In this document: piece by piece, positions 1-64,000 of the stretch
How the letters are laid out: every line of letters begins with the position of its first letter
How positions within the stretch are numbered: position 1 is the first letter of the stretch
Source of the DNA: Parabacteroides sp. AM08-6
GTDB lineage: Bacteria > Bacteroidota > Bacteroidia > Bacteroidales > Tannerellaceae
DNA length: 64,000 nucleotides
Reading direction: 5' to 3'
Assembly (NCBI RefSeq): GCF_003473295.1
Contig: NZ_QRMP01000001.1
Location: 376,097-440,096 of the forward strand
Notes under the pieces: model-generated
What the model was told of the DNA's origin: nothing
What the model saw: the letters and a program-made list of their open reading frames with translations, nothing else
Database searches by the model: none
Program-made: the position numbers and the translations under genes

Positions 1-894
1 GACACAATTAATGTTGTCCGGCCATGGAGGAATGCCGCTCAAATAGAATTTCCTTTCGGTCTGAACGGCAGTTTTTATAAAATATCACTATCGCCGGATA
101 AGATTGTTTTGAAACAGATGGCCGGAATACTGATATCCTCTCTCCTGCTTGTCGTTGTTATTTTAGGCGCTTTTATTTATCTTCTTTATACAATCCTCCG
201 ACAAAAAACAGTAGAAGAACTAAAAACTGATTTCACCAATAATATGACACATGAGCTGAAAACACCTATATCAGTAGCTTATGCCGCCAATGATGTTTTA
301 CTAAATCATAACCACAATGTCAGTGAAAAGCAGCAAAAATACTTGACTATTATCCGCGAACAACTCACTCATCTTTCCGGATTGGTCGAACAGATATTAA
401 CCCTATCCGTTGAAAACCGCAAATCGTTCCGGTTGCATCCCGAAACGATTTACGTAGCTAAAATACTCCCGGCTCTAATCGAACAATATAAATTAAAGAC
501 CGGCGAGCCTCTCAGTATAACGACTGAAATACCTGACGACCTGCATATTATAGCCGATCCAACACATTTATATAACATGCTTAGTAATCTTATAGAAAAT
601 GCGATTAAATATTCCGGAGAAAAGCCTTGCAGCATTTCCATAAAAAGCGTAAGACTTTCTGATGAAACCTGCCTAACTGTTTCCGACAATGGTATAGGTA
701 TCAGCGAAACCAATCAGAAACGAATATTCGATAAGTTCTTTCGTGTTCCTAATGGAAACCTGCATAATGTAAAAGGATATGGCCTGGGACTATATTATGT
801 AAATGATATGATGTCCAAACATGGAGGATATGTCAGTGTTAAAAGTACGTTAGGAAAAGGTAGCACTTTTACCTTACATTTCAAAAACAAATAG
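1..894 (+). CDS. Sensor histidine kinase, C-terminal part (5' end outside window)
   Basis: The reading frame is open from base 1, so the protein starts upstream of the window; 297 residues are visible. About 38 residues of what is probably the end of the periplasmic sensor are followed by one membrane segment (fragment residues about 39-65). The HisKA domain follows, with the H-box NNMTHELKTPIS and phospho-acceptor His at fragment residue 84. The HATPase domain shows an N-box (NLIENAIKYS), G1 box (DNGIGIS) and G2 box (GYGLGLYYV). The kinase sits in the inner membrane and passes phosphate to the response regulator that begins 25 bases downstream. No HAMP domain is seen between the membrane segment and the H-box. 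The signal sensed cannot be told from this fragment. Confidence 0.95.
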   Translation, partial: DTINVVRPWRNAAQIEFPFGLNGSFYKISLSPDKIVLKQMAGILISSLLLVVVILGAFIYLLYTILRQKTVEELKTDFTNNMTHELKTPISVAYAANDVLLNHNHNVSEKQQKYLTIIREQLTHLSGLVEQILTLSVENRKSFRLHPETIYVAKILPALIEQYKLKTGEPLSITTEIPDDLHIIADPTHLYNMLSNLIENAIKYSGEKPCSISIKSVRLSDETCLTVSDNGIGISETNQKRIFDKFFRVPNGNLHNVKGYGLGLYYVNDMMSKHGGYVSVKSTLGKGSTFTLHFKNK

Positions 895-919
895 TCTGTT
901 TCAAGTAAAGAATAGAAAA

Positions 920-1603
920 ATGGAAAAGACAAAAGTATTATTAGTTGAGGATGAACCCACACTCGCCATGATAATAAAGGATACGCTAGACGGTGATGAA
1001 TTCGACATTATCCTAGCTTCCGACGGTGAAGAAGGCTTGGCACGTTGTAAAGAAACAAAACCGGATATTATCGTATCCGACATTATGATGCCTAAAATCG
1101 ACGGTTTCACAATGGTACGCCACATACGGAAGACGGACTCGCAAATTCCCGTTCTCTTTCTCTCTGCCCGTTCCGCCGCAAACGATGTAGTGGAAGGCTT
1201 TGAACTGGGAGGCAACGATTACCTGAAGAAACCATTCGGTATGGCGGAACTAATTATCCGTATTAAGGCTTTATTAAAGAAAATAACGATTAATAAAGAA
1301 GAGACAAGTACTTTTACTTTGGGACAATATTCCTTCGACTCCATCACGCAAACACTAAAACATCAAGGAAATAAACAACTTCTAAGTAATCGGGAGTCTG
1401 AAATATTAAAACGTTTGTGTGCAAACAAGGACAATGTACTTCCTATGAAAGATGTTTTACTGGAACTGTGGGGCGATGACTCGTTTTTTAACGCTCGCAG
1501 CCTGCATGTCTTCATTACGAAACTACGACATAAGCTATCCAAAGACGAAAGTATAAAAATATTGAATGTACGGGGTATCGGTTACAAACTGATTATAGAT
1601 TAA
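920..1603 (+). CDS. OmpR/PhoB-family response regulator
   Basis: This 227-residue protein has an N-terminal receiver domain. The acidic pocket is in LVEDEP, the phospho-acceptor is Asp54 (VSDIMMP), and the conserved Lys104 is in LKKPFG. The C-terminal winged-helix DNA-binding domain covers about residues 130-227 and ends in the usual VRGIGYKL hairpin. It follows the kinase by 25 bases and is surely its partner in the same operon. Its last 11 bases overlap convergently with the end of the TSCPD gene on the other strand. The regulon cannot be inferred. Confidence 0.95.
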   Translation: MEKTKVLLVEDEPTLAMIIKDTLDGDEFDIILASDGEEGLARCKETKPDIIVSDIMMPKIDGFTMVRHIRKTDSQIPVLFLSARSAANDVVEGFELGGNDYLKKPFGMAELIIRIKALLKKITINKEETSTFTLGQYSFDSITQTLKHQGNKQLLSNRESEILKRLCANKDNVLPMKDVLLELWGDDSFFNARSLHVFITKLRHKLSKDESIKILNVRGIGYKLIID

Positions 1604-1862
1604 AATCAGTTTGTATTTTCTTTAAAGCCTGCGCCAACTGGTCAGGACAGGAAGTTCCCCGTTCACGACAGTTGATTCCTTCCAAGCGCCGAATAGCTTC
1701 CTGAATATCCATACCAACCAGCAGTCGGGACAATCCTTGCGTATTACCTTGGCAGCCACCAATAATTTGAACATTTCTGATTATATTATCTTCCGAGTCA
1801 ATAATCATCATCTTCGAACATACTCCCCCTTCCGGAGTATGGCTAATACGTTGCTTACTCAT
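1593..1862 (-). CDS. TSCPD domain protein (TIGR03905-like)
   Basis: This is a small cytoplasmic protein of 89 residues carrying the TSCPD motif near residues 70-74 and the conserved GGCQGNTQGLSRLL stretch. The same domain occurs at the end of some ribonucleotide reductases and as stand-alone proteins; its own function is not established. I chose the start at 1862 (MSKQRISH) because AGGAAG lies just upstream. The longer reading from 1901 would begin inside a -7 promoter box (1899-1906). The gene is divergent from folC and convergent with the response regulator. Confidence 0.85.
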   Translation of the reverse strand: MSKQRISHTPEGGVCSKMMIIDSEDNIIRNVQIIGGCQGNTQGLSRLLVGMDIQEAIRRLEGINCRERGTSCPDQLAQALKKIQTDFNL

Positions 1863-1898
1863 ATTGCTTTCTTCCTTTTTATTTTCTTTAACGAAGCG

Positions 1899-1906
1899 CA
1901 AAGGTA
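1899..1906 (-). promoter_or_regulatory. -7 promoter element for the TSCPD gene
   Basis: On the minus strand the sequence is TACCTTTG, matching the Bacteroidota -7 consensus TAnnTTTG. It lies 36 bases upstream of the chosen start codon at 1862. It is back to back with the folC promoter, with 14 bases between the two boxes. Confidence 0.6.
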
Positions 1907-1920
1907 TAAATAAAATTGAC

Positions 1921-1928
1921 TACTTTTG
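1921..1928 (+). promoter_or_regulatory. -7 promoter element for folC
   Basis: TACTTTTG matches the Bacteroidota -7 consensus and lies 21 bases before the ATG at 1950. It decides the folC start: a TTG reading from 1926 would lie inside the promoter. Confidence 0.65.
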
Positions 1929-1949
1929 CGAAATATAAATTTCAAAAGC

Positions 1950-3257
1950 ATGACTTACGAAGAAACGCTACACTATCTATATACCAGCATTCCGGTCTTT
2001 CAACATAGCGGTGCATCCGCATACAAACCGGGGTTGGATACCAGTATAGCACTAGATAATCATCTCGGAAATCCGCATCAAGCATACAAAACAATCCACG
2101 TAGCCGGTACAAACGGTAAAGGCTCTGTCAGCCATCTTTTGGCAGCAATCCTACGCCAGTCCGGATATAAAGTCGGACTTTACACCTCCCCCCATTTAGT
2201 GGATTTTCGTGAACGTATCCGCGTAAACGGGAAAATGATACCCAAAGAATATGTGATTCGGTTCATTGAACGCTATCGTACCTTCTTCGAGTCGTTACAA
2301 CCCTCCTTTTTCGAGTTGACTTCTACATTGGCATTCGATTATTTTCGTACCGAAAAGGTGGATATTGCGGTTATCGAAGTCGGGATGGGAGGACGTCTGG
2401 ATAGTACGAATATTATTACCCCAATCCTAAGTATAATTACGAATATCAGCCTCGACCATACCCAGTTTCTGGGCGACACTGTCGAAAAGATAGCCGCAGA
2501 GAAAGCAGGAATCATAAAAAAAGGCATTCCGGTTCTGATTGGCGAGGTTGACCGTCACAGCGTAGCACAGGTATTCTCAGATGCTGCTGTCAAAAACGAC
2601 ACATTAGTCTATTTTGCACAGGATGAAGGATTGTTGGGAGAATCTTATCTGATGGATACAGGAGAATGGTTCTTTGATTCGACTGAATACGGACAATTGT
2701 TAGGAGAATTGGGAGGTGTTGTACAGTTCAGAAATGCAACAACTGTTTTGGGTGCGCTCAACTTGTTAAACACACAAGGTATCGACATACCAAAGAAAGC
2801 TGTCCGTGAAGGATTTGAGCATGTAGTTGAACTCACAGGTTTAATGGGGCGCTGGCAGTTATTACAGGAAAACCCGAAAGTAGTATGTGATACCGGACAT
2901 AATGTTGGAGGTTGGGAATACATCAATATCCAACTTAGTGATGAACAGAAAAAGCACAAACTTCTCTATATGATTGTAGGCATGGTGAATGATAAAGATA
3001 TCAACGGCGTATTAGAACTTATGCCGAAAAATGCATTTTATTTTTTCACCCAGGCATCCATTCCCAGGGCTATGCCGGCAAAAGATTTCGCGGAAAAAGG
3101 AATGGCACACGGATTGTCCGGTACCATTTGTGAAAATGTAGGGGAAGCAGTCCAGAAAGCTTTGGCGCGTGCTGGAAAAGATGATTTTATTTTTATAGGG
3201 GGCAGTACTTTCATTGTAGCGGATGCCCTCCCCCTTTTCAGTAAAGAAAAAGAATAA
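1950..3257 (+). CDS. folC: Dihydrofolate synthase / folylpolyglutamate synthase
   Basis: FolC adds glutamate to dihydropteroate and to reduced folates in an ATP-dependent Mur-ligase-type reaction in the cytoplasm. The 435-residue protein shows the glycine-rich ATP loop HVAGTNGKGSVSHLL near residues 42-55, the YTSPHLVDFRERI motif typical of the family, and the central VGMGGRLDSTN and SLDHTQFLG motifs. Its length is normal. The start at 1950 (MTYEETLHYLYTSIPVFQ) is preferred because the promoter -7 box covers 1921-1928. The MFS transporter gene follows after 23 bases and is probably co-transcribed. Confidence 0.95.
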   Translation: MTYEETLHYLYTSIPVFQHSGASAYKPGLDTSIALDNHLGNPHQAYKTIHVAGTNGKGSVSHLLAAILRQSGYKVGLYTSPHLVDFRERIRVNGKMIPKEYVIRFIERYRTFFESLQPSFFELTSTLAFDYFRTEKVDIAVIEVGMGGRLDSTNIITPILSIITNISLDHTQFLGDTVEKIAAEKAGIIKKGIPVLIGEVDRHSVAQVFSDAAVKNDTLVYFAQDEGLLGESYLMDTGEWFFDSTEYGQLLGELGGVVQFRNATTVLGALNLLNTQGIDIPKKAVREGFEHVVELTGLMGRWQLLQENPKVVCDTGHNVGGWEYINIQLSDEQKKHKLLYMIVGMVNDKDINGVLELMPKNAFYFFTQASIPRAMPAKDFAEKGMAHGLSGTICENVGEAVQKALARAGKDDFIFIGGSTFIVADALPLFSKEKE

Positions 3258-3280
3258 CATAATTCAATAAAACAAATATC

Positions 3281-4720
3281 ATGAGAGAACAGATTCAAAG
3301 AAAACTAAGCGAATCCAAAACGGCTCGATGGTCCGTATTGGCGCTTGTTGCATTCACAATGCTTTGCGGATACTTCATCACAGACATGATGGCCCCGCTT
3401 CAAGACTTACTTCAAACTCCCGTCGAAGGTGGCGGTCTTGGATGGACCGCCAACGAATATGGTAAGTTTACCAGCGCCTACGGTTGGTTTAATGTATTCT
3501 TCTTGATGCTTATTTTCGGAGGTATGATACTGGACAAAATGGGTGTACGTTTTACCGGATTAATGGCCACAAGTATTATGCTTATCGGTGTATTTATCAA
3601 ATGGTTCGGTGTATCCCATGATTTCGGTGGCGCAACTGTTTCCGTTTTCGGTACGGAATGGGGATATCCGTTGCTGGTAGCATCATTAGGATATGCTTTA
3701 TTCGGGGTCGGGATTGAAATAGCAGGTATTACCGTTTCTAAAATCATAGTGAAATGGTTTAAAGGTAAAGAAATGGCATTGGCCATGGGATTGGAAATGG
3801 CCTGTGCCCGTATCGGAACGGGATTAGCTATCGGTATTACGCCGTTGTTGAGCCGTGCTTTCGGTAATTCTATCAGCATGCCTATTTTTATTGGTTTGAT
3901 ACTACTTTGTATCGGTTTGCTATCCTTCATCGTATTCGTTATCATGGATATCAAACGAGATGCCGAAGACGCTGCCTCCACTACGGAAGAAGAGCCGGAA
4001 GAACCGTTCCGTATCAGCGACATTTTTGATATTATTAAATTAAAAGGATTTTGGTATATGGCGCTTCTTTGCGTGTTGTTTTATTCCGCTGTCTTTCCTT
4101 TCCTTAAATATGCCCCCAGCCTGATGATTAACAAATTCGGCATAGACCCGGAACTTTCCGGTATCATTCCGGCTTTGTTACCGTTCGGTAATATTTTGTT
4201 AACTCCATTTTTCGGAAATCTTTATGATCGGAAAGGGAAAGGAGCTACCATCATGATTATTGGGGCCATCATGCTAATATTTGTCCATCTGATGTTCTCC
4301 ATTCCTATGTTAAACAACTGGCTTATCGCATTGGGATTAATCATTCTACTGGGTGTTGCCTTCTCTTTGGTCCCTTCTGCTATGTGGCCTTCAGTTCCGA
4401 AAATTATCCCGGAAAACAAACTAGGTACTGCATATGCCTTGATTTTCTGGGTACAGAACTGGGGCTTAATGGGAGTTCCTTATATGATTGGCCTTGTCTT
4501 GGATAAATATTGCGTAACAGGTCTTGTCGACGGCAAACCGACATACGACTATACTATTCCGATGATGATTTTCACAGGATTCGGTATTTTAGCGCTCCTC
4601 ATTTCTTTATTGTTGAAACGCGAAGACCGCATCAAAGGTTATGGTCTGGAATTACCAAATATTCAGAAAGACGCAGATGTTGTACTTGCTGAAGAAATGA
4701 TTGGTGAAGGGCAAAGATAA
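3281..4720 (+). CDS. MFS transporter
   Basis: This 479-residue integral membrane protein has about 12 hydrophobic segments in two halves. A strongly acidic cytoplasmic loop (DAASTTEEEPEEP, about residues 228-241) separates them, as expected for the major facilitator superfamily. The loop between the second and third segments contains the family signature-like stretch GGMILDKMGVRFTG. The C-terminal half repeats the pattern with GNLYDRKGKGA. No substrate can be named. It lies 23 bases after folC, but folate transport would be a guess. The next gene, ispE, has its own promoter. Confidence 0.85.
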   Translation: MREQIQRKLSESKTARWSVLALVAFTMLCGYFITDMMAPLQDLLQTPVEGGGLGWTANEYGKFTSAYGWFNVFFLMLIFGGMILDKMGVRFTGLMATSIMLIGVFIKWFGVSHDFGGATVSVFGTEWGYPLLVASLGYALFGVGIEIAGITVSKIIVKWFKGKEMALAMGLEMACARIGTGLAIGITPLLSRAFGNSISMPIFIGLILLCIGLLSFIVFVIMDIKRDAEDAASTTEEEPEEPFRISDIFDIIKLKGFWYMALLCVLFYSAVFPFLKYAPSLMINKFGIDPELSGIIPALLPFGNILLTPFFGNLYDRKGKGATIMIIGAIMLIFVHLMFSIPMLNNWLIALGLIILLGVAFSLVPSAMWPSVPKIIPENKLGTAYALIFWVQNWGLMGVPYMIGLVLDKYCVTGLVDGKPTYDYTIPMMIFTGFGILALLISLLLKREDRIKGYGLELPNIQKDADVVLAEEMIGEGQR

Positions 4721-4813
4721 TCAGGATTATTTTGCGTGTACCTCTCAACAGCTCAAACCGGGTAATTATGCAAGTTTACATGCAAAAAGAAGAATATAAT
4801 CGAACAGATTTAT

Positions 4814-4821
4814 TACTTTTG
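4814..4821 (+). promoter_or_regulatory. -7 promoter element for ispE
   Basis: TACTTTTG lies 23 bases upstream of the ispE ATG at 4845, the normal placement for a Bacteroidota promoter. It starts the ispE-methyltransferase unit. Confidence 0.6.
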
Positions 4822-4844
4822 TCTATAAACAATATTTATTTAGT

Positions 4845-5654
4845 ATGATTTGTTTTCCAAATGCCAAAATAAACTTGGGATTAAACGTTGTCAGTAAACG
4901 TCCTGATGGTTATCACAATATTGAAACCATCTTCTATCCTGTTCCTGTGAAAGATGCGCTGGAAATAGTGGACGCTCCAGCTTTCTCATTTTCACAAACA
5001 GGTATTCAAATAGATGGACCGACAGAAAAAAACCTGGTAATTAAAGCATTAAATCTACTAAAAAAAGAATTTGAAATCCCTGCTCTGGAAGTGAATCTGC
5101 TAAAAGCGATTCCTTCCGGAGCAGGATTAGGAGGAGGTTCGTCTGATGCCGCTTTTATGCTTCGTTTGTTAAATGACTACTGCAAACTGGGAATAGCCCA
5201 AGATAAACTAGAAACGTTAGCCGCCTCCATAGGGGCTGATTGTCCGTTTTTTATTCGTAATACACCCGTTTTTGCTTCAGGCACGGGAAATATATTCGAA
5301 CCGGTTCAATTATCCTTACGTGGTTATTATCTTTGCCTGATAAAGCCGGATGTTGCAGTTTCTACCCCTGAAGCTTATTCAATGGTAAAACCTGCATTTC
5401 CTTCTATTTCTCTAAAGGAAATAATACAAACACCTGTTTGCGAGTGGAAAAAGGCCATGGTAAATGATTTTGAACAAAGTATATTTACTAAACATCCTGT
5501 TATTGCAGAGATTAAAGAAGCACTTTATCAGAATGGAGCAGTATATGCCTCTATGTCCGGCTCCGGTTCATCAGTTTTCGGGTTATTTAAAAAATCAACG
5601 AATCTGAAAAAGTTGTTTGAAGATTGTTTCGTTTGGGAAGGAGAACTGCCATGA
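4845..5654 (+). CDS. ispE: 4-diphosphocytidyl-2-C-methyl-D-erythritol kinase
   Basis: IspE phosphorylates CDP-methylerythritol with ATP in the non-mevalonate (MEP) isoprenoid pathway. The 269-residue protein begins with the diagnostic PNAKINLGLNVVSKRPDGYHNIETIF. The GHMP-kinase ATP loop PSGAGLGGGSSDAAF lies near residues 90-104, and the C-terminal SMSGSGSSVFGLF motif is present. Length and motif order are normal. The stop codon overlaps the ATG of the following methyltransferase (ATGA), which indicates translational coupling. Confidence 0.96.
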   Translation: MICFPNAKINLGLNVVSKRPDGYHNIETIFYPVPVKDALEIVDAPAFSFSQTGIQIDGPTEKNLVIKALNLLKKEFEIPALEVNLLKAIPSGAGLGGGSSDAAFMLRLLNDYCKLGIAQDKLETLAASIGADCPFFIRNTPVFASGTGNIFEPVQLSLRGYYLCLIKPDVAVSTPEAYSMVKPAFPSISLKEIIQTPVCEWKKAMVNDFEQSIFTKHPVIAEIKEALYQNGAVYASMSGSGSSVFGLFKKSTNLKKLFEDCFVWEGELP

Positions 5655-6280
5655 AACACATTGCCGACTTTTTTGATGCATTAGCTGATCGCTGGGATGA
5701 ACTTTGTTATCACGATCCCCAAAAGCTAAATTATATTCTAAAACAATCCGGACTTCGTCAGAGCATGCGTATCCTTGACGTGGGGTGTGGAACCGGTATT
5801 CTGGAAAGCTATTTGCTGGCGCATGCTCCTTCTAAGATTGTTGCAGTAGATCTCTCACCCCGTATGATAAAACAGGCACAACTAAAATATCATACACCTT
5901 TGGTTGATTTTCGTAGCATGGACGTATTGGATTTGAAAAATGAAATATTCGATTATATTATTGTTTATAGTGCATTCCCTCATTTTGAATATCCGGAGAT
6001 ACTAATAGCTCACTTGGCTGAATTAACAAGCCCGGGAGGAAAATTGATAATTTGCCACAGTGAAGGACGAGTACAAATAAATGGTCATCATGACAAGCAA
6101 GCCAAAAGGATATCTTTTCCCCTTCTTAAAATAGAACAGGTAAAGTCTATAATGCGCCGCTTTTTTACTATTGATAAAGCTGAAGATACCGATCAACTTT
6201 ATCTTATCTGTGGTACCCGTAAAGAAACGATTATTCGGCGCAATTCTAATAATTCGGAGAACAAAAGATACCGAGAATAA
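5651..6280 (+). CDS. Class I SAM-dependent methyltransferase
   Basis: This 209-residue cytoplasmic protein carries the methyltransferase motif I, ILDVGCGTGILES, near residues 41-53. The acidic second-strand motif AVDLSPRMIKQA and the post-motif FDYIIVYSAFPHF follow. The start at 5651 is set by the ATGA overlap with the ispE stop; an upstream in-frame start at 5624 would lie deep inside ispE. The substrate is unknown. A hairpin at 6309-6328 probably ends the transcript. Confidence 0.85.
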   Translation: MKHIADFFDALADRWDELCYHDPQKLNYILKQSGLRQSMRILDVGCGTGILESYLLAHAPSKIVAVDLSPRMIKQAQLKYHTPLVDFRSMDVLDLKNEIFDYIIVYSAFPHFEYPEILIAHLAELTSPGGKLIICHSEGRVQINGHHDKQAKRISFPLLKIEQVKSIMRRFFTIDKAEDTDQLYLICGTRKETIIRRNSNNSENKRYRE

Positions 6281-6308
6281 ATTTCTTCTACCCTGAATCT
6301 AGAGAATC

Positions 6309-6328
6309 CCGCAGGAATTTTCCTGCGG
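6309..6328. terminator. Hairpin between convergent genes
   Basis: CCGCAGGAA and TTCCTGCGG form a perfect 9-bp stem around a TT centre. It lies between the stops of the methyltransferase (+, 6280) and the last fimbrial gene (-, 6357) and could act for both. Neither side has a strong T-run, so efficiency is uncertain. Confidence 0.6.
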
Positions 6329-6356
6329 ATTTATATCTGAAAAACATAAGTATTAC

Positions 6357-8612
6357 TCAATAATCCCTGATACAGCGTACCGGAAATGCACATGAACGGT
6401 CCACATCGTAAAACATAACCTCATCATGTTTGAAAAAAAAGCAACTGGCGGTTTCATTATTATCAAAAACACATGGTGTTGAAGACCAGTAAATGCCTAT
6501 TTCTCCAATATATTCGACTTTGCCATTCGAATAACGGTCACCGGAAGCCGGAAGGATAATAGCTCCGGGAGGCGGAAGCCTTGTATCGTTAATAGATTCT
6601 TTTGCTGTGATTCCTAATTGCAATCCACTGAAAAGAGTATAAGCTCCTGTCGTAAGTTTTTCGAGTAACTCGGAATCAGATGTATTATTGAGGGTATTCG
6701 TCATATTTGAAAAATTACCAAAGCGATATATGGCAGGGTCGTTTGTCGTTTCTTCATACAGTAACTTCAGTTCCTCATAGGTCGGCAAGCGCCATTTACC
6801 ACCGGCCCAAGTGTTCCGGCTTGAAAGATAGCGGCATATATCGCCAATATCAGCTTCCTTCTTGAATCCCAGATTGTTGTTGTATGTTTTGAAAGCGTCT
6901 GTATCATCTTTGCCTGTCAGGGCTGTCGTGAAATTATAACTCTGGTGGGCATAAGGAATATTCTCCCAATTTCCATATTGGGGCGATACATAAGGATTGC
7001 CAATCGGTTTAATCGGATAGAGAGAACCCCATTTGAAGAATAATCCTTGCGCAGTCGGCCTAAGTCTCACTAAATCTTCTTCAGAAGTAGCAAACGTCAT
7101 GCTATTGTCGAGAATCATGATATTACTGTGTGCAAACGTTTCTGCCATCGTGACTCGCCGAATCGTAAGGGTATCGCGGAGTCTTCCGTTTGAGAATGCG
7201 ATTTGCCCGGTTGCATAACGGTTGTTAGTAGGTGGTGTTGCCTTTGCTATCCGGAGATTCAGGCCGGAGAGATTCTCGCCTCTGTCGGTAGTCGTGCTGT
7301 TTGCAAACTTAAGCCAGCCTGCTTCTCCCGGGTTGAGGACTTGTGCTTCCCAACTTCCCTGATAATCGGAAATAATCCTAAGTCTTAGCTCTTTGTTTGC
7401 GTTCCAAGGTACATCGACTACCTTTTTTTCGGTTCCCATGAAATATTGCCCGTCGTAAACAATATTATTTATTCCCGTCATATTTATAATCAGGATGGAT
7501 GTTTTCAGGTTTGACAGTACGGATGATGCGTTAATTGCTTCCTCAAAACTCGGATAACCAATCCCTTCGGCAGCTGTTATTGTTACGATATATTTATGGT
7601 TACGATATAGTGGGACATCGTCTCCGCGAAAGACTTCGTAATCTTCATGCATCTCTATGTCGGAGGTGAAATCGACACGATAGTAGTTGCGTTTTCCTTC
7701 ATAAATACCCTCCAAAACGAGGCATACTTTTTCGTTGGGCGCCGCTTTTGGTGCTTCGTACGTATATATTAGCCCTTCCATAAGCGGTCCCGGAGAATAG
7801 TCGCCTTGTGAATAGAGGTATTCGATAGGTGTATTCCGTGTAAAACCGGACGGTATCATCGGATTCTCGTTTCTTGAATAAGGATATCTGTTATCCCATT
7901 CTCTTATTATATCTCCGCTCGACTCATCCCAGGCCGGAGCGATGAATCCGCTTGTACGGTAATTTGCCAGATATATTTTCTCCAGCTTGAAGATATTGCT
8001 GTTTACTCTATTCTGCACATCAATCCGTGCCAGCATGCGTTTCAGTTCGATTCCTGGAATTGTCATACCTTTATAAACGCCATATACAGATACTTCACCA
8101 TACATAGGCATAGGGGTAAAGCCCGGGACGGATGTGTTCCATTCATGGGAGCTCTGAAATGTCAGATGTTCCAATAAAAGTGGTTTTTCTATATAATAGG
8201 GACCATAGCTCCATGCATCTAATACTTCTCGATGAGCGTTGGCAATTGCGACAACACTGCGGGCACGACTAAGGTCATCATTTTCTCCTATGGCCAATTG
8301 GAATAAGACCAGGTAATCATCACTCCATGTTTCTTCTGATAAATCAGTTATATGGAAATGCTCGAGTAATACGGCCGGATACGAATCGTCGAAGAACATC
8401 AAGTCTATATCCTTTATTTTTCTTTCCCATATTTTGTCTTCTCCTGAGCGGGTCAGCATAGGGATTTCCAAACCGGGAACAGTCATTTTTACCGTTATTT
8501 TATTTTCTGCAGGTATAGTGCCACCGATTATGGACTCATCGGTACATCCCATCATGCACAGCAACAGGATGGTTGCGCTAATTATTATTGTCAGGATGTT
8601 ATATTGTTTCAT
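6357..8612 (-). CDS. Fimbrial tip/accessory lipoprotein with FISUMP-like C-terminal domain
   Basis: This 751-residue exported protein is the last gene of the fimbrial operon. The lipoprotein signal ends in LLLCMMGC (Cys about 23). The N-terminal half has fimbrillin-like strands, including ELKRMLARIDVQNRV, which resembles the conserved region after the first domain of FimA/Mfa proteins. Residues about 395-475 look like a BACON-type immunoglobulin fold (GSWEAQV...TLTIRRV). The last 200 residues resemble the Fibrobacter-paralogue (FISUMP/TIGR02145) domain: WRLPTYEELKLLYEE near residues 617-631, a YWSSTP motif and a terminal PVRCIRDY. By position it is probably the tip or adhesive subunit. The exact binding role is not visible, and no von Willebrand A domain was found. 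Confidence 0.7.
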   Translation of the reverse strand: MKQYNILTIIISATILLLCMMGCTDESIIGGTIPAENKITVKMTVPGLEIPMLTRSGEDKIWERKIKDIDLMFFDDSYPAVLLEHFHITDLSEETWSDDYLVLFQLAIGENDDLSRARSVVAIANAHREVLDAWSYGPYYIEKPLLLEHLTFQSSHEWNTSVPGFTPMPMYGEVSVYGVYKGMTIPGIELKRMLARIDVQNRVNSNIFKLEKIYLANYRTSGFIAPAWDESSGDIIREWDNRYPYSRNENPMIPSGFTRNTPIEYLYSQGDYSPGPLMEGLIYTYEAPKAAPNEKVCLVLEGIYEGKRNYYRVDFTSDIEMHEDYEVFRGDDVPLYRNHKYIVTITAAEGIGYPSFEEAINASSVLSNLKTSILIINMTGINNIVYDGQYFMGTEKKVVDVPWNANKELRLRIISDYQGSWEAQVLNPGEAGWLKFANSTTTDRGENLSGLNLRIAKATPPTNNRYATGQIAFSNGRLRDTLTIRRVTMAETFAHSNIMILDNSMTFATSEEDLVRLRPTAQGLFFKWGSLYPIKPIGNPYVSPQYGNWENIPYAHQSYNFTTALTGKDDTDAFKTYNNNLGFKKEADIGDICRYLSSRNTWAGGKWRLPTYEELKLLYEETTNDPAIYRFGNFSNMTNTLNNTSDSELLEKLTTGAYTLFSGLQLGITAKESINDTRLPPPGAIILPASGDRYSNGKVEYIGEIGIYWSSTPCVFDNNETASCFFFKHDEVMFYDVDRSCAFPVRCIRDY

Positions 8613-8642
8613 ACTGTTATATGTATTTAATTATAAATCATT

Positions 8643-10019
8643 TTAGCGGTTGATCCTAATTAGTTTTGTCAGGTTACCGGCTTTGACTTCTGCTATTGCA
8701 TAGCAACCGTTATGCTCTGGAATTTTTATCTCTTGCATATTCGAGTATTCTATTTCCCGGCGGAGATAGCCCTCCTTCTCGTCAAGAGCTACCCGCAGCC
8801 AACCATATAAAAGGCTGTTGGTGTCGGTGACCGGTTCGCCTGTTTTAGTATAATATCGTGTTTCTCCAATACAGATGCCATCCGGGTAATTCCGATCGCT
8901 ATGGTCATAATTGGTTATGGCAATCACATCGGCCCTGTCTTGGTAATTCGGCAAGTAAAGGTTATCTTCACTCACGGTCAGGAAATATTGCGGATCGAGA
9001 ATAACGTCTTGCTTGACATTTGTCCATGGACTGATAGTGGTGTAAAACTCTATCTTTTCCCTATGTATATTTGCGGTTGTTTTATAGACATAGTTACGCC
9101 TTACCTCTCGCATGGTCAGGGGTTCTAAGTTGGTCATGTCGGCAAAGTCCAACAAGGTCGTAACGGCTCTTCTTTGTCCTTCTTCGGTGTCTATACCTTC
9201 AATGGTCAAGATTAGTTTATCGTTATGGTTTGCCGCGTCGCAGGTTCTCTCCGGCGTATAGAAAGAACAATACCGGCTTGATTCATACCCGATTTTCAAA
9301 GGAACTCCCGTATGCTGCCAGACAACCTCCTTATTGGGTATGACAGTCTGCATATCGGAACCGAAAAATATGTCGGGACCAACCAGATAGCCTTCGTCGT
9401 ATGACCTCGACAAGGTGATTTTAGTATTCTCTGTAACAGCTGCTTCAAACCACGGATAGGTTTTGAACCAAATATCGACCCGTGCGACTGCACGTTCGAC
9501 CCTTAATTCTTGTGCAAGGGCGCTGTTTTCGTCTGCATGACTTTCTGTTATGGAGATGTTATGGACGATGCCTGTCATCGGTATTCCTTTTGTCCCGATA
9601 GCTGTATGGTTTTGATTGAAAATATCTGCCATTTGGAATTTTATCGTGTTCAGATCGTAAGGAGAGCTTACCGACTCTAATGTCCTGGTTAATGCATCCG
9701 GTTCGTTCAGGATGACGATGAGCGCTTTGTCCTGGTTATGGCGAACTTTCAAATAGGTATTGAATGACCAGACGTTGTTTTTGTCCAGTATTACCATTTG
9801 GTTGATATCAACAGTGGGATAAGTCGATACGTTATCGAATACAATAAAGCGGGCGGAATATACATACTCATCGACCTGCACATCGCCTGTAATGATATTT
9901 ATAGCCATCATCCCCTTTGTATCTTGCAGGACAGGTTCGCCTATTGCGTGCTCTGCTGTGCAGGCATAAAGGGTTATGGTCGCAATAACTATGTATATCA
10001 GGTTCAATATCGTTTTCAT
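8643..10019 (-). CDS. Fimbrillin-like accessory/minor subunit (lipoprotein)
   Basis: This 458-residue exported protein is the third gene of the fimbrial operon. The lipoprotein signal MKTILNLIYIVIATITLYAC places the lipid Cys at residue 20. The middle contains AQELRVERAVARVDIWFKTYP, which matches the conserved helix/strand junction of FimA/Mfa1-type subunits. By position and fold it is likely a minor subunit such as FimC- or Mfa3-type proteins, helping assembly or tip formation at the outer membrane. It starts 20 bases after the Mfa2-like anchor, with AAGGAATTTT as ribosome site. The exact FimC/D/E equivalence cannot be assigned by eye. Confidence 0.65.
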   Translation of the reverse strand: MKTILNLIYIVIATITLYACTAEHAIGEPVLQDTKGMMAINIITGDVQVDEYVYSARFIVFDNVSTYPTVDINQMVILDKNNVWSFNTYLKVRHNQDKALIVILNEPDALTRTLESVSSPYDLNTIKFQMADIFNQNHTAIGTKGIPMTGIVHNISITESHADENSALAQELRVERAVARVDIWFKTYPWFEAAVTENTKITLSRSYDEGYLVGPDIFFGSDMQTVIPNKEVVWQHTGVPLKIGYESSRYCSFYTPERTCDAANHNDKLILTIEGIDTEEGQRRAVTTLLDFADMTNLEPLTMREVRRNYVYKTTANIHREKIEFYTTISPWTNVKQDVILDPQYFLTVSEDNLYLPNYQDRADVIAITNYDHSDRNYPDGICIGETRYYTKTGEPVTDTNSLLYGWLRVALDEKEGYLRREIEYSNMQEIKIPEHNGCYAIAEVKAGNLTKLIRINR

Positions 10020-10039
10020 AAAATTCCTTTTTCAAATAT

Positions 10040-11065
10040 TCAAATTCCTATGTCGTTGAGCCATATGATCCAGTCGTTGACAATCACTTTGACAGCGACA
10101 AAGTTCTCAGGACCACCCGGCTCATCTCCTTTATATATAACTACAATATGCCATTCGCTTTGCCTGTCCAGATATTCCTGCATGGGCAACGGGCTGCCGT
10201 CAGGGCGCGAAGCGGGTTTGGTATGTTCCAATAATCTCATCAGGTCGTAATCCCATACGACCTTTCCGGTTTCCGTACTGCAGACGGTGAGCCGGTAATC
10301 ATATTCTTCTTCATGAAGTAGCCGCCCGGTATTGATATGGGCTTCCGCTATTGCTCCGGATGCGGCATCGCCGGCTGTCAGGGAATAGGGGGTGTACTTC
10401 ACTGTTTCTTTATTTTTCGGGCTGTTGTCATGTCCGTAGACTGCGCCTTCGGGAGTAATGATCTCAAACGTATAGGCGGCAGCTTTCGTATCGGCCTTTG
10501 TCTCTTGCCCGTAGTCCGAACTTGCCAACACCAGATTGAAGAGATTGGTTGCTTTTATGAGGTGTATGGGATGAACGGTCTCATTTGCCTGGTAATCGAT
10601 TTCCTTTGTTGTCCCGATCCATAACGGCGGAAATTCATGGGAAACGGTATTCGAGTTACGTGCCAGTGCTATTTGTGTTTCGTATGGCGTTGTTTCTCCG
10701 GGAATAAGCCGGCTTCCGTTTTTTCCTGTGACACGGAAGTTGTCGGAAAGTCCGCCGACTGTCAATATCTTATATTTCCCGAAAGGGAGGTTGTAGCCAA
10801 AAGGCATTCTTTTGTTTCCAATAAGTTCTTCCTGCGAAGATTGCATGGTGAACAGGTATTTATCCTGCGCATCGAAGATAAACAGGTCGACGGAGCCGAC
10901 ATGCGGATCAAAAGAGTCCGTGTACTCCATATTATGGTCGTAGATAAACTCGAGGTATGTCCTGCATTCATCTATATACTCTCTGATGCAAGACAACAGG
11001 AAGACAGACACGAAGACTGTCAAGGCCAATGCACTAAAATTCCGATATATTCTGTTCGTGTTCAT
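10040..11065 (-). CDS. FimB/Mfa2-family fimbrial anchor lipoprotein
   Basis: This 341-residue outer-membrane lipoprotein (signal ending VFLLSC, Cys about 26) belongs to the Mfa2/FimB anchor family (PF08842). It carries the family pattern CRTYLEFIYDHNMEY, then VGSVDLFIFDAQDKYLF, and the late strand VIVNDWIIWLNDIGI. In Porphyromonas, Mfa2/FimB hold the fimbrial base at the outer membrane and limit fibre length. It is the second gene of the operon, 110 bases after the major fimbrillin. A hairpin in that gap (11093-11142) probably lowers its expression relative to the fimbrillin. The ribosome site AGGAGT precedes the ATG. Confidence 0.88.
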   Translation of the reverse strand: MNTNRIYRNFSALALTVFVSVFLLSCIREYIDECRTYLEFIYDHNMEYTDSFDPHVGSVDLFIFDAQDKYLFTMQSSQEELIGNKRMPFGYNLPFGKYKILTVGGLSDNFRVTGKNGSRLIPGETTPYETQIALARNSNTVSHEFPPLWIGTTKEIDYQANETVHPIHLIKATNLFNLVLASSDYGQETKADTKAAAYTFEIITPEGAVYGHDNSPKNKETVKYTPYSLTAGDAASGAIAEAHINTGRLLHEEEYDYRLTVCSTETGKVVWDYDLMRLLEHTKPASRPDGSPLPMQEYLDRQSEWHIVVIYKGDEPGGPENFVAVKVIVNDWIIWLNDIGI

Positions 11066-11083
11066 ACTCCTGTGTTATTATTA

Positions 11084-11142
11084 AAAAGTACTTTCGGAAG
11101 AAACCTTTGTTTCATGAGGGTGGAACTAAAGTTTCTTCCGAA
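11084..11142 (-). terminator. Hairpin and T-run between fimbrillin and anchor genes (likely partial terminator)
   Basis: On the minus strand a perfect 12-bp stem (TTCGGAAGAAAC at 11142-11131 with GTTTCTTCCGAA at 11104-11093) is followed by five Ts at 11088-11084. It lies between the stop of the fimbrillin and the start of the Mfa2-like anchor. The genes beyond must still be expressed, so a leaky terminator or RNA-processing site is the likely role. An alternative 7-bp pairing (GTTTCAT 11109-11115 with ATGAAAC 11142-11148) partly excludes the main stem. Confidence 0.65.
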
Positions 11143-11175
11143 TGAAACTATTATTACATCAAGGACTTGACAGTC

Positions 11176-12729
11176 TTAAATATCAATTTCATTTTCCCAT
11201 ACAATCCATGGAGCAACCGATACGGTGATGCCCAGATAACCTGCTGCTTCATCGATAGGATCTTTCGGGTCCGGATCACCCGGGCCGGGGTTGTTTGCTT
11301 CCGGATACCAGGGGCTGCCCGGTCCGCCAACGGAATTCAATGTCAGCGAATACCAGTTGTTGCGTACAACACCGTATTTTCCGAAAACCATTTCTTCGTC
11401 TAATGTATTGTCATGACGGACCATATAGTAGTAGTAACAGAGGCCTTTCTGATACCAGCGGATCACGTCGTTCTTATTATCTTTGATCACTTGTCCACCG
11501 TTAGGTATCCCATTTAAATCTTCCTCTGTAAGACTGACGAAATTAACTCCGGAGATGATAATTCCGGGATGTTCGCTTGCATACTCTTTGATTTTAACAA
11601 ACATATTGTCACAAGCTTTCTTTAAGTTTGAGTCCTCACCGGCTTCTCTATAAGCCTCTTTCAACTCGTCGAGACCGTTATAATTCTTACCGGCATAGTT
11701 GAACCAGTCGCCATCGGTATTGAAACCCGGTGGAAAATAGGTCGCTTTTATCACCAGACGGGTTGCATTTCCGAATAGCTGATGGTCAGCATCCATTGTG
11801 TTTTCGATGCAATAAGCGGTTGTTCCCTTATCCTGCCAGTTATAAGTTTCAGCCAGCAACGGGCTATAATCGTTGTTTGTATCAATTGTTGCAAATACAA
11901 GTCCGGAAGCTCCGTTGAAGTTTGGATCGTATGTATAGAAATTCTTTTTATAAATATTCTGGGCATGCGTACTTCCAAGTATGTATTTTTCGGCGCATGG
12001 GTAGTAGGTCGAATTCACTGCGTCGAGTGTCCATCGACCGAACGTAAAAGAGGCTCCTTCTTGTTTTGTTGTGGCTCCATCCTTTTTTTCCTGCAAGTCG
12101 AGTTTGGCTGCCAGACGCTCAAGGCTGACAGGCACTCTCTTGTCTTCAACACCAGCCTCATTATCTGCAAGACTGTTTGAGATGTCGATGAGCAGGTTGC
12201 TTACTTTACCCACTATCTCTTCATTGGGGCCACTGTTGATCATCGTGAAACCTTTGCTGATACTGCCGGTGTTATCTATAACCTCGTCTTTTGTCGTACC
12301 GGTGATTGCAGCATTGATAGAGCTGAAACTCGATGTCACGCTGATATTGTTGATTGCGTTTTTAAGCATTCCGTCAGGATTGGCAATCACCAATAGTTGT
12401 TTTGCGTTTTTCGACACTTTGATCGCTTCTGGTGTTGTCGAGGATGTAGAGAGCATCGTGAAATAATTTGTTGTTCCGGGGATTCCCACAACCATGCCAT
12501 GTTCATCAAAAGTAATCAGGTAAAGAGTTTTCAAATCGCTCTCGTTTTCCCCGGGTTTTTCGGCGGAACCGGAAGCGCGGGTCGTCGGCTGCGTTTCGAT
12601 TTTGATGGAAAGATACGCCACGTCTACGTCTGCCATCTGCGGACCGCCGTGATGATCTACGTCATCATTGTTACAACTGGTCAAGGCGGCTATCACCAAC
12701 ATTGACATAAAAATAGTTCTCAGTTTCAT
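11176..12729 (-). CDS. Major fimbrillin, Mfa1/FimA type
   Basis: This 517-residue prefimbrillin heads the operon. The lipoprotein signal MKLRTIFMSMLVIAALTSC gives the lipid Cys at residue 19. In this family a protease then removes the N-terminal strand after an Arg so that a donor strand can insert; Arg51 in QPTTRASG is a good candidate. The region around residues 190-215 carries the conserved PVSLERLAAKLDLQ. The end GITVSVAPWIVWENEIDI is the typical C-terminal strand pair of Mfa1-like subunits. The polymer is expected on the outer surface. The P-rich stretch GPGDPDPKDP before the last strands is a likely exposed loop. A divergent HTH regulator lies upstream. Confidence 0.85.
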   Translation of the reverse strand: MKLRTIFMSMLVIAALTSCNNDDVDHHGGPQMADVDVAYLSIKIETQPTTRASGSAEKPGENESDLKTLYLITFDEHGMVVGIPGTTNYFTMLSTSSTTPEAIKVSKNAKQLLVIANPDGMLKNAINNISVTSSFSSINAAITGTTKDEVIDNTGSISKGFTMINSGPNEEIVGKVSNLLIDISNSLADNEAGVEDKRVPVSLERLAAKLDLQEKKDGATTKQEGASFTFGRWTLDAVNSTYYPCAEKYILGSTHAQNIYKKNFYTYDPNFNGASGLVFATIDTNNDYSPLLAETYNWQDKGTTAYCIENTMDADHQLFGNATRLVIKATYFPPGFNTDGDWFNYAGKNYNGLDELKEAYREAGEDSNLKKACDNMFVKIKEYASEHPGIIISGVNFVSLTEEDLNGIPNGGQVIKDNKNDVIRWYQKGLCYYYYMVRHDNTLDEEMVFGKYGVVRNNWYSLTLNSVGGPGSPWYPEANNPGPGDPDPKDPIDEAAGYLGITVSVAPWIVWENEIDI

Positions 12730-13129
12730 TGTCTTGTTTTTTTAATTGTGATTAAGTAAATGATAATATAACTTTTTGCATACGCATAAAATTCTTTTTG
12801 TTTTCAACGGCAAAGTTCAACCATTATGAAGTACGAAAAAAGACAACTTTATCGGGTGAAAATGAAGGGTTAGAACCTTTTTTGAGGAGGAAGATGTTTG
12901 AGCATAGATTATTCTGCAAAACGATGGGAATAACGATTTTGTTTGTGGACTTTTCGGAGGAATCCTGTCCGGATATTGACAGAAAAGGAGAAAAACTTAG
13001 GGTGATGGGGCTAAGTTTGAAACTCTGTCTTTTTTTAGCAGTTTAGACCCTGTGTCTTTTGATAATTTTTCTTACATTTCGATACCCGTAATTTTGTGTT
13101 TTCTATTCATATATAATAATGTAACAAAT
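12730..13129. other. Intergenic region between fimbrial operon and divergent HTH regulator
   Basis: These 400 bases should hold the fimbrial operon promoter, but I see no TAnnTTTG box on the minus strand within 130 bases of the fimbrillin start. A -7 box for the HTH gene is present at 13089-13096. No long inverted repeat of the kind that flanks invertible fimbrial promoters was found. A small open frame at 12798-13046 has no ribosome site or recognisable features and is not called. Confidence 0.6.
13089..13096 (+). promoter_or_regulatory. -7 promoter element for the HTH regulator
   Basis: TAATTTTG matches the Bacteroidota -7 consensus and lies 33 bases before the ATG at 13130. It supports the shorter start over an in-frame start at 13052. 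Confidence 0.55.
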
Positions 13130-14107
13130 ATGAAAAAGAAAGATCTACATGATATATTTATCGAAGAATTGCAGAATAGGGGAATTAAGAAAGCTGATCT
13201 TGTCTACCTCATATCTGACATTCTCAAACTGGAGAAGGAGTCTGCCTATAGAAGGCTGGCAGGAAAAGTGAACTTCTCTGTCAGGGAAATGGGGATTCTG
13301 GCTAAAGCTTTGAACATTTCCTTGGACAGTCTTTTGTACCAGGATTTGGGACTTCAATGGGTGCCAGTTATATTGGGGTTACCGTCAGCCTATCATTCTA
13401 TGGATTCATTGTATGACTTGATGGAATCCAATATAGCGAAAGTCAAAGAAATCAGTCTGGATGAAGTTAATGAAACAGGAAATGTGTACCATGCTTTGCC
13501 TTTGGAATGCTATGTACACTCTCCAGTTCTTATGAAGTTTATGTTTTTTAAATGGGGCAGTTACTTTGTGCAGTCGGAAGAGTTCAGTGATTTTGCCAGT
13601 TGGGAACCGCCAAGTAGGCTATTTAAAATTGCAGAGAATTTTTATAATATATATAATTTCCAGAAAGGATTTTACGTTTGGGATAATGCCTTAATATGGA
13701 ATATAAGTAAAGAAATACTTAATTTCTATAAGATGCGTATCATCAATACACAAGAGAAAAACGAAATTAAAAATGAACTTAAAGAGTTCCTGTTAAAGCT
13801 GGAAATGTTTTTGAACGAGACTTATACTCCGAAATTTGCTTTGCCGCCGGATTATAAATTTTACGTTTCGGCTATGAATTTGGGATTTTCAACAAGCTAT
13901 TTTACTTCCAGTAAGCAGTCTTTAGCTCTGTTTCAAACAAATTTCAGCTTTTCCATGATTACTGATTCGAATGATAAATTCAAAAAGATGCAAGAATGGA
14001 TTCGGTCATTCTGTAAACTTTCTACCCTATTTTCCGAAGGAGGACGTATCGAAAGACGTTTATTCTTTAATAAACAACACAAAATAATAGATGAGATATT
14101 AGAATAA
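13130..14107 (+). CDS. HTH transcriptional regulator next to fimbrial operon
   Basis: This 325-residue cytoplasmic protein has an N-terminal helix-turn-helix of XRE-like appearance: residues about 15-70, with ESAYRRLAGKVNFSVREMGILAKALNISLDSLL. A long, mostly helical C-terminal region is of unknown type. It is divergent from the fimbrillin gene and 400 bases away, so it is a likely regulator of the fimbriae; this is inferred from position only. The start at 13130 (MKKKDLHDIF) is chosen because the -7 box at 13089-13096 lies inside the longer frame. An imperfect palindrome directly after the stop may end transcription. Confidence 0.75.
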   Translation: MKKKDLHDIFIEELQNRGIKKADLVYLISDILKLEKESAYRRLAGKVNFSVREMGILAKALNISLDSLLYQDLGLQWVPVILGLPSAYHSMDSLYDLMESNIAKVKEISLDEVNETGNVYHALPLECYVHSPVLMKFMFFKWGSYFVQSEEFSDFASWEPPSRLFKIAENFYNIYNFQKGFYVWDNALIWNISKEILNFYKMRIINTQEKNEIKNELKEFLLKLEMFLNETYTPKFALPPDYKFYVSAMNLGFSTSYFTSSKQSLALFQTNFSFSMITDSNDKFKKMQEWIRSFCKLSTLFSEGGRIERRLFFNKQHKIIDEILE

Positions 14108-14172
14108 AGGGTGTGCCTATTGCCCCTAAAAGTTTTTGTCTAACTGTAGGGACACTTAACAGACACACCCTA
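14108..14172. repeat. Imperfect 65-bp palindrome between convergent genes
   Basis: AGGGTGTGCCT at 14108-14118 pairs with AGACACACCCT at 14162-14172 with one mismatch. An inner CCCT/AGGG pair can extend the hairpin. It starts immediately after the HTH gene stop and lies 34 bases before the mdh stop on the other strand. It may be a shared terminator or a copy of a dispersed intergenic repeat; one copy cannot tell. Confidence 0.5.
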
Positions 14173-14205
14173 TGCTTAATTAACCTAAATCTTTTTGCCT
14201 GTAAA

Positions 14206-15207
14206 TTATTTCATATGCTCATTGAGTGTATGCCACAAATGTATTTCGGGAATAATCCCCATACCAATTACTTCATCACGTAATTTGCTCAAATGCTCAT
14301 AACTACGTACCAACTCCGCATTTTCCGCCGAAGTTCCCTCTACCTCTTTATAAAAAATACCTTCTTTTGTGATTTCTGTTTCCATAGCCATCATTATATG
14401 ATTGAACTTACCGGTATGTACATAAGTCCCGGCCGGCCAACGAAAAGCTTCGCCTCCCATAGCTGCGCGTATCATTTCAATCGAAAGATAGGAAGGACTC
14501 TGAAAAGAAGAACGTCCGCGTAAATCAATAATTTCTTTTCCTCCTTGGATAACGTGCTGTTTAATGTCTGCCCATTGTTCATCGGTCAGTTCAGGGGTAC
14601 CTATAAGCTTTAATAAAGGGCGATTATCAACAGTAGTAGTAGAAGCAAAGACAGCCATTTGCTCACCATGTCCACCATATGTACGACAGTTGCGAACTAA
14701 ATTTTGACGAATACCGAAGTGTTGGGCTAATGCGCTTTGCAGACGAGTACTGTCCAAAGCAGCCAATGTACTTACCTGTGAGGGTTTCAGACCGGAATAA
14801 AGTAATGTAATCAGACCGGTGATATCAGCAGGATTGAAAATAACAACAACATGCTTCACATCTGGACAATAAGTACGCAAATCTTTACCGAACTGAGCTG
14901 CAATTTCAGCATTTCCTTTTAGCAAATCCTCACGCGTCATACCGGCTTTACGGGCAGCACCACCTGATGAAACAACATATTTTGCACCTCTCAACGCTTC
15001 GCTGATATCAGACGTGTATGTAATATTGGCATATTCAAAGCCGGATTGATACATCTCTGCAGCAACACCTTTCAAGGCCGGTGCAAAAGGATCGTAGAGA
15101 CAAACTTCCGTGCTAAGCCCCATCATCAGAGCTGTCTGCGCCATATTAGAACCAATCATACCTGCTGCGCCTACAATTGTAAGCTTTTCGTCTGTTAATG
15201 TTTTCAT
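14206..15207 (-). CDS. mdh: Malate dehydrogenase
   Basis: This 333-residue cytoplasmic enzyme interconverts malate and oxaloacetate with NAD. In Bacteroidales it serves the reductive branch from oxaloacetate towards fumarate and succinate. The Rossmann loop IVGAAGMIGSN is at residues 11-21. The nucleotide-binding region SSGGAARKAGMTREDLLKGN, the FNPADITGL segment and the active-site region NCRTYGGHGEQM follow. It closely resembles Bacteroides malate dehydrogenases in these motifs. It appears to be a single-gene unit with a promoter at 15298-15305. Confidence 0.92.
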   Translation of the reverse strand: MKTLTDEKLTIVGAAGMIGSNMAQTALMMGLSTEVCLYDPFAPALKGVAAEMYQSGFEYANITYTSDISEALRGAKYVVSSGGAARKAGMTREDLLKGNAEIAAQFGKDLRTYCPDVKHVVVIFNPADITGLITLLYSGLKPSQVSTLAALDSTRLQSALAQHFGIRQNLVRNCRTYGGHGEQMAVFASTTTVDNRPLLKLIGTPELTDEQWADIKQHVIQGGKEIIDLRGRSSFQSPSYLSIEMIRAAMGGEAFRWPAGTYVHTGKFNHIMMAMETEITKEGIFYKEVEGTSAENAELVRSYEHLSKLRDEVIGMGIIPEIHLWHTLNEHMK

Positions 15208-15297
15208 ACTAATTATTTTAATTGATATATTTTATTTCCAAAACATTTACCTCACAAATAAAGTTGTTATCTTAACTATAAGATTTCTTTATGGATA

Positions 15298-15305
15298 CAA
15301 AAGTA
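15298..15305 (-). promoter_or_regulatory. -7 promoter element for mdh
   Basis: The minus strand reads TACTTTTG, 90 bases before the mdh start, giving a leader of about 80 bases. The remaining bases of the 15208-15390 gap show nothing else. Confidence 0.5.
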
Positions 15306-15390
15306 AGGGATAGAAATTGATTATGCCAATCATTAATTTCTATCCCTTATAATTAAAAGTTATAGCTTGAAGTTCAAAAGCTCCATTCCT

Positions 15391-15591
15391 TTAATCCGTA
15401 TTCTCTAATACGAAAATATCATCTACATGCTTATCGAATATTTTTGCCATTTTCAATGCTAAAACGGTAGAAGGCACATACTTACCAGATTCAATTGCAT
15501 TTATAGTCTGGCGGCTCACTCCTATCGCCTCGGCTAATTGCTGTTGAGTCATCTTCATAACAGCTCTCTCTACCCGAATTGTGTTATTCAT
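15391..15591 (-). CDS. XRE-family HTH regulator (66 residues)
   Basis: This tiny DNA-binding protein consists of little more than one helix-turn-helix domain: ERAVMKMTQQQLAEAIGVSRQTINAIESGKYVPS (residues 8-41), with the usual Q-Q-L-A, S-R-Q-T-I and E-G-K-Y positions. Its start overlaps the end of the upstream membrane-protein gene by 8 bases, so the two are translated together. Such XRE/membrane-protein pairs are common in Bacteroidota and Firmicutes and are usually autoregulated. The palindromes at 16081-16138, over the promoter, are the likely binding sites. Confidence 0.9.
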   Translation of the reverse strand: MNNTIRVERAVMKMTQQQLAEAIGVSRQTINAIESGKYVPSTVLALKMAKIFDKHVDDIFVLENTD

Positions 15592-16051
15592 CTTCCAAAG
15601 TATTTTTCCTGAATCGGTTCAATTCCCACTTATATTTTGCAATAAAGAAAATCAGCACCGTAAACATACCGACGAATGCAACACTCAAATAAGCCACTTC
15701 ATATATAAATAAAGTTGCGAGGATCAGTAGCAAATAATTAACCAATATTGCCCACACTAATGAATTCATACGGATTTTCGCAATACATTCATCTTCGTCT
15801 TTTTCTTTTGAAAAACCAACAAGCAGCAGGGATATAGCTAATCCTATCGTCGCTATTTCATCTAAGGCACTTCCCGCTCCCACACCAAGAAATTTAGGAA
15901 GAAACAAGATTGCTTTGGATGAAACCTGGACGGGATTCATTCCCTCATAATTAAACTCAAATAAACAATAAATGCTGAGTAAACCGAACGGGATCAGCAA
16001 AATCCAACCAATCTTTTTACAGATTGCAGGAAAAAGATAATTCATTTCCAT
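15584..16051 (-). CDS. Small membrane protein paired with XRE regulator
   Basis: This 155-residue protein has four to five hydrophobic segments (about residues 14-32, 45-60, 66-80, 97-115 and 120-138) and a charged, basic-then-acidic tail KWELNRFRKNTLEDE. I do not recognise a named family. The start at 16051 (MEMNYLFPAI) is preferred because a -7 box lies at 16076-16083; the longer frame from 16246 would run through promoter and operators. A signal-sensing or accessory role to the 66-residue regulator is an inference from the overlap. Confidence 0.7.
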   Translation of the reverse strand: MEMNYLFPAICKKIGWILLIPFGLLSIYCLFEFNYEGMNPVQVSSKAILFLPKFLGVGAGSALDEIATIGLAISLLLVGFSKEKDEDECIAKIRMNSLVWAILVNYLLLILATLFIYEVAYLSVAFVGMFTVLIFFIAKYKWELNRFRKNTLEDE

Positions 16052-16075
16052 CTTGATAAATTTTAAGTTACGCAG

Positions 16076-16083
16076 CAAAAGTA
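16076..16083 (-). promoter_or_regulatory. -7 promoter element for the membrane protein/XRE pair
   Basis: The minus strand reads TACTTTTG 25 bases before the start codon at 16051. It overlaps the first operator palindrome (16081-16096) by three bases. Confidence 0.6.
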
Positions 16084-16138
16084 AAGTAAACTTTACAAAC
16101 AAACAAATAAACAAGACAAAAAGTAAAATAAACTTTAC
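16081..16138. promoter_or_regulatory. Two palindromic operators, probably for the XRE regulator
   Basis: GTAAAGTAAACTTTAC at 16081-16096 is a perfect palindrome with 7-base arms. A near copy, GTAAAATAAACTTTAC, lies at 16123-16138 with one mismatch. Their centres are 42 bases apart, close to four helical turns, so both sit on the same DNA face. The first touches the -7 box, a repressing position for an autoregulator. Confidence 0.65.
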
Positions 16139-16200
16139 ACAATTAAGATGTTCATTATCGAATATATCAGCATATATCCAAACATTAGATATATAATTTG

Positions 16201-16208
16201 TACTTTTG
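16201..16208 (+). promoter_or_regulatory. -7 promoter element for the YgiQ-family gene
   Basis: TACTTTTG ends only four bases before the ATG at 16213. Transcription would start at or within a few bases of the start codon, implying a leaderless or nearly leaderless message. Confidence 0.5.
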
Positions 16209-16212
16209 CAGT

Positions 16213-18027
16213 ATGAATACATACAAACTGTCGGACTGGTTGCCAACTACTAAAAAAGAAGTTGAAATTCGTGGATGGGACTATCTAGATGTTATTTTTT
16301 TTAGTGGAGATGCTTATGTGGACCACCCTTCGTTTGGGGCTGCCGTTATCGGTCGTACTCTCGAATCGATGGGTCTGCGTGTAGCTATTGTACCTCAACC
16401 GGACTGGCGGGGTGATTATCGCGATTTCAAAAAACTGGGAGTTCCTCGTCTCTTTTTCGGTGTCTCCGCCGGAGCGATGGATTCGATGATTAATCATTAT
16501 ACAGCCAACAAACGATTACGTAGCGATGATGCTTATACACCGGATCGCCGGGCCGGTATGCGCCCTGATTACCCCAGTATTGTCTATACCCGGATATTAA
16601 AAGAAATATATCCTGAAGTTCCTGTTGTGCTAGGTGGTATTGAGGCATCCTTGCGACGTCTGACACATTATGATTACTGGCAGGATAAACTGTTACCCGG
16701 AATTTTGGTCGATAGCCAAGCTGATTTACTGATATACGGGATGGGAGAACTACCCATCAAAGAGCTGGTAACCCGTTTGCAGGCCGGCATTCCGTTTCAC
16801 AAGATAACCAATATATGCCAGACAGCCTACCTGGCTGATAAAATAGAAGTTACCTCCGAAGATATTGAACTTTTCCCCCACGAAGAATGTCTGCGTGATA
16901 AGCTCAAACAAGCAAAGAATTTTCGGCATATAGAAGAGGAATCAAACAAATATAACGCTTCCCGTATCCTACAGCGGGTTGGTAAAAAGATTATTGTAGT
17001 CAATCCCCCCTTTCCCCCTATGTCGGAAAAAGAGATTGATACTTCTTTTGATTTACCTTACACCCGTCTGCCGCATCCCAAATATAAAGGAAAGGTGATA
17101 CCAGCATTTGAGATGATTAAGTTTTCAGTCAATGTACATCGGGGATGTTTCGGAGGTTGTGCCTTTTGTACAATTTCCGCACACCAAGGTAAGTTTATTG
17201 CTTCACGGAGTAAAGAGTCTATCCTCAAAGAAGTAAAGGCTATAACTAAAATGCCTGATTTTAAGGGATATTTGAGTGATTTAGGCGGACCATCTGCCAA
17301 TATGTACCGAATGAAAGGAAAAGAACAGTCCATTTGTGCCAAATGTAAAAAACCTTCATGTATTTCGCCTGTAGTCTGCAAAAATTTGAATGCCGATCAT
17401 ACTCCGTTGCTGGATATTTATAAAGAAGTGGATAGTCTGCCGGAAATCAAACGTTCGTTTATTGGAAGTGGCGTCCGTTATGATTTGCTGCTGCACCGTT
17501 ATGAGGATGAAAATCTAAATAAAGCGACTCACATTTATATGGAAGAACTAATAGCCCACCATGTTTCCGGGCGTCTGAAAGTAGCACCTGAACATACGGA
17601 AAACAATGTCCTGAAAATGATGCGTAAACCTCCGTTTGAGCAATTCGGTCAGTTTAAGAAAGTTTTTGATCGTGTGAATAAGCAGTATAAACTCAACCAG
17701 CAACTTATCCCCTATTTTATTTCCAGCCATCCCGGATGTACGGAAGTCGATATGGCGAATTTGGCTATCCAAACAAAACAACTGCATTTCCAGTTGGAAC
17801 AAGTACAGGATTTTACTCCGACTCCTATGACCTTAGCTACAGAAATATATTATACAGGTTATCATCCTTACACTCTCGAAAAAGTCTATACTGCACGTAC
17901 GAAAGAACAAAAGCTGGCACAAAGGCAATTCTTCTTCTGGTACAAACCGGAGTTCCGTAAGCAAATAACACAGGCATTACAAAAAATCGGAAAGAAAGAT
18001 TTAATTAACAAACTATTCGGACGATAG
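16213..18027 (+). CDS. YgiQ-family radical SAM protein
   Basis: This 604-residue cytoplasmic protein belongs to the YgiQ/UPF0313 radical SAM family, whose reaction is not established. The N-terminal part (MNTYKLSDWLPTTKKEVEIRGW) and the VVLGGIEASLRRLTHYDYW segment are typical of the family and of its B12-binding-like N-domain. The iron-sulfur motif CFGGCAFC (C-x3-C-x2-C) lies near residues 311-318 inside HRGCFGGCAFCTISAHQGKF. A later Cys cluster (CAKCKKPSCISPVVC) may bind a further metal. The start at 16213 is favoured because the family protein begins there; a start at 16198 would lie in the promoter box. Confidence 0.9.
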   Translation: MNTYKLSDWLPTTKKEVEIRGWDYLDVIFFSGDAYVDHPSFGAAVIGRTLESMGLRVAIVPQPDWRGDYRDFKKLGVPRLFFGVSAGAMDSMINHYTANKRLRSDDAYTPDRRAGMRPDYPSIVYTRILKEIYPEVPVVLGGIEASLRRLTHYDYWQDKLLPGILVDSQADLLIYGMGELPIKELVTRLQAGIPFHKITNICQTAYLADKIEVTSEDIELFPHEECLRDKLKQAKNFRHIEEESNKYNASRILQRVGKKIIVVNPPFPPMSEKEIDTSFDLPYTRLPHPKYKGKVIPAFEMIKFSVNVHRGCFGGCAFCTISAHQGKFIASRSKESILKEVKAITKMPDFKGYLSDLGGPSANMYRMKGKEQSICAKCKKPSCISPVVCKNLNADHTPLLDIYKEVDSLPEIKRSFIGSGVRYDLLLHRYEDENLNKATHIYMEELIAHHVSGRLKVAPEHTENNVLKMMRKPPFEQFGQFKKVFDRVNKQYKLNQQLIPYFISSHPGCTEVDMANLAIQTKQLHFQLEQVQDFTPTPMTLATEIYYTGYHPYTLEKVYTARTKEQKLAQRQFFFWYKPEFRKQITQALQKIGKKDLINKLFGR

Positions 18028-18105
18028 TTAAACGGAGTAATCTGAAAATTTAAAATACATCTTCCCCGTCCTGTATACTGGGCTTATTTATATCTCATCA
18101 AGTAC

Positions 18106-18201
18106 GCTTCTTTTGTTTTACGAACGTGAAATAATAAATGAAGAACGAGGAATGAAAAAACAGGTTCGTCGTTTATACATTTCACATTCGTAGAACGAAG
18201 C
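18106..18201. repeat. Long imperfect inverted repeat with GAACGTGAAA core
   Basis: The left arm (18106 to about 18150) and the right arm (about 18160-18201) are imperfect reverse complements over roughly 40 bases, including ACGAACGTGAAAT against ATTTCACATTCGT. The element fills most of the 204-base gap between the YgiQ-family gene and ridA, whose ends converge. The core GAACGTGAAA recurs in the larger element at 63844-63953, so both may belong to one dispersed family. Confidence 0.6.
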
Positions 18202-18237
18202 ATAGATAATATCCTTTTCAAGGAGCATTATCTATGC
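18200..18237 (-). terminator. Terminator hairpin overlapping the ridA stop
   Basis: GCATAGATAAT (18200-18210) and ATTATCTATGC (18227-18237) form a perfect 11-bp stem, with an inner CCTT/AAGG pairing. It includes the ridA stop codon at 18232-18234. The following T content on the minus strand is modest. Confidence 0.65.
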
Positions 18238-18612
18238 TTTTACAGCAATAACTTCTATTTCTACCAAACCATTCTTCGGTAATGTTTTTACTGCAACAGC
18301 CGAACGAGCCGGAAAAGCACCGTCAAACTGAGAAGCATACACTTCATTCATCGTTGCAAAATCACCCATATCCGAAAGAAATACAGTTGTTTTTACAACA
18401 TCCGCAATACTGTATCCGGCTTCTGCCAGAATAGCATGAACATTTTTTAAAGCTTGTACAGTCTGTTCTTTGACTCCGCCTGGTACAAAATCACCGGTTA
18501 CCGGGTCAATTCCTAATTGACCGGAAGCGAAAAGCATATTACCAACTTGTACTGCCTGGCTGTAAGGACCGATAGCGGCTGGTGCATTTTTTGTTGCGAT
18601 AACTTTTTTCAT
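18232..18612 (-). CDS. ridA: RidA-family 2-iminobutanoate/2-iminopropanoate deaminase
   Basis: This 126-residue cytoplasmic enzyme hydrolyses reactive imines released by PLP enzymes such as threonine dehydratase, protecting other enzymes. It shows the family patterns [24 protein letters not shown] at the start, the catalytic Arg in FPARSAVAV near residue 105, and the C-terminal [12 protein letters not shown]. Its length is standard. It follows rlmB by 25 bases on the same strand, so the two are probably co-transcribed from the promoter upstream of rlmB. Confidence 0.95.
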
Positions 18613-18637
18613 TTTATATACATTTATTATATTGTGA

Positions 18638-19384
18638 TTACGCTTGTTCGTTCATACGTTGCCGGACCACTTCGTATACCAAGACAGAAGTAGCAACCGA
18701 AACATTCAACGAACCGATAGTTCCAAATTGCGGTATCTTCACCATACTATCACAAATACGAAGATTATCCATAGAAACACCGTTATCTTCCGCACCCATT
18801 ACGATTGCAACAGGGCCGTCATAATTGATTGCCGTATAATTTTCGACCGCCTTTTCACTTGCAGCATATACTTTCACTCCGCTCGCCTGTAAAAAACGAA
18901 TGGCATCCGTTATATTCCTTTCTTTGCAGACAGGCAATACATGAAGTGCACCCGCCGATGTTTTAATGGCATCCGCATTAACAGTTACACTTCCTTTGGA
19001 CGGAATCACAATAGCATCCACTCCTGCACATTCGCAAGTGCGAGCAATTGCACCAAAGTTCCTCACATCGGTAATACCATCTAGCAATACGATAAAAGGG
19101 TTCTTTCCCTCTTCATACAGAAATGGGATAATATCCTCCAAACGTTGATAAGTGATAGCCGGAATGAAAGCAATTACTCCTTGATGATTTTTGCGGGTCA
19201 AACGGTCCAAACGTTCTGTCGGGACACGCTGCACAGGAATATCACGTCCGCGAAGCACTTCGAAAAGCTCGCGGGATAAATCACCCTGCAATTCTCGTTT
19301 CACCAATATTTTATCAATCTCTTTATCAGCCTGAATAGCCTCTATAACGGCACGTATGCCAAATACCATTTCGTTTTCTTTCAT
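18638..19384 (-). CDS. rlmB: 23S rRNA (guanosine-2'-O-)-methyltransferase RlmB
   Basis: This 248-residue SpoU-type SPOUT methyltransferase modifies a conserved guanosine in the peptidyl-transferase region of 23S rRNA (G2251 in E. coli). The N-terminal substrate-binding domain ([24 protein letters not shown]) is followed by the knotted catalytic domain. That domain has motif 1 [20 protein letters not shown], motif 2 [13 protein letters not shown] and motif 3 [22 protein letters not shown]. All three motifs are intact. It is the first gene of an rlmB-ridA unit. Confidence 0.95.
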
Positions 19385-19480
19385 TTCGTTTTATATCATT
19401 ACTGCATTTCTCCGGCTCGCATGTAATCACTTCCAAGCTCTTTTTACAAATCAACCGAACTATAAAATCTAATTATTCTA

Positions 19481-19488
19481 CAAAAATA
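19481..19488 (-). promoter_or_regulatory. -7 promoter element for rlmB-ridA
   Basis: The minus strand reads TATTTTTG, 96 bases before the rlmB start. The remainder of the 19385-19575 gap shows no other feature. Confidence 0.45.
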
Positions 19489-19575
19489 GTGATAATACCC
19501 CGTTAGATAAATTAATTTGTTTCCTATTTTACAAACCTGAACGAATCCAAGCGACATCCGGCATCTTTTATTCCT

Positions 19576-20010
19576 TCATCCATTCATTAATTCCTTTTTC
19601 ATCTTAAAACTTTGGCGGAGAAACAATACACCGGTAATAATCAAAGCAGAAGACAACCCCGTATAAAAGACGGAAATAAATGAATTAGGCAACAAATGGA
19701 AACGTCTGGCCGTTACACCAAATGTTATCATAACAATCATAACAATCCAACCTTTGACATCAAAAAAAGAAAACGGGCAGTTTTTTTCTCCTTTACGGGA
19801 AATGCGAGTTGTATGCTTATCAAACAAACGACGAAATACAAAATTGAAAAAAAGCAGAAAGACGATAATTGCTTCTCCAACTTTAAACATCCAGTAATGG
19901 GCATCATGTATCCAAGTGATAATGCCGATGCGCAGGATATTCGCTCCCGCTATTATCCAGACGCATCCCGCTATCAAAAGCAAAGCCTTTTTACTGACCC
20001 GAAATCCCAT
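19576..20010 (-). CDS. Hypothetical four-segment membrane protein
   Basis: This 144-residue protein has four hydrophobic stretches (about residues 8-28, 40-62, 85-103 and 112-132), with basic loops between them (RRLFDKHTTRISRKGEK). I do not recognise the family. It lies nine bases after the end of the gene for a secreted basic protein and is likely co-transcribed with it. No catalytic motif is apparent. Confidence 0.6.
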   Translation of the reverse strand: MGFRVSKKALLLIAGCVWIIAGANILRIGIITWIHDAHYWMFKVGEAIIVFLLFFNFVFRRLFDKHTTRISRKGEKNCPFSFFDVKGWIVMIVMITFGVTARRFHLLPNSFISVFYTGLSSALIITGVLFLRQSFKMKKELMNG

Positions 20011-20019
20011 ATCAACCTT

Positions 20020-20658
20020 TTAGTTTCTCCGTCTTTCCCTATCACGTTCTTTTCTATTTCTGTCTCTCTCCCTGTCACGTCCATTATTGTTAGGGCGAGA
20101 TGGCGTACCGGGACGATAATGTCCGTTGTTATTGGGATGCGGACGGTCATATTTACCTGGATACCATCTACTTTCGTCAAAACGGTCGACCCATCTTTTA
20201 CCAGCATATTCCCATTGACAATGCCAGTAATGATCCTCATACCGATAACATACGTTCGAAGGACGGTAATGTGAATATCGCGGATTATTAAACCATCCCT
20301 GCCAATCATGGATACGTGTCGGTTCTTCACGAACAAAGCGAACATATAAACGAAATTGCTCAGGATTTAGAATGCGTTGTAGTTTTCTGTCCCGTTCCAT
20401 GCGCAACCGATAGATATTTTTAGCAGATTGGTCCCAATAACGATAATGTTTTTGAGCTTCTTTTTCTATTTTCTGTCCATATTTATGAATGATTTTATGA
20501 TACTCGGCAGCTTGCCTATTCGTCATGCGGATGGCTTGTTCCATCCAAAGACAATTCTGGCAATGAGGTTCATTCCAACCGAAGCTAATCCAGAATTGTG
20601 CGTGTCCCTGCAAACTGCATAAAAGGACTAACATTACTATAATACTCACTCTCTTCAT
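20020..20658 (-). CDS. Hypothetical exported protein with CpxP/Spy-like helical region and basic tail
   Basis: This 212-residue protein has a clear signal peptide, MKRVSIIVMLVLLCSLQGHA. Residues about 40-110 are helical and charged and contain RDRKLQRILNPEQFRLYVRF, which resembles the LxxEQ pattern of periplasmic Spy/CpxP chaperones. The middle is aromatic-rich and may bind metal or nucleic acid (YRYEDHYWHCQWEYAGKRW). The tail is a low-complexity Asn/Pro then Arg/Asp/Glu segment (RDRERDRNRKERDRERRRN). A stress-related periplasmic role is only a guess from the Spy-like segment. Confidence 0.55.
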   Translation of the reverse strand: MKRVSIIVMLVLLCSLQGHAQFWISFGWNEPHCQNCLWMEQAIRMTNRQAAEYHKIIHKYGQKIEKEAQKHYRYWDQSAKNIYRLRMERDRKLQRILNPEQFRLYVRFVREEPTRIHDWQGWFNNPRYSHYRPSNVCYRYEDHYWHCQWEYAGKRWVDRFDESRWYPGKYDRPHPNNNGHYRPGTPSRPNNNGRDRERDRNRKERDRERRRN

Positions 20659-20724
20659 GTCTTTCAGTTTTTAAATTAACAATTAAGTGATGTTGATTCT
20701 ATGACCCGGCAAAAATGCAAAGGT

Positions 20725-22389
20725 TTAATCTTTCGTTTTCAAAAGTTCTTTCGCATTTGCAATAGATGCACTGGTCAAAGAAGCACCGCTTAACATACGC
20801 GCAATCTCTTTTACACGTTCTTCCTTACTTAGTTTTTTTATCTTGGTAACAGTACGTTCCGGCGTATCTTCTTTGTACACAAAAAAATGTTCTTTCCCTT
20901 TAGCTGCAATCTGCGGTAAATGAGTAATCGTGACCACCTGCATTTTCCGGCCAAGTTCCTGCATAATATCCCCCATTTTATCAGCAATATCACCAGAAAC
21001 TCCTGTATCCACTTCATCAAAAATGATTGCAGGCAAAGCTGTAAAACCAGCTATCATAGCCTTTATACATAACATCAAACGAGAAATTTCACCACCCGAT
21101 GCTGTTTGTGCAACAGGTTGAAGTTCTCCACTCTTATTAGCAGAAAACATAAATCGAATTTCGTCCATTCCATCGCTTTCCGGCTCCTGTTTAGCGACGA
21201 AATCTATTTCAAAACGAATATTCGGCATTCCCAAAGGTAACACCATCTCCACCAACTGGGATTCGACTGTTTTCGACGCAATCTTACGATGTCCGCTTAA
21301 TACGGCTGCTTGCCGGAGCAATTCTTTATATGAGAGGGTTACTTGTTCCTTAAGTCGCTCGATTTGTTCGTCAAAAGAGTCCATCTCTCTTAACTGTTCC
21401 GTATATTTATGTTGCAACTCCATTAATTCTTCGACTGTTGAAACACGATGTTTCTGTTCCAACGAATAGAGAATATTTAATCGTTCATTTACCCAATCCA
21501 ACCGTTCCGGATTAAATTCTATATCTTCTTTTTGTACATCTGTCTCTGAGGCCAAATCATTCAAATCCAAGAAAGCAGAACGAAGACGTTCCGCTATTTC
21601 CTTTGCTTTCGGGTAATAACGTTCCAGCCCGTCTGCTGCAGAAAGAGACTCTTTGATAAGTTGTACAGCCCCTTGCTCCTCTCCATCCAGCAATTGAGTA
21701 ATTTTATAAAGAGAACTTTTTATTTCTTCAGCGTGCGATAAAGTTTCCAGTTCTTGCTCCAACTCAACCTGTTCACCGGCAAACAAACCGGCCTCCGTCA
21801 ATTGTTCAAGCTGAAAACGGACATAATCTTCTTCTTGTTTGTTTTGTACCGATTTTTCAGTTAGTTCTTTCAGTTCTCTTTTCAGAGACTGATAACGACT
21901 ATATTCTTTTCTGTACAAAATCAACAAAACCTCATTTTCAGCCATTACATCAATTACTTTCAACTGAAAACGATTATCGCCTAATAATAAGTTCTGATGT
22001 TGCGAATGAATATCAATCAAACGTCCACCAAGCTCTTTCATCACAGTCAACGATACCGGAGAGTCATTTACAAAAGCACGTGATTTACCGGAAGCATACA
22101 ATTCACGACGAAGAATACAAATCGCGGAATCATATTCTAAATCATTCACCTGAAAAAATTCTTCTAACCTATATTCAGAGATATCAAATACCGCCTCTAT
22201 CACACATTTATCGGCACCACTTTTTATACTTTTTCCATCGGCACGCTGTCCTAACACCAACGACAAAGCCCCCAATATAATAGACTTTCCCGCCCCTGTT
22301 TCGCCGGTTATAACAGAAAAACCTTTATCAAACCGAATGTCCAGACTGTCTATTAAAACAAAATTCTGTATAAATAACGATTTCAACAT
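20725..22389 (-). CDS. recN: DNA repair protein RecN
   Basis: RecN is an SMC-like ATPase that acts early at DNA double-strand breaks. The 554-residue protein has the Walker A loop GETGAGKSIILGALSL near residues 30-45, then a long coiled coil (about residues 150-380, rich in Glu/Leu/Lys). After it come the signature ASGGEISRLMLCIK and Walker B AIIFDEVDTGVSG. Length and order are normal. It is the last gene of the dnaN-exonuclease-coaBC-DUF4835-recN neighbourhood, 11 bases after the DUF4835 gene. Confidence 0.95.
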   Translation of the reverse strand: MLKSLFIQNFVLIDSLDIRFDKGFSVITGETGAGKSIILGALSLVLGQRADGKSIKSGADKCVIEAVFDISEYRLEEFFQVNDLEYDSAICILRRELYASGKSRAFVNDSPVSLTVMKELGGRLIDIHSQHQNLLLGDNRFQLKVIDVMAENEVLLILYRKEYSRYQSLKRELKELTEKSVQNKQEEDYVRFQLEQLTEAGLFAGEQVELEQELETLSHAEEIKSSLYKITQLLDGEEQGAVQLIKESLSAADGLERYYPKAKEIAERLRSAFLDLNDLASETDVQKEDIEFNPERLDWVNERLNILYSLEQKHRVSTVEELMELQHKYTEQLREMDSFDEQIERLKEQVTLSYKELLRQAAVLSGHRKIASKTVESQLVEMVLPLGMPNIRFEIDFVAKQEPESDGMDEIRFMFSANKSGELQPVAQTASGGEISRLMLCIKAMIAGFTALPAIIFDEVDTGVSGDIADKMGDIMQELGRKMQVVTITHLPQIAAKGKEHFFVYKEDTPERTVTKIKKLSKEERVKEIARMLSGASLTSASIANAKELLKTKD

Positions 22390-22400
22390 ACTTGTCTGAT

Positions 22401-23306
22401 TTACTTTTTTAGTGGCTCCAGGCGGGTACTCAAAGCCGGATATAGATTTGATAATTCTTTATAGCCTTCTTGTTTCTCCTGAGTAGTGGCTTTTGAATAA
22501 ATACTGACTACTTCGTCAAGTTTAGAGTCGGCAAACAATTGTAATAACGGAGAGGTAGGACGGGCACTCTTTATCTGATTCAATGTTGGTAATAAAGAAA
22601 TGATTGTCGTACGTCCCCGATCCGGATTTGCAGCCATTTCATCGAGTCCTTTACGATGATAGTTGTACCACATTTCACGAAACATTGCAGAAGTATTATC
22701 CGTTAAAGCCGTAGACAAAGCATGCCGGTTCCGGTCATTCTCAAAAGCTTTCCAGCCATTCCAGGAAGGTTGTGCCTGAGCAAGACTTACAATCTGTTGT
22801 GCCTGTTGCAAGAAACTATTTCCCCCGTTCGGAGCAAAACTATCGAAATCGAGTCCGAGAATTGTATAAATATAAAAGACAACAGTTGCTATCAAATTAC
22901 TATTTAATGTATTTTCCGTATATTCCAACGGTTCGAACTCCGTATAATCAAAATCCAATTGTGTATCACGATAATTAAATAAGGTTGTCGTATAGCTTGA
23001 ATTGTAGACCGGGCGACGGGCCTGGACTTGTATTTCCGACTTAAAACTGTTATCCGAAGGCATTTCGTTCACAATAATCGTCATTGAACAATCAATACGT
23101 TCATTAACAGCAAAAGTAGCATCTGTCCACTTTTTATTGTTTACAAATTCATTAAGAGCATTTTGTAAAGTAGTAAATACCTGTTTGTTGGTAGCTTGCA
23201 CCTTATCACTATTAATCGTGATACGCGCATTCAACTCCTGCGCTTTCCCCCAGAAAGGAGTAGCCCCCAATAAACAGATAAACAATAATCTTTTAATCAT
23301 TCTCAT
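22401..23306 (-). CDS. DUF4835 family exported protein (PorD-like)
   Basis: This 301-residue periplasmic protein has the signal peptide MRMIKRLLFICLLGATPFWGKA. It carries the DUF4835 pattern ELNARITINSDKVQ, the repeated aromatic region NYRDTQLDFDYTEFEPLEY and the LGLDFDSFAPNGG motif. Members of this family are annotated in databases as the type IX secretion-associated protein PorD, but they also occur where type IX secretion is not obvious. Its start overlaps the coaBC stop by four bases, so the two are translationally coupled. The position between coaBC and recN is conserved in Bacteroidota. Confidence 0.85.
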   Translation of the reverse strand: MRMIKRLLFICLLGATPFWGKAQELNARITINSDKVQATNKQVFTTLQNALNEFVNNKKWTDATFAVNERIDCSMTIIVNEMPSDNSFKSEIQVQARRPVYNSSYTTTLFNYRDTQLDFDYTEFEPLEYTENTLNSNLIATVVFYIYTILGLDFDSFAPNGGNSFLQQAQQIVSLAQAQPSWNGWKAFENDRNRHALSTALTDNTSAMFREMWYNYHRKGLDEMAANPDRGRTTIISLLPTLNQIKSARPTSPLLQLFADSKLDEVVSIYSKATTQEKQEGYKELSNLYPALSTRLEPLKK

Positions 23307-24505
23307 TTCAGTAATGTTGCCAACTTATTTACAATATCGATAGCTACTCCTTGTTTACTCTTCAAAGGAAAAACGCGGACTTCTCCTTCTTTGTCTATAA
23401 TGGAAATCTTATTGGTGTCGCAACGAAATCCGGCTCCGGCGTCACGCAAAGAGTTAAGAACGATGAAATCGAGATTTTTTCGCTTTAACTTACTTTCTGC
23501 GTGTGCAGCTTCGTCGTTTGTTTCAAGGGCAAAACCGACCAATACCTGTCCATCCCGTTTAATGGCCCCCAAAGAGGCTGCGATGTCTTTATTTGAAACA
23601 AGCTTCAAGGTCATTTCGCCTTTAGTTTCACGTTTGATTTTCTCCGAAGCCTGAACTTCCGGACGATAATCGGCCACCGCCGCACATAAAATCGCAGCAT
23701 CCGAAACCGGAAAAGCTTTCATTGCAGCCTGATACATTTCCTCTGCCGACTCCACATCTATTCGCTTAATATTCGGATGATTCGTCTTTAATGACACAGG
23801 GCCGGCAATTAATGTAACTTCCGCACCTTGTCCGGCACATGCTTCAGCTAATGCAAATCCCATCTTTCCGGAGGAATAGTTTCCTATAAAACGTACAGGA
23901 TCTATCTTTTCATATGTCGGACCGGCAGTTATTACAATCTTTTTTTTTTGAAGCTGTGTTTGCGAGGTAAAAAAATCACTCAAAACCTCAATAATTTTGT
24001 CCGGCTCTTCCATGCGTCCTTTGCCAACCAGATGACTGGCCAACTCTCCTTCACCTGGTTCTATAATATGGTTGCCGAATGAACGAAGACGTTCCAGATT
24101 TTGCTGAGTCGTCGGATGAGCAAACATGTCCAAATCCATTGCCGGAGCAACAAATACAGGAGCCTTGCAAGAAAGATAAGTCGTTACCAACATATTATCG
24201 GCTATACCATTTGCCATTTTCCCGATAGTAGAAGCTGTAGCTGGCGCTACCAACATGGCATCCGCCCAAAGTCCCAAATCAACATGACTATGCCAAGAGC
24301 CGTCTCGATTGGAAAAAAACTCACTGATAACCGGATTACTACTCAACGTAGACAAGGTTAGCGGAGTAATAAACTCTTTTCCGGCAGGTGTAATAACGAC
24401 CTGTACCTCCGCTCCTTTCTTCACCAACCCCCGAATAATATAAGCAGCTTTATAAGCAGCTATACTCCCCGTTATTCCTAAGATGATATGTTTACCTTCG
24501 AGCAT
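23303..24505 (-). CDS. coaBC: Bifunctional phosphopantothenoylcysteine decarboxylase/synthase
   Basis: CoaBC makes 4'-phosphopantetheine for coenzyme A. It joins cysteine to phosphopantothenate (CoaB) and decarboxylates the product with FMN (CoaC). In this 400-residue protein the CoaC half shows GITGSIAAYKA, the VDLGLWADAMLVAPATASTIGKMANGIADNML region and the substrate clamp PAMDLDM. The CoaB half begins near residue 188 with VITAGPTYEKIDPVRFIGNYSSGKMG and contains the conserved KIKR region near residue 290. Both halves look complete. Confidence 0.95.
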   Translation of the reverse strand: MLEGKHIILGITGSIAAYKAAYIIRGLVKKGAEVQVVITPAGKEFITPLTLSTLSSNPVISEFFSNRDGSWHSHVDLGLWADAMLVAPATASTIGKMANGIADNMLVTTYLSCKAPVFVAPAMDLDMFAHPTTQQNLERLRSFGNHIIEPGEGELASHLVGKGRMEEPDKIIEVLSDFFTSQTQLQKKKIVITAGPTYEKIDPVRFIGNYSSGKMGFALAEACAGQGAEVTLIAGPVSLKTNHPNIKRIDVESAEEMYQAAMKAFPVSDAAILCAAVADYRPEVQASEKIKRETKGEMTLKLVSNKDIAASLGAIKRDGQVLVGFALETNDEAAHAESKLKRKNLDFIVLNSLRDAGAGFRCDTNKISIIDKEGEVRVFPLKSKQGVAIDIVNKLATLLK

Positions 24506-24602
24506 ATATTTCTAATCATTTTGCCCTGTTTTTCAGTCATCCATGTTAAATATTTGAGAACATCGATGTTAAAAAAACAGGGCTATATTTATTCTAAAAA
24601 CA

Positions 24603-25754
24603 TTACAAACGGAGCATCATGATTTCGCGCGTCACGCGACTGTCTATGTTATGGTGTTCACCCAGTTTCCAACTTTGCTTATCGACCGGAGCGGCCAATG
24701 CATCCAAATCTTTCTCTGTAATACCACATTCCCCAAGCCGGGTTTTCAATCCCATCCGACGGAAGAAATCTTCACAAGCTATAATCGTCTGACGGGCACG
24801 CTCTTCTTCCGTACCTTCGGTGATGCCAAAAACAACTTCACCCATACGTGCCAGCTTGGCTTGTTTTTCTTTAAACATATATGTCATCACACCCGGTAAA
24901 AGTATAGCCAAAGTCTGAGCATGATCCAAACCGAATAAAGCTGTCAGCGAATATCCCATCCGATGTGACGACCAATCCTGCGGGACTCCTTGTCCTATCC
25001 AGACGTTCAAAGCATTGGTAGCTGCCCACATCAAATTGGCACGAATATCATAATCATAGGGATTATCCAGAACTTTCAAACCTTCTTCATGAATCACTTT
25101 CAACAACCCCTCGGAGAATGCATCTTGTACTTTAGCATTTACCGGATAAGTCAAATATTGTTCGATAACATGAATAAAAGAGTCCACCACTCCATTCGCA
25201 ACCTGCCGGGCCGGCAACGAATAAGTTACTTCCGGATCGAGAATTGCAAACTTCGGAAATATCAAAGGATTGGCAAAGTTCAGCTTTTCACGCGTGGAAA
25301 CACGTGAAATAACAGAGCGTTCATTCATTTCCGAACCTGTAGCAGCCAAAGTCAAAACAACACCTAAAGGCAACGCTTTCCGAATGATGCCGCCTTTCGA
25401 CAAAATATCCCAAGGCTCACCTTCAAAATCGACAGCCACAGATATAAATTTTGTAGCATCAATTACAGAACCTCCTCCGACAGCCAAAAGGAAATCTATA
25501 TTCTTCTCCTTCACGACCTCCACTGCTTTCATGCATGTTTCATAATGAGGATTAGCCTCTATACCAGAAAATTCAGTCACATCGAAGTCTTTCAATGCCG
25601 CCATTACCTGATTGTAAATGCCGTTTTTCTTTATACTACCGCCACCATAAACCATTAACACCTTACTTCCATTCGGAATCAAAGCCGACAAACGGGCAAT
25701 AGAACCTTTACCGAAAACAACCTTTACCGGGTTGCTAAACTCAAAATTATTCAT
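24603..25754 (-). CDS. Iron-containing alcohol dehydrogenase
   Basis: This 383-residue cytoplasmic oxidoreductase is of the BDH/YqhD branch of the iron-containing family, which reduces aldehydes or oxidises alcohols with NAD(P). It shows the nucleotide-binding GGGSVIDATKFI near residues 95-106 and metal-ligand His residues within DSFIHVIEQYL and GLDHAQTLAILLPGVM. A late His-containing motif, LGEHHNIDSRVTREIM, is also present. Substrate specificity cannot be read. It lies only five bases after the exonuclease gene, inside an otherwise conserved replication/coenzyme A gene run, and looks like an insertion there. Confidence 0.9.
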   Translation of the reverse strand: MNNFEFSNPVKVVFGKGSIARLSALIPNGSKVLMVYGGGSIKKNGIYNQVMAALKDFDVTEFSGIEANPHYETCMKAVEVVKEKNIDFLLAVGGGSVIDATKFISVAVDFEGEPWDILSKGGIIRKALPLGVVLTLAATGSEMNERSVISRVSTREKLNFANPLIFPKFAILDPEVTYSLPARQVANGVVDSFIHVIEQYLTYPVNAKVQDAFSEGLLKVIHEEGLKVLDNPYDYDIRANLMWAATNALNVWIGQGVPQDWSSHRMGYSLTALFGLDHAQTLAILLPGVMTYMFKEKQAKLARMGEVVFGITEGTEEERARQTIIACEDFFRRMGLKTRLGECGITEKDLDALAAPVDKQSWKLGEHHNIDSRVTREIMMLRL

Positions 25755-25759
25755 CTTGC

Positions 25760-26530
25760 TTATTTTGAATTAAAACCTCTCAATTTGATTTCGGTCAACA
25801 TTTTCTTTGTGTTCAACGGGAAATCTCCATTCATAATCCATGAATAGTAACCGGGATCATTTTTCAACACTTCCGAAACCAATTGACCTTTATATTTACC
25901 AAAATTAATCACCTCTTCCCCTTTATCATTATAAATCATACGACCGGCAAAATCCACATTATTACTGAAGCTGGAGTATTGGGATAGGAAATTAATATCA
26001 TTTTTCAGTTCCGGATATCTATCTAATTGTGCCTTCAACACCTCATAAGTAGCCATTGTATCGGCTTCTGCCGTATGCGCATTTTCCAGACTTTTATCGC
26101 AATAAAATTTATATGCGGCCGAAAGCGTACGTTGTTCCATCTTATGGAAAATAGTCTGAACATCTACAAATTTGCGTTTATTCAAATCTATATCCACGCC
26201 TGCGCGGAGAAATTCCTCTGCCAACAAAGGAATGTCAAAGCGGTTCGAATTATATCCGGCTAAATCGCATCCTTCAATTTGGGCAGCAAGCGATTTGGCT
26301 ATTTCTTTAAAAGTAGGACAATCTTTTACGTCCTCGTCCGTAATACCGTGAATGGCCGTTGCTTCCGCCGGAATTGGCATTTCCGGATTGATACGTCTTG
26401 TTTTGGACTCCTCTTTTCCATTAGGATGAACCTTCACAAAGGAAATTTCAACAATACGATCTTTCACTATATTAATACCAGTAGTCTCCAGGTCAAAAAA
26501 GACTAACGGGTTCTTCAGGTCTAACTGCAT
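25760..26530 (-). CDS. 3'-5' exonuclease, DnaQ/DEDDh family
   Basis: This 256-residue protein has the DEDDh exonuclease motifs. Exo I is FFDLETTGI (Asp13, Glu15), Exo II is the GYNSNRFDIPLLAEEF segment, and Exo III is NAHTAEADTMAT. The C-terminal 70 residues form an extra small domain (FGKYKGQLVSEVLKNDPGYYSWIMNGDFP) like that seen in bacterial exonuclease X-type proteins. It starts 11 bases after dnaN, which suggests a role with the replication clamp, for example as the proofreading subunit or a repair exonuclease. Confidence 0.9.
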   Translation of the reverse strand: MQLDLKNPLVFFDLETTGINIVKDRIVEISFVKVHPNGKEESKTRRINPEMPIPAEATAIHGITDEDVKDCPTFKEIAKSLAAQIEGCDLAGYNSNRFDIPLLAEEFLRAGVDIDLNKRKFVDVQTIFHKMEQRTLSAAYKFYCDKSLENAHTAEADTMATYEVLKAQLDRYPELKNDINFLSQYSSFSNNVDFAGRMIYNDKGEEVINFGKYKGQLVSEVLKNDPGYYSWIMNGDFPLNTKKMLTEIKLRGFNSK

Positions 26531-26541
26531 TTTTTTATATA

Positions 26542-27666
26542 TTAATCATTCAACATCATCGGCATCAGCAACATCAGCAAGTCCTCATTCTCCTCATTTT
26601 CAGAAGGTATAATAAGACCGGCACGGGAGGGGTCCGCCAATTCCAATATGACCTCTTCCGAATTTATATTACTCAATATTTCAATCAGGTAAGTCGCTTT
26701 AAAACCAATGCTAAGCTCGCTTCCATCAAAATTACACATAATCTTTTCTTCTGCAGATGTAGAAAAGTCTATATCCTGGGCAGAAACAAGCATTTCACTG
26801 TCTTTCAACTGCAATTTAACCAGACTACTTGCCGGATTGGAAAATACGGAAACACGTTTAAGGGCATTCAGAAACGATACACGATCAATTGTCACTTTAT
26901 AAGGATTTTCCTGAGGAATGACACTGTTGTAATTCGGATAACGTCCTTCAATCAGACGGCAAATCATCTCAAAATTAGAGCAATTTAGATAAGCATTGTT
27001 TTCGTCAAATCTAACACTGACATTCTCCGTTTCTTTTGCCAGCAAGCCTTTCAATAAATTAGCCGGCTTTTTAGGTAAGATAAAAGAAGCTCTTTCCGGT
27101 GATTTTACTGCAAGATTACGTAGTCGAACCAATTTATGCCCGTCGGAAGCGACAAACGTCAAATCGTCAGTATGGATATCAAAATAAACACCATTCATCA
27201 CCGGGCGTAACTCATCGTCGGCTGTAGCAAACAACGAACGGCTAATTCCATTCAATAACATTTGTGCATCCATTACAATCGATATCGCATTATCGTTCAA
27301 TGGCTTCTGCTGCGGATAAGTATCTCCTTTCTGTCCAATAAAATTATATTTACCATTTTGGAAATGAATAAAAATTTCCAGGTTTTCATCATTGATATCG
27401 AAAGTCAACGGCTGTTCGGGTAATTCTTTCAACGGATCGAGCAGAATTTTTGCAGAAACAGCGAACAAACCTGTACCTTGCGCATTCATCACTTCAACGG
27501 AAGTAACCAAACGCGTCTCAGCATCCGAAGCTGTTATGGTTAGTTTGTTTCCTTCCAGATTGAACAGGAAACTGTCCAAAATAGGTAATGAGTTCTTAGA
27601 AGCGATAACTTTGCTAATAGACTGCAAACGCGACAACAGCGCAGTACTGGATACATCAAATCTCAT
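26542..27666 (-). CDS. dnaN: DNA polymerase III subunit beta (sliding clamp)
   Basis: DnaN forms the dimeric ring that tethers polymerases to DNA. The 374-residue protein has three similar clamp domains. Recognisable segments are MRFDVSSTALLSRLQSISKVI, then RPVMNGVYFDIHTDDLTFVASDGHKL in the middle, and the C-terminal EVILELADPSRAGLIIPSENEENEDLLMLLMPMML; the last of these carries the clamp's protein-binding pocket and MP end. A promoter lies at 27760-27767. It heads the transcription unit leading into the exonuclease and alcohol dehydrogenase genes. Confidence 0.95.
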   Translation of the reverse strand: MRFDVSSTALLSRLQSISKVIASKNSLPILDSFLFNLEGNKLTITASDAETRLVTSVEVMNAQGTGLFAVSAKILLDPLKELPEQPLTFDINDENLEIFIHFQNGKYNFIGQKGDTYPQQKPLNDNAISIVMDAQMLLNGISRSLFATADDELRPVMNGVYFDIHTDDLTFVASDGHKLVRLRNLAVKSPERASFILPKKPANLLKGLLAKETENVSVRFDENNAYLNCSNFEMICRLIEGRYPNYNSVIPQENPYKVTIDRVSFLNALKRVSVFSNPASSLVKLQLKDSEMLVSAQDIDFSTSAEEKIMCNFDGSELSIGFKATYLIEILSNINSEEVILELADPSRAGLIIPSENEENEDLLMLLMPMMLND

Positions 27667-27759
27667 GGTTCTTAATTATTTATATTGTTTTCTATTTATT
27701 ATTCACGGATTTAAACAGCATTTTTCCGACAAACGTTTTCAGCCGGTTCAACGCCCGAA

Positions 27760-27767
27760 CAAAATTA
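27760..27767 (-). promoter_or_regulatory. -7 promoter element for dnaN
   Basis: The minus strand reads TAATTTTG, 93 bases before the dnaN start codon. Confidence 0.45.
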
Positions 27768-27803
27768 AGAAATTATTTTATTCAGCCACGCAAAATCCTA
27801 CAC

Positions 27804-27842
27804 AAAAAAAGAGGTCCTCCTCCAACTTGAGAAGAACCTCTT
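27804..27842 (-). terminator. Rho-independent terminator of the ribosomal protein operon
   Basis: On the minus strand a 14-bp stem (AAGAGGTTCTTCTC with GAGGAGGACCTCTT, including G-U pairs) closes a six-base loop. It runs into a T-tract of seven, opposite the A-run at 27804-27810. It lies 25 bases beyond the DUF4295 stop and is a textbook terminator. Confidence 0.9.
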
Positions 27843-27866
27843 ATCTATTTTATTATATACACTATC

Positions 27867-28019
27867 TTATTTAGCGAAATAATCTTTTACAGCTTCATTC
27901 GGAATCATTTCTTCCTGGAAGATGTAAGCACCAGTCTTCGGGGACTTAACCATCTTGATTACTTTAGAATAGGTACGACCGTCACCTTTCTTAAATGTTG
28001 CAACCGCTTTCTTTGCCAT
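27867..28019 (-). CDS. DUF4295 family small protein
   Basis: This 50-residue basic protein begins MAKKAVATFKKGDGRTYSKV and ends in NEAVKDYFAK. The family is found in Bacteroidota directly after the genes for ribosomal proteins L28 and L33, as here (14 bases after rpmG). Its conservation and position suggest a ribosome-associated role. That is an inference; no function is established. Confidence 0.9.
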   Translation of the reverse strand: MAKKAVATFKKGDGRTYSKVIKMVKSPKTGAYIFQEEMIPNEAVKDYFAK

Positions 28020-28033
28020 TGTTTAATCTCCTA

Positions 28034-28222
28034 TTACTTAATTTCTTTGTGTAAAGTCATCTTCTTCAGGATAGGATTATATTTCATTAATTCCAATCTC
28101 TGAGTTGTATTCTTTCTGTTCTTTGTAGTGATATATCTTGAAGTACCCGGCATACCACTTTCTTTATGCTCGGTACATTCCAGAATAACCTGAACTCTGT
28201 TACCTTTTGCTTTCTTTGCCAT
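28034..28222 (-). CDS. rpmG: 50S ribosomal protein L33
   Basis: This 62-residue protein of the large ribosomal subunit begins [19 protein letters not shown] and contains the L33 patterns [13 protein letters not shown] and [12 protein letters not shown]. The zinc-binding Cys pairs of the C+ type are absent (only one Cys is present), so it is the zinc-free form. It is the middle gene of rpmB-rpmG-DUF4295, with 19 bases to rpmB. Confidence 0.95.
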
Positions 28223-28241
28223 TTCTTATTTCCTCCTCAAA

Positions 28242-28481
28242 TTAAGCGTTTAAATAACCTTTTTCAGCGGCTTTTTTAATTGCTGCATCCAAGCCTAACT
28301 TATTGATAGTACGTAAGCCTGCTGCTGAAATATTCAGGCTAACCCAACAATCCTGCTCTACCCAGTAGAACTTCTTAGTAAACAGGTTAACATTAAACTT
28401 ACGCTTCGTTCTTCTTTTAGAGTGAGAAACGTTGTTGCCAACCATTGCTTTCTTTCCGGTAATTTGACAAATCTTAGACAT
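28242..28481 (-). CDS. rpmB: 50S ribosomal protein L28
   Basis: This 79-residue protein of the large ribosomal subunit begins [32 protein letters not shown], the L28 signature, and continues with [13 protein letters not shown]. Length is normal. It is the first gene of the operon. The leader from the promoter box at 28606-28613 is about 115 bases, long enough to hold a regulatory structure, though I could not identify one. Confidence 0.95.
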
Positions 28482-28605
28482 TGCTATCTTTCTTTTTTTG
28501 TTAATTTAGAAAATTAGTCAACTCCTGCTATGTGTCTTCCTTTTTCTGAACTAGCATCAAGAACAAAAACGAAGATTCTAATAGAGTTTCTCTCTTTACG
28601 AGGCG

Positions 28606-28613
28606 CAAAGGTA
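28606..28613 (-). promoter_or_regulatory. -7 promoter element for rpmB-rpmG-DUF4295
   Basis: The minus strand reads TACCTTTG, the same variant seen for the TSCPD gene. It is 125 bases upstream of the rpmB start. The gap to the next upstream gene shows nothing else. Confidence 0.55.
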
Positions 28614-28691
28614 TAAATTATTTTCAATTAAACCACAAAAACTCTGAAATAAATGTAGAAATTAAATTTTAAATTTCCGCAAAACACGATT

Positions 28692-29957
28692 TCATCGCAT
28701 TTTGCCTTTAATATTCTTATTCAGAAAACAGATAAATCCGGCAGCCGCATAAACAGTTATCAAAAACATATAAGGGTAATGATAACGGGATGTAATCACA
28801 AAGAGAAGAGTAACAGCCGTACCAAAAAGAGGAATCAACAAAAACACATGTTCACGACGAATGAGTGTCCGGCGATTCGTCCACAGATAATAAACGAAGA
28901 GTAACAATAAGCCATAATAAACAAGACTTTTCAAAAAAAGTACAGCTCCTACTTCTACAAGAGCCATTTTATCATTTCTTGCCTTTTCAAGGACTACCCG
29001 AAATCCCATATCTGGTTTAACACGTTCCGTCCAAGTATCTTCACAATATAAAGCGGCTAATTTAACAGGAATTTGAGACAGATATTTTCCCGGATTTTCC
29101 CTTATCCACCGGATAGCTCCTTCTTTCAGATAACAATCGCACTCCATATAATCAAATGCAACGGGACGTTTCAGATAAATATAAGTAGTGCTATCACCAA
29201 AACCGCTGAAATTGACTAAACCGTTGGCCCCGTCAAACGAACTCATTGCCAGATTATATCCGCCGGAAACAGCTTGGTAAACAAAATATCCGGTTCTTGC
29301 CTTTGCAGATTGTCCAATCAGGAAAACAGTCAGCAGAAGTGGCAACACCAATGCCGCATAATATTTCCAGACTCTTTTATTAATTAAAAAATACAGCAAT
29401 AGGACAAATAAGAAAACGAAAGCCAACGGTCTGAACCAATTAGCCACGGCAATTAATATTCCGGCTACCAGAACCGGAAGGATTTTCTTCTCCATGCAAA
29501 GCAATAAGGCTGTTAACAAAAGAAAAGTAAACGGCAAATCTGTCAGCATGGCGATAGGAAGATACAAATTGGAGAAGGTCAGCATATACAAGATGGCCGC
29601 CAGATATGCGGTATTTTTATCAAACAACCTGTGGGCCAGCACAAAAACCTCAACCAACATTAGTATATTCAGTATAAAATTCAGTAAACGAACTACATAA
29701 AAAGTACCGAATAAGTGATGAAACAAAACCAGCAGATTAACATATCCCGGGCCAAAAATAAAAGTATCGTGTGCATTCTGAACATCCGGATACCATGTTC
29801 CCCTATCGACACATTCCTGCGCAAGCTCCTGATAAGCAAGGGCATCATCATGATTCGGCATATCCCAATAAAGAAGCAACAAAACCAACTGGATGCCAAC
29901 CCACAAACAGAACACAACTCCTGCAATCACAGGCAACTTCGACAGAAATTTATTCAT
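28692..29957 (-). CDS. GT39-like multi-pass membrane glycosyltransferase
   Basis: This 421-residue integral membrane protein has about ten hydrophobic segments. The first external loop carries the acidic pair Asp37-Asp38 in PNHDDALAYQELAQEC, the position of the catalytic acidic residue in PMT/ArnT-type (GT39/GT83) glycosyltransferases that use lipid-linked sugars. A large soluble loop lies at about residues 215-300. Substrate and acceptor are unknown. It stands alone between the ribosomal operon and a divergent nitroreductase gene. Confidence 0.75.
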   Translation of the reverse strand: MNKFLSKLPVIAGVVFCLWVGIQLVLLLLYWDMPNHDDALAYQELAQECVDRGTWYPDVQNAHDTFIFGPGYVNLLVLFHHLFGTFYVVRLLNFILNILMLVEVFVLAHRLFDKNTAYLAAILYMLTFSNLYLPIAMLTDLPFTFLLLTALLLCMEKKILPVLVAGILIAVANWFRPLAFVFLFVLLLYFLINKRVWKYYAALVLPLLLTVFLIGQSAKARTGYFVYQAVSGGYNLAMSSFDGANGLVNFSGFGDSTTYIYLKRPVAFDYMECDCYLKEGAIRWIRENPGKYLSQIPVKLAALYCEDTWTERVKPDMGFRVVLEKARNDKMALVEVGAVLFLKSLVYYGLLLLFVYYLWTNRRTLIRREHVFLLIPLFGTAVTLLFVITSRYHYPYMFLITVYAAAGFICFLNKNIKGKMR

Positions 29958-29991
29958 AAAAGAACGCTGATTGATATTTATTTGAGTTCTG

Positions 29992-29999
29992 CAAAAATA
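29992..29999 (-). promoter_or_regulatory. -7 promoter element for the membrane glycosyltransferase gene
   Basis: The minus strand reads TATTTTTG, 34 bases before the start codon at 29957. Confidence 0.5.
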
Positions 30000-30084
30000 T
30001 AATTAAAAACCTTATAAACAAAAGGACATGCAAGATGGTTTTATAAATAAGATAATTAAAAACAATAAAATAAAACTTCACAAC

Positions 30085-30687
30085 ATGACACGAAATTTTA
30101 AAGAAGCATTGAAGCACCGCAGGACTTATTACCATATCAGTAATAGCTCCCCGATATCCGATAACGAGATTAAAGAAATTATCGACTTCGCTGTAGAAAA
30201 CGTACCTTCCGCATTCAACTCTCAGTCAACCAGGGTCGTACTTTTACTGGGACAGAACCATAAAAGACTCTGGGATATAACCAAAGAAACATTGAAAAGA
30301 ATCGTTTCAGCCGAAGTATTCAAAGGCACAGAAGCGAAAATAGACAAGAGCCTTGCCGCCGGTTACGGTACCATTCTGTTTTTCGAAGATAATGCTGTTG
30401 TTGAACAATTGCAGAACTCTTTCCCAACCTATTATGACAAGTTTCCTATCTGGGCACAACAAACTTCAGCCATGCATCAGTTGGCTATTTGGACTATGCT
30501 GGAAGATGCGGGATTGGGAGCCTCTTTGCAACATTACAACCCATTAATCGATGAAACAGTTTGTGTAGAATGGCACATCGATCCGAAATGGGAACTAGTA
30601 GCGCAAATGCCTTTCGGAGCGCCGACCGAACAACCGGGCCCAAAAGAAATCAAGCCTTTAAACGAAAGAGTGCTTGTGTTTAAATAA
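30085..30687 (+). CDS. Nitroreductase family flavoprotein
   Basis: This 200-residue cytoplasmic protein belongs to the FMN-dependent nitroreductase superfamily. Its N-terminal region EALKHRRTYYHISNSSPISD replaces the usual RRS motif. FNSQSTRVVLLLG and the late EDAGLGASLQHYNPLID follow the family pattern. It resembles the oxidoreductase subgroup annotated as FrmH/YdfN-like 'nitroreductase family protein' of about 200 residues. The start at 30085 (MTRNFKEAL) fits the family length better than the in-frame 30028 start. Its stop codon lies within a strong hairpin. Confidence 0.85.
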   Translation: MTRNFKEALKHRRTYYHISNSSPISDNEIKEIIDFAVENVPSAFNSQSTRVVLLLGQNHKRLWDITKETLKRIVSAEVFKGTEAKIDKSLAAGYGTILFFEDNAVVEQLQNSFPTYYDKFPIWAQQTSAMHQLAIWTMLEDAGLGASLQHYNPLIDETVCVEWHIDPKWELVAQMPFGAPTEQPGPKEIKPLNERVLVFK

Positions 30688-30698
30688 AACACAAGCAC
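30670..30698. terminator. Bidirectional terminator between nitroreductase gene and tRNA cluster
   Basis: GTGCTTGTGTTT (30670-30681) and AAACACAAGCAC (30687-30698) form a perfect 12-bp stem around AAATA. The nitroreductase stop codon TAA (30685-30687) lies at the loop. The last tRNA of the minus-strand cluster ends 14 bases away at 30712, so the hairpin can serve both sides. Confidence 0.75.
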
Positions 30699-30711
30699 CC
30701 CTTGTTATATG

Positions 30712-30795
30712 TGCGTAGGATGAGACTCGAACTCACACGCCGGAACCGGCACTACCCCCTCAAAGTAGCGTGTATACCAATTTCACCACCTACGC
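30712..30795 (-). tRNA. tRNA-Leu (GAG)
   Basis: The 84-base cloverleaf has acceptor arms GCGTAGG/CCTACGC, a D-arm with TGGTGAAATTGGTA, and the anticodon loop TTGAGGG on a 5-bp stem. A long variable arm and the T-loop GTTCGAGTC follow. The class II variable arm and the anticodon GAG give leucine. The CCA end is not encoded. Confidence 0.95.
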
Positions 30796-30801
30796 AAAAA
30801 G

Positions 30802-30883
30802 TGCCCAGAACAGGACTCGAACCTGCATGCCTCTCGACACACGCACCTGAACCGTGCGCGTCTACCAATTCCGCCACCTGGGC
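30802..30883 (-). tRNA. tRNA-Leu (CAG)
   Basis: The 82-base cloverleaf has acceptor arm GCCCAGG/TCTGGGC, D-arm GTGGCGGAATTGGTAGACGC, anticodon loop TTCAGGT, a class II variable arm and T-loop GGTTCGAGTCC. The last pair of the anticodon stem (31-39) is G-G, a mismatch. The anticodon CAG gives leucine. The CCA end is not encoded. Confidence 0.93.
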
Positions 30884-30930
30884 AATTTTCATTACATTAA
30901 AAAAGCGGCCTCATACCGCATTTCTGTTGG

Positions 30931-31003
30931 AGCGGAAGACGGGACTCGAACCCGCGACCCTAACCTTGGCAAGGTTATGCTCTACCAACTGAGCTACTTC
31001 CGC
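30931..31003 (-). tRNA. tRNA-Gly (GCC)
   Basis: The 73-base cloverleaf has acceptor arms GCGGAAG/CTTCCGC, D-arm TAGCTCAGTTGGTAGAGCA, anticodon stem-loop AACCTTGCCAAGGTT with anticodon GCC, and T-loop GGTTCGAGTCC. It is the first gene of the three-tRNA cluster. The CCA end is not encoded. Confidence 0.96.
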
Positions 31004-31014
31004 GATAACGGGTG

Positions 31015-31022
31015 CAAAGATA
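31015..31022 (-). promoter_or_regulatory. -7 promoter element for the tRNA cluster
   Basis: The minus strand reads TATCTTTG, 12 bases upstream of the first base of tRNA-Gly. This is a short leader as expected for a tRNA operon. Confidence 0.6.
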
Positions 31023-31097
31023 GAGCTATTTTTCAATTCTCCAAAACCTGAATGCACTTTTTTTGCCCTATTTTTTACCCTTACTCCCGTATAAAAT

Positions 31098-31925
31098 TCA
31101 AATCACAGCTATCAATTCCTTGAATAAAGTACTCATTACCACAGCAGCTTTATTCGCAGCAACGATAACATCAGCCCCATCGTTTACAAAATCATCCGCA
31201 AAATGATAACCTTCGTTCGTTATGACAGACATGCCAAACACCCGCAAACCGGCATGACGAGCAACTATAACCTCCGGAACCGTACTCATCCCTATCGCAT
31301 CCCCTCCTACTTTTCCGTAAAAAGCATATTCGGAAGGTGTTTCGAAAGAAGGTCCGGTCAGTCCGACATATACCCCTTTTTTCAACGGGATATTCAGAGA
31401 ACCGGCAATCTCTTCAACAGTACGGATAAACGAACGGTCGTAAGCGCGAGTCATATCCGGAAAACGAGTCCCGAACATTTCATTATTCGGCCCAATCAAC
31501 GGATTTGGCATCATGTTAATATGGTCGCGGATAATCATCAAATCACCAACCTTAAATGTATTATTAATGCCTCCGGCCGCGTTTGAGACCAATAAATTCC
31601 GGATACCCAGTAATTTCATCACACGAACCGGAAATGTTACCTGCTGCATCGTATATCCTTCATAATAGTGGAAACGTCCTTGCATGGCCAATACTTGTTT
31701 ATTGCCCAAACGTCCACAAATAAAATTCCCCTTATGCCCGGCAGCCGTCGAATGTACAAAATGCGGAATTTCCCGATAAGGAATCACCACCGCATCTTCA
31801 ATCTGATCAGCCAACGCCCCTAAACCACTACCTAAAATAATAGCGGTTTCCGGATTACCCTTGATACGGCTTGTCAAATAAGCGGCAGCTTCCCGGTATT
31901 GTTTGTTTATTTCATCCATATTCAT
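31098..31925 (-). CDS. punA: Purine-nucleoside phosphorylase (trimeric type)
   Basis: This 275-residue cytoplasmic enzyme splits guanosine and inosine with phosphate into base and ribose 1-phosphate. It shows the phosphate-binding [11 protein letters not shown], the family signature region [23 protein letters not shown] followed by SNAAGGIN, and the base-site region [18 protein letters not shown] second Asn-containing site, [15 protein letters not shown], takes the position of the Asn that fixes 6-oxopurines. It lies 11 bases downstream of the MTA/SAH deaminase-like gene, so the two form a purine salvage pair. Confidence 0.92.
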
Positions 31926-31936
31926 CTTCTTACTAA

Positions 31937-33193
31937 TTAACGATTAATCAAATTATATGCAATTTCCGCCGTCCTTTCCATAATTTCCTCTTCTCCCGGC
32001 ACTTTTTTGTTTTGCATCAGTACCTTGCCGTCACAAATAACCGTATCCACGCAACTTCCATTAGCCGCATAGACCAAGTTTGAAATAAAATTATGATTCG
32101 GAGTAAAAGCCGGAATATTCAAGTCAATCAAACAAATATCAGCCAAGTATCCTTCGGCAATCCGTCCGGCTTTCAACCCGATAGCTGAGGCTCCCGCTTC
32201 CGTTGCCGCCCGGAATATTTCATCCGCCGGAATGGCTTCCGGATTCTTACGCCAGACTTTTCCTAACAACGAAGCTAGTTTCATTGCTTCTACCATGTCC
32301 AGGTTGTTGGACGATGAACAACCGTCCGTCCCCAAAGCAACTGTAATCCCCGCATTTCTCATCTCACAAAACTTAAACTGAAAACCGGAAGCCAACTTCA
32401 TGTTAGAAGCCGGATTATGAACCACTTTCACGTTATAATCCGCCAACATGCGTATTTCGTCATCATCCACATAAATACCATGAGCTATAACCAACCGAGG
32501 AGATAAAACGCCCAATTTGTAAAGATAACGGACAGGGCTTAAACCGAACTGCTTAATCGAATTCTGCACTTCCCCTTCCGTCTCCGCCAAATGAAGATGG
32601 ACAGGAACCGAATGCTCATTGGAAAAAGCATGTATCCATTGCAGCAACTCACCGGAAACCGTATAAATAGCATGCGGTCCGACAGCATATTGTATCCGTT
32701 TGCTATAACCATCCATTTCCATCACCAATTGCTCATTATACCGTTTGCATTTCTCAGCCAGTTCCGGTTGAAAATGGTCGAAACAAACACCGGACAACAA
32801 ACCACGCAAGCCCATTTCCTCCACAGCATCGGCTGTGGCATGAAACTTGTGATACATATCAAAGAAAGTCGTCGTTCCGCTTTTTATCATTTCCAGGCAT
32901 GCAAGTTTCGTTCCCCAGTAAATATCCTCCCGGGTTAATTTAGCTTCATTCGGCCATATCTTCTCTTCCAGCCAGGGCATCAACGGCATGTCGTCGCCAA
33001 AACCACGGAAAAGCGTCATGGCTGCATGGGTGTGCGCATTCACAAATCCCGGAATAATCGCCTTACGGCGCCCGTCTATCACTTGTTCCGCCTGTACGGA
33101 TAAGTGGGGAGCTATTTGTTTTATCCGCTTGTTCTCGATATAAACGTCGGTTACGACGTCATTCAATAAAACATCTTTTATTAACAGACTCAT
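31937..33193 (-). CDS. mtaD: Amidohydrolase, MTA/SAH deaminase type
   Basis: This 418-residue metal-dependent cytoplasmic hydrolase probably deaminates 5'-methylthioadenosine or S-adenosylhomocysteine. The metal-site motif [16 protein letters not shown] is followed by [12 protein letters not shown], the substrate-binding HLAETEGEV, then [11 protein letters not shown] and the late [15 protein letters not shown]. The motif order fits the MtaD branch; guanine or chlorohydrolase relatives are possible. Its start overlaps the helicase stop by four bases (ATGA). The neighbouring phosphorylase supports a purine salvage role. Confidence 0.85.
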
Positions 33194-34497
33194 ATAAATT
33201 TCGCTTTCATATTTTTAATCTTCTCATCCCGGATACGTTCCAGCAAAGCGGATAGCTTATTCCGTTTTACAGCGGCAAACGAGCAACTTTCTTTTACTTC
33301 GACAATACCCAGTTCATCTTTCTCCAAACCACCTTTCTGAAACAAAAAGCCAACCACATCTTTCTTGCTCAACTTATCGCGCTTTCCCCGGTTGATGGTG
33401 AGCGTCACCCATTCCGGACGAAGCGGCTTCCGGGCCACCTCCGGTAAGAAAAATTCCTTCGGTTCGCGGGTAATATACTCAGGTACGGTTTCCACCTCAT
33501 TCAATATCAAGAAAGCATTTCCCTCTGCATTCATACGGGCTGTACGTCCGTTTCGATGAACATACGCCTCCTCATTCACCGGCAAATGATAATGAATGAC
33601 ATGCTGCACTTCCGGAATATCAAGCCCACGAGAGGCTAAATCGGTCGAAATAAAAACAGTGGCACTCCCATTTCGAAAATGGGATAAAGCCCGTTCACGT
33701 TCAGGCTGCTCCATTCCTCCATGAAAATATTCATTGTCCACTCCCATCTCTGTCAGATAACTACTTACCCGTTCCACCGTTTCACGGAAATTGCAAAAAA
33801 TCAAAGCAGACTCACCATTCAGTTCGCCCAACAATTTATATAACGTTTCCAATTTATCTTTCACCGGCGACTTTACAATACGCAATGTCAAACCTTTCGC
33901 TTCTTTTACATCTTTCAGAAACGACAATCGTACAGGAGCCGCCATACCGATGAAATCGGGAATATCGACTGCGGCAGTAGCGGAAGTCAACACACGACGC
34001 CGTACCCCCGGAAGATGAGAAAGTATCTCCTTCATTTCTTTCAGAAAACCTAATTCAAGGGATTTGTCGAACTCATCTAAAATCAATGTACGAACAGTAT
34101 CCAAATCGATTGTCCCTCTATCCAGATGGTCGACAATACGGCCGGGTGTTCCTATCAGAACAGCTGGCGGATACTCCAGACTCTTCTTTTCCATACGTAT
34201 AGGATGTCCGCCATAACAACAATACACTTTATAGCCGGCTCCCAGCGAACGGAACACCGTCTCTATCTGCAAGGCTAACTCGCGGGAAGGAGCGATAATC
34301 AAAGCTTGTATTCGTTCCTCTCCGGGCGTAAGTGTTGTCAACAGCGGCAAAAGAAATGCAAGCGTTTTCCCGGAACCGGTCGGACTCAATAACAACATAT
34401 CCTTCGTTGTTCCGGCATCCAGCACAGCTTGCTGCATCTCATTCAACTTCTCAATACCCGTATTAGCAAGCGCACGGGCTATTATTTCATTATTCAT
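33190..34497 (-). CDS. dbpA: DEAD-box RNA helicase with DbpA-type C-terminal domain
   Basis: This 435-residue ATP-dependent RNA helicase is expected to act in large ribosomal subunit assembly, as DbpA does. It shows the Q-motif region GIEKLNEMQQAVL, motif I SPTGSGKT, motif Ia PSRELALQ, motif II DEFD instead of DEAD, motif III TSAT and motif VI HRNGRTAR. The C-terminal region from about residue 365 (GKRDKLSKKDVVGFLFQKGGLEKDELGIVEV) matches the DbpA RRM-like RNA-binding domain. The start at 34497 (MNNEIIARAL) follows the dipeptidase stop by one base and fits the family better than 34527. Confidence 0.88.
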   Translation of the reverse strand: MNNEIIARALANTGIEKLNEMQQAVLDAGTTKDMLLLSPTGSGKTLAFLLPLLTTLTPGEERIQALIIAPSRELALQIETVFRSLGAGYKVYCCYGGHPIRMEKKSLEYPPAVLIGTPGRIVDHLDRGTIDLDTVRTLILDEFDKSLELGFLKEMKEILSHLPGVRRRVLTSATAAVDIPDFIGMAAPVRLSFLKDVKEAKGLTLRIVKSPVKDKLETLYKLLGELNGESALIFCNFRETVERVSSYLTEMGVDNEYFHGGMEQPERERALSHFRNGSATVFISTDLASRGLDIPEVQHVIHYHLPVNEEAYVHRNGRTARMNAEGNAFLILNEVETVPEYITREPKEFFLPEVARKPLRPEWVTLTINRGKRDKLSKKDVVGFLFQKGGLEKDELGIVEVKESCSFAAVKRNKLSALLERIRDEKIKNMKAKFI

Positions 34498-34498
34498 A

Positions 34499-35854
34499 TT
34501 ATTTGTATCGTCTATAAAATTCAGCAACCGATTCTATTCCTTTATAAAAGAAATCGAGCATACAGCTTTCATTTGGCGAATGGATTGCATTTTGTTCAAG
34601 TCCAAATCCCATTAATACCGTCTTAATCCCCAATACTTGCTCGAATGTGGAAATAATGGGGATACTTCCTCCCCTGCGCACAGCAAGCGGTTTCTTTCCG
34701 AAAGCCACTTCCACAGCCTCTTCCGCCGCCCGATAAGCCGGCATATCTATCGGGCAAACATAACCTTCGCCACCGTGGCTGGGCGTAACCTTCACCTTTA
34801 CAGAAGCAGGCGCCACTGATGTTATATAATCCTCGAACAATTTTGATATTTTAGCGTGATTCTGATGCGGAACCAATCGACAGGAAACTTTTGCATAAGC
34901 TTTGGAAGGCAAGACCGTTTTACTCCCTTCTCCTGTATAACCGCCCCAGATACCGCATATATCAAACGATGGACGGCAACTGTTGCGTTCCAGTGTGGAA
35001 TACCCCTTTTCACCGAATAATTCATCAACCCCGATAGCTGCTTTGTATTTCTCCTCGTCGAAAGGAATCCTGGCAATCATTTCACGTTCTGCTTTCGAAA
35101 CGACCTCGACATCCTCATAAAAGCCAGGAATGGTAATACGCCCGTCGTCATCCGTAATGTCAGCCATTAATTTACAAAGGATATTTACAGGATTCGCTAC
35201 AGCCCCGCCAAAATGGCCCGAATGCAAATCGCGGTTTGGTCCCGTCACTTCCAACTCCCAGTAAGCAAGCCCCCGAAGTCCGGTAGTCAGCGAGGGTGTT
35301 TCGGCACTCACCATACTGGTATCGGATACGACTATTACATCCGCCTTCAACAAATCCTTATGAGCAAGACAAAAAGCTTCCAGATTCGTAGAACCAATTT
35401 CCTCTTCACCTTCAAAAATAAATTTCACATTACAGCCCAGCAACTCCTGCTTAAGAGCCGTTTCGAAACCCTTCACCTGCATCATGGCCTGTCCCTTATC
35501 ATCATCGGCACCACGTGCCCAGATACGCCCCTCCCGTATTTCCGGTTCGAAAGGCTTACTTTTCCAAAGCTCGAGCGGTTCGGCCGGCATTACATCATAA
35601 TGGGCATAAACAAGCACCGTCTTTGCTTCAGGTGAAAGTATCTTTTCCCCATAAACAACCGGATTGCCGGCTGTCGGCATAACCTCCGCTTTATCAGCAC
35701 CTGAAGCTAAAAGCAGCTCTACCCAACGTGCGGCACAAGCTGCCATATCCTGCTTATTCTCCTGTTTGGCGCTCACCGACGGGATACGAATGAGCGAAAA
35801 CAGTTCTTCTATGAAACGGTCCTTATTGGACTCGATATACATTTTTACGGACAT
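34499..35854 (-). CDS. M20-family dipeptidase/metallopeptidase
   Basis: This 451-residue cytoplasmic zinc peptidase is related to carnosinase and carboxypeptidase G2-type enzymes. Residues that should bind the two metals are His85 in LVYAHYDVMP with catalytic Asp87, Asp117 in ARGADDDKGQ, the Glu pair 151-152 in FEGEEEIGS, and the Asp in VVSDTSM. The dimerisation domain follows (VTGPNRDLHSGHFGG). The last metal His lies in the C-terminal ENAIHSPNE-like stretch LEQNAIHSPNES. Length is typical. The helicase gene follows immediately. Confidence 0.9.
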   Translation of the reverse strand: MSVKMYIESNKDRFIEELFSLIRIPSVSAKQENKQDMAACAARWVELLLASGADKAEVMPTAGNPVVYGEKILSPEAKTVLVYAHYDVMPAEPLELWKSKPFEPEIREGRIWARGADDDKGQAMMQVKGFETALKQELLGCNVKFIFEGEEEIGSTNLEAFCLAHKDLLKADVIVVSDTSMVSAETPSLTTGLRGLAYWELEVTGPNRDLHSGHFGGAVANPVNILCKLMADITDDDGRITIPGFYEDVEVVSKAEREMIARIPFDEEKYKAAIGVDELFGEKGYSTLERNSCRPSFDICGIWGGYTGEGSKTVLPSKAYAKVSCRLVPHQNHAKISKLFEDYITSVAPASVKVKVTPSHGGEGYVCPIDMPAYRAAEEAVEVAFGKKPLAVRRGGSIPIISTFEQVLGIKTVLMGFGLEQNAIHSPNESCMLDFFYKGIESVAEFYRRYK

Positions 35855-36185
35855 ACTATTTCTTTTTAATTTCTATACCTGTATTCTTTGTTTCAGGATA
35901 CAAGTATACAAATTAAAAAGGAGGAAGCCAAATAAAAAGAAATCAATACTCCTCAAAAATATCACCTTTGATATTTCCAAAACCAACCTATCTTCTTCTA
36001 TTTTCGTACTAAGCATTTTTACTTTCAACATATATGGAAAGTAAAAAGCACATATGTCTACTTACATTTCAACAATTGTATAAATCTATTTCATCATTCA
36101 TATAAACCAAAATCGCACGGGAGAAAATCGGAGAAAGCATGTTTCCTTTCCCGAAAAAGGAAATATTGAACAGAGAAATTCGATA
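35855..36185. other. Intergenic region between dipeptidase and MalY-like genes
   Basis: This 331-base AT-rich gap separates the dipeptidase start from the MalY-like gene stop. Two hairpins are visible. One is an 11-bp stem at 36016-36047 (TTTTTACTTTC/GAAAGTAAAAA). The other is an 8-bp stem at 36142-36163 (TTTCCTTT/AAAGGAAA), placed 23 bases after the MalY-like stop, where a terminator would be expected. No gene and no clear -7 box were seen. Confidence 0.55.
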
Positions 36186-37346
36186 TTATCTCTTCAAAGC
36201 CCGTCTCAACCTGTCCAAACCTTCTTTCAACAATTCACGTGGACAGGCTATATTGATGCGGATAAACCCCTCGCCCGCCTCACCATACAGGCTTCCTTCA
36301 TTTACCCACAACTTTTCCTTTTCCAGTAGCCTGCCGGCAATCTCTTCGGAAGATTGTTGCAAAGCCCTGCAATCCACCCAGACTAAATAAGTACCTTCCA
36401 GCAGGGTTACAGTCAGGTGAGGAAGATGTTCCTGAAAATAAATCCGCAAATAGTTATAATTATGCAAAAGATAATGTTTCAACTCTTCCAACCATTCCTC
36501 TCCCTCCTTGTAAGCTGCCATTAAAGCCTCGACACCAAACGGATTCACATCACATACTTCATTGATATTTATGGCTCTGTCTATTTTCTTACGTACCTCC
36601 TCATCTACAGATACGATATTGGCAATCTGCAGTCCCGCCAAATTGAATGCCTTACTCGGAGATATACAGGTTACCGAATTTGCCAGGAATTCGTCCGATA
36701 TTGAAGCAAAAGGGATATAAGTATGTCCCGGATAAACCAGCTCGCAATGGATTTCGTCTGCTATCACCCTTACATTGTTTTGTAAGCAAATCTCTCCGAT
36801 ACGGACCAGCTCCGGTCGTGTCCATACCCTCCCTGCCGGATTATGCGGATTACACAACAATAATAGTTTGACCTTTGGGTCGGCGACCTTCCTTTCCAAA
36901 TCATCAAAATCAATCTGATACGTATCATTCCCGTAAAGGAGTGGATTCGAGACAATTTCGCAGCCATTATTACGGATGGAAGAGAAAAAACAATTATATA
37001 CGGGCGTCTGCACCAATATGCAATCGCCCGGAACAGTCAACGCTTTGATTACAGCCGACAGGGCCGGAACGACCCCTGAAGTATAGAGAATCCAGTCCGG
37101 TTCTATCTGCCAGCTATGCCGGTGAGAAAACCAGTCTACCACAGCCTCATAATAAGCAGGCGGCACTCTCGTATAACCGAAAATACCGTGTTCCACCCGT
37201 TTACGCAACGCCTCAATCACAGGAGGAGCCGTACGGAAATCCATATCGGCTACCCACATGGGCAGAACCTCCTCCTCTTTTGCAGAATCCCATTTATAAG
37301 AATTGGTTCCGCGACGGGGTATTATTTCATCAAAATTGTATTTCAT
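36186..37346 (-). CDS. MalY/PatB-family PLP-dependent C-S lyase (aminotransferase fold)
   Basis: This 386-residue cytoplasmic enzyme has the aminotransferase class I fold and belongs to the MalY/PatB branch, which cleaves cystathionine or cysteine conjugates. The N-terminal [28 protein letters not shown] is diagnostic of this branch. The PLP region includes [23 protein letters not shown] (Asp197), and the Schiff-base Lys232 in [15 protein letters not shown]. The start at 37346 overlaps the DUF3737 stop (ATGA), so the two are translationally coupled. Confidence 0.9.
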
Positions 37347-38209
37347 TGGTTGAAACAAGTTTGGTTATCCCACAACTTCAATTCACAATTACCCGGTTCT
37401 TTGATATGCTCATCGAGGATAATCTTGCCGTAGCTTTCGGCTGTAATACTTCCCGTGCGCGGATTTTTCACACTATGCACGGGACTATTAATAGTAGCCT
37501 GCACGCTACTGTATTCGAAACATAAGTCAGCATCGTCGGCCATTGTACAATTTTCCATCACCAAGTCGTGGGCATAACAAAGGGATTGCGTACCCGAAAT
37601 CTTACAATTCACTAAGCGCAGGTTATGGGAATGCCACCCCAGGTATTCACCATTCAGTTCCGAGTCATATACCGTTACATTTTCAGTATTCCAGAAAGCA
37701 TCTTTCGAATTGATAATCGCATTGCGGATTTCCACATTTTTACAGTACTGAAATGAATAATTGCCATCCTGACGATAGTTTTCAATGCGGATATTTTCTC
37801 CATTCATAAAGACATAGTCCGCTTTTTCTATCCGTACATTTTTCAGTTCCACATTACGGCAATTCCAGAAAGTTTCCAAAGCGTTAGGTAACTGTACGTT
37901 TTCCAATTTAATCCCATCCATTTCGCGAAACATTTTCGGAGCTTCCACCACTGTATCCGTCATCAGTAAATCCTTAGAATACCACAAAGCAGCACGCGCT
38001 CCCTCCGTAAAGAAACAGTTTTTTATGATAAAACCATCGGTATGCCAGAAAGGATACTTGCCTTCAAAACGACAGTTTACGGCAATAATGTTACTACATT
38101 CCTTCAACGCGGACTCACCCGCATGAATGGTTACATCTTCCAGTAGTAAGTCACGTGTCGCAAACAAAGGACGTTCGCCTCCGTATTCCCTGTTTTTAAT
38201 CTGTTCCAT
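37343..38209 (-). CDS. DUF3737 family beta-helix-like protein
   Basis: This 288-residue protein consists mostly of short repeats of the type V-x-N-C/A-x-x-x-G (for example [26 protein letters not shown]), which point to a right-handed beta-helix. It has no signal peptide, so it is probably cytoplasmic. The family is widespread in gut anaerobes and has no established function. It is coupled by a four-base overlap to the MalY-like gene and follows the DUF418 gene by 35 bases. Together the three look like one operon. Confidence 0.85.
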
Positions 38210-38244
38210 AATTCAATTACTTTATTTTAATATTTATTTCATTT

Positions 38245-39468
38245 TCATTTTAAAAGTTTAAGCCGTTTTCCATAAGTCAGCATGCGCCAAATCCATTCCA
38301 ACGGACCAAACCGGAAATAAGACAGCCAAAAATAGCTGAAGAGCATTTCAACAAAATATACGACGGTCGCAATCAACAGAACATAAACAAGCCCTGTATT
38401 AGCCCCTAATCCAAAACCAATACCATAAAAAATGACTATCCCCCAGACAGACTGTCCGATATAATTTGTCAGCGCCATCCGTCCCGGAGCTGCCAACGCC
38501 CGGAAAAAACAGTTTTCACCCATACGAAGATACAGCAGGCAAATGCCACTCATATAGGCCAGCCCCATCGGAAACACACTGAACGTATAGAAAACGGAAT
38601 GCCCTGCCAATCCCCAAGGGTGAACGTTCATTGCACTCCAAGCATATAGCAGAGAGAAAGGCAAACCGACAAAACAGCCATACAAAAATACTCGTTTCAG
38701 CAAGGACCTATGTTCATTGAGCCCGGCAAACAAGCGGTTTCTGCCAATATAAAACCCCAGCAAGAATAATCCCATTACTTTGAAAAAACGATTGCCGTCT
38801 ATAAATTCCTGCATTCTGACAAATGCACCCTGTACCAGAAATTGAAACACTTCGGTATAACTATTCCCCATTTTTAACCAATAGCCGAAATTATCGTCAG
38901 TGATGCCATACTTCACGCAATAATATTGTTGCATCCGAATAACCGGTGCGGAAGGACTAACACCGGACAAGGAAATAAAAATATCTATCCCTATCGGCAA
39001 CAACAACAATACAGCCGCACTCACCAGCAATCCCCTATCAGACATATTCCGGAACAACGGCAGGAACAATCCGGCCAGTGCATAAAGCATCAGGATATCG
39101 CCACTCCAAAGAAACATCAGATGCACAAAGCCGATAACTAGCAAAATACCCATCCGTCGATAAAAAACGCGAAAACCGTCAGCCTGCTTCCGCACCGCAT
39201 TCGAGAGAATAATCGAAAAACCGATACCGAACAACAGAGAAAACAGGGTATAGAACTTGCCGTCTATAAATATATACTGCAAATACCGGATAATCCGGTC
39301 AATCCCTGCCGTAGGCATATTGCTTACCACCTCGCTTTTCAAAAAGGTATAAAGGGAAAATTCGGGAAAGTTTGCCAAGCAAATTCCGAACAAGGCAAGC
39401 CCCCGCAAAGCATCCAGAATAATATAACGTTCTTGCTGTCCGACCGGACTCAGATTCTTTATATCCAT
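38245..39468 (-). CDS. DUF418 family membrane protein
   Basis: This 407-residue integral membrane protein has about ten hydrophobic segments. Its beginning, RYIILDALRGLALFGICLANFPEFSLY, is typical of the YeiB/DUF418 group. A central ALAGLFLPLFR segment and the C-terminal DUF418 region from about residue 230 (GRMALTNYIGQSVWGIVIFYGIGFGLGANTG...GPLEWIWRMLTYG) complete the family pattern. It may be a transporter or acyltransferase-like protein; function is not known. It is the first gene of a three-gene operon. Confidence 0.88.
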   Translation of the reverse strand: MDIKNLSPVGQQERYIILDALRGLALFGICLANFPEFSLYTFLKSEVVSNMPTAGIDRIIRYLQYIFIDGKFYTLFSLLFGIGFSIILSNAVRKQADGFRVFYRRMGILLVIGFVHLMFLWSGDILMLYALAGLFLPLFRNMSDRGLLVSAAVLLLLPIGIDIFISLSGVSPSAPVIRMQQYYCVKYGITDDNFGYWLKMGNSYTEVFQFLVQGAFVRMQEFIDGNRFFKVMGLFLLGFYIGRNRLFAGLNEHRSLLKRVFLYGCFVGLPFSLLYAWSAMNVHPWGLAGHSVFYTFSVFPMGLAYMSGICLLYLRMGENCFFRALAAPGRMALTNYIGQSVWGIVIFYGIGFGLGANTGLVYVLLIATVVYFVEMLFSYFWLSYFRFGPLEWIWRMLTYGKRLKLLK

Positions 39469-39519
39469 TGTTTTCTTTGTTGTACTATGATTCCATATTT
39501 ATTATTTTTCCGGATATGA

Positions 39520-39588
39520 TTAGGTATTTTTCCGAAAATCAGGCCTAAATACATCTGTAAAAATAGGAAAATAATCTGTAATACCTAA
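39520..39588. promoter_or_regulatory. Separated 9-bp inverted repeat upstream of the DUF418 operon
   Basis: TTAGGTATT at 39520-39528 and AATACCTAA at 39580-39588 are perfect reverse complements 51 bases apart. They lie in the 201-base gap upstream of the DUF418 gene and downstream of the cupin remnant. They could be regulator half-sites or a loop-forming element; no -7 box was found here. Confidence 0.35.
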
Positions 39589-39669
39589 CATTTCAGCCAC
39601 TTATACTCGGAAATTCGTGGATAAGAATCTTTGAAGTCTGCAAATTTGTTTTTATCCCAAACTTGATAA

Positions 39670-39939
39670 TCATACATCCTGCGCCACAGCTTGGGCATAA
39701 TCTTCATCACTAACCCGTTCCAACCAAGTATTCTTATTATTCTGCGGATTACATTCTACAGCAATATGCGAAAACCAGCTGTCGGGTGCAGCTCCATGCC
39801 AATGTTCCACATCATTTCCAACCGAGAATTCACTAATTTTAGGTACTTCTGTTTTCATTTTCTGCGCATTTATACTACCTATGCCGAAAAATACCAACGA
39901 CATGGCAATGATTATTAAAATCTGATTCCTGCAATTCAC
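39670..39939 (-). pseudogene. Cupin protein remnant (signal peptide fused to cupin C-terminus)
   Basis: The 89-residue frame starts with GTG and a signal peptide (IIIAMSLVFFGIGSINA). After about 15 residues it jumps into DVEHWHGAAPDSWFSHIAVE, which in complete Bacteroidales cupins follows about 90 residues of N-terminal barrel containing the metal ligands. The tail NTWLERVSDEDYAQA is normal. The simplest reading is an internal in-frame deletion that removed most of the cupin barrel. A -7 box still precedes it, so it may be transcribed. A functional mini-cupin is unlikely but not excluded. Confidence 0.65.
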
Positions 39940-39971
39940 TATCGTTTAATTTTTAAATTATTATTCGATAG

Positions 39972-39979
39972 CAAAAGTA
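39972..39979 (-). promoter_or_regulatory. -7 promoter element for the cupin remnant
   Basis: The minus strand reads TACTTTTG, 33 bases before the GTG start of the cupin remnant. Confidence 0.5.
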
Positions 39980-40077
39980 CCTTGGAGACAAACGTGGTCG
40001 TGTATACAAATTACGGATGTTTGTAACTCTATTACGGTTTTCACCTAAAGCCATGAAGTTTCTATTGTTAGATTATT

Positions 40078-40085
40078 TATCTTTG
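40078..40085 (+). promoter_or_regulatory. -7 promoter element for the first AraC gene
   Basis: TATCTTTG lies 24 bases before the ATG at 40110. Confidence 0.6.
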
Positions 40086-40109
40086 AAACAAATTAATAAA
40101 TGAAGCGAT

Positions 40110-41009
40110 ATGGAAGAGGTTATAAAATTAGATGCTGTAGACCAGTATAACAAATTGTTCGGGCTGGAAACTTTACATCCTTTGGTAAGTGTCGTTGACT
40201 TATCAAAAGCAACATTGTTCACCCCTCATCACCGTATTAATTATGGTATATATGCTCTTTTTTTAAAAGAGACAAAATGTGGTGATATCCGGTATGGACG
40301 ACAAAATTATGATTATCAGGAAGGAACCGTGGTAGGTTTTGCCCCCGGACAAATCGTGACTACTGAAAGAAAGAAAAATACGAAATTAACTGCACGTGGA
40401 ATTTTATTCCATCCCGACCTGATTCGCGGAACAGCTTTGGGACGGGACATCAAACGATATTCCTTTTTTTCGTATGAATCCACTGAAGCTCTTCACCTTT
40501 CAGAACAGGAGAAAGGAATCGTTATGGATTGCCTTGATAAAATCCAGATAGAACTGGAACATGCTATCGACAAACACAGCAAACGCCTGATATGTATGAA
40601 TATCGAATTGCTTCTTGACTATTGCATGCGCTTTTACGAACGACAGTTTACCACCCGTTCGGAGGTAAATAAGGATGTATTGGTAAAATTTGAACAATTG
40701 TTGGACGAATACCTGCTAAGTGATCTTCCGGGACAAAAAGGCTTGCCTACAGTCAAATATTTTGCGGATAAGATATGTTTGTCACCCAACTATTTCGGCG
40801 ACTTGATAAAAAAAGAGACGGGAAAAACGGCACAGGAATATATCCAGAACAAAATCCTTGGTTTGGCTAAGGAATGGATACTGGGCACAAATAAGACTGT
40901 CAGTCAGATTGCTTACGATCTTGGGTTCCAATATTCCCAACATTTTAGCCGTCTATTTAAGAAAAATGTAGGCTATACTCCAAACGAATATAGAAAATTA
41001 CAAGCATAA
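40110..41009 (+). CDS. AraC-family transcriptional regulator (copy 1)
   Basis: This 299-residue regulator has an N-terminal cupin-like sensing domain (LFGLETLHPLVSVVDLSKAT...YGRQNYDYQEGTVVGFAPGQ). The C-terminal pair of AraC helix-turn-helix motifs starts near residue 205 (YFADKICLSPNYFGDLIKKETGKTAQEYI and VSQIAYDLGFQYSQHFSRLFKKNVGYTPNEYR). It is divergent from the cupin remnant, whose intact relatives are often neighbours of such regulators. It is followed closely by a paralogue. Confidence 0.92.
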   Translation: MEEVIKLDAVDQYNKLFGLETLHPLVSVVDLSKATLFTPHHRINYGIYALFLKETKCGDIRYGRQNYDYQEGTVVGFAPGQIVTTERKKNTKLTARGILFHPDLIRGTALGRDIKRYSFFSYESTEALHLSEQEKGIVMDCLDKIQIELEHAIDKHSKRLICMNIELLLDYCMRFYERQFTTRSEVNKDVLVKFEQLLDEYLLSDLPGQKGLPTVKYFADKICLSPNYFGDLIKKETGKTAQEYIQNKILGLAKEWILGTNKTVSQIAYDLGFQYSQHFSRLFKKNVGYTPNEYRKLQA

Positions 41010-41052
41010 AGAAATAAACCCAATAATAAAAAACACGACAGTGTATAATAAG

Positions 41053-41970
41053 ATGGGAAAAAATATTTTGAATTTAGAAACAGTCCACCAATGTAATTGC
41101 TTTCTGGGGGAGAAAACCTTTCATCCCCTGGTAAGCATTATCGACTTATCTAAAGCCGGGTGGCAACAACAACGTCATCTTAAACTCGGATTTTATGCTG
41201 TATTGTTGGAGGAACACACATGTGATTGTTTTCTCCATGGACGCAAAGATTATGATTTCTCGGACGGGACTCTTCTTTTCCTTTCGCCGGGCGAAACGAT
41301 TGAGATAGGAGAAAAACATGAAATGTTCAATATCAAAGGATGGCTACTGACATTCCATCCCGAATTTATTATCAACACGCCACTTGGACAGAATATCGGA
41401 CAGTATACTTTCTTTTATTACCGGAAAGAAGAAGCATTACATATTTCATTACGTGAAAAAAGGATTATCTGTCAATCTTTTGAAAATATCAGTGATGAAC
41501 TTCATCACTCCATAGATGAGTATAGCAAAACATTAATATCAAAACAGATTGAATTGCTTCTGGATTATTGTACCCGTTTCTATACCCGTCAGTTCATTAC
41601 ACGCTGTGAGGCGAATAAAAAGATAATAGAAAAAACAGGATGTATAGCAGATCGTTTCTTTATAGCAAATCAAACCTGCCTTACAGGTCTTCCAACTACT
41701 AAACAATGCGCACATCAGCTCCAACTCTCTCCTGCCTATCTGGAAAACTTATTCAAACATGAAACAGGCAAGACCATATATGAGTATATGCAGTTCAAAC
41801 GTATAGAAATAGCTCGAAAGTGGTTGCGGGAAACAGACAAGACAATCGGCATGATTGCAAAGGAACTGGGTTTCTCATCTACACAATACTTTAGTTCACT
41901 ATTCAAAAGAATAACAGGAAGCTCCCCGTGTGAATACCGGTTGTACCAAAAAATAAATGTAAGTTTGTAA
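41053..41970 (+). CDS. AraC-family transcriptional regulator (copy 2)
   Basis: This 305-residue regulator is clearly a paralogue of the preceding gene. The same landmarks are in the same order: ETFHPLVSI-like N-domain (KTFHPLVSIIDLSKAG), HGRKDYDFSDGTLLFLSPGE, a shared QIELLLDYCTRFYTRQFITR linker, and the two HTH motifs (CAHQLQLSPAYLENLFKHETGKTIYEYM and IGMIAKELGFSSTQYFSSLFKRITGSSPCEYR). The ATG at 41053 is preferred to the GTG at 41041. The gap to the first copy is 43 bases, so both are likely on one transcript. A tandem duplication followed by divergence is the likely origin. Confidence 0.92.
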   Translation: MGKNILNLETVHQCNCFLGEKTFHPLVSIIDLSKAGWQQQRHLKLGFYAVLLEEHTCDCFLHGRKDYDFSDGTLLFLSPGETIEIGEKHEMFNIKGWLLTFHPEFIINTPLGQNIGQYTFFYYRKEEALHISLREKRIICQSFENISDELHHSIDEYSKTLISKQIELLLDYCTRFYTRQFITRCEANKKIIEKTGCIADRFFIANQTCLTGLPTTKQCAHQLQLSPAYLENLFKHETGKTIYEYMQFKRIEIARKWLRETDKTIGMIAKELGFSSTQYFSSLFKRITGSSPCEYRLYQKINVSL

Positions 41971-42046
41971 CCTGTAAAACTTGCACACTCCCGATAGGAG
42001 ATTATGTGACTGGGATAAAAAAACGTTAACATACACGGGGAAGTTC

Positions 42047-42110
42047 AGTGCCATCTTAGTGGCACAGCAGTGCCGTCGGCATGGCACTCCAGTGCCACTA
42101 GGGTGGCACT
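42047..42110. repeat. Nested GTGCCA/TGGCAC palindromic element
   Basis: Within 64 bases the hexamer core GTGCCA or its complement TGGCAC occurs five times (with one further near copy, GTGCCG) in alternating orientation. AGTGGCAC/AGTGCCACT pairs are able to form several alternative hairpins. It lies between the convergent stops of the second AraC gene and the esterase. It may act as a terminator or be a copy of a dispersed repeat. Confidence 0.6.
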
Positions 42111-42145
42111 ATTAAAAGCCCACAAGCATACACATACGCTTCGGA

Positions 42146-42967
42146 TTACTTCTTATTAAAGAAATTCTTAAAGAAAAGTATTTGATAGTCTATGGAATTT
42201 CTCCAATAATTGCCATCATGGCCTCCGGGACGTACCAGGAAATCGTGGTCTATTTTATATTTCAATAATTTTTCATGGAAATCGTTATTCACTTCAAAAA
42301 AGAAGTCGCTATAACCACAGTCTATGATTAAAGCCAATTCGCCGTTTTTGACGCGGTCTATCTGGTTTATAGCGGTATGTTTATCCCAAATCTCCTGATT
42401 TTCATTTTCAGCTCCCAATAGTTTACTCATTTCCCAGTTGTTAGGAAAAGGACGAATATCCAAACCTCCGCTTGTACTGCCGGCTGCACCAAATACATCT
42501 TTATGACGGAAAGCCAACCACATAGCGCCATGTCCCCCCATACTTAATCCTGTGATAGCACGCGCTTTACGGTCTTTCACTGTCGGATATTTAGCATCTA
42601 TATATTGTATCAATTCATTGGAAACGAATGTTTCATAGCGGAAAGACGGATCTTTCGGACTGTCCCAATACCAGCTGTTATTACCATCCGGACAAACGAA
42701 CATCAGGTCTTCACGGTCCGCTATCTCTTTTAGTTCCGGCTTCATGGAAATCCAACTTTTCGCATCGCCACTGTAACCATTCAACAAATAAATGACAGGC
42801 TTTTTTGACGATTGGGTATTTTGTGGCGAAACTACTACCACTTGTACATTTTTCTTCATTGCATTACTGTAGACTGCCAATGTATCGACAACTGCCGCTT
42901 GCAAAGAACAAGCAACAACAACAAAACCAGTAAGGAAAAACAACCTTAAACTCTTCATCTTTTTCAC
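42146..42967 (-). CDS. Exported esterase, FrmB/antigen-85-like alpha/beta hydrolase
   Basis: This 273-residue protein has a signal peptide (LRLFFLTGFVVVACSLQAA) and an esterase D-like fold. The nucleophile Ser142 is in the elbow TGLSMGGHGAMW. The strand motif YLLNGYSGDAKSW provides an oxyanion region. The acid is probably the Asp in DCGYSDF, and the base His is in RPGGHDGNYWRNS. It resembles S-formylglutathione hydrolase and tributyrin esterase relatives, but its export to the periplasm points to a polysaccharide ester or xenobiotic ester as substrate. A promoter lies at 42987-42994. Confidence 0.88.
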   Translation of the reverse strand: MKKMKSLRLFFLTGFVVVACSLQAAVVDTLAVYSNAMKKNVQVVVVSPQNTQSSKKPVIYLLNGYSGDAKSWISMKPELKEIADREDLMFVCPDGNNSWYWDSPKDPSFRYETFVSNELIQYIDAKYPTVKDRKARAITGLSMGGHGAMWLAFRHKDVFGAAGSTSGGLDIRPFPNNWEMSKLLGAENENQEIWDKHTAINQIDRVKNGELALIIDCGYSDFFFEVNNDFHEKLLKYKIDHDFLVRPGGHDGNYWRNSIDYQILFFKNFFNKK

Positions 42968-42986
42968 ATTTAAAATTAACTGACAG

Positions 42987-42994
42987 CAAATGTA
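42987..42994 (-). promoter_or_regulatory. -7 promoter element for the esterase gene
   Basis: The minus strand reads TACATTTG, 20 bases before the esterase start codon. Confidence 0.55.
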
Positions 42995-43006
42995 AACAAA
43001 AAAACA

Positions 43007-44113
43007 TTAATCCGGCAGATACCCGTCTGTTAAGGTATGTAGGAAAGCGACGATGGCAGCTTCTTCTTGTTCTGAAAGTTTCAAATTACCTAATTCGTCT
43101 TTGTTGACTGTTTCAGCATATTCGGGAGCCGGATAATCTTCCACATCCCGGACATTATAGAAATGGACTATTTCTTCAAGTGTCTTGAAATAACCGTTAT
43201 GCCCGTAAGGAGCAGTCAAAACGATATTTCGTAAAGTCGGTACACGGAATTTACCATATTCGGCACTATCTTGCAAAAAGGCCCCTAATCCCATATCCAT
43301 AGTATCACGCCCACATGTATTATAAGGTGGTTGTACATTGAAATATGGATTCTCCGGATTAGACGGAATACCTAAATTATCGTATGTATGGTCGGTAAAC
43401 AAAACGCGTCCTGCCCGTTCGTCTTTCTCTAAAATATGGCATTCGGCACAAAGTCCTTTTTCTTTAAATAGTTTCAAGCCTTCCTTTTCCTGTTTAGTGA
43501 ACTTATATTTGCCATCTTCCCAAGCATCATATTTGGATGTAAAAGGATTGACTTCCACTGAACGTTCATAAGTTGCTAAAGCATCAAGCACATAAGAAAA
43601 TATAGAATCGGTAGAAGTAGTTTCACCGTATATTTTTATCAACTCCGGATAATAAGCAGCTTTCCGGATTTTCTCCACAACCCTTTCATTGCTCTCGTTT
43701 CCCATCTCTAAAGGGTTCACAAAAGGCTGTGCTGCCTGTTCTTCCAACGAATTGACACGTCCGTCCCAGAAAAGCCCACCTACAAAAGTCTCTTCTTCTT
43801 CATCATAATACAATGCCGGAACGTATGCTGCATATGAGCAGGTCATGGAATTCCGGTTGCTGAACCGTCCTTTTACAGCTCCTTCCGAGGTGATGCGCGA
43901 GTATTTATCCGCAAATCCTTTTTCCGGTGTGTGGCATATCGCACACGATTCACCCATAGGTTCAGACAAGGTTTCATCAAAAAATATTTGCTTGCCTAAC
44001 AACTCTTTATCATTCATTCCTGCTCTCTTTTCCTTCGGAGTACAAGATATCATACAGTACAGGCCTATACAAATAAGACCAACAATCATCTCTCTTTTCG
44101 TACAACTATTCAT
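43007..44113 (-). CDS. Di-haem cytochrome c peroxidase (lipoprotein)
   Basis: This 368-residue periplasmic enzyme reduces hydrogen peroxide with electrons from the respiratory chain. Two c-type haem sites are visible: CAICH at residues 57-61 and CAECH at residues 222-226. The MauG/CcpA-type motifs GGLFWDGRVNSLEEQAAQPFVNP and KFRVPTLRNIVLTAPYGHNG, with HGNG-like ligand positions, are present. A lipobox-like signal (GLYCMISC) suggests membrane anchoring. I start at the ATG at 44113; the frame also opens with TTG two codons earlier. Haem attachment needs the CcsBA system encoded at 52498-54930. Confidence 0.92.
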   Translation of the reverse strand: MNSCTKREMIVGLICIGLYCMISCTPKEKRAGMNDKELLGKQIFFDETLSEPMGESCAICHTPEKGFADKYSRITSEGAVKGRFSNRNSMTCSYAAYVPALYYDEEEETFVGGLFWDGRVNSLEEQAAQPFVNPLEMGNESNERVVEKIRKAAYYPELIKIYGETTSTDSIFSYVLDALATYERSVEVNPFTSKYDAWEDGKYKFTKQEKEGLKLFKEKGLCAECHILEKDERAGRVLFTDHTYDNLGIPSNPENPYFNVQPPYNTCGRDTMDMGLGAFLQDSAEYGKFRVPTLRNIVLTAPYGHNGYFKTLEEIVHFYNVRDVEDYPAPEYAETVNKDELGNLKLSEQEEAAIVAFLHTLTDGYLPD

Positions 44114-44190
44114 ACACAACGTCTTTAATCAGAAAACGAAAATACAATAAATCGGGTATATTCGCAAATCTTAACACTATTGTAATATAT

Positions 44191-44208
44191 ATTTCACGAA
44201 AGTGAAAT
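44191..44208. promoter_or_regulatory. Palindrome between peroxidase and two-component genes
   Basis: ATTTCAC (44191-44197) and GTGAAAT (44202-44208) form a perfect palindrome around GAAA. It lies between the divergent peroxidase gene and the response regulator, 30 bases upstream of the latter's -7 box. A repressor or activator site for one or both genes is plausible. Confidence 0.45.
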
Positions 44209-44237
44209 AAGAATCGGCGTCCTTTGCCGAAAATAAT

Positions 44238-44245
44238 TATATTTG
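44238..44245 (+). promoter_or_regulatory. -7 promoter element for the response regulator/kinase pair
   Basis: TATATTTG lies 26 bases upstream of the ATG at 44272, and only two bases before an earlier in-frame ATG at 44248. This placement favours 44272 as the start. Confidence 0.55.
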
Positions 44246-44271
44246 TAATGGATAATTTTGGGAAAAAAGTT

Positions 44272-44958
44272 ATGGATGTACCTAAGATATTAGTAGTTGA
44301 CGATGAAGAGGATTTATGTGAAATACTTAAATTCAATCTTGAAATAGAAGGTTACGAAGTAGATACTGCATTTAGTGCCGAAGAAGCCCTGAAAATGAAT
44401 ATCCCCTCTTATCAATTATTGTTGTTGGATGTGATGATGGGTGAAATATCCGGTTTCAAAATGGCCAGTATATTACGGAAAAGCGAAGACACGGCCAACA
44501 TTCCGATTATTTTCCTGACTGCTAAAGATACAGAAAATGACATGCTGACCGGTTTCAATCTGGGTGCCGACGATTATATATCAAAACCATTTTCTATCCG
44601 CCAGGTTGTTGCACGCGTGAAGGCTGTATTAAGAAGAACTACCGATAAAGAAAAAAATGCGGAAAACGATTTGCTGGTGTATGAGACATTATCGTTGGAT
44701 ACAAAACGCATTAAAGCTTCAGTCGATGGTAAAGAGGTTCCTCTTACTAAAAAAGAATTTGAAATACTGAAACTTTTACTCGAAAACAAAGGGAACGTAT
44801 TTTCACGCGAAGAAATCCTGTCGCGTATATGGAAAGACGAGGTCTATGTGCTGGACCGTACAATAGATGTCAACATCACCCGGTTACGTAAAAAGATTGG
44901 CGTATATGGAAAGAATATTGTAACTCGCTTGGGATTCGGTTATTGTTTTGAAAGCTAA
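44272..44958 (+). CDS. OmpR/PhoB-family response regulator
   Basis: This 228-residue protein has a receiver domain (ILVVDDEEDL, phospho-acceptor Asp53 in LLLDVMM, Lys in YISKPFS). A C-terminal winged helix follows from about residue 135, with DRTIDVNITRLRKKIG. GGGAAAAAAG upstream of 44272 can serve as ribosome site. It is followed after 15 bases by its sensor kinase and is divergent from a cytochrome c peroxidase gene, with a palindrome between them. An oxidative or redox signal would fit the position but is not shown. Confidence 0.93.
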   Translation: MDVPKILVVDDEEDLCEILKFNLEIEGYEVDTAFSAEEALKMNIPSYQLLLLDVMMGEISGFKMASILRKSEDTANIPIIFLTAKDTENDMLTGFNLGADDYISKPFSIRQVVARVKAVLRRTTDKEKNAENDLLVYETLSLDTKRIKASVDGKEVPLTKKEFEILKLLLENKGNVFSREEILSRIWKDEVYVLDRTIDVNITRLRKKIGVYGKNIVTRLGFGYCFES

Positions 44959-44973
44959 CAGACAAATAAGAGA

Positions 44974-46743
44974 ATGGTTAAGGTAGAAGCTGAAAATAGG
45001 AATCGTATACCGTTCAGTCAACGACTCTTCTGGTCGATTTTTGCAATGTTTCTGGGATTTACGGTCTGTTTCCTATTGTTCCAGTATCAACGGGAACGGG
45101 AGTTCGCCCAAGACAAACTGAATAATGTATTGGGTAATTACAATTACCAACTTTTCCGTCGCACCCAACAAACAAATGATATCAATAAAGTTGTCAATCA
45201 GTTTATTGAGGATATTCCTCAAAAAGATTTACGTGTCACTATTATCGACCCGAGTGGCAAGGTTTTGTTTGATAATAGCGGCATCGAAGAATTCAACAAC
45301 CATAACGACCGTAGCGAGGTACGCAAAGCCCGATTATATAATGAAGGATTTGCTATCCGTTCTTCCGGTTCCACAGGGAAAAGATATTTTTATTCGGCAA
45401 CGAACATCGGGGGGTATATTTATCGTTCGTCTCTCCCTTGGGACCCCTATACACAACGTGTATTGACTATCAACAAGGATTTTATATATTTCATGGCTTT
45501 GATGACGTTGATTTTCTTTTTTGTCCTCTCCCGATTTACGTTCAGTATCGGACGGACCATTTCTAAATTACGCGATTTTGCCTTGAATGTAGAAAACGAC
45601 CGTATTCCGCAAAACGAATATGTTTTTCCAAATGACGAATTAGGCGACATATCCAAAAATATTGTGACCCTTTATCATCGTCAGCGAAAAGCAAAAGACG
45701 AACTCTCTATGGAACGCGAAAAACTGATAAAGCATTTTCAATATGCTAAAGAAGGTTTTGCCATGTTCACAGCCGAAGGGCGGGAAATACTGTCGAATAT
45801 TCTTTTTGTTCAGTTTGTAAATGTTATATCAGATAATCAAATCCGTCAATCTGAAGATGTAATGGAGGTAAAAGAACTTGAACCTATCCGTCTGTTTCTG
45901 AATAAAAACATTCCGAATAGCAACCGGAAACGAAAAGTACTGCGCGAATCGGTTACAGTTGATAAAAACGGTAAAATATTCCTGATAGAATGTATTCTCT
46001 TTCTCGATAACAGTTACGAGATATCCATTAATGATATTTCCCGTCAGGAAGAAGAAAGCCGGATGAAACGTCAACTGACTCAAAATGTAGCACATGAATT
46101 AAAAACCCCCGTAAGCAGTATACAAGGATATTTGGAAACTATCATCAGCAATCCGGAACTAACGGATGAAAAACGACAGTTCTTCCTCGAACGTTGTTAT
46201 TCACAGAGTACGCGCCTAACCGGTTTGCTACGCGATATTTCTGTCTTGAACCGTCTTGACGAAGCTTCGGAAATGTTTGATTTGGCTGAAGTCAATATTC
46301 CCAAATTAATCGGTGAAATAGAAAAAGAATGTTCCAAAGATATGGAAGAAAAAAAGATTTCTTCGGAAATAATACTACCGGGTAATCCAACAATATATGG
46401 CAATTATTCATTGCTTTACTCCATCTTCCGGAACTTGTACGACAATACGATTGCATATGCCGGCGAAGGAATAAAAATCACCGTCAATTGTTACAAAGAG
46501 GACCCGAAATATTATTATTTCAGCTTTTCAGACAATGGTGTAGGCATTTCGGAAGAACATATCAATCGTATCTTCGAACGTTTCTACCGGGTAGACAAAG
46601 GCCGAAGCCGTAAAGTTGGCGGAACAGGATTAGGGCTATCTATTGTAAAGAATGGTGTCAATTTCCATAAAGGACAGATATCTGCCAAGAGTAGTCCGGG
46701 CAAAGGCATGACTTTCTTCTTTACATTGAAGAAAAAGATATAG
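44974..46743 (+). CDS. Sensor histidine kinase, PhoR-like
   Basis: This 589-residue membrane kinase has two transmembrane segments (about residues 21-41 and 168-188) enclosing a periplasmic domain of about 125 residues. HAMP- and PAS-like cytoplasmic regions follow. The HisKA H-box NVAHELKTPVSSIQGYLET lies near residues 371-389. The ATPase domain has N-box NLYDNTIAYAGEG, G1 DNGVGISEEH and G2 GGTGLGLSIVKN. It forms an operon with the response regulator before it. Its stop lies five bases from the convergent acyl-CoA synthetase stop. Confidence 0.94.
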   Translation: MVKVEAENRNRIPFSQRLFWSIFAMFLGFTVCFLLFQYQREREFAQDKLNNVLGNYNYQLFRRTQQTNDINKVVNQFIEDIPQKDLRVTIIDPSGKVLFDNSGIEEFNNHNDRSEVRKARLYNEGFAIRSSGSTGKRYFYSATNIGGYIYRSSLPWDPYTQRVLTINKDFIYFMALMTLIFFFVLSRFTFSIGRTISKLRDFALNVENDRIPQNEYVFPNDELGDISKNIVTLYHRQRKAKDELSMEREKLIKHFQYAKEGFAMFTAEGREILSNILFVQFVNVISDNQIRQSEDVMEVKELEPIRLFLNKNIPNSNRKRKVLRESVTVDKNGKIFLIECILFLDNSYEISINDISRQEEESRMKRQLTQNVAHELKTPVSSIQGYLETIISNPELTDEKRQFFLERCYSQSTRLTGLLRDISVLNRLDEASEMFDLAEVNIPKLIGEIEKECSKDMEEKKISSEIILPGNPTIYGNYSLLYSIFRNLYDNTIAYAGEGIKITVNCYKEDPKYYYFSFSDNGVGISEEHINRIFERFYRVDKGRSRKVGGTGLGLSIVKNGVNFHKGQISAKSSPGKGMTFFFTLKKKI

Positions 46744-46748
46744 AAATC

Positions 46749-48413
46749 CTAATTCTCTTCGGCTGGTTGGTACAAATAACGTTTGATGCTCCGCTTCGGT
46801 GTTTTCTCAAACTCTTCCTGATACAATTTGAAGCAAGTCACCTTGCTGTAGCCGGGCATTTCAGTATTCAGTTGGTCGATGTTTTGTTGCATGAGAGCTT
46901 CTATCTCGGAGTGTTGGATACCGGCTTTATCGACCTGTTCCCAGTCTGGATAGATAAGAGCTATTAGTTTTCCGTTTTGTGAAATAACTAGCGACTCTGC
47001 AACATAAAGCATATTGTTCAAACGGTCTTCTATCTCTTCCGGGTAAATATTTTGTCCGTTCGAACTCAATATCATACTTTTACTTCGGCCTCGAATATAG
47101 AGAGAACCGTCGGCATCCATTGTCCCTAAGTCACCTGTACGTAACCAACCATCCGGCATCATGACCGCTTGGGTTGCTTCCGGATTTTTATAGTAACCCA
47201 ACATTACATTCATACCACGAACAAGTATTTCACCGACTTCATGTTCCGGATCGTCCGAGTCAATACGGATTTCCATCCGGTCGACTACACGCCCTACAGA
47301 ACCCTGCTTGAATACATCCCACTGGGCATACGATACCAACGGGCCGCATTCGGTCATGCCATATCCAATCGTGTAACGGAAATTGATGGATTTCAGGAAA
47401 GTTTCCACCTCCTTATTAATAGCAGCTCCTCCAATAACAATCTCACCAAAATTACCTCCAAATGAGGCGTCTAGTTTTTGAGCAATCGTATTCCGGACTT
47501 TCTGGTCGACATAGGGGACTTTCAATAATAATTTAATCAACGGCTTTTCCAACTCCGGGAATACCTTATTCTTGATAATTTTCTCAATAATAAGCGGAAC
47601 TGCGAGGATAAGTGCCGGTTTTACTGTGGCAAAGGCCTCTGCTATAATCTTCGGACTGGGGGTGCGGGTCAGAAAATGTATATGACAACCCTTATTAACT
47701 CCGTTAAGTACTTCGAAAGCTAAACCATACATATGCGCCATCGGCAACATACAGACAAAATTATCTCCCGGATGTATGAATGGGAGATTATCGTAAGCAA
47801 ATTGCGTATTACTCCACAAGCTACGGTAGGGTATCATCACACCTTTTGAAAAACTGGTCGTACCGGATGTATAATTCAAAACAGCCAATTCTTCCGGCTT
47901 CTCTACATGATATTTCACATCGTTGGCTGTAAAGGAACGGGGATATTTCTTTCCGAAATATTCATTTATACGCTCACGTACAGAATAGACATCTTTACTT
48001 TTACTGTCGATGATGGAGAAATCATCCAACATCATGAATAGACGGACATCCGGCATTTTCTTTTCATTCATATTTTCCCAGTTGCTGGAACCTGCCAGAA
48101 CAGCTTTCGCTTCCGAATGGTTGACGATATGATGAATGTTGTCCGGTTTGAAATCATGTAAAATAGGCACTGCCACAGCTCCGTAAGCTAATATGCCGAA
48201 AAAACAGATAGCCCAATTAGACGAATTACGTCCGACAAGAGCTACTTTATCACCCGGTTTGATGCCTGCATGTTCCAAAATGATATGAAACTTCTCTATC
48301 CGGCGGGCCACATCTTTATAATGGTATGTATGTCCGTTATAATCTGAGAACGCTGGCAAATCCCAATGTTCTTTGATGCTTTTCTCTATAAGGCCTAAGA
48401 AACGATTATCCAT
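46749..48413 (-). CDS. AMP-forming long-chain acyl-CoA synthetase-like protein
   Basis: This 554-residue cytoplasmic or membrane-associated protein activates a carboxylic acid with ATP, probably forming acyl-CoA. Motifs in order are the AMP-binding loop LNYTSGTTSFSKGVM near residues 188-202, the YGMTECGPLVSYA motif, the GWLRTGDLGTMDADGSLYIRGRSKSMI hinge region, and a C-terminal GYSKVTCFKLYQEEFEKTPKRSIKR with the catalytic Lys. It resembles the fatty-acid branch found in Bacteroidales. It has its own promoter at 48460-48467. Confidence 0.9.
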   Translation of the reverse strand: MDNRFLGLIEKSIKEHWDLPAFSDYNGHTYHYKDVARRIEKFHIILEHAGIKPGDKVALVGRNSSNWAICFFGILAYGAVAVPILHDFKPDNIHHIVNHSEAKAVLAGSSNWENMNEKKMPDVRLFMMLDDFSIIDSKSKDVYSVRERINEYFGKKYPRSFTANDVKYHVEKPEELAVLNYTSGTTSFSKGVMIPYRSLWSNTQFAYDNLPFIHPGDNFVCMLPMAHMYGLAFEVLNGVNKGCHIHFLTRTPSPKIIAEAFATVKPALILAVPLIIEKIIKNKVFPELEKPLIKLLLKVPYVDQKVRNTIAQKLDASFGGNFGEIVIGGAAINKEVETFLKSINFRYTIGYGMTECGPLVSYAQWDVFKQGSVGRVVDRMEIRIDSDDPEHEVGEILVRGMNVMLGYYKNPEATQAVMMPDGWLRTGDLGTMDADGSLYIRGRSKSMILSSNGQNIYPEEIEDRLNNMLYVAESLVISQNGKLIALIYPDWEQVDKAGIQHSEIEALMQQNIDQLNTEMPGYSKVTCFKLYQEEFEKTPKRSIKRYLYQPAEEN

Positions 48414-48459
48414 AATAAATATAATTTATAAAAGAACCGGATAGTCCGGGAGAATGTTG

Positions 48460-48467
48460 CAAATATA
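48460..48467 (-). promoter_or_regulatory. -7 promoter element for the acyl-CoA synthetase gene
   Basis: The minus strand reads TATATTTG, 46 bases before the start codon. A short hairpin (CCGGA/TCCGG, 48437-48449) lies in the leader. Confidence 0.5.
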
Positions 48468-48505
48468 ATGAATTCCCCGAGTAAAAGAAATGGCATATAC
48501 TACTA

Positions 48506-49393
48506 TTATTCAATTATGCTGATTGAAGATATCATGCCAAAAGTTTCATTATTGTTAATGCTCCAGACCATACGTCCCATACCATCTAATTCAAGAAGTT
48601 GAGGGCTGTTGGCTTCTATAGCACTTTTATCGTGCCCTTGCCAGTTACAGACATATAGTCCATCGCCATACGAGGGTAGCAATTGGGCAACAAAGAAAAG
48701 ACGAGCGTTCTTAATATCGTTTTCACCATAACGACGTACAATTTCACCACTATCCAGATTCATTTCCATTAAAGAGTGACCATCACCACATGCCACCCAG
48801 TAATTGCCGTTACTCAAAGCGAATGTACTGAAAGGAGTGCCTTCTGTTATTGTCGTGTTTACGAGTTCACCTTGGGGAGTTACTTCACGAATATCGGAAG
48901 TTGCAAAAAGAGGTATTAAATAGTTACCGCGTTTATTCTTGTTGACCTGACGGAATTGGGAATGCGTGTTGAGAATACCGGTCTCATATTCTGTTCGGGA
49001 GAGGATATCTCCTTTGGGGCTGACTTCCATAATAACAGCCGGATGACCGCACCAGGCTAATAGATAATTGCCATCGGGCAAGACACGTGCAGTCTGCATT
49101 TCACCATTATCGGGAGCTGGAATATCCCAGACTTCCTTGTGTTCGCGGGTGATGACTTTAGCCCCCCGAGCATAGGAGAAAAGGATGTTGCCGTCGGGTG
49201 TTGCAGCTACAGAATTGCATTCCCAGCCTTTCTCAAGAGGATGCTCCCATTCTATTTGTTTTGTTTTCTTATCGATAATCACGATTTTATTCCATCCGGA
49301 ACCACCCAATAACAGTTTCATGGCTTTTTGCTGACATGAGGTAAGCGAAGAAAGGAGTAAAACAGAGCAAAAGAAAGTTATTATTTTCTTCAT
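48506..49393 (-). CDS. Exported beta-propeller (PQQ-like repeat) lipoprotein
   Basis: This 295-residue lipoprotein (signal MKKIITFFCSVLLLSSLTSC, Cys20) is built of repeats such as VAATPDGNILFSYARG, ARVLPDGNYLLAWCGHP and FALSNGNYWVACGDG. These are typical of PQQ-like or arylsulfotransferase-like propellers. No enzyme site is evident. It lies 82 bases beyond the lsrF-like gene, on the same strand but after a strong terminator, so it is probably transcribed separately. A role with the upstream redox cluster is possible but unproven. Confidence 0.75.
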   Translation of the reverse strand: MKKIITFFCSVLLLSSLTSCQQKAMKLLLGGSGWNKIVIIDKKTKQIEWEHPLEKGWECNSVAATPDGNILFSYARGAKVITREHKEVWDIPAPDNGEMQTARVLPDGNYLLAWCGHPAVIMEVSPKGDILSRTEYETGILNTHSQFRQVNKNKRGNYLIPLFATSDIREVTPQGELVNTTITEGTPFSTFALSNGNYWVACGDGHSLMEMNLDSGEIVRRYGENDIKNARLFFVAQLLPSYGDGLYVCNWQGHDKSAIEANSPQLLELDGMGRMVWSINNNETFGMISSISIIE

Positions 49394-49434
49394 AATAATT
49401 GATTTATGTATATGATTTGTCCTGTGGGCTTAAT

Positions 49435-49470
49435 TAAATAGTTCAAGGCCGGGCAGCCTTGAACTATTTA
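49435..49470 (-). terminator. Terminator after the dhaK-dhaL-lsrF unit
   Basis: A perfect 15-bp inverted repeat (arms 49435-49449 and 49456-49470) with a six-base loop begins five bases beyond the stop codon of the LsrF-like gene. The stem has a GC-rich tip and an AT-rich base. It marks the end of the VOC-dhaK-dhaL-lsrF transcript. Confidence 0.85.
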
Positions 49471-49475
49471 CTGTT

Positions 49476-50351
49476 TTAAGAGTGAAGTAATGATTGATAT
49501 AACTCAAACCCTTGTTCGGGCGTTAATCCTTCGTGGACTACGGCATGAACAGCTTGTATCATGGCAGCAGGAGAGTCACTCTGGAAAACGTTACGTCCCA
49601 TATCGACTCCGGCAGCACCGTCGTTGATAGCATTGTAGCAAAGTTCGAGCGCTTCCTTTTCAGGAAGTTTCTTTCCTCCGGCAATGACAACGGGAACCGG
49701 ACAGGAGGCTGCTACTTTTTCAAAACCGTCGCAATAATAAGTCTTGACGATAGAAGCTCCATTTTCGGCACAAACACGGGAAGCCAATGCAAAATAGCGG
49801 GCATCGCGTGCCATTTGTTTTCCGACGGCAGTCACACCCATAACCGGGATACCATAGCGGTTGCCCAAGTCGACAGCCTTCACCAAATTGGCAGCCGTGA
49901 TAGCTTCCTGTTCACCGTCACCGGCAGAGAACATTACAGCCATAGCCGAAGCATTAAAGCGGATAGCATCTTCCACATCAATCAACAGATTGCGGTTCAG
50001 TTCAGTCAAAATTGTAGAACCGGCATCCGAACGGAGGCAAATCGGCTTGTTGACATTAGCCGGGATTGACGTTTGCAGGATACCCCGTGTACACATCAAG
50101 CAATCGGCATACTGTGTCAGGGGAACGATAGTCAGGTCTATACGCTCCAACCCGGATGTAGGCCCCATGATGAAACCATGGTCGAAAGCCAGCATAACGG
50201 CACGGCCTGTCTTCGGGTTAAAAATACGGGAGAGGCGGTCCTTCATTCCCCAAGGCATATTTGAAGCACCTTTCACATGAAAATTATCTGATAGAGAAGC
50301 TTGGCCGAATCCGAAACTGTTTGCTTCCCTAAAACCATCCATATCTGGCAT
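49476..50351 (-). CDS. LsrF/DhnA-type class I aldolase or thiolase
   Basis: This 291-residue cytoplasmic protein belongs to the DeoC/LsrF class I aldolase family. It closely resembles LsrF (3-hydroxy-5-phosphonooxypentane-2,4-dione thiolase of autoinducer-2 breakdown) in segments AVMLAFDHGFIMGPTSGLERID, SIPANVNKPICLRSDAGSTIL, VKTYYCDGFEKVAASCPVPVVIAGGKK (with the likely Schiff-base Lys) and GAAGVDMGRNVFQS. No other lsr gene is present, so autoinducer breakdown is doubtful. Its partners are DhaK and DhaL kinases and a VOC protein, which suggests cleavage of a phosphorylated keto-compound made by those kinases. Confidence 0.85.
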   Translation of the reverse strand: MPDMDGFREANSFGFGQASLSDNFHVKGASNMPWGMKDRLSRIFNPKTGRAVMLAFDHGFIMGPTSGLERIDLTIVPLTQYADCLMCTRGILQTSIPANVNKPICLRSDAGSTILTELNRNLLIDVEDAIRFNASAMAVMFSAGDGEQEAITAANLVKAVDLGNRYGIPVMGVTAVGKQMARDARYFALASRVCAENGASIVKTYYCDGFEKVAASCPVPVVIAGGKKLPEKEALELCYNAINDGAAGVDMGRNVFQSDSPAAMIQAVHAVVHEGLTPEQGFELYQSLLHS

Positions 50352-50390
50352 AATTCTATTCCTTTCTTTTAAAGTTATTTGATCCTACTC

Positions 50391-51005
50391 TTATAAAGCC
50401 TCTGCAAATGCCGCAAACATACAACTCCAGGAAGAGGCTCCACTATCGGCATAACCGATGGAACGCTCTCCATAATTACGGGCACGGCCGAAATTTGCTT
50501 TCATATCGACTGTAGCGGCAGTGCCGTCGAGAGCGGCTTTTGCTCCGGCTTCAAGAATTTCCTTGATGTCGGCGGAGTCGCTGTTTTCGATAGCTTCGAC
50601 TGCCGGGATAAGCGCATCCATCATGGTCTTATCTCCTTTTCCGGCTTTCGTCTGCTTTTGTACATTGGCAAGACCGCCGGCAAACATGGCTTTTACAGCA
50701 ACGGCATCCAGTTCCGTTCCCGAAACTGTATCGCTCATGCCGAGGAAAAAGGCTCCCAATAGCGTGCTGGTCGAACCGCTCACCTGAAGCATCACATCAA
50801 ATCCCATATCATTCAACATTGCCTTGAACTCCGTTCCTTTTTGAGCCGTCGCGACAATAGCCGACATAGCCGTCACGATGGCTTGTCCATGATCGCCGTC
50901 GCCGATGACTGCATCCAGTTTGGAAAATTCCTCTTCGCGCTCTTTAATATGCCTTAGCGCGTTGTTCAGCATAATTTTGAAATTGTCGATAGTCAGTGTT
51001 TTCAT
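50391..51005 (-). CDS. dhaL: Dihydroxyacetone kinase, DhaL (ATP-binding) subunit
   Basis: This 204-residue cytoplasmic protein binds the nucleotide in DhaKL kinases. The metal/phosphate motif LDAVIGDGDHGQAI carries Asp31, Asp36 and Asp38, which hold the two magnesium ions. The helical barrel continues with VSGSTSTLLGAFFLG and KGDKTMMDALIPAVEAI, and ends GARNYGERSIGYADSGASS-like. It starts 12 bases after dhaK. No DhaM phosphocarrier gene is nearby, so the pair may use ATP directly. Confidence 0.92.
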   Translation of the reverse strand: MKTLTIDNFKIMLNNALRHIKEREEEFSKLDAVIGDGDHGQAIVTAMSAIVATAQKGTEFKAMLNDMGFDVMLQVSGSTSTLLGAFFLGMSDTVSGTELDAVAVKAMFAGGLANVQKQTKAGKGDKTMMDALIPAVEAIENSDSADIKEILEAGAKAALDGTAATVDMKANFGRARNYGERSIGYADSGASSWSCMFAAFAEAL

Positions 51006-51017
51006 ACGTTGAAGTTA

Positions 51018-52034
51018 TTATTTACCGATAGTTGTCCAATACGGAGCATCCGAGCGCTTGTTTTTCAAATAATCGATATGGTCATCATCGAGGATTGCCA
51101 TAATCATCTGGAAGCCGGCCTGTTCCTGTACGGTCAGGATTTCCTGGATACGGCTGAAAGCGACCTGCAGACCACGTTCCTTCAGCTCCATATAGGCTTT
51201 CCGGAAGATGATATTCAGCTCCATATGGGTAGTAGCCCCTACTCCGTTGATGATAAGCATCATCTTGTCTCCCTCTTTCGGTTGGAGTTGCCGGCAGAGC
51301 AGGTCGACCATTTCAGCAGCTGTTTCGTCGGCAGATACCAGCGGTTTCTGTCCGCCTCCACCTTCACCGTGCTGCCCCATGCCGATTTCCATAATACCGG
51401 CCGGCAAGTCGGTGATGACTCCTCCGTTTTGCGGATGTGTGCATGAACGCATGGCAACGGCCAATGTAGCCAACTGCTTATTAAAACGTTCGCCTATTTC
51501 AATCAATTCGTCCAGCGATTTGCCCTCTTCGGCGGCAGCTCCCAATATCTTATACAAGGGGACGCAACCGGCCAAGCCGCGACGGTCGTCATTGTTGGCT
51601 CCGATACCGGCACTGATGTCGTCGTGTGTCAGGATTTGCTTGACTTTGATACCGACACGTTCGGCCAGTTGGCAGGCCATGTTGGCACTCATCACATCAC
51701 CGGAATGGTTCAGTACGACAAGCAGAATACCGGCTTCGCGCTTCATCAGTTGCAAGGCCTGAAACAGACGCTGTGCCCCGGGAGCGGCAAAGATATCTCC
51801 GACAACGGAGCAGTCCAGCATTCCTTCGCCTACAAAGCCGCTTAGAGCCGGTTCGTGGCCGGAACCTCCTAAGGTAACGATTGCTACTTTGTCCTCGCTT
51901 TTCGGGTTCGCACGGACTACAATATTCTCGCCGCCCAATTTCACCTGGTCCGGATAAGCCAATACATAACCTTCCAACAGTTCGGGAGTCACTTGTTCGG
52001 GATTATTTATGAATTTTGTTTTAATGTCTGACAT
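51018..52034 (-). CDS. dhaK: Dihydroxyacetone kinase, DhaK (substrate-binding) subunit
   Basis: This 338-residue cytoplasmic subunit binds the ketose covalently through a His. It has the N-terminal VTLGGSGHEPALSGFVGEGMLD, the HDDISAG region, and the hemiaminal His222 in MEIGMGQHGEGG. Homologues act on dihydroxyacetone, but close relatives phosphorylate erythrulose and other small ketoses, so the substrate is open. The ATG at 52034 has a perfect GGAGG ribosome site and is preferred to an earlier start at 52088 that would overlap the VOC gene. Confidence 0.92.
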   Translation of the reverse strand: MSDIKTKFINNPEQVTPELLEGYVLAYPDQVKLGGENIVVRANPKSEDKVAIVTLGGSGHEPALSGFVGEGMLDCSVVGDIFAAPGAQRLFQALQLMKREAGILLVVLNHSGDVMSANMACQLAERVGIKVKQILTHDDISAGIGANNDDRRGLAGCVPLYKILGAAAEEGKSLDELIEIGERFNKQLATLAVAMRSCTHPQNGGVITDLPAGIMEIGMGQHGEGGGGQKPLVSADETAAEMVDLLCRQLQPKEGDKMMLIINGVGATTHMELNIIFRKAYMELKERGLQVAFSRIQEILTVQEQAGFQMIMAILDDDHIDYLKNKRSDAPYWTTIGK

Positions 52035-52059
52035 GGTATTTTCCTCCTTATGTTTGTTA

Positions 52060-52374
52060 TTATTTAATTTCCATAATCTCGATGGCAATGCCTTCTTCCT
52101 CGATAAACGCGATAGTCAAATGTTCGTCGCAGGGAGCCGGGCCGAAAATAACCTTTTTGCCTTTCAGTTCTTCTTCAATCGAGGGGACGGTGTAAGCAAT
52201 ATGTCCCTGTGTTTGTACCAGTTCGGGCAGACAACTGCCTGCTTCAAACTTCAGAAATTCGATACGGTTCGGGCTCTGATTGTAATCGGTCAGCCAGACA
52301 TTCAAACCTTCGTTCAAAATAGCGCCTTCTTTCTTTTCGGTAGTTACGATACCGATGTGATTAAATGTTCTCAT
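52060..52374 (-). CDS. VOC (glyoxalase/dioxygenase superfamily) protein
   Basis: This 104-residue protein has the vicinal-oxygen-chelate pattern: an opening MRTFNHIGIVTTEK with a metal-binding His, a central Glu in NRIEFLKFEAGS, then GHIAYTVPSIEEEL with the next His, and a late acidic strand EEEGIAIEIMEI. Such proteins are metal-dependent isomerases, epimerases or lyases. It heads the unit with dhaK, dhaL and the LsrF-like gene and may isomerise or epimerise the substrate of that branch. Confidence 0.8.
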   Translation of the reverse strand: MRTFNHIGIVTTEKKEGAILNEGLNVWLTDYNQSPNRIEFLKFEAGSCLPELVQTQGHIAYTVPSIEEELKGKKVIFGPAPCDEHLTIAFIEEEGIAIEIMEIK

Positions 52375-52464
52375 AAGTAATCAATTTTAAGTTTATAAAT
52401 ATTCATTGTTTATTTCAGTTTTCAATCTTCCGTCTTCCGGCAAAACCCTCGGGAAGAGCTAAGA

Positions 52465-52492
52465 GATGCTTTTGCTTCCAAACGAAAGCATC
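52465..52492 (-). terminator. Hairpin after ccsBA
   Basis: GATGCTTT (52465-52472) and AAAGCATC (52485-52492) form a perfect 8-bp stem just beyond the ccsBA stop. The T-run on the minus strand is weak, so readthrough into the VOC-dhaK-dhaL-lsrF unit is possible. Confidence 0.55.
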
Positions 52493-52497
52493 CCTTA

Positions 52498-54930
52498 TCA
52501 CAATTTCTTCCATTTCCTTCCGGAAATACAAGCCAAGACAATCACCACCCCGAAAGTGACATAGAGATATGTAAATATCCCGTGAACATTATCGTTTTGT
52601 CCATACGAATGCATACCGCTCAGGAAATAATTCACCCCGAAAAAGGTCATCAATACCGAAGCAAAGGCTACGACCGAGGTAAAATTGAACAACCACGGAT
52701 TGTTCCAACGTTTCACCAAGTGAAGGTGTGTCACAACGGCATACACGACCATTGTAATCAGCGCCCAAGTCTCTTTCGGGTCCCACCCCCAGTAGCGTCC
52801 CCACGATTCGTTTGCCCAAACAGCACCGAGAAATGTCCCGACCGTCATCAGTGCCAGTCCCACCAGCAACGACATTTCGTTTACAATACTCAATTCCCGG
52901 ATACGGGCTTTCAGGATAACTGCATTTTTCTTTCCGGAGATGCTCATCATCAGCATATTTGTCAAACCAATCAGGCAACTGATACCGAAAAAGCCGTAAG
53001 CCGCCACGATAACGGCCACATGAAACATCAACCACGGTGATTTCAGCACCGGGACAAGCGGATTAATCTCCGGGTCCATCCAATTCAAGCCGGACACAAA
53101 AAGAATGATGCCTCCGAACAGCGTAGCCAATGCCAACGTAATGCGGCTGCGACGCACAAACAGCAATCCAGCCAGTACCGTTGCCCATGCCACATAAACC
53201 ATTATCTCATACGAATTGCTCCACGGTGCATAGCCTCCGATATACCAGCGTATTCCCATTCCGAACATGTGGAAATGGAATACCACCAATATACCGATTC
53301 CCAGCAGCCATGCCGTTATCTTTGTCCAACGTTGTTGACTGAACAACATAATAAAAGAGAAGATAAGCAGTAATCCGCCTAAAATCAGATAGCCAATCTT
53401 ACAATAGCGAAATACATCCATCCGGTTGTATTTTAATTCCGCCTGGATGCGTTTGGGACTAATATCGAGTGTTTTGTTTTTAGCCTGTTGATAGGTCGAA
53501 ATCATGCCGGCCACTTCATCAGCCTTGCTCCAGTCTCCCTTTTTTAAAGCAGTTTGCACCTCAGACAGATACCAATCCATAATATGAGAAACGAATATCG
53601 AATCTTTGCCGCTGAAGCCGGACAAATCGTCGCCCGGCGCATACCATTTGTGATTCGGGTCATCCTCCTTCGGGAAGAGGTTTAGCATTTGATGGCTGAT
53701 GAGCAGATGGAAGATATTGATTTGCTCGTCCAGTTTCATCAAATCTTTGTCGAAACGAGTACGTTGGGCAGGCATTTTATTATAAGCCTCTTCCAACTTT
53801 TGTTGCAATTTGTAATTACCGTTTGCGTCGATTACCTGGATATAGGCGCATTCGCCATCCGTCAGGTCGAAATAATTAGCCAGTTCGGGGTTGGAAAGAG
53901 CGATAAACGGAACACGCATCCACATGTCCGGCATCGCCAAAAGGCTCAAAAGGAACTGGTCGGAATTGAGTGTGCCTATCTTATCAGACTTATGCAATTT
54001 ACGAAGCACTTCGGACGAGAAAGTGTTGATTGGCATCATACGTCCCTTGCTCGATTGTATAGGCAGCGCACCAAAACGGGCTGCATGCTCCGGATTTATC
54101 TGATACTTCTGTATGACATCCAGCATGGGCGATGTCTTTTCTTTCGCTCCTGCTTCCATCGACAAGGCAAGCAAAACGAGAACGATGGCAGTTGTACCTG
54201 TTGCCGCCCGCAGTTCTTTCAACCGACGACTCAGACGCATGAAACGGGAGTCTTTCCCGATGAGACTTAGAATAAGGCCAATCACCAAAAGCAGATAGCC
54301 TGTATAAGTTATACTCCGTCCGGCCAAATCACGGCTGACGGAAAGAATAGTACCCTGTTCGTCCTTGTCATACGAAGCCTGGAAGAAACGGTAACCTTTT
54401 ACATCCAATACGTTATTCATATATATCCGTTCACGATGGGTCTGGCCGTCCACATGGACCAACACTTCGCTTTCATAAGCCGAAGGACTGGTTGAACCGG
54501 GATAACGGGTTAAAGTAAATTTCACAAGTTCTACGGAAAAGGGTAAGGTATGAAAATAAGAGTTATCGGAAGTACGGACGGCAATACGATTGCTCGTTTC
54601 ACCTTCACGGAGGTGCAAGATGCCTTCTTCGCCGAAAAGGAATGAGGTGAGGGCGCCGAGAAGGATAATGATAAATGCACCATGCACAAGCATCAGTCCC
54701 CATTTACCACGTCGAAGGTATTGGTGTTTGATTGTTGCGGCAATAAAATTGACTACCAGCAGGAACTGGAGCAGGAAAAATAGCGGGGAATAATAAATCA
54801 TCGCTTTGGCAGCTACTGTCCCGTGATACTTTTCGACGAAAGTTGCGACGGCCAGGCCAAAGGCGTAAATGAGTAACAAGACGATTGTCGTTACAAAGGA
54901 AGAGATAAATCTTTCGAGAGTTGCTTTCAT
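52498..54930 (-). CDS. ccsBA: Fused cytochrome c synthase CcsBA (ResB-ResC type)
   Basis: This 810-residue inner-membrane protein carries haem across the membrane and attaches it to CxxCH motifs of exported cytochromes (system II). The N-terminal half (to about residue 270) is ResB/CcsB-like. A periplasmic stretch of about 240 residues follows, and the C-terminal half is CcsA-like. Its WWD haem-handling motif is WGRYWGWDPKETWALI, with conserved His residues around it (VVTHLHLVKRW and SGMHSYG). The start at 54930 (MKATLERF) fits the family. In Bacteroidales this gene usually sits beside nrfHA; here it follows genes for two other multi-haem proteins. A candidate promoter lies at 54998-55005. 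Confidence 0.93.
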   Translation of the reverse strand: MKATLERFISSFVTTIVLLLIYAFGLAVATFVEKYHGTVAAKAMIYYSPLFFLLQFLLVVNFIAATIKHQYLRRGKWGLMLVHGAFIIILLGALTSFLFGEEGILHLREGETSNRIAVRTSDNSYFHTLPFSVELVKFTLTRYPGSTSPSAYESEVLVHVDGQTHRERIYMNNVLDVKGYRFFQASYDKDEQGTILSVSRDLAGRSITYTGYLLLVIGLILSLIGKDSRFMRLSRRLKELRAATGTTAIVLVLLALSMEAGAKEKTSPMLDVIQKYQINPEHAARFGALPIQSSKGRMMPINTFSSEVLRKLHKSDKIGTLNSDQFLLSLLAMPDMWMRVPFIALSNPELANYFDLTDGECAYIQVIDANGNYKLQQKLEEAYNKMPAQRTRFDKDLMKLDEQINIFHLLISHQMLNLFPKEDDPNHKWYAPGDDLSGFSGKDSIFVSHIMDWYLSEVQTALKKGDWSKADEVAGMISTYQQAKNKTLDISPKRIQAELKYNRMDVFRYCKIGYLILGGLLLIFSFIMLFSQQRWTKITAWLLGIGILVVFHFHMFGMGIRWYIGGYAPWSNSYEIMVYVAWATVLAGLLFVRRSRITLALATLFGGIILFVSGLNWMDPEINPLVPVLKSPWLMFHVAVIVAAYGFFGISCLIGLTNMLMMSISGKKNAVILKARIRELSIVNEMSLLVGLALMTVGTFLGAVWANESWGRYWGWDPKETWALITMVVYAVVTHLHLVKRWNNPWLFNFTSVVAFASVLMTFFGVNYFLSGMHSYGQNDNVHGIFTYLYVTFGVVIVLACISGRKWKKL

Positions 54931-54980
54931 TTGTTTTCTTATTAAAGAGAATATAAACATACCCGGCAGTCGGAGAATAA

Positions 54981-55063
54981 AGACTACACTGATGCGACAA
55001 ATTTACACAGATAAATCAATTGGTGAAATACTCTGCGACAATCTTGCCACATCAGTGTTGTCT
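54981..55063. repeat. 20-bp inverted repeats flanking the ccsBA promoter box
   Basis: Arms at 54981-55000 and 55044-55063 match as reverse complements at 17 of 20 positions (core ACACTGATG/CATCAGTGT). The 43-base spacer contains most of the -7 box TAAATTTG, and both arms end in CAA/TTG at the spacer border. Inverting the spacer would rebuild TAAATTTG facing the other way. This is the architecture of an invertible promoter; a long-loop hairpin is the alternative. Confidence 0.55.
54998..55005 (-). promoter_or_regulatory. -7 promoter element for ccsBA
   Basis: The minus strand reads TAAATTTG, 67 bases before the chosen ccsBA start. It straddles the inner edge of the left inverted-repeat arm. 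Confidence 0.5.
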
Positions 55064-55096
55064 ATCATTCATAAATAATATTTATATCTCCTTTTT

Positions 55097-58000
55097 TCAT
55101 TCGTCTTCAATAATGACACGGAAGCCCACATTGAACACGGTCTGATACGGATAATAAGCCTTGCGGGTATAAGCTGTCGCGTATTTCGGACGTTCGATGT
55201 ACGAACCACCGCGAACCACTTTGTACTCGGATGTTCCTTTCGCCTTTTCCGTGTAGGGATATGGCAGATAATCCGAACGGGTCCATTCGGCAACATTCCC
55301 GTGCATGTTATACAAACCGAACGGGTTGGCCTGATAACATTTTTCTCCGGTCTGAACCAGATTTCCGTCATCTACATTCTCCTCTTTCGGCAGGAAGATG
55401 TAGTATTTATACCAGAATGCAGTTTTCGGCATCGGCTGCGGATCGATACCGCTAACAGCCAACTTGAGTGTCGTTTTGTCCGCCAAATTCTCGTATTTAC
55501 CGAAATCCGTATTCAGATTGCCATACCAGAAATCTTCACCGCTTCCGGCACGACAAGCCCATTCCCATTGGGCTTCGGTTGGAAGCGTAATGTTCAACCC
55601 GGTCTTTTCGCTTAGCTGTTTACAATACTCCATTGCGGAGTTATAGCTGACACGGATAACCGGCTGCTCCGGTTTATTGGCCGGATAACCTTGGTTGACA
55701 TGATCTTTCCATTGCTGGTCTACGTAGCGACTGTCGTGTTCAGGGAATATTACCCGATATTGTTCGTTGGTCACTTCCATTTCACCCATCCAGAAAGCTT
55801 TGTCGATTTTTACTTTGGAAGTAGGATAACAATCCTTCTGTCCGTGATAACTACCCATGACGAACTGTCCGGCAGGGATACGAACGAAGGTCATCTTGAT
55901 GCCCGGAGCCAGCTCTATCTCTTTACGAGTTGACTTTTCGTCGGCTAACATAGCTTTGATAGCTGTTGCATCGAATGGCCATCCTTTTACCTTCAGCGAC
56001 TTTTCCTTTACAGGCGGCTCTTTTTCCGGCATAACCGGAGTAATCGGACCTTTCGACTTCAAGTAGTCCGCGTAGTCGGCAATTTCTTTCTTCCAGTCCA
56101 CACCCGCTTCGTTCGCATATTTATCCGTCAATTCCTTACGACGAGCTATCTGGTCGAAGCCCTGATAAGGGAAATCCGTCAAAACATTGGCATTGAAATA
56201 ACCTTTATCCGGAGCATTATAGTCAATCCAGTTGTAAAGTGTTTTCCATTCGGCATCCGTCAGCTTAACATTATGGTGTCCTTTCTTCAGTAAACGTACC
56301 AGTTCGCTGGTGTTCGGATGATATTCGTATGGATGGAGTACAACCATATCGCCTTCGCCTCCTTGACGATGGATATAAGGATGAAAATTCAGGTAAGAAG
56401 TACCGTATCCCAACTCGTCTTTCTTTCCGCCACGCAAATCGAATGCTTTCTCTCCGTTATGACAAGCGATACAGGCACGATCCAGAATAGGCTGTATCTC
56501 CAAATCGAAAGTGAACGAACGAACGCCTCCTTCGGGAGCTTTCAGTACATGGGGAGCTTTTTGTGAAGCCATTACGCGTTTGGGTATAGGTATTTGATTC
56601 TGGTCTTCATGGCAACCGATACACGATACGACCTCACCCGGCTGACCGGTCAACCAGCTACGCATCCATTGGATGGCAACCCCGTCTTTGTCGATTGGCT
56701 GGATGGATATCGGAGTATTAGCCGGTATCTTGAAGATAGCAGAACCGTCTTCTTCCACTGGAACCGTACCCAGTAGACGTTTGATATCCCAACCACTTTG
56801 GATACCGTGCCAGTTATGGTCGGAAGTAGTCTTTACATAAGCATATTCGTAGGCATGCAGACGAAGTTCTTTGACTGTTCCGCGGGGGATACCGCGAAGA
56901 CCCTCGCCCTGATAAATATCCTGGATAAATACCGTCGCTTCTTTATCTCCCAGCTTTACACGGTCAGGAATTGCCGGCGGTGTTGTCGTTTTACGAACTG
57001 CTATCGGACTGATATATCCCTCGCCTTCCGTTTTCATCAGGCAAGTAACATTATCATAGATATCTACCAAATACAATCCCCAAAGAGATTGAGGGTCGAG
57101 CTTGGCAGCAACCAGAAAGTATTTATCGTCTAATGCCGTCGGTTTTATAAATTGCGGCCATACACCATTAACCAATTCGTCTTTTATCAGTTCGACAACC
57201 GGACGGTTGCGATGAGGTATCTCTTGCAACATACCAGCCGTACCCTTACGTGCTTTTGTCGGATCGAAAATAATCAGACGGCCGGAGCGGGCAATGCCGT
57301 GGTGTCCGGAAATAACGCCGATAAAAGCAGATGAATGTCCGGGTAAAGGTTGTACATCGAACGTACTGTTCGGAAACATCGAACCACTACCATACAAAGC
57401 TTTATTTTCCGTTCCGTCCGGATTCATGTGCATCACGATACGGGAATAGTAGTGCGTCAAGTCGGTATACTCCCAGCGAGTGTACATCACGCGACCATTA
57501 TTCATAACAACAGGATTCCAGTTAGCATCCTGGTCAAATGTCAAACGGCGCAGGTCTTTTTTTTCCGGAGTATAAAGTATCATATTACCTACAGCGTCAT
57601 AGCCACTTACACAGGGAACTCCCTGGTATCCAATGTTTGAGTTGGCAATAATACGACCATCAGGCAGATAAGTGCCGTCATAAAATTCCAAATCAGGTTC
57701 CTCGTTCTCCACCAATTTTTTGAAGCCGGTTCCGTCCAATTTTACTTCAAATACATTCCAGCGTTTATCCGGTTGTGTCTGAGTAAACATCATGCGATCT
57801 CCGTCCCAGTGCAAACGGAGGTCGGCTATGGAAGAACCATTAGACGGTTTATACACCTGACGCGTGTTGATATCACCACGCAGATTGGATAGTTCCACGA
57901 TTTCAGCATCAAAACCTTCACGAGGTGCCGACTCTTGGTTGCTCCAGTTATTAGCCTGCGTTCCTAGTTCAGGAGCCATCGCCTGGCGAGCTTGAGAGCC

Positions 58001-59089
58001 CAATTTATAACGCACAGCTACCACCTTGTCCGAATCCAGTAACGGATTACCTAACAGAATAGCCCGTTTATTTTCCAAAGCCTTACGAGCATCGCCCATT
58101 GCCTGCTCATTTCCCTGGTAAATACCGTCAAAACCTTTCTGATGAAGTTGTATTAACTCATTGTATAACGGTTCATATTTGGCAACATCATACCCCTTCT
58201 GCTTTTTCATGTCAGCAAAAGCCAGTTTAATGGCATCCATATTCAACCATTCAAGTTCACTTTGAAGCTCATAGACACTCTGCATCTGTTCGAACAGTTC
58301 CAAATATTTACGGATTTGTGTATCTACATCTTTTTCAGATGCTATCTGCATAATGGTTTTCTTATAAAAATCACCGTCTTTCAGTCTGCCGGCAATTTCT
58401 TCCACTATTTGTTTTTCAACAGAAGCATCCGGTGTAATCAGCCAAGTCTCCAATCCATCCATAGATGCACTCAGCAGACTTATTTGCGGATATTTAGCTA
58501 TCAACTCATCTCCTATATTTTTAGGAAATACATTCATGGCCTGAAAGAATACACTACCGGTTTGCGAGTCATCATCGATGCCTACTTCTGCTTCGAAACG
58601 TACATATTTATTATCCACGGGATAAACCAGCATACCGTCGGCATGACAGAATACACCGTGCGGATACAACTTTCCAGCAATATGCAAAGCTTTTTCATAA
58701 ACATTGACATTCATCATTGGACTACCCCAACCGGCTACACCATATTCGTAAGGAATTTCATCCAACCATACGGAAGAACCATCAGCCGCTATCAAGCGTG
58801 CGTTTCCCCATACAGCATGGTCGTAGCTAGAGCCATCGGGTCCTCCGGATGTGATAAGTACAAGCTTCTCAACACCTTTCAGGTCAACCACAAACGGTTC
58901 TGCTTTGTCTTTATGCTTCATATATTTGGAAATGACCGGCATTCCCGCTTTCTGAAGTTCGGACCGCAATTCCGATTTAGCTTTAACCGATGCATCAATC
59001 CATGTTTCCACCTTTTTCTGCTTTGGCCCTGCCAGCATCAAAACAGAGGAAGAAATGAAGAATGAAACGATTAATAAGTATTTATTCAT
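55097..59089 (-). CDS. Giant exported di-haem protein: NPCBM-like, beta-propeller, hydrazine-synthase-alpha-like and FGE-like domains
   Basis: This 1330-residue exported protein (signal about 1-20) has at least four parts. Residues about 55-190 resemble an NPCBM carbohydrate-binding module (FVVDLKGVEKLVLIT, GVFCHADGMLVYPVDNKYVRFEAEVGID). Residues about 190-370 are helical. Residues about 405-760 form a TolB/PD40-like propeller (LRLHWDGDRMMFTQT, YLPDGRIIANSN, RVMYTRWEYTDL). Next is a region resembling hydrazine synthase alpha, with two c-type haem sites: CIGCH (823-827) and CIACH (873-877). The last 270 residues match the formylglycine-generating-enzyme/SUMF1 fold (IPAGQFVMGS, MEVTNEQY, LPTEAQWEWACRAG, NMHGNVAEWTRSDY, VVRGGSY, FRVI). 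It probably works in the periplasm or at the outer membrane. Hydrazine chemistry is not implied; relatives are simply of unknown function. Confidence 0.85.
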   Translation of the reverse strand: MNKYLLIVSFFISSSVLMLAGPKQKKVETWIDASVKAKSELRSELQKAGMPVISKYMKHKDKAEPFVVDLKGVEKLVLITSGGPDGSSYDHAVWGNARLIAADGSSVWLDEIPYEYGVAGWGSPMMNVNVYEKALHIAGKLYPHGVFCHADGMLVYPVDNKYVRFEAEVGIDDDSQTGSVFFQAMNVFPKNIGDELIAKYPQISLLSASMDGLETWLITPDASVEKQIVEEIAGRLKDGDFYKKTIMQIASEKDVDTQIRKYLELFEQMQSVYELQSELEWLNMDAIKLAFADMKKQKGYDVAKYEPLYNELIQLHQKGFDGIYQGNEQAMGDARKALENKRAILLGNPLLDSDKVVAVRYKLGSQARQAMAPELGTQANNWSNQESAPREGFDAEIVELSNLRGDINTRQVYKPSNGSSIADLRLHWDGDRMMFTQTQPDKRWNVFEVKLDGTGFKKLVENEEPDLEFYDGTYLPDGRIIANSNIGYQGVPCVSGYDAVGNMILYTPEKKDLRRLTFDQDANWNPVVMNNGRVMYTRWEYTDLTHYYSRIVMHMNPDGTENKALYGSGSMFPNSTFDVQPLPGHSSAFIGVISGHHGIARSGRLIIFDPTKARKGTAGMLQEIPHRNRPVVELIKDELVNGVWPQFIKPTALDDKYFLVAAKLDPQSLWGLYLVDIYDNVTCLMKTEGEGYISPIAVRKTTTPPAIPDRVKLGDKEATVFIQDIYQGEGLRGIPRGTVKELRLHAYEYAYVKTTSDHNWHGIQSGWDIKRLLGTVPVEEDGSAIFKIPANTPISIQPIDKDGVAIQWMRSWLTGQPGEVVSCIGCHEDQNQIPIPKRVMASQKAPHVLKAPEGGVRSFTFDLEIQPILDRACIACHNGEKAFDLRGGKKDELGYGTSYLNFHPYIHRQGGEGDMVVLHPYEYHPNTSELVRLLKKGHHNVKLTDAEWKTLYNWIDYNAPDKGYFNANVLTDFPYQGFDQIARRKELTDKYANEAGVDWKKEIADYADYLKSKGPITPVMPEKEPPVKEKSLKVKGWPFDATAIKAMLADEKSTRKEIELAPGIKMTFVRIPAGQFVMGSYHGQKDCYPTSKVKIDKAFWMGEMEVTNEQYRVIFPEHDSRYVDQQWKDHVNQGYPANKPEQPVIRVSYNSAMEYCKQLSEKTGLNITLPTEAQWEWACRAGSGEDFWYGNLNTDFGKYENLADKTTLKLAVSGIDPQPMPKTAFWYKYYIFLPKEENVDDGNLVQTGEKCYQANPFGLYNMHGNVAEWTRSDYLPYPYTEKAKGTSEYKVVRGGSYIERPKYATAYTRKAYYPYQTVFNVGFRVIIEDE

Positions 59090-59104
59090 GGGAGTTGTTT
59101 ATTA

Positions 59105-59872
59105 TTAAAGCGCAGCTTTCTTGTTCGTGAAACGTAATCCATCGTTATCATGATAACAAGCCCATTCATCCACGATAGCACCTTCCGGTCCAGCCATCAT
59201 AAAATGGAATGTCTCAAGTTTTTTCAAACGCAGAATGTCACCGACTTTCTGTACTGCGAAATTCTTACTCTTAATCGGTCCGTGACTGGCAGGAATAGCC
59301 GGTGCATTCGGAGTTTCATCACCTATTTCCGAGAAGTTATAAACCCAGCCTTTTTCTACCATCCATGATTCATGTTTAGCAGGGAATTTGGTCTTCACAT
59401 GCGCATGTTCAGGAATCATTTGTCCCGGCAACAAATAGATGGCGTGAGCAAAGTAACCATATTCAGCATCGTTTATCCAGAAAACGCCTCCCATACCTAC
59501 ATTTTCAAAATCGCCCAGACCGAAATCTGTTACCCACATTTCTTTACCCATAAATTCGGTAAAAGGAACACCATAAAAATCAAACATGTCTTTCATTGCC
59601 TTCATGGCAACATCTTGTTGAAACTTGCCGTCCTTATAGAAATCGGCATTTGTGTACTTTTTAGAATAAGTCATTTCTTTATTAATTTTACAGTTAGTTT
59701 TTTTATTACATTCATTTCCGCAATCACTGCCACATTGCTCGGTACATTGTCCTTTCCCAGCAGCAGCACAACAAGTTGCATCTCCCGAAGTAGATGTTTT
59801 TCCGGTACAGGCCACCATCGAGCACAAAAGCATTGCCACGGCAGCCGATTTGAAATTGAGTCCTTTTTTCAT
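59105..59872 (-). CDS. Cys-rich lipoprotein with D-lyxose isomerase-like cupin
   Basis: This 255-residue exported lipoprotein (Cys22 in LLCSMVACTGK) has a short linker with seven Cys residues (CC...C...C...C...C...C, about residues 34-62). The cupin barrel follows from about residue 70. The barrel carries the metal-ligand pattern of D-lyxose/mannose isomerase-like cupins: PEHAHVKTKFPAKHESWMV with His-x-His and a later Glu, and LETFHFMM with a further His. It starts 15 bases from the next gene. An exported sugar-isomerase-like cupin is unusual, and the Cys linker could bind metal or form disulfides. Confidence 0.75.
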   Translation of the reverse strand: MKKGLNFKSAAVAMLLCSMVACTGKTSTSGDATCCAAAGKGQCTEQCGSDCGNECNKKTNCKINKEMTYSKKYTNADFYKDGKFQQDVAMKAMKDMFDFYGVPFTEFMGKEMWVTDFGLGDFENVGMGGVFWINDAEYGYFAHAIYLLPGQMIPEHAHVKTKFPAKHESWMVEKGWVYNFSEIGDETPNAPAIPASHGPIKSKNFAVQKVGDILRLKKLETFHFMMAGPEGAIVDEWACYHDNDGLRFTNKKAAL

Positions 59873-59927
59873 TTTTATTTTATCATATAAATTAGTAATA
59901 TTCGTTTCTTCTTTTGAGTGAGACCGA

Positions 59928-61025
59928 TCATTCGATTGCTATACCTTCAATCTCAACCAGCAATTCATCCCGACAAACATCCGCCCACATATAGGAAATG
60001 GGTATATTCAGTTTATAATCTTCTAATAATTCACGAGCTTCTTCATAAAAAGACTTTTCTTTCAGGTAAACTCGAAGCATCTTTAGCTTAGCTTTACCTG
60101 TCAACTGTGCGATATTTTCCATCGTGATATGAAGTTGTCGTTCCAATCCCACACCTATCAACGTTTCTTCTCCCCGAATAGCAGCCGTCCCGGAAATGTA
60201 GACAAGTCGTCGGTTATCGAATGTCATACTTTTGGCCCGCTCGAACTTCGGTGTTGTTTTTTTCTGTCCGGCCATTTCCAATACTTGCTCAGAATAAGCA
60301 TGCGCGGCCACTTGCAGTTTATTATCTATCGGTGTGGCAAAACAACGGGACGAAGTAAACTGAACCGCATCTATATCTACCAGAACACCTCCTAAATTAG
60401 CCCCGATACCGGTCGCAGCCGGATAACCATTATTCCATTCTGTCTGGCTGTAAAAATCACTACGAGCATTATTAAATATCTGATAATGCTGGTCAGGACC
60501 ATCGAACTTCGTTATCTGCTCAAGATAATTCCACTGACGAATGATACTCTCTACCGGAAATTCTTCTCTACGCATCACCTCTCCTATGAGTCGGAACACC
60601 TCATCAGATTGCTGGCGGATACCGGATTTAATAACACTACCATGAAATCCTCCGGCAAACAGAAAACGTCCATCCCCGTTTTCCAACAGGACATAAGGGA
60701 AGTCACCAAAATGTCGATAGCTCAATTTGTCGCAATCTTCTGCCCTGTAGCTATGCACTTCTACTATTAATCCTCCATTTAGAGGAGGTTGGGATACATA
60801 ACTTAACACAGGATTACAGTCTCCAGTAAATTTTCGGACTTTTTCATTCAACAAAATCCGACGCGAAACATATTCTTCATTATCCGCCGGCATACCGAAA
60901 AAAGCAAGTCGGAAAATAGCTTCGTCTTTCGGTAATTGTGCCAACAATGCATCGACCATTTCTTCGAAAGAAAAAGCTTTTTCCGTCGTATAGATTGTAT
61001 AGTGTATTTTATCGCAATAATTCAT
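59928..61025 (-). CDS. Chorismatase-like protein (FkbO/Hyg5 family, YjgF-like fold)
   Basis: This 365-residue protein has no signal peptide and is probably cytoplasmic. The middle, RQWNYLEQITKFDGPDQHYQIFNNARSDFY followed by YPAATGIGANLGGVLVDIDAVQ, matches the FkbO/Hyg5 chorismatase pattern. Its C-terminal half resembles a YjgF/RidA domain (RLVYISGTAAIRGEETLIGVGLERQL...MLRVYLKE). Characterised relatives hydrolyse or convert chorismate in antibiotic pathways; none of that context is present here, so the real substrate is probably different. It lies 29 bases after the YVTN di-haem gene and 55 bases before the cupin gene in the same run. Confidence 0.7.
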   Translation of the reverse strand: MNYCDKIHYTIYTTEKAFSFEEMVDALLAQLPKDEAIFRLAFFGMPADNEEYVSRRILLNEKVRKFTGDCNPVLSYVSQPPLNGGLIVEVHSYRAEDCDKLSYRHFGDFPYVLLENGDGRFLFAGGFHGSVIKSGIRQQSDEVFRLIGEVMRREEFPVESIIRQWNYLEQITKFDGPDQHYQIFNNARSDFYSQTEWNNGYPAATGIGANLGGVLVDIDAVQFTSSRCFATPIDNKLQVAAHAYSEQVLEMAGQKKTTPKFERAKSMTFDNRRLVYISGTAAIRGEETLIGVGLERQLHITMENIAQLTGKAKLKMLRVYLKEKSFYEEARELLEDYKLNIPISYMWADVCRDELLVEIEGIAIE

Positions 61026-61054
61026 GTTATTTATTGAATGTTATTCTCATTTTT

Positions 61055-62830
61055 TTACAAGGAATTTACATATTCCGTAAGAGCATCTATCTCTTTTTTA
61101 GAGATTTTCTTCTTAATGCCATGTTTATAAACATCAAAAACCTCTTCCATTGTAGCAGCACGGCCGTTAAACAGATAAGGAGCTGTACGCCATACTTCAC
61201 GCAAAGTCGGAGTATCCCATCCTTGTTCAAATTCAATATTTTCGCCGATACGATGCATCTTCATATCGGTAAAATAAGGACCGGAATGACATTCACTGCA
61301 TTTCAGTTTTTCAAATACTTTGCGTCCCTCTTTGGCAAGCTCAGATAATTCTCCATTCACCAAATACGGACTAGGTACGGGTTGAAGTGATTTTAAATAA
61401 GCGTCCACACATGCAGCATCTTCTTCCGTAATATCAAAAAACTGAATAAACTTAAAGCCAGCGCGTACAGCCCATTCGGCCGTTTCCCGTATACCGGAAA
61501 TCATACTGGGAGGCGTTACATGACTAAAAAGCAAACTCTTACAATTCTTTGAATTTCCAACGCCATCGTTCATCAAATCCCAATTCATTCCATCTGTCCG
61601 GGCTTCTCCGGGATGGCAACCATTGCAACTTTGCCAGTTCTGAAAACAATGGGAAGCATCATTGAAATATTTTTCACCTTTGTTTTCCGCACTTTCCTCT
61701 CGTTCAGGATTCAAATTTGTAACTGTTATCTCGCAAGTATTAATGTCCATGACATTTAATATATCGGCAAAATAAGTCGGAACAACCAACTTATCGCCAG
61801 TCAAAACCATACTTCGAGGACCGTTACCCTGTAAAGGAATGCGATTACGCAGGCCGTAAAGGAAGGTCAAGTCATAGTCCAAAGCAGCTTTATCCGAATA
61901 GTTCTCAAACTTCTCACGCATTGCTTTATGGTTGATTACACTAACTTCATGTGTACCGGAATGTGTGATGAAGATTGCATCTTCATTACAAGCAATACTC
62001 CAGATGCCAGCCGCTCCCCGTTCAGGCTCATCTACCAGAACGGCACCCACAAATTCCTGCTTCGCCACATCGATGATACTAAAAGCACTGGTATTCATCC
62101 ACCCCTGCTGCAACTGCGAAGTCGGAACTGTAAAACGTCCCAGATTATGCGATACATATATATATTTACCATCCGGCGTAATACAGATTCCGCGCAAAGC
62201 ATTACTACCATTTGCCAACTGTATATCTTTGATTTTTGTAAAACTTTTCAGCTCAATAACCGATACGCAAGCAGCCACATAATCCAAGTCCGCCCGTTGT
62301 GCTGGTAAAAAATTCGTCACAAACAAATATTTACCGTCTTGACTGAATACAGCCGATTTCGGTTCGCGCAAAACTTGTACATTTCGTATTACCTTATAGT
62401 TTGACAAATCAATTTCCGACACTGTATTTGTAAACTGATTACACACATACAGGTATTTTCCTTCAGGGCCGAACATTGGATGACAAGCACCTGCACCAGT
62501 TGAAACCGAAGCCTCTATCCTGCCCGATTCCAATTGCAAAACCTGTAAATGTCCACCTGTCGGACCAAACGTGGTAACGTATGCTTTCATTTCGTCTTGA
62601 ACAATGCCGGTGGGAACTTCATCCATCGGATATGATTTCAACAACGTTTTCCCATCACTCGATAAAAGTACCACCCGCTTCATGCCCTTTTCCGTTATAA
62701 GCATCTCCCCTTTCTTATTCAGGACAATGTCTGTCGGAAAGAACGGCAGATTGCCCGCTGAAGCAAAAGAGATGAAGCAGGCCAAACAGGCTATCAAAGT
62801 AATTTTTAATAGATGTTTTCGTGTATTCAT
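61055..62830 (-). CDS. Exported YVTN beta-propeller fused to MauG/peroxidase-like di-haem domain
   Basis: This 591-residue exported protein has the signal peptide MNTRKHLLKITLIACLACFISFASA. Residues about 30-385 form a YVTN-type propeller with repeats such as MFGPEGKYLYVCNQFTNTVSEIDL and ICITPDGKYIYVSHNLG. The C-terminal 200 residues resemble a MauG/cytochrome c peroxidase domain with haem sites CNGCH (402-406) and CSECH (511-515), and the motif WDTPTLREVWRTAPYLFNGRA. It follows the IclR gene by 33 bases and is followed by the chorismatase-like gene after 29 bases. An electron-transfer or oxidase role with the 1330-residue di-haem protein is the natural inference. Confidence 0.85.
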   Translation of the reverse strand: MNTRKHLLKITLIACLACFISFASAGNLPFFPTDIVLNKKGEMLITEKGMKRVVLLSSDGKTLLKSYPMDEVPTGIVQDEMKAYVTTFGPTGGHLQVLQLESGRIEASVSTGAGACHPMFGPEGKYLYVCNQFTNTVSEIDLSNYKVIRNVQVLREPKSAVFSQDGKYLFVTNFLPAQRADLDYVAACVSVIELKSFTKIKDIQLANGSNALRGICITPDGKYIYVSHNLGRFTVPTSQLQQGWMNTSAFSIIDVAKQEFVGAVLVDEPERGAAGIWSIACNEDAIFITHSGTHEVSVINHKAMREKFENYSDKAALDYDLTFLYGLRNRIPLQGNGPRSMVLTGDKLVVPTYFADILNVMDINTCEITVTNLNPEREESAENKGEKYFNDASHCFQNWQSCNGCHPGEARTDGMNWDLMNDGVGNSKNCKSLLFSHVTPPSMISGIRETAEWAVRAGFKFIQFFDITEEDAACVDAYLKSLQPVPSPYLVNGELSELAKEGRKVFEKLKCSECHSGPYFTDMKMHRIGENIEFEQGWDTPTLREVWRTAPYLFNGRAATMEEVFDVYKHGIKKKISKKEIDALTEYVNSL

Positions 62831-62863
62831 GGCGCATATATATTATATATCTTATAAAAATTC

Positions 62864-63670
62864 TCAATTCTCATTTTTTCTAAATCCTAAATCTCGTGAG
62901 ATATCCTCAGCTATCTTTTTTATACATACTGCAGAACTTCGCGTCACCTCTTTCGAAAGACGGTCTTTAGGACCGGATATCCAAATGGCTCCGCAAGGAT
63001 AACCCGTGTAATTAAAGATAGGTGCACCAACACAAATTACCCCATTTAGCTCCTCTTCGTTATCCAGAGCATAGCCAAAATTACGTACTTTTTCAAGTTC
63101 AGCCAGATAAGCTTCACGCGTCGTAATAGTACGGGAATTGTATTGTTCAAATTTCATATACGAAAGATAACGGTCGCGCACTGTATTCGGAAGATAAGCC
63201 ATAATAGCTTTGCCGGGCGCAGAACAATGTAACTCAAACGACTTTCCGGGGGACAAGATAAAACGGAAAGTATGATGTCCTTGCGCCTGTTCTATAAAAA
63301 TCCCTTTTTCGTCACCCAACACTCCAAAGCAGGCTGTTTCCTTTACCTGATCGCGCAAATCACGCAACCGAGGCAATACGGTTTCCAGTAAGTTGTGTTC
63401 ATTTAAGGAACGAAATCCCAGCGTCAACAGTTTTCTTGAAAGTTTATATCGTTTTGTATCTTCATCATATATGAGATAATCCAACCGAACCAATGTATTC
63501 AAAATCCGGTAAGCCGTAGTCTGTGAAATATCAAGCGCCGATTTTATACTCTGCAACGTTTCTCCTTGAAAATGAAGCGAGAGATACTCAATCACTGCAA
63601 TACCTTTTTCCAGATTCGGAACCTTATAGTTTTCTTCCAGCTTTTCCATATTTGGAACAGTGTTTTTCAT
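62864..63670 (-). CDS. IclR-family transcriptional regulator
   Basis: This 268-residue regulator has an N-terminal winged helix-turn-helix (about residues 18-80: EKGIAVIEYLSLH, SALDISQTTAYRILNTLVRLDYL). The IclR ligand-binding domain follows (CFGVLGDEKGIFIEQAQGHHTFRF, LHCSAPGKAIMAYLP, FGYALDNEEELNGVICVGAPIFNYTGYPCGAIWISGP). Members typically bind small carboxylates or sugar acids. It is the first gene of the haem-protein run and lies 33 bases before the YVTN gene, so it probably controls the operon and itself. A second in-frame ATG at 63649 is possible. Confidence 0.93.
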   Translation of the reverse strand: MKNTVPNMEKLEENYKVPNLEKGIAVIEYLSLHFQGETLQSIKSALDISQTTAYRILNTLVRLDYLIYDEDTKRYKLSRKLLTLGFRSLNEHNLLETVLPRLRDLRDQVKETACFGVLGDEKGIFIEQAQGHHTFRFILSPGKSFELHCSAPGKAIMAYLPNTVRDRYLSYMKFEQYNSRTITTREAYLAELEKVRNFGYALDNEEELNGVICVGAPIFNYTGYPCGAIWISGPKDRLSKEVTRSSAVCIKKIAEDISRDLGFRKNEN

Positions 63671-63673
63671 ATT

Positions 63674-63688
63674 TGAAATATTGTTTCA
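63674..63688. promoter_or_regulatory. Putative IclR operator
   Basis: TGAAA-TATTG-TTTCA has perfect 5-base arms and lies 10-24 bases downstream of the -7 box, next to the expected transcription start. A related 21-base copy (CATATTTG...TGTTTTT) sits just downstream at 63648-63668. Binding here would repress. Confidence 0.5.
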
Positions 63689-63697
63689 GATTTGAAC

Positions 63698-63705
63698 CAA
63701 ATATA
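63698..63705 (-). promoter_or_regulatory. -7 promoter element for the IclR-headed operon
   Basis: The minus strand reads TATATTTG, 27 bases before the IclR start codon at 63670. Confidence 0.55.
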
Positions 63706-63843
63706 AGTGGCACATAATTAAAGTGACTACAAAGAATGTGAAAAGACGTTAAGTATGTCGTAAAGCATAAAGAGATGGAAGCGTTCAGAGTCAGCGTATC
63801 TCCATTATGGACATTTTATTCTTTCTGTTCCGATAAAAGCATC

Positions 63844-63953
63844 CAACCTCTTATTCGTTCAACGTTCGTGAAACGCAAAAGCATCGAACGTATTTTTTGC
63901 GTTCAACGTTCGTATTTTTTTCGTTCAGCGAACGTGAAACGCAAATAAGGTTG
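63844..63953. repeat. 110-base palindromic element with GAACGTGAAACGC repeats
   Basis: The ends (CAACCTCTTATT at 63844 and AATAAGGTTG ending 63953) are imperfect terminal inverted repeats of about 30 bases. The interior contains four copies of the core GAACG/CGTTC arranged in both orientations, including GAACGTGAAACGC at 63930-63942. It shares the GAACGTGAAA core with the element at 18106-18201 and may be a small dispersed, possibly MITE-like, repeat. Confidence 0.55.
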
Positions 63954-64000
63954 AGATAACCAGGGCAAACGCATTAGAAACAATCTGAAACTGAAGATGT

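Follow-up and report, generated by a model that had tools for sequence, protein, structure and literature searches.

A conserved Bacteroidales operon that joins a hydrazine-synthase-like haem protein pair to an LsrF-type thiolase: a candidate carbon-catabolic system

Introduction

What would a Parabacteroides cell do with two exported di-haem proteins that are encoded together with a cytochrome c synthase and an IclR-family regulator? This question is raised by a minus-strand gene run in the window (the whole 64,000-nucleotide stretch of Parabacteroides sp. AM08-6 DNA analysed here), and no paper on this operon was found in the open literature. A sequence-only reading had taken the run for a redox system of the periplasm that brings its own cytochrome c synthase. 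Domains, haem motifs and conservation all favour that view, although "oxidation or electron transfer" proves too unspecific, as a cytosolic kinase and thiolase half points to carbon catabolism. Our leading explanation, which we put forward tentatively, is that the run forms a single catabolic operon with local control by an IclR regulator, in which a periplasmic haem oxidoreductase and an isomerase feed a cytosolic kinase-isomerase-thiolase route.

Results

The six consecutive minus-strand genes described earlier, from the regulator gene to ccsBA, are all in place (Table 1), as are the four CxxCH motifs, two in each of two exported proteins that both carry a signal peptide by eye. However, these six genes form only the first half of an operon of eleven co-directional genes, which extends from 63670 to 48506; the five beyond them (encoding a VOC-like protein, DhaK, DhaL, LsrF and a propeller lipoprotein) are conserved with the run. 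The close spacing reported for the first half holds for gaps of 33, 29, 55 and 15 bp, while the 166 bp given for the ccsBA gap fits a start at the ATG of codon 11, the distance from the first ATG being 136 bp. The gaps in front of the five downstream genes, in order, are 123, 25, 12, 39 and 82 bp. Matches to sigma-70-type promoters are uninformative (35 observed versus 35.6 expected), and the operon's own genes include no transporter. A neighbouring AMP-ligase gene (46749-48413) was dropped as a candidate member after a single low-identity, opposite-strand match in 80 loci.

Table 1. Features of the gene run, in window coordinates
Feature	Position	Strand	Evidence or remark
Putative IclR operator array, overlaps iclR start	63643..63688	-	three elements
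Operator element TGAAACAATATTTCA	63674-63688	-	putative
Operator element TTTCAAATATGAAAA	63664-63678	-	putative
Operator element TTCCAAATATGGAAA	63643-63657	-	putative
IclR-family regulator, 268 aa	62864..63670	-	PF01614 1e-40, PF09339 3.5e-8
HzsBC-like protein, 591 aa	61055..62830	-	signal peptide (by eye), beta-propeller, di-haem domain
CxxCH, haem gamma-I-like site, C402-H406	61613..61627	-	C402, C405, H406 invariant in 25/25
CxxCH, haem gamma-II-like site, C511-H515	61286..61300	-	alignment
FkbO/Hyg5-type chorismatase homologue, 365 aa, without signal peptide (by eye)	59928..61025	-	TIGR04444, PDB 5ag3
Cys-rich lipoprotein, D-lyxose-isomerase-like cupin domain, 255 aa	59105..59872	-	PDB 7nzo 4.5e-9, 2y0o 9.7e-8
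HzsA-like protein, 1330 aa	55097..59089	-	signal peptide (by eye), NPCBM, propeller-like part, HZS_alpha middle domain, two CxxCH, C-terminal FGE-like domain
CxxCH, haem alpha-I-like site, C823-H827	56609..56623	-	+4 is N831, not Tyr
CxxCH, haem alpha-II-like site, C873-H877	56459..56473	-	sequence motif
CcsBA (ResB + CcsA) cytochrome c synthase, 820 aa, start maybe codon 11	52498..54960	-	PF01578 2.3e-35, PF05140 1.4e-22
Small VOC-like protein, 104 aa, possible isomerase/epimerase	52060..52374	-	weak assignment
DhaK-type kinase subunit, 338 aa	51018..52034	-	PF02733 1.4e-96; PDB 3ct4 6.3e-62
DhaL-type kinase subunit, 204 aa	50391..51005	-	PF02734 4.4e-36
LsrF thiolase, 291 aa	49476..50351	-	NF006081; PDB 3gkf
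Propeller-type lipoprotein, last conserved gene of run	48506..49393	-	PF22701

Within Bacteroidales, the genes of the run are found together in many loci, so that the refuting condition set by the earlier reading, no joint occurrence in other genomes, does not hold. Since the same genes keep together on one strand in relatives from several families of the order, the run is not a chance arrangement. The beta-gamma protein (see below) occurs in 20 of 393 sampled Bacteroidales genomes, and in 57/57 well-flanked loci it is accompanied by HzsA and the cupin; the VOC-like protein and DhaK are present in 46 of these 57. DhaK is absent from 12 loci, which fall at roughly six points of the beta-gamma tree and where the haem pair persists without the LsrF half. 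Hence, the two halves are separable. The idea that the cluster is plasmid-borne was discarded, as a 3.6-kb piece has no near match in 72,556 plasmids.

The regulator gene accompanies beta-gamma at 60 of 80 loci and shares its strand in 59 of them. Of 58 aligned start regions, that of the window among them, 52 contain TTYCAAATATGRAAA as an exact match close to the start, whereas a control stretch farther upstream has it in 0/58; part of this conservation may be protein constraint because the array overlaps codons. Across 14 genomes, 26 of the 28 exact matches to the operator pattern lie at the start of this operon. A wider regulon was rejected: the pattern gave two strays in these genomes and marks no other obvious locus. 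An operator-like array almost confined to the operon start thus supports the earlier proposal of local IclR control, the operator itself being putative.

The gene next to the regulator, previously described as encoding a YVTN/MauG-like di-haem protein, does encode a di-haem protein, but its relationship to hydrazine synthase (HZS) had been missed: by sequence comparison it is a homologue of fused HZS beta-gamma. It matches NF052342 at 3.9e-29 (under cut-off) and, in PDB, chains 5c2v_B (4e-18) and 5c2v_C (8.4e-17). Foldseek ranks 5c2v_B first for its structural model (2.4e-19; TM 0.83 by target, 0.50 by query), in which the haem domain is poor and the alignment shallow. Exactly two CxxCH motifs occur in 80/80 near-full ORFs of its relatives, and weak matches to CCP/MauG families are found in the gamma half. 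The "1330-residue di-haem giant" is likewise a di-haem protein whose ancestry had been overlooked, and its sequence identifies it as a homologue of HZS alpha. PF18582 is matched above cut-off (3e-37), together with PF08305 (1.7e-25) and PF03781 (1.7e-41); 5c2v_A is reached at 0.00015 by sequence and 1.1e-6 by profile. Two CxxCH motifs, no more and no fewer, are present in all 62 near-full alpha ORFs of relatives. Foldseek places 5c2v_A/D at ranks 1-2 for the model (8.7e-18, over 616 columns, and 3.4e-17), ahead of the next hit by some ten orders of magnitude in their E-values; since the TM-scores are low (0.32 and 0.30, rmsd about 16 (15.8), poor model pLDDT of 55), this match is kept as supporting only. 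Both models were built from shallow alignments of close relatives (25 for HzsBC, 24 for HzsA), and most of HzsA is modelled poorly.

To what extent do these proteins retain the residues of HZS? H570, invariant in 25/25, aligns with His332, the distal ligand of HZS haem gamma-II according to PMC12607021. The third thioether residue, gamma-Cys165, falls in a 12-residue alignment gap, where the invariant C395 or C430 might substitute. The position of gamma-His144, a Trp in CCP according to PMC12758564, is Ile444 in the sequence alignment, while the profile alignment puts gaps nearby and makes the exact residue less sure. Where alpha-Tyr591 serves HZS as proximal ligand (CxxCH+4), N831 is found instead, invariant in 26/26, and the window protein has no Tyr within 12 residues past H827. 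Against the NCBIfam HZS equivalog cut-offs, beta-gamma scores 101 of 1250 bits and alpha 44 of 800.

CcsBA joins ResB and CcsA domains in one chain, with PF05140 and PF01578 above cut-off and TIGR03144 at 170.1 of 187.6 bits; its gene is present in 47 of 80 loci. The chorismatase homologue matches TIGR04444 at 6.5e-26, under cut-off (91 of 325 bits), and PDB 5ag3 at 1.1e-15. Hyg5 residues G173, G240, C327 and E334 correspond to G206, G279, C351 and E358, all invariant in 15/15; the catalytic role of E334 and the Nat-Hyg5 residues come from PMC7170507, the other Hyg5 numbers following through an offset of 9. The protein is missing from 12 of the 57 well-flanked clusters and is thus an accessory.

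The Cys-rich lipoprotein was correctly recognised as a cupin, without its likeness to D-lyxose isomerases. It has no Pfam match. H156, H158, E168 and H223, which we take to be the metal ligands, form a conserved metal-site pattern (invariant in 15/15). The cupin occurs in 13 of 393 Bacteroidales genomes, all 13 with beta-gamma, and no cupin match was obtained in 7 of the 20 beta-gamma genomes; when the search was widened beyond the order, to 395 genomes drawn from the phylum, it returned only the centre genome itself. Stray copies lie away from the pair in some beta-gamma genomes (L114, L116 and L117). An export signal, mostly of lipoprotein type, precedes the cupin in 62 of 74 scored loci, and only some of the proteins are Cys-rich. 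The signal is lacking in 11/12 loci without DhaK (those without kinase and thiolase) versus 1/52 loci with DhaK, which argues that the compartment of the cupin is coupled to the cytosolic route. Two loci (L052 and L061) break this rule.

In the downstream half, LsrF passes its equivalog NF006081 (438.7 bits, cut-off 297) and aligns over residues 1-287 with PDB LsrF 3gkf at 3.6e-100, with identity in 153 of 289 alignment columns. K203, which lies in IVKTYY and aligns with the IIKTYY of LsrF, corresponds to the active-site lysine. A further, weak match is to the BagB/FevI model NF041223 (84 of 500 bits). The kinase pair has Pfam domains above cut-off but stays under the dihydroxyacetone kinase equivalogs (TIGR02363, 290.6 of 406.25 bits; TIGR02365, 130.4 of 138.3). 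The VOC-like protein has no Pfam match itself, and two relatives reach Glyoxalase_4 at 0.0056 and 0.017, both under cut-off; its H6, E39, H58 and E99 are invariant in 10/10. For the propeller lipoprotein the count is 15 of the 80 loci, many of these stretches stopping short of its position. Of the 393 Bacteroidales genomes, 10 encode LsrF, and 9 of these 10 belong to the 20 that have beta-gamma (hypergeometric 2.9e-12, kinship ignored); in a set of 20 chosen beta-gamma genomes LsrF is present in 8, and in 0/12 of those with short clusters.

A link to carbohydrates is provided by the NPCBM domain of HzsA, by the D-lyxose-isomerase-like cupin and by GH36-"c2"-HTCS synteny in front of one sublineage; at another locus (L109), a second-type pair lies beside an FGGY kinase, a Zn-ADH and a DeoC aldolase. 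General membership in glycan operons (PULs) was rejected: GH, Sus, sulfatase or HTCS matches, scored with single reference sequences, occur at 21/80 loci (19/47 long ones) and 7/15 further pair loci, versus 9/20 control stretches from 6 genomes. The first impression of a PUL had rested on GH31/GH36/HTCS, GH95 and SusCD neighbours. Menaquinone-type genes follow HzsA at one locus (L016) and are taken as chance neighbours.

Discussion

Starting from what the sequence itself provides (the gene order, the HZS homology, the metal pattern of the cupin, the LsrF orthologue, the DhaKL-type pair and CcsBA), the catabolic route that we tentatively favour would run as follows. CcsBA would attach haem to the two exported proteins, which may assemble in the periplasm into a tetrahaem complex like that of HZS. 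This complex would oxidise or rearrange a small carbohydrate-derived substrate, the cupin would convert the substrate or product back and forth between aldo and keto forms, and a keto-sugar-like product would enter the cell. There, DhaKL would phosphorylate its terminal hydroxyl adjoining a carbonyl, the VOC-like protein would shift the carbonyl (LsrG's role in E. coli), and LsrF with CoA would split the resulting beta-diketone phosphate into DHAP and an acyl-CoA, acetyl-CoA if this phosphate contains five carbons. For the chorismatase homologue, the probable role is either to open an intermediate of enol-ether or imine type or to turn chorismate into an aromatic. In favour of this route speak the constant association of the pair with the cupin, the concentration of LsrF in beta-gamma genomes and its score above cut-off, the two-chain HZS architecture, the coupling of the cupin compartment to the cytosolic half and the carbohydrate links; against it weigh the lack of a general enrichment of glycan genes, the missing transporter, the separable halves, the two exceptions to the compartment rule, the stray or missing cupins, the weak VOC assignment and the poor models.

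The main rival is that the operon consumes autoinducer-2 (AI-2), with DhaKL in place of LsrK and the VOC-like protein in place of LsrG, so that DPD from gut neighbours would be taken up, quenched and eaten, with AI-2 or one of its precursors as the substrate of the periplasmic proteins. We consider this unlikely, even though an LsrF above its equivalog cut-off fits AI-2 equally well. The facts on the reaction are given in PMC7828210 and PMC6410053, and PMC6084841 reports a Bacteroidetes lsrF homologue as significant in a body-site-specific gut model and proposes AI-2 degradation. Nevertheless, there is no LsrB/ACD uptake, LsrR or LsrK gene among the operon's own genes. LuxS was detected in only 1 of 8 LsrF-positive genomes and 5 of 24 overall; endogenous AI-2 was rejected, as LuxS was not found in 7 of these 8, although AI-2 could come from neighbours. 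Furthermore, AI-2 consumption leaves the chorismatase homologue without a role, as well as the two di-haem proteins and the cupin isomerase, which are more widespread across the loci than LsrF.

Defence against periplasmic peroxide or nitrogen oxides is improbable. The HZS/CCP/MauG-like pair would reduce H2O2, NO or hydroxylamine while the metabolic genes handle damaged (deoxy-dicarbonyl) sugars, to which LsrF-type substrates would bear a resemblance as sugar-degradation dicarbonyls. The weak CCP/MauG-family matches suit this idea, as does the proposal in PMC12607021 that HZS haem gamma-I reduces NO. However, the operator is almost confined to this operon, no obvious stress gene appears among the ORF clusters common to at least 5 loci (several named by eye), and Ile444 occupies the gamma-His144 position.

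Equally hard to sustain is a biosynthetic cluster, in which a Hyg5-type chorismatase would yield 3-hydroxybenzoate, an LsrF/DhnA-type aldolase together with DhaKL would assemble a small metabolite, to be oxidised or coupled outside the membrane by the haem proteins. MbnH and MauG relatives modify other molecules, the four tested Hyg5 residues are all invariant, and BagB/FevI, a related DhnA-type aldolase model, belongs to natural-product pathways. Yet the best aldolase family is LsrF rather than BagB/FevI, the chorismatase scores far under TIGR04444 and is dispensable in the 12 clusters noted above, and no gene that looks like NRPS or PKS by eye occurs among the ORF clusters common to at least 5 loci. 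True N-N chemistry by a gut hydrazine synthase, for which the homology of both subunits and the alignment of H570 with His332 might speak, was rejected as wildly improbable on residues and cut-offs: three HZS catalytic residues are missing, so this is almost certainly not a hydrazine synthase.

Returning to catabolism, a broader claim, which we regard as possible but doubtful, is that the gut branch of the HZS fold in Bacteroidales acts on carbohydrates as a periplasmic oxidoreductase and is linked to thiolysis of the LsrF type, that loss of the thiolase half is accompanied by a shift of the isomerase from the periplasm into the cytosol, and that the gut-associated Bacteroidetes lsrF homologue is a footprint of this pathway rather than of signal quenching. 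If true, a non-anammox branch of the HZS fold with LsrF-type thiolysis would constitute a new catabolic pathway in gut Bacteroidales. The AI-2 degradation proposed in PMC6084841 would be recast, if the same LsrF is meant, as 9 of 10 LsrF genomes carry beta-gamma. The function of HZS homologues outside anammox is unassigned in PMC12758564; here they lie in a conserved operon with defined downstream chemistry. As the operon is present in cultivated named species (e.g. Parabacteroides goldsteinii, P. gordonii, Bacteroides salyersiae and B. cellulosilyticus), the function of HZS-like pairs can be tested by gene removal.

How does the operon compare with known systems? With anammox HZS (Kuenenia, 5C2V) it shares alpha and beta-gamma chains, a beta propeller, two CxxCH per half, the HZS_alpha middle domain and the gamma-II distal His; a fused beta-gamma is also known from Scalindua japonica (PMC12758564). 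In contrast, three tested haem gamma-I/alpha-I catalytic residues are absent, NPCBM and FGE-like domains are added, the operon is another one and the host does not belong to the anammox bacteria. The HZS homologues of clades I-IV described by Hagglund et al. 2025 (PMC12758564) similarly comprise co-localised alpha and beta-gamma homologues without HZS catalytic residues, including Tyr591. The abstract names Planctomycetota and Desulfobacterota, with Bacteroidota named for the beta-gamma tree; the string "chorismat" is absent from the text available, whose gene-order passage mentions no cupin, kinase or thiolase.

Like the E. coli Lsr operon, the present one has an LsrF orthologue beside a kinase and an isomerase-like protein, but the kinase is of DhaKL type, the isomerase candidate is VOC-like, its own genes include no Lsr regulator or transporter, and an HZS-like pair is present. 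The chorismatase homologue resembles FkbO/Hyg5 enzymes in that it matches the family and keeps the four Hyg5 residues examined, while it differs in scoring far under the family cut-off, in its catabolic-looking operon and in being missing from some clusters. Finally, the cupin shares its domain and metal-binding pattern with D-lyxose ketol-isomerases and, unlike them, has an export signal in front and, in some loci only, a Cys-rich sequence.

Extent and conservation of the operon

The sequence-only reading had described a run of six minus-strand genes, encoding IclR, a 'MauG-like' protein (here the beta-gamma or HzsBC-like protein), a chorismatase homologue, a cupin lipoprotein, a 'giant' (HzsA) and CcsBA. 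An ORF check of the window recovers all six, but the run does not end there, as five further genes continue it on the same strand. Within the six, HzsA and CcsBA are separated by 136 bp. The earlier observation is thereby confirmed and extended, and its interpretation is supported in part.

Features of the operon and its surroundings in the window
Feature	Position	Strand	Gap
Repeats upstream of iclR	63835-63945		
Six ORFs, iclR to ccsBA	63670 to 52498	-	
VOC-like	52060-52374	-	123 bp to CcsBA
DhaK	51018-52034	-	25 bp to VOC-like
DhaL	50391-51005	-	12 bp to DhaK
LsrF	49476-50351	-	39 bp to DhaL
15-pair hairpin, LsrF-lipoprotein gap	49435-49470		
Propeller-type lipoprotein	48506-49393	-	82 bp to LsrF
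Di-haem CCP/MauG-type protein	43007-44119		
Esterase	42146-42967		

The hairpin, which the scan listed on the plus strand only, is possibly an attenuator or terminator. The separate CCP/MauG-type protein and the esterase gene behind it lie outside the conserved operon; the former has two AraC regulators nearby, along with a two-component system.

The loci compared come from one scan of genome contigs and represent the best 80 of 198 relatives; 57 of them are well flanked, with no less than 1.2 kb on the upstream side and 9.5 kb on the downstream side. Among these 57, the cupin and HzsA are present in all, VOC and DhaK in 46 each, chorismatase in 45, IclR in 42 and CcsBA in 39; DhaL (at least 30), LsrF (at least 17) and the lipoprotein (at least 13) are undercounted because many loci end there. 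Two main gene orders occur among the best 80, that of the window and beta-gamma - chorismatase - cupin - VOC - DhaK - DhaL - LsrF - lipoprotein - HzsA; L032, L043 and L059 carry cupin - HzsA - CcsBA - beta-gamma. Bacteroides clarus has two differing cluster copies in one genome (L041, L078), with two LsrF genes.

The haem pair and hydrazine synthase

HzsA and the beta-gamma protein most likely correspond to the chain set of hydrazine synthase (HZS; PDB 5C2V). The beta-gamma protein, whose closest named relative among those listed is from Parabacteroides acidifaciens (81%), matches the NCBIfam beta-gamma fusion model (3.9e-29, 101 bits against a cut-off of 1250) as well as the single gamma and single beta models. 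By sequence it matches 5c2v_B (4e-18) and 5c2v_C (8.4e-17), and its structural model, with the propeller modelled well and the haem domain poorly, has 5c2v_B as top fold match among 350,542 PDB chains (2.4e-19; TM 0.83 by target, 0.50 by query). HzsA contains NPCBM, HZS_alpha (PF18582, 3e-37) and FGE-type domains, and matches 5c2v_A by sequence in its middle domain only (0.00015; 1.1e-6 with a profile). Its model, poor (pLDDT 55) and confined to residues 370-1061, finds alpha chains of 5C2V as the two top PDB matches (8.7e-18 and 3.4e-17 over 616 and 612 columns, TM 0.32 and 0.30, rmsd near 16), followed by a first other match at 3.1e-7.

Catalytic residues were compared using the beta-gamma sequence and profile alignments, with roles taken from parts of PMC12758564 and PMC12607021 and chain C converted to full-length numbering by our own count (H293 = 332, C126 = 165). 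H570, invariant in 25/25 sequences, aligns with the distal gamma-II ligand His332. The position of gamma-His144 is occupied by I444, the stretch of gamma-Cys165 falls in an alignment gap, and N831, four residues past the alpha-I CxxCH of HzsA, stands instead of Tyr591. Judged from these last three positions, identity as a hydrazine synthase appears untenable and was rejected.

The accompanying enzymes

The cupin domain resembles D-lyxose isomerase (7nzo, 4.5e-9), and its H156, H158, E168 and H223, which we take to be metal ligands, are invariant (15/15). A Pfam search gave no match for the VOC-like protein itself and sub-threshold Glyoxalase_4 matches in two of its relatives; H6, E39, H58 and E99, presumably the VOC metal-site pattern, are invariant in 10/10. 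DhaK and DhaL each contain a complete Pfam domain but fall short of the dihydroxyacetone-kinase cut-offs, so that another substrate is possible. A DhaK-type kinase binds the carbonyl adjacent to the hydroxyl being phosphorylated. LsrF exceeds its equivalog cut-off and aligns with E. coli LsrF over residues 1-287 (153 of 289 columns identical). The chorismatase homologue, at 91 bits against a cut-off of 325, retains Hyg5 G173, G240, C327 and E334 (roles from part of PMC7170507).

Compartment of the cupin

Twelve loci lack both DhaK (locus level, with enough flank) and LsrF (genome level), and occupy roughly six positions in a quickly built beta-gamma tree, 20 of whose 77 inner branches are open. 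The cupin signal is missing in 11 of these 12 (the exception being L061) and in 1 of 52 DhaK loci (L052). A script-only score gave 9/12 signal-less cupins (Fisher 7.6e-8, kinship ignored); inspection of the N-termini reclassified L032 and L062 as having no signal, giving 1.9e-10 on the corrected table, again with kinship ignored. This table excludes L075, whose cupin frame is disrupted, as well as ten loci whose state is undecided and which all have a signal. Counted by tree position, signal loss accompanies five of six losses. In the DhaK-less loci, the export signals of HzsBC and HzsA are kept, as judged by eye where the ORF start is clear (the beta-gamma starts of L029 and L062 are uncertain, and in L019 three separate ORFs make up HzsA). 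Together, these counts and the kept signals indicate that the cupin's compartment shifts jointly with the cytosolic route, while the haem pair remains outside.

At L016:12860-13000, a vestigial Cys-rich stretch containing stops directly precedes the start of a signal-less cupin; this looks like recent loss of a lipoprotein signal, or possibly an assembly error in a metagenome-derived contig.

Co-occurrence across genomes

Among 393 Bacteroidales genomes (E <= 1e-40 for beta-gamma, 1e-60 for LsrF, 1e-20 for the cupin), beta-gamma was found in 20 and LsrF in 10, with both in 9, an overlap whose chance probability is 2.9e-12 when kinship is ignored. The two share a contig in six of the nine and lie on separate contigs in three; the tenth LsrF genome, G067, has a diverged match with two stops (L098, G067:C172) and no beta-gamma match. 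All 13 cupin genomes contain beta-gamma. At L114, L116 and L117 a cupin copy lies apart from any HZS-like pair, the pair being elsewhere in the genome, and the L115 cupin has a diverged HzsA nearby. The cupin was not matched at E <= 1e-20 in 7 of the 20 beta-gamma genomes; fetched stretches contain more distant pairs in other contexts. Across the phylum, only the centre genome was cupin-positive among 395 drawn. LsrF is present in 8 of 20 chosen beta-gamma genomes and in none of the 12 among them that have short clusters, several of which are metagenome-derived and may be incomplete (L015, L018, L019, L029 and L031 being isolates by title).

Sugar-related neighbours

GH31, GH36 and 'c2', an unclassified 680-residue protein, are shared upstream by L064, L067, L068, L071, L073, L074 and L078, six of the seven also having an HTCS. 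The 'c2' gene (L067:3319-5361 and relatives) is conserved between GH36 and a hybrid two-component system; a domain search with its product gave only a sub-threshold GH65 C-terminal match. GH36 also occurs at L032, L043 and L059, and GH95 at L052, L054, L099, L104 and L115. A general enrichment in glycan genes was rejected: a GH, Sus, sulfatase or HTCS match is found at 21 of the best 80 loci (19 of 47 long ones) and at 7 of 15 further pair loci, versus 9 of 20 control stretches. At L109:3202-11772, a second-type HZS-like pair is likewise in the company of a sugar kinase (FGGY) and an aldolase (DeoC-family), together with a Zn-alcohol dehydrogenase and a propeller lipoprotein.

Regulation

Tandem imperfect palindromes occupy the iclR start region (TGAAACAATATTTCA; TTTCAAATATGAAAA; TTCCAAATATGGAAA). 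Start regions were compared from 57 loci and the window, 58 in all. Between -40 and +30, exact TTYCAAATATGRAAA occurs in 52 of them and exact TGAAAN5TTTCA in 31; neither occurs in any of the 58 control stretches from -150 to -80. A count over 14 genomes gave 28 exact copies of TTYCAAATATGRAAA: by coordinate arithmetic, 26 lie at the iclR start, as 12 pairs with a spacing of 21 bp plus 2 singles, and 2 lie elsewhere. Its reversed control pattern was matched 4 times. The array, at 63643-63688, is a putative IclR operator, the evidence being suggestive rather than proof because the array overlaps codons. B. cellulosilyticus-type clusters lack a preceding IclR gene; in several of them a hybrid two-component system occupies that position. 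Upstream of iclR lies a cluster of short repeats, both direct and inverted, made of CGTTCAACGTTCGT / GTGAAACGCAAA units.

Proposed route and relation to known systems

E. coli LsrF converts phospho-hydroxypentanedione and CoA to DHAP and acetyl-CoA, according to parts of PMC6410053 and PMC7828210. A rival reading of the operon is consumption of autoinducer-2 (AI-2) through LsrF; part of PMC6084841 reports that an lsrF homologue from Bacteroidetes is associated with the gut and suggests that AI-2 is degraded. LuxS occurs in one of eight LsrF genomes. The simplest chain, held with moderate to low confidence and with all enzymatic steps inferred, is one in which a periplasmic haem complex would make a keto sugar, an isomerase would convert it to the 2-keto form, and kinase, isomerase and thiolase would complete its breakdown inside the cell.

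Searches of the open-licence PMC literature yielded no paper on the operon itself, the closest on HZS homologues being PMC12758564, as seen from part of its text. The pair is a variant of the HZS-homologous redox proteins, new in its tie to an LsrF-type route.
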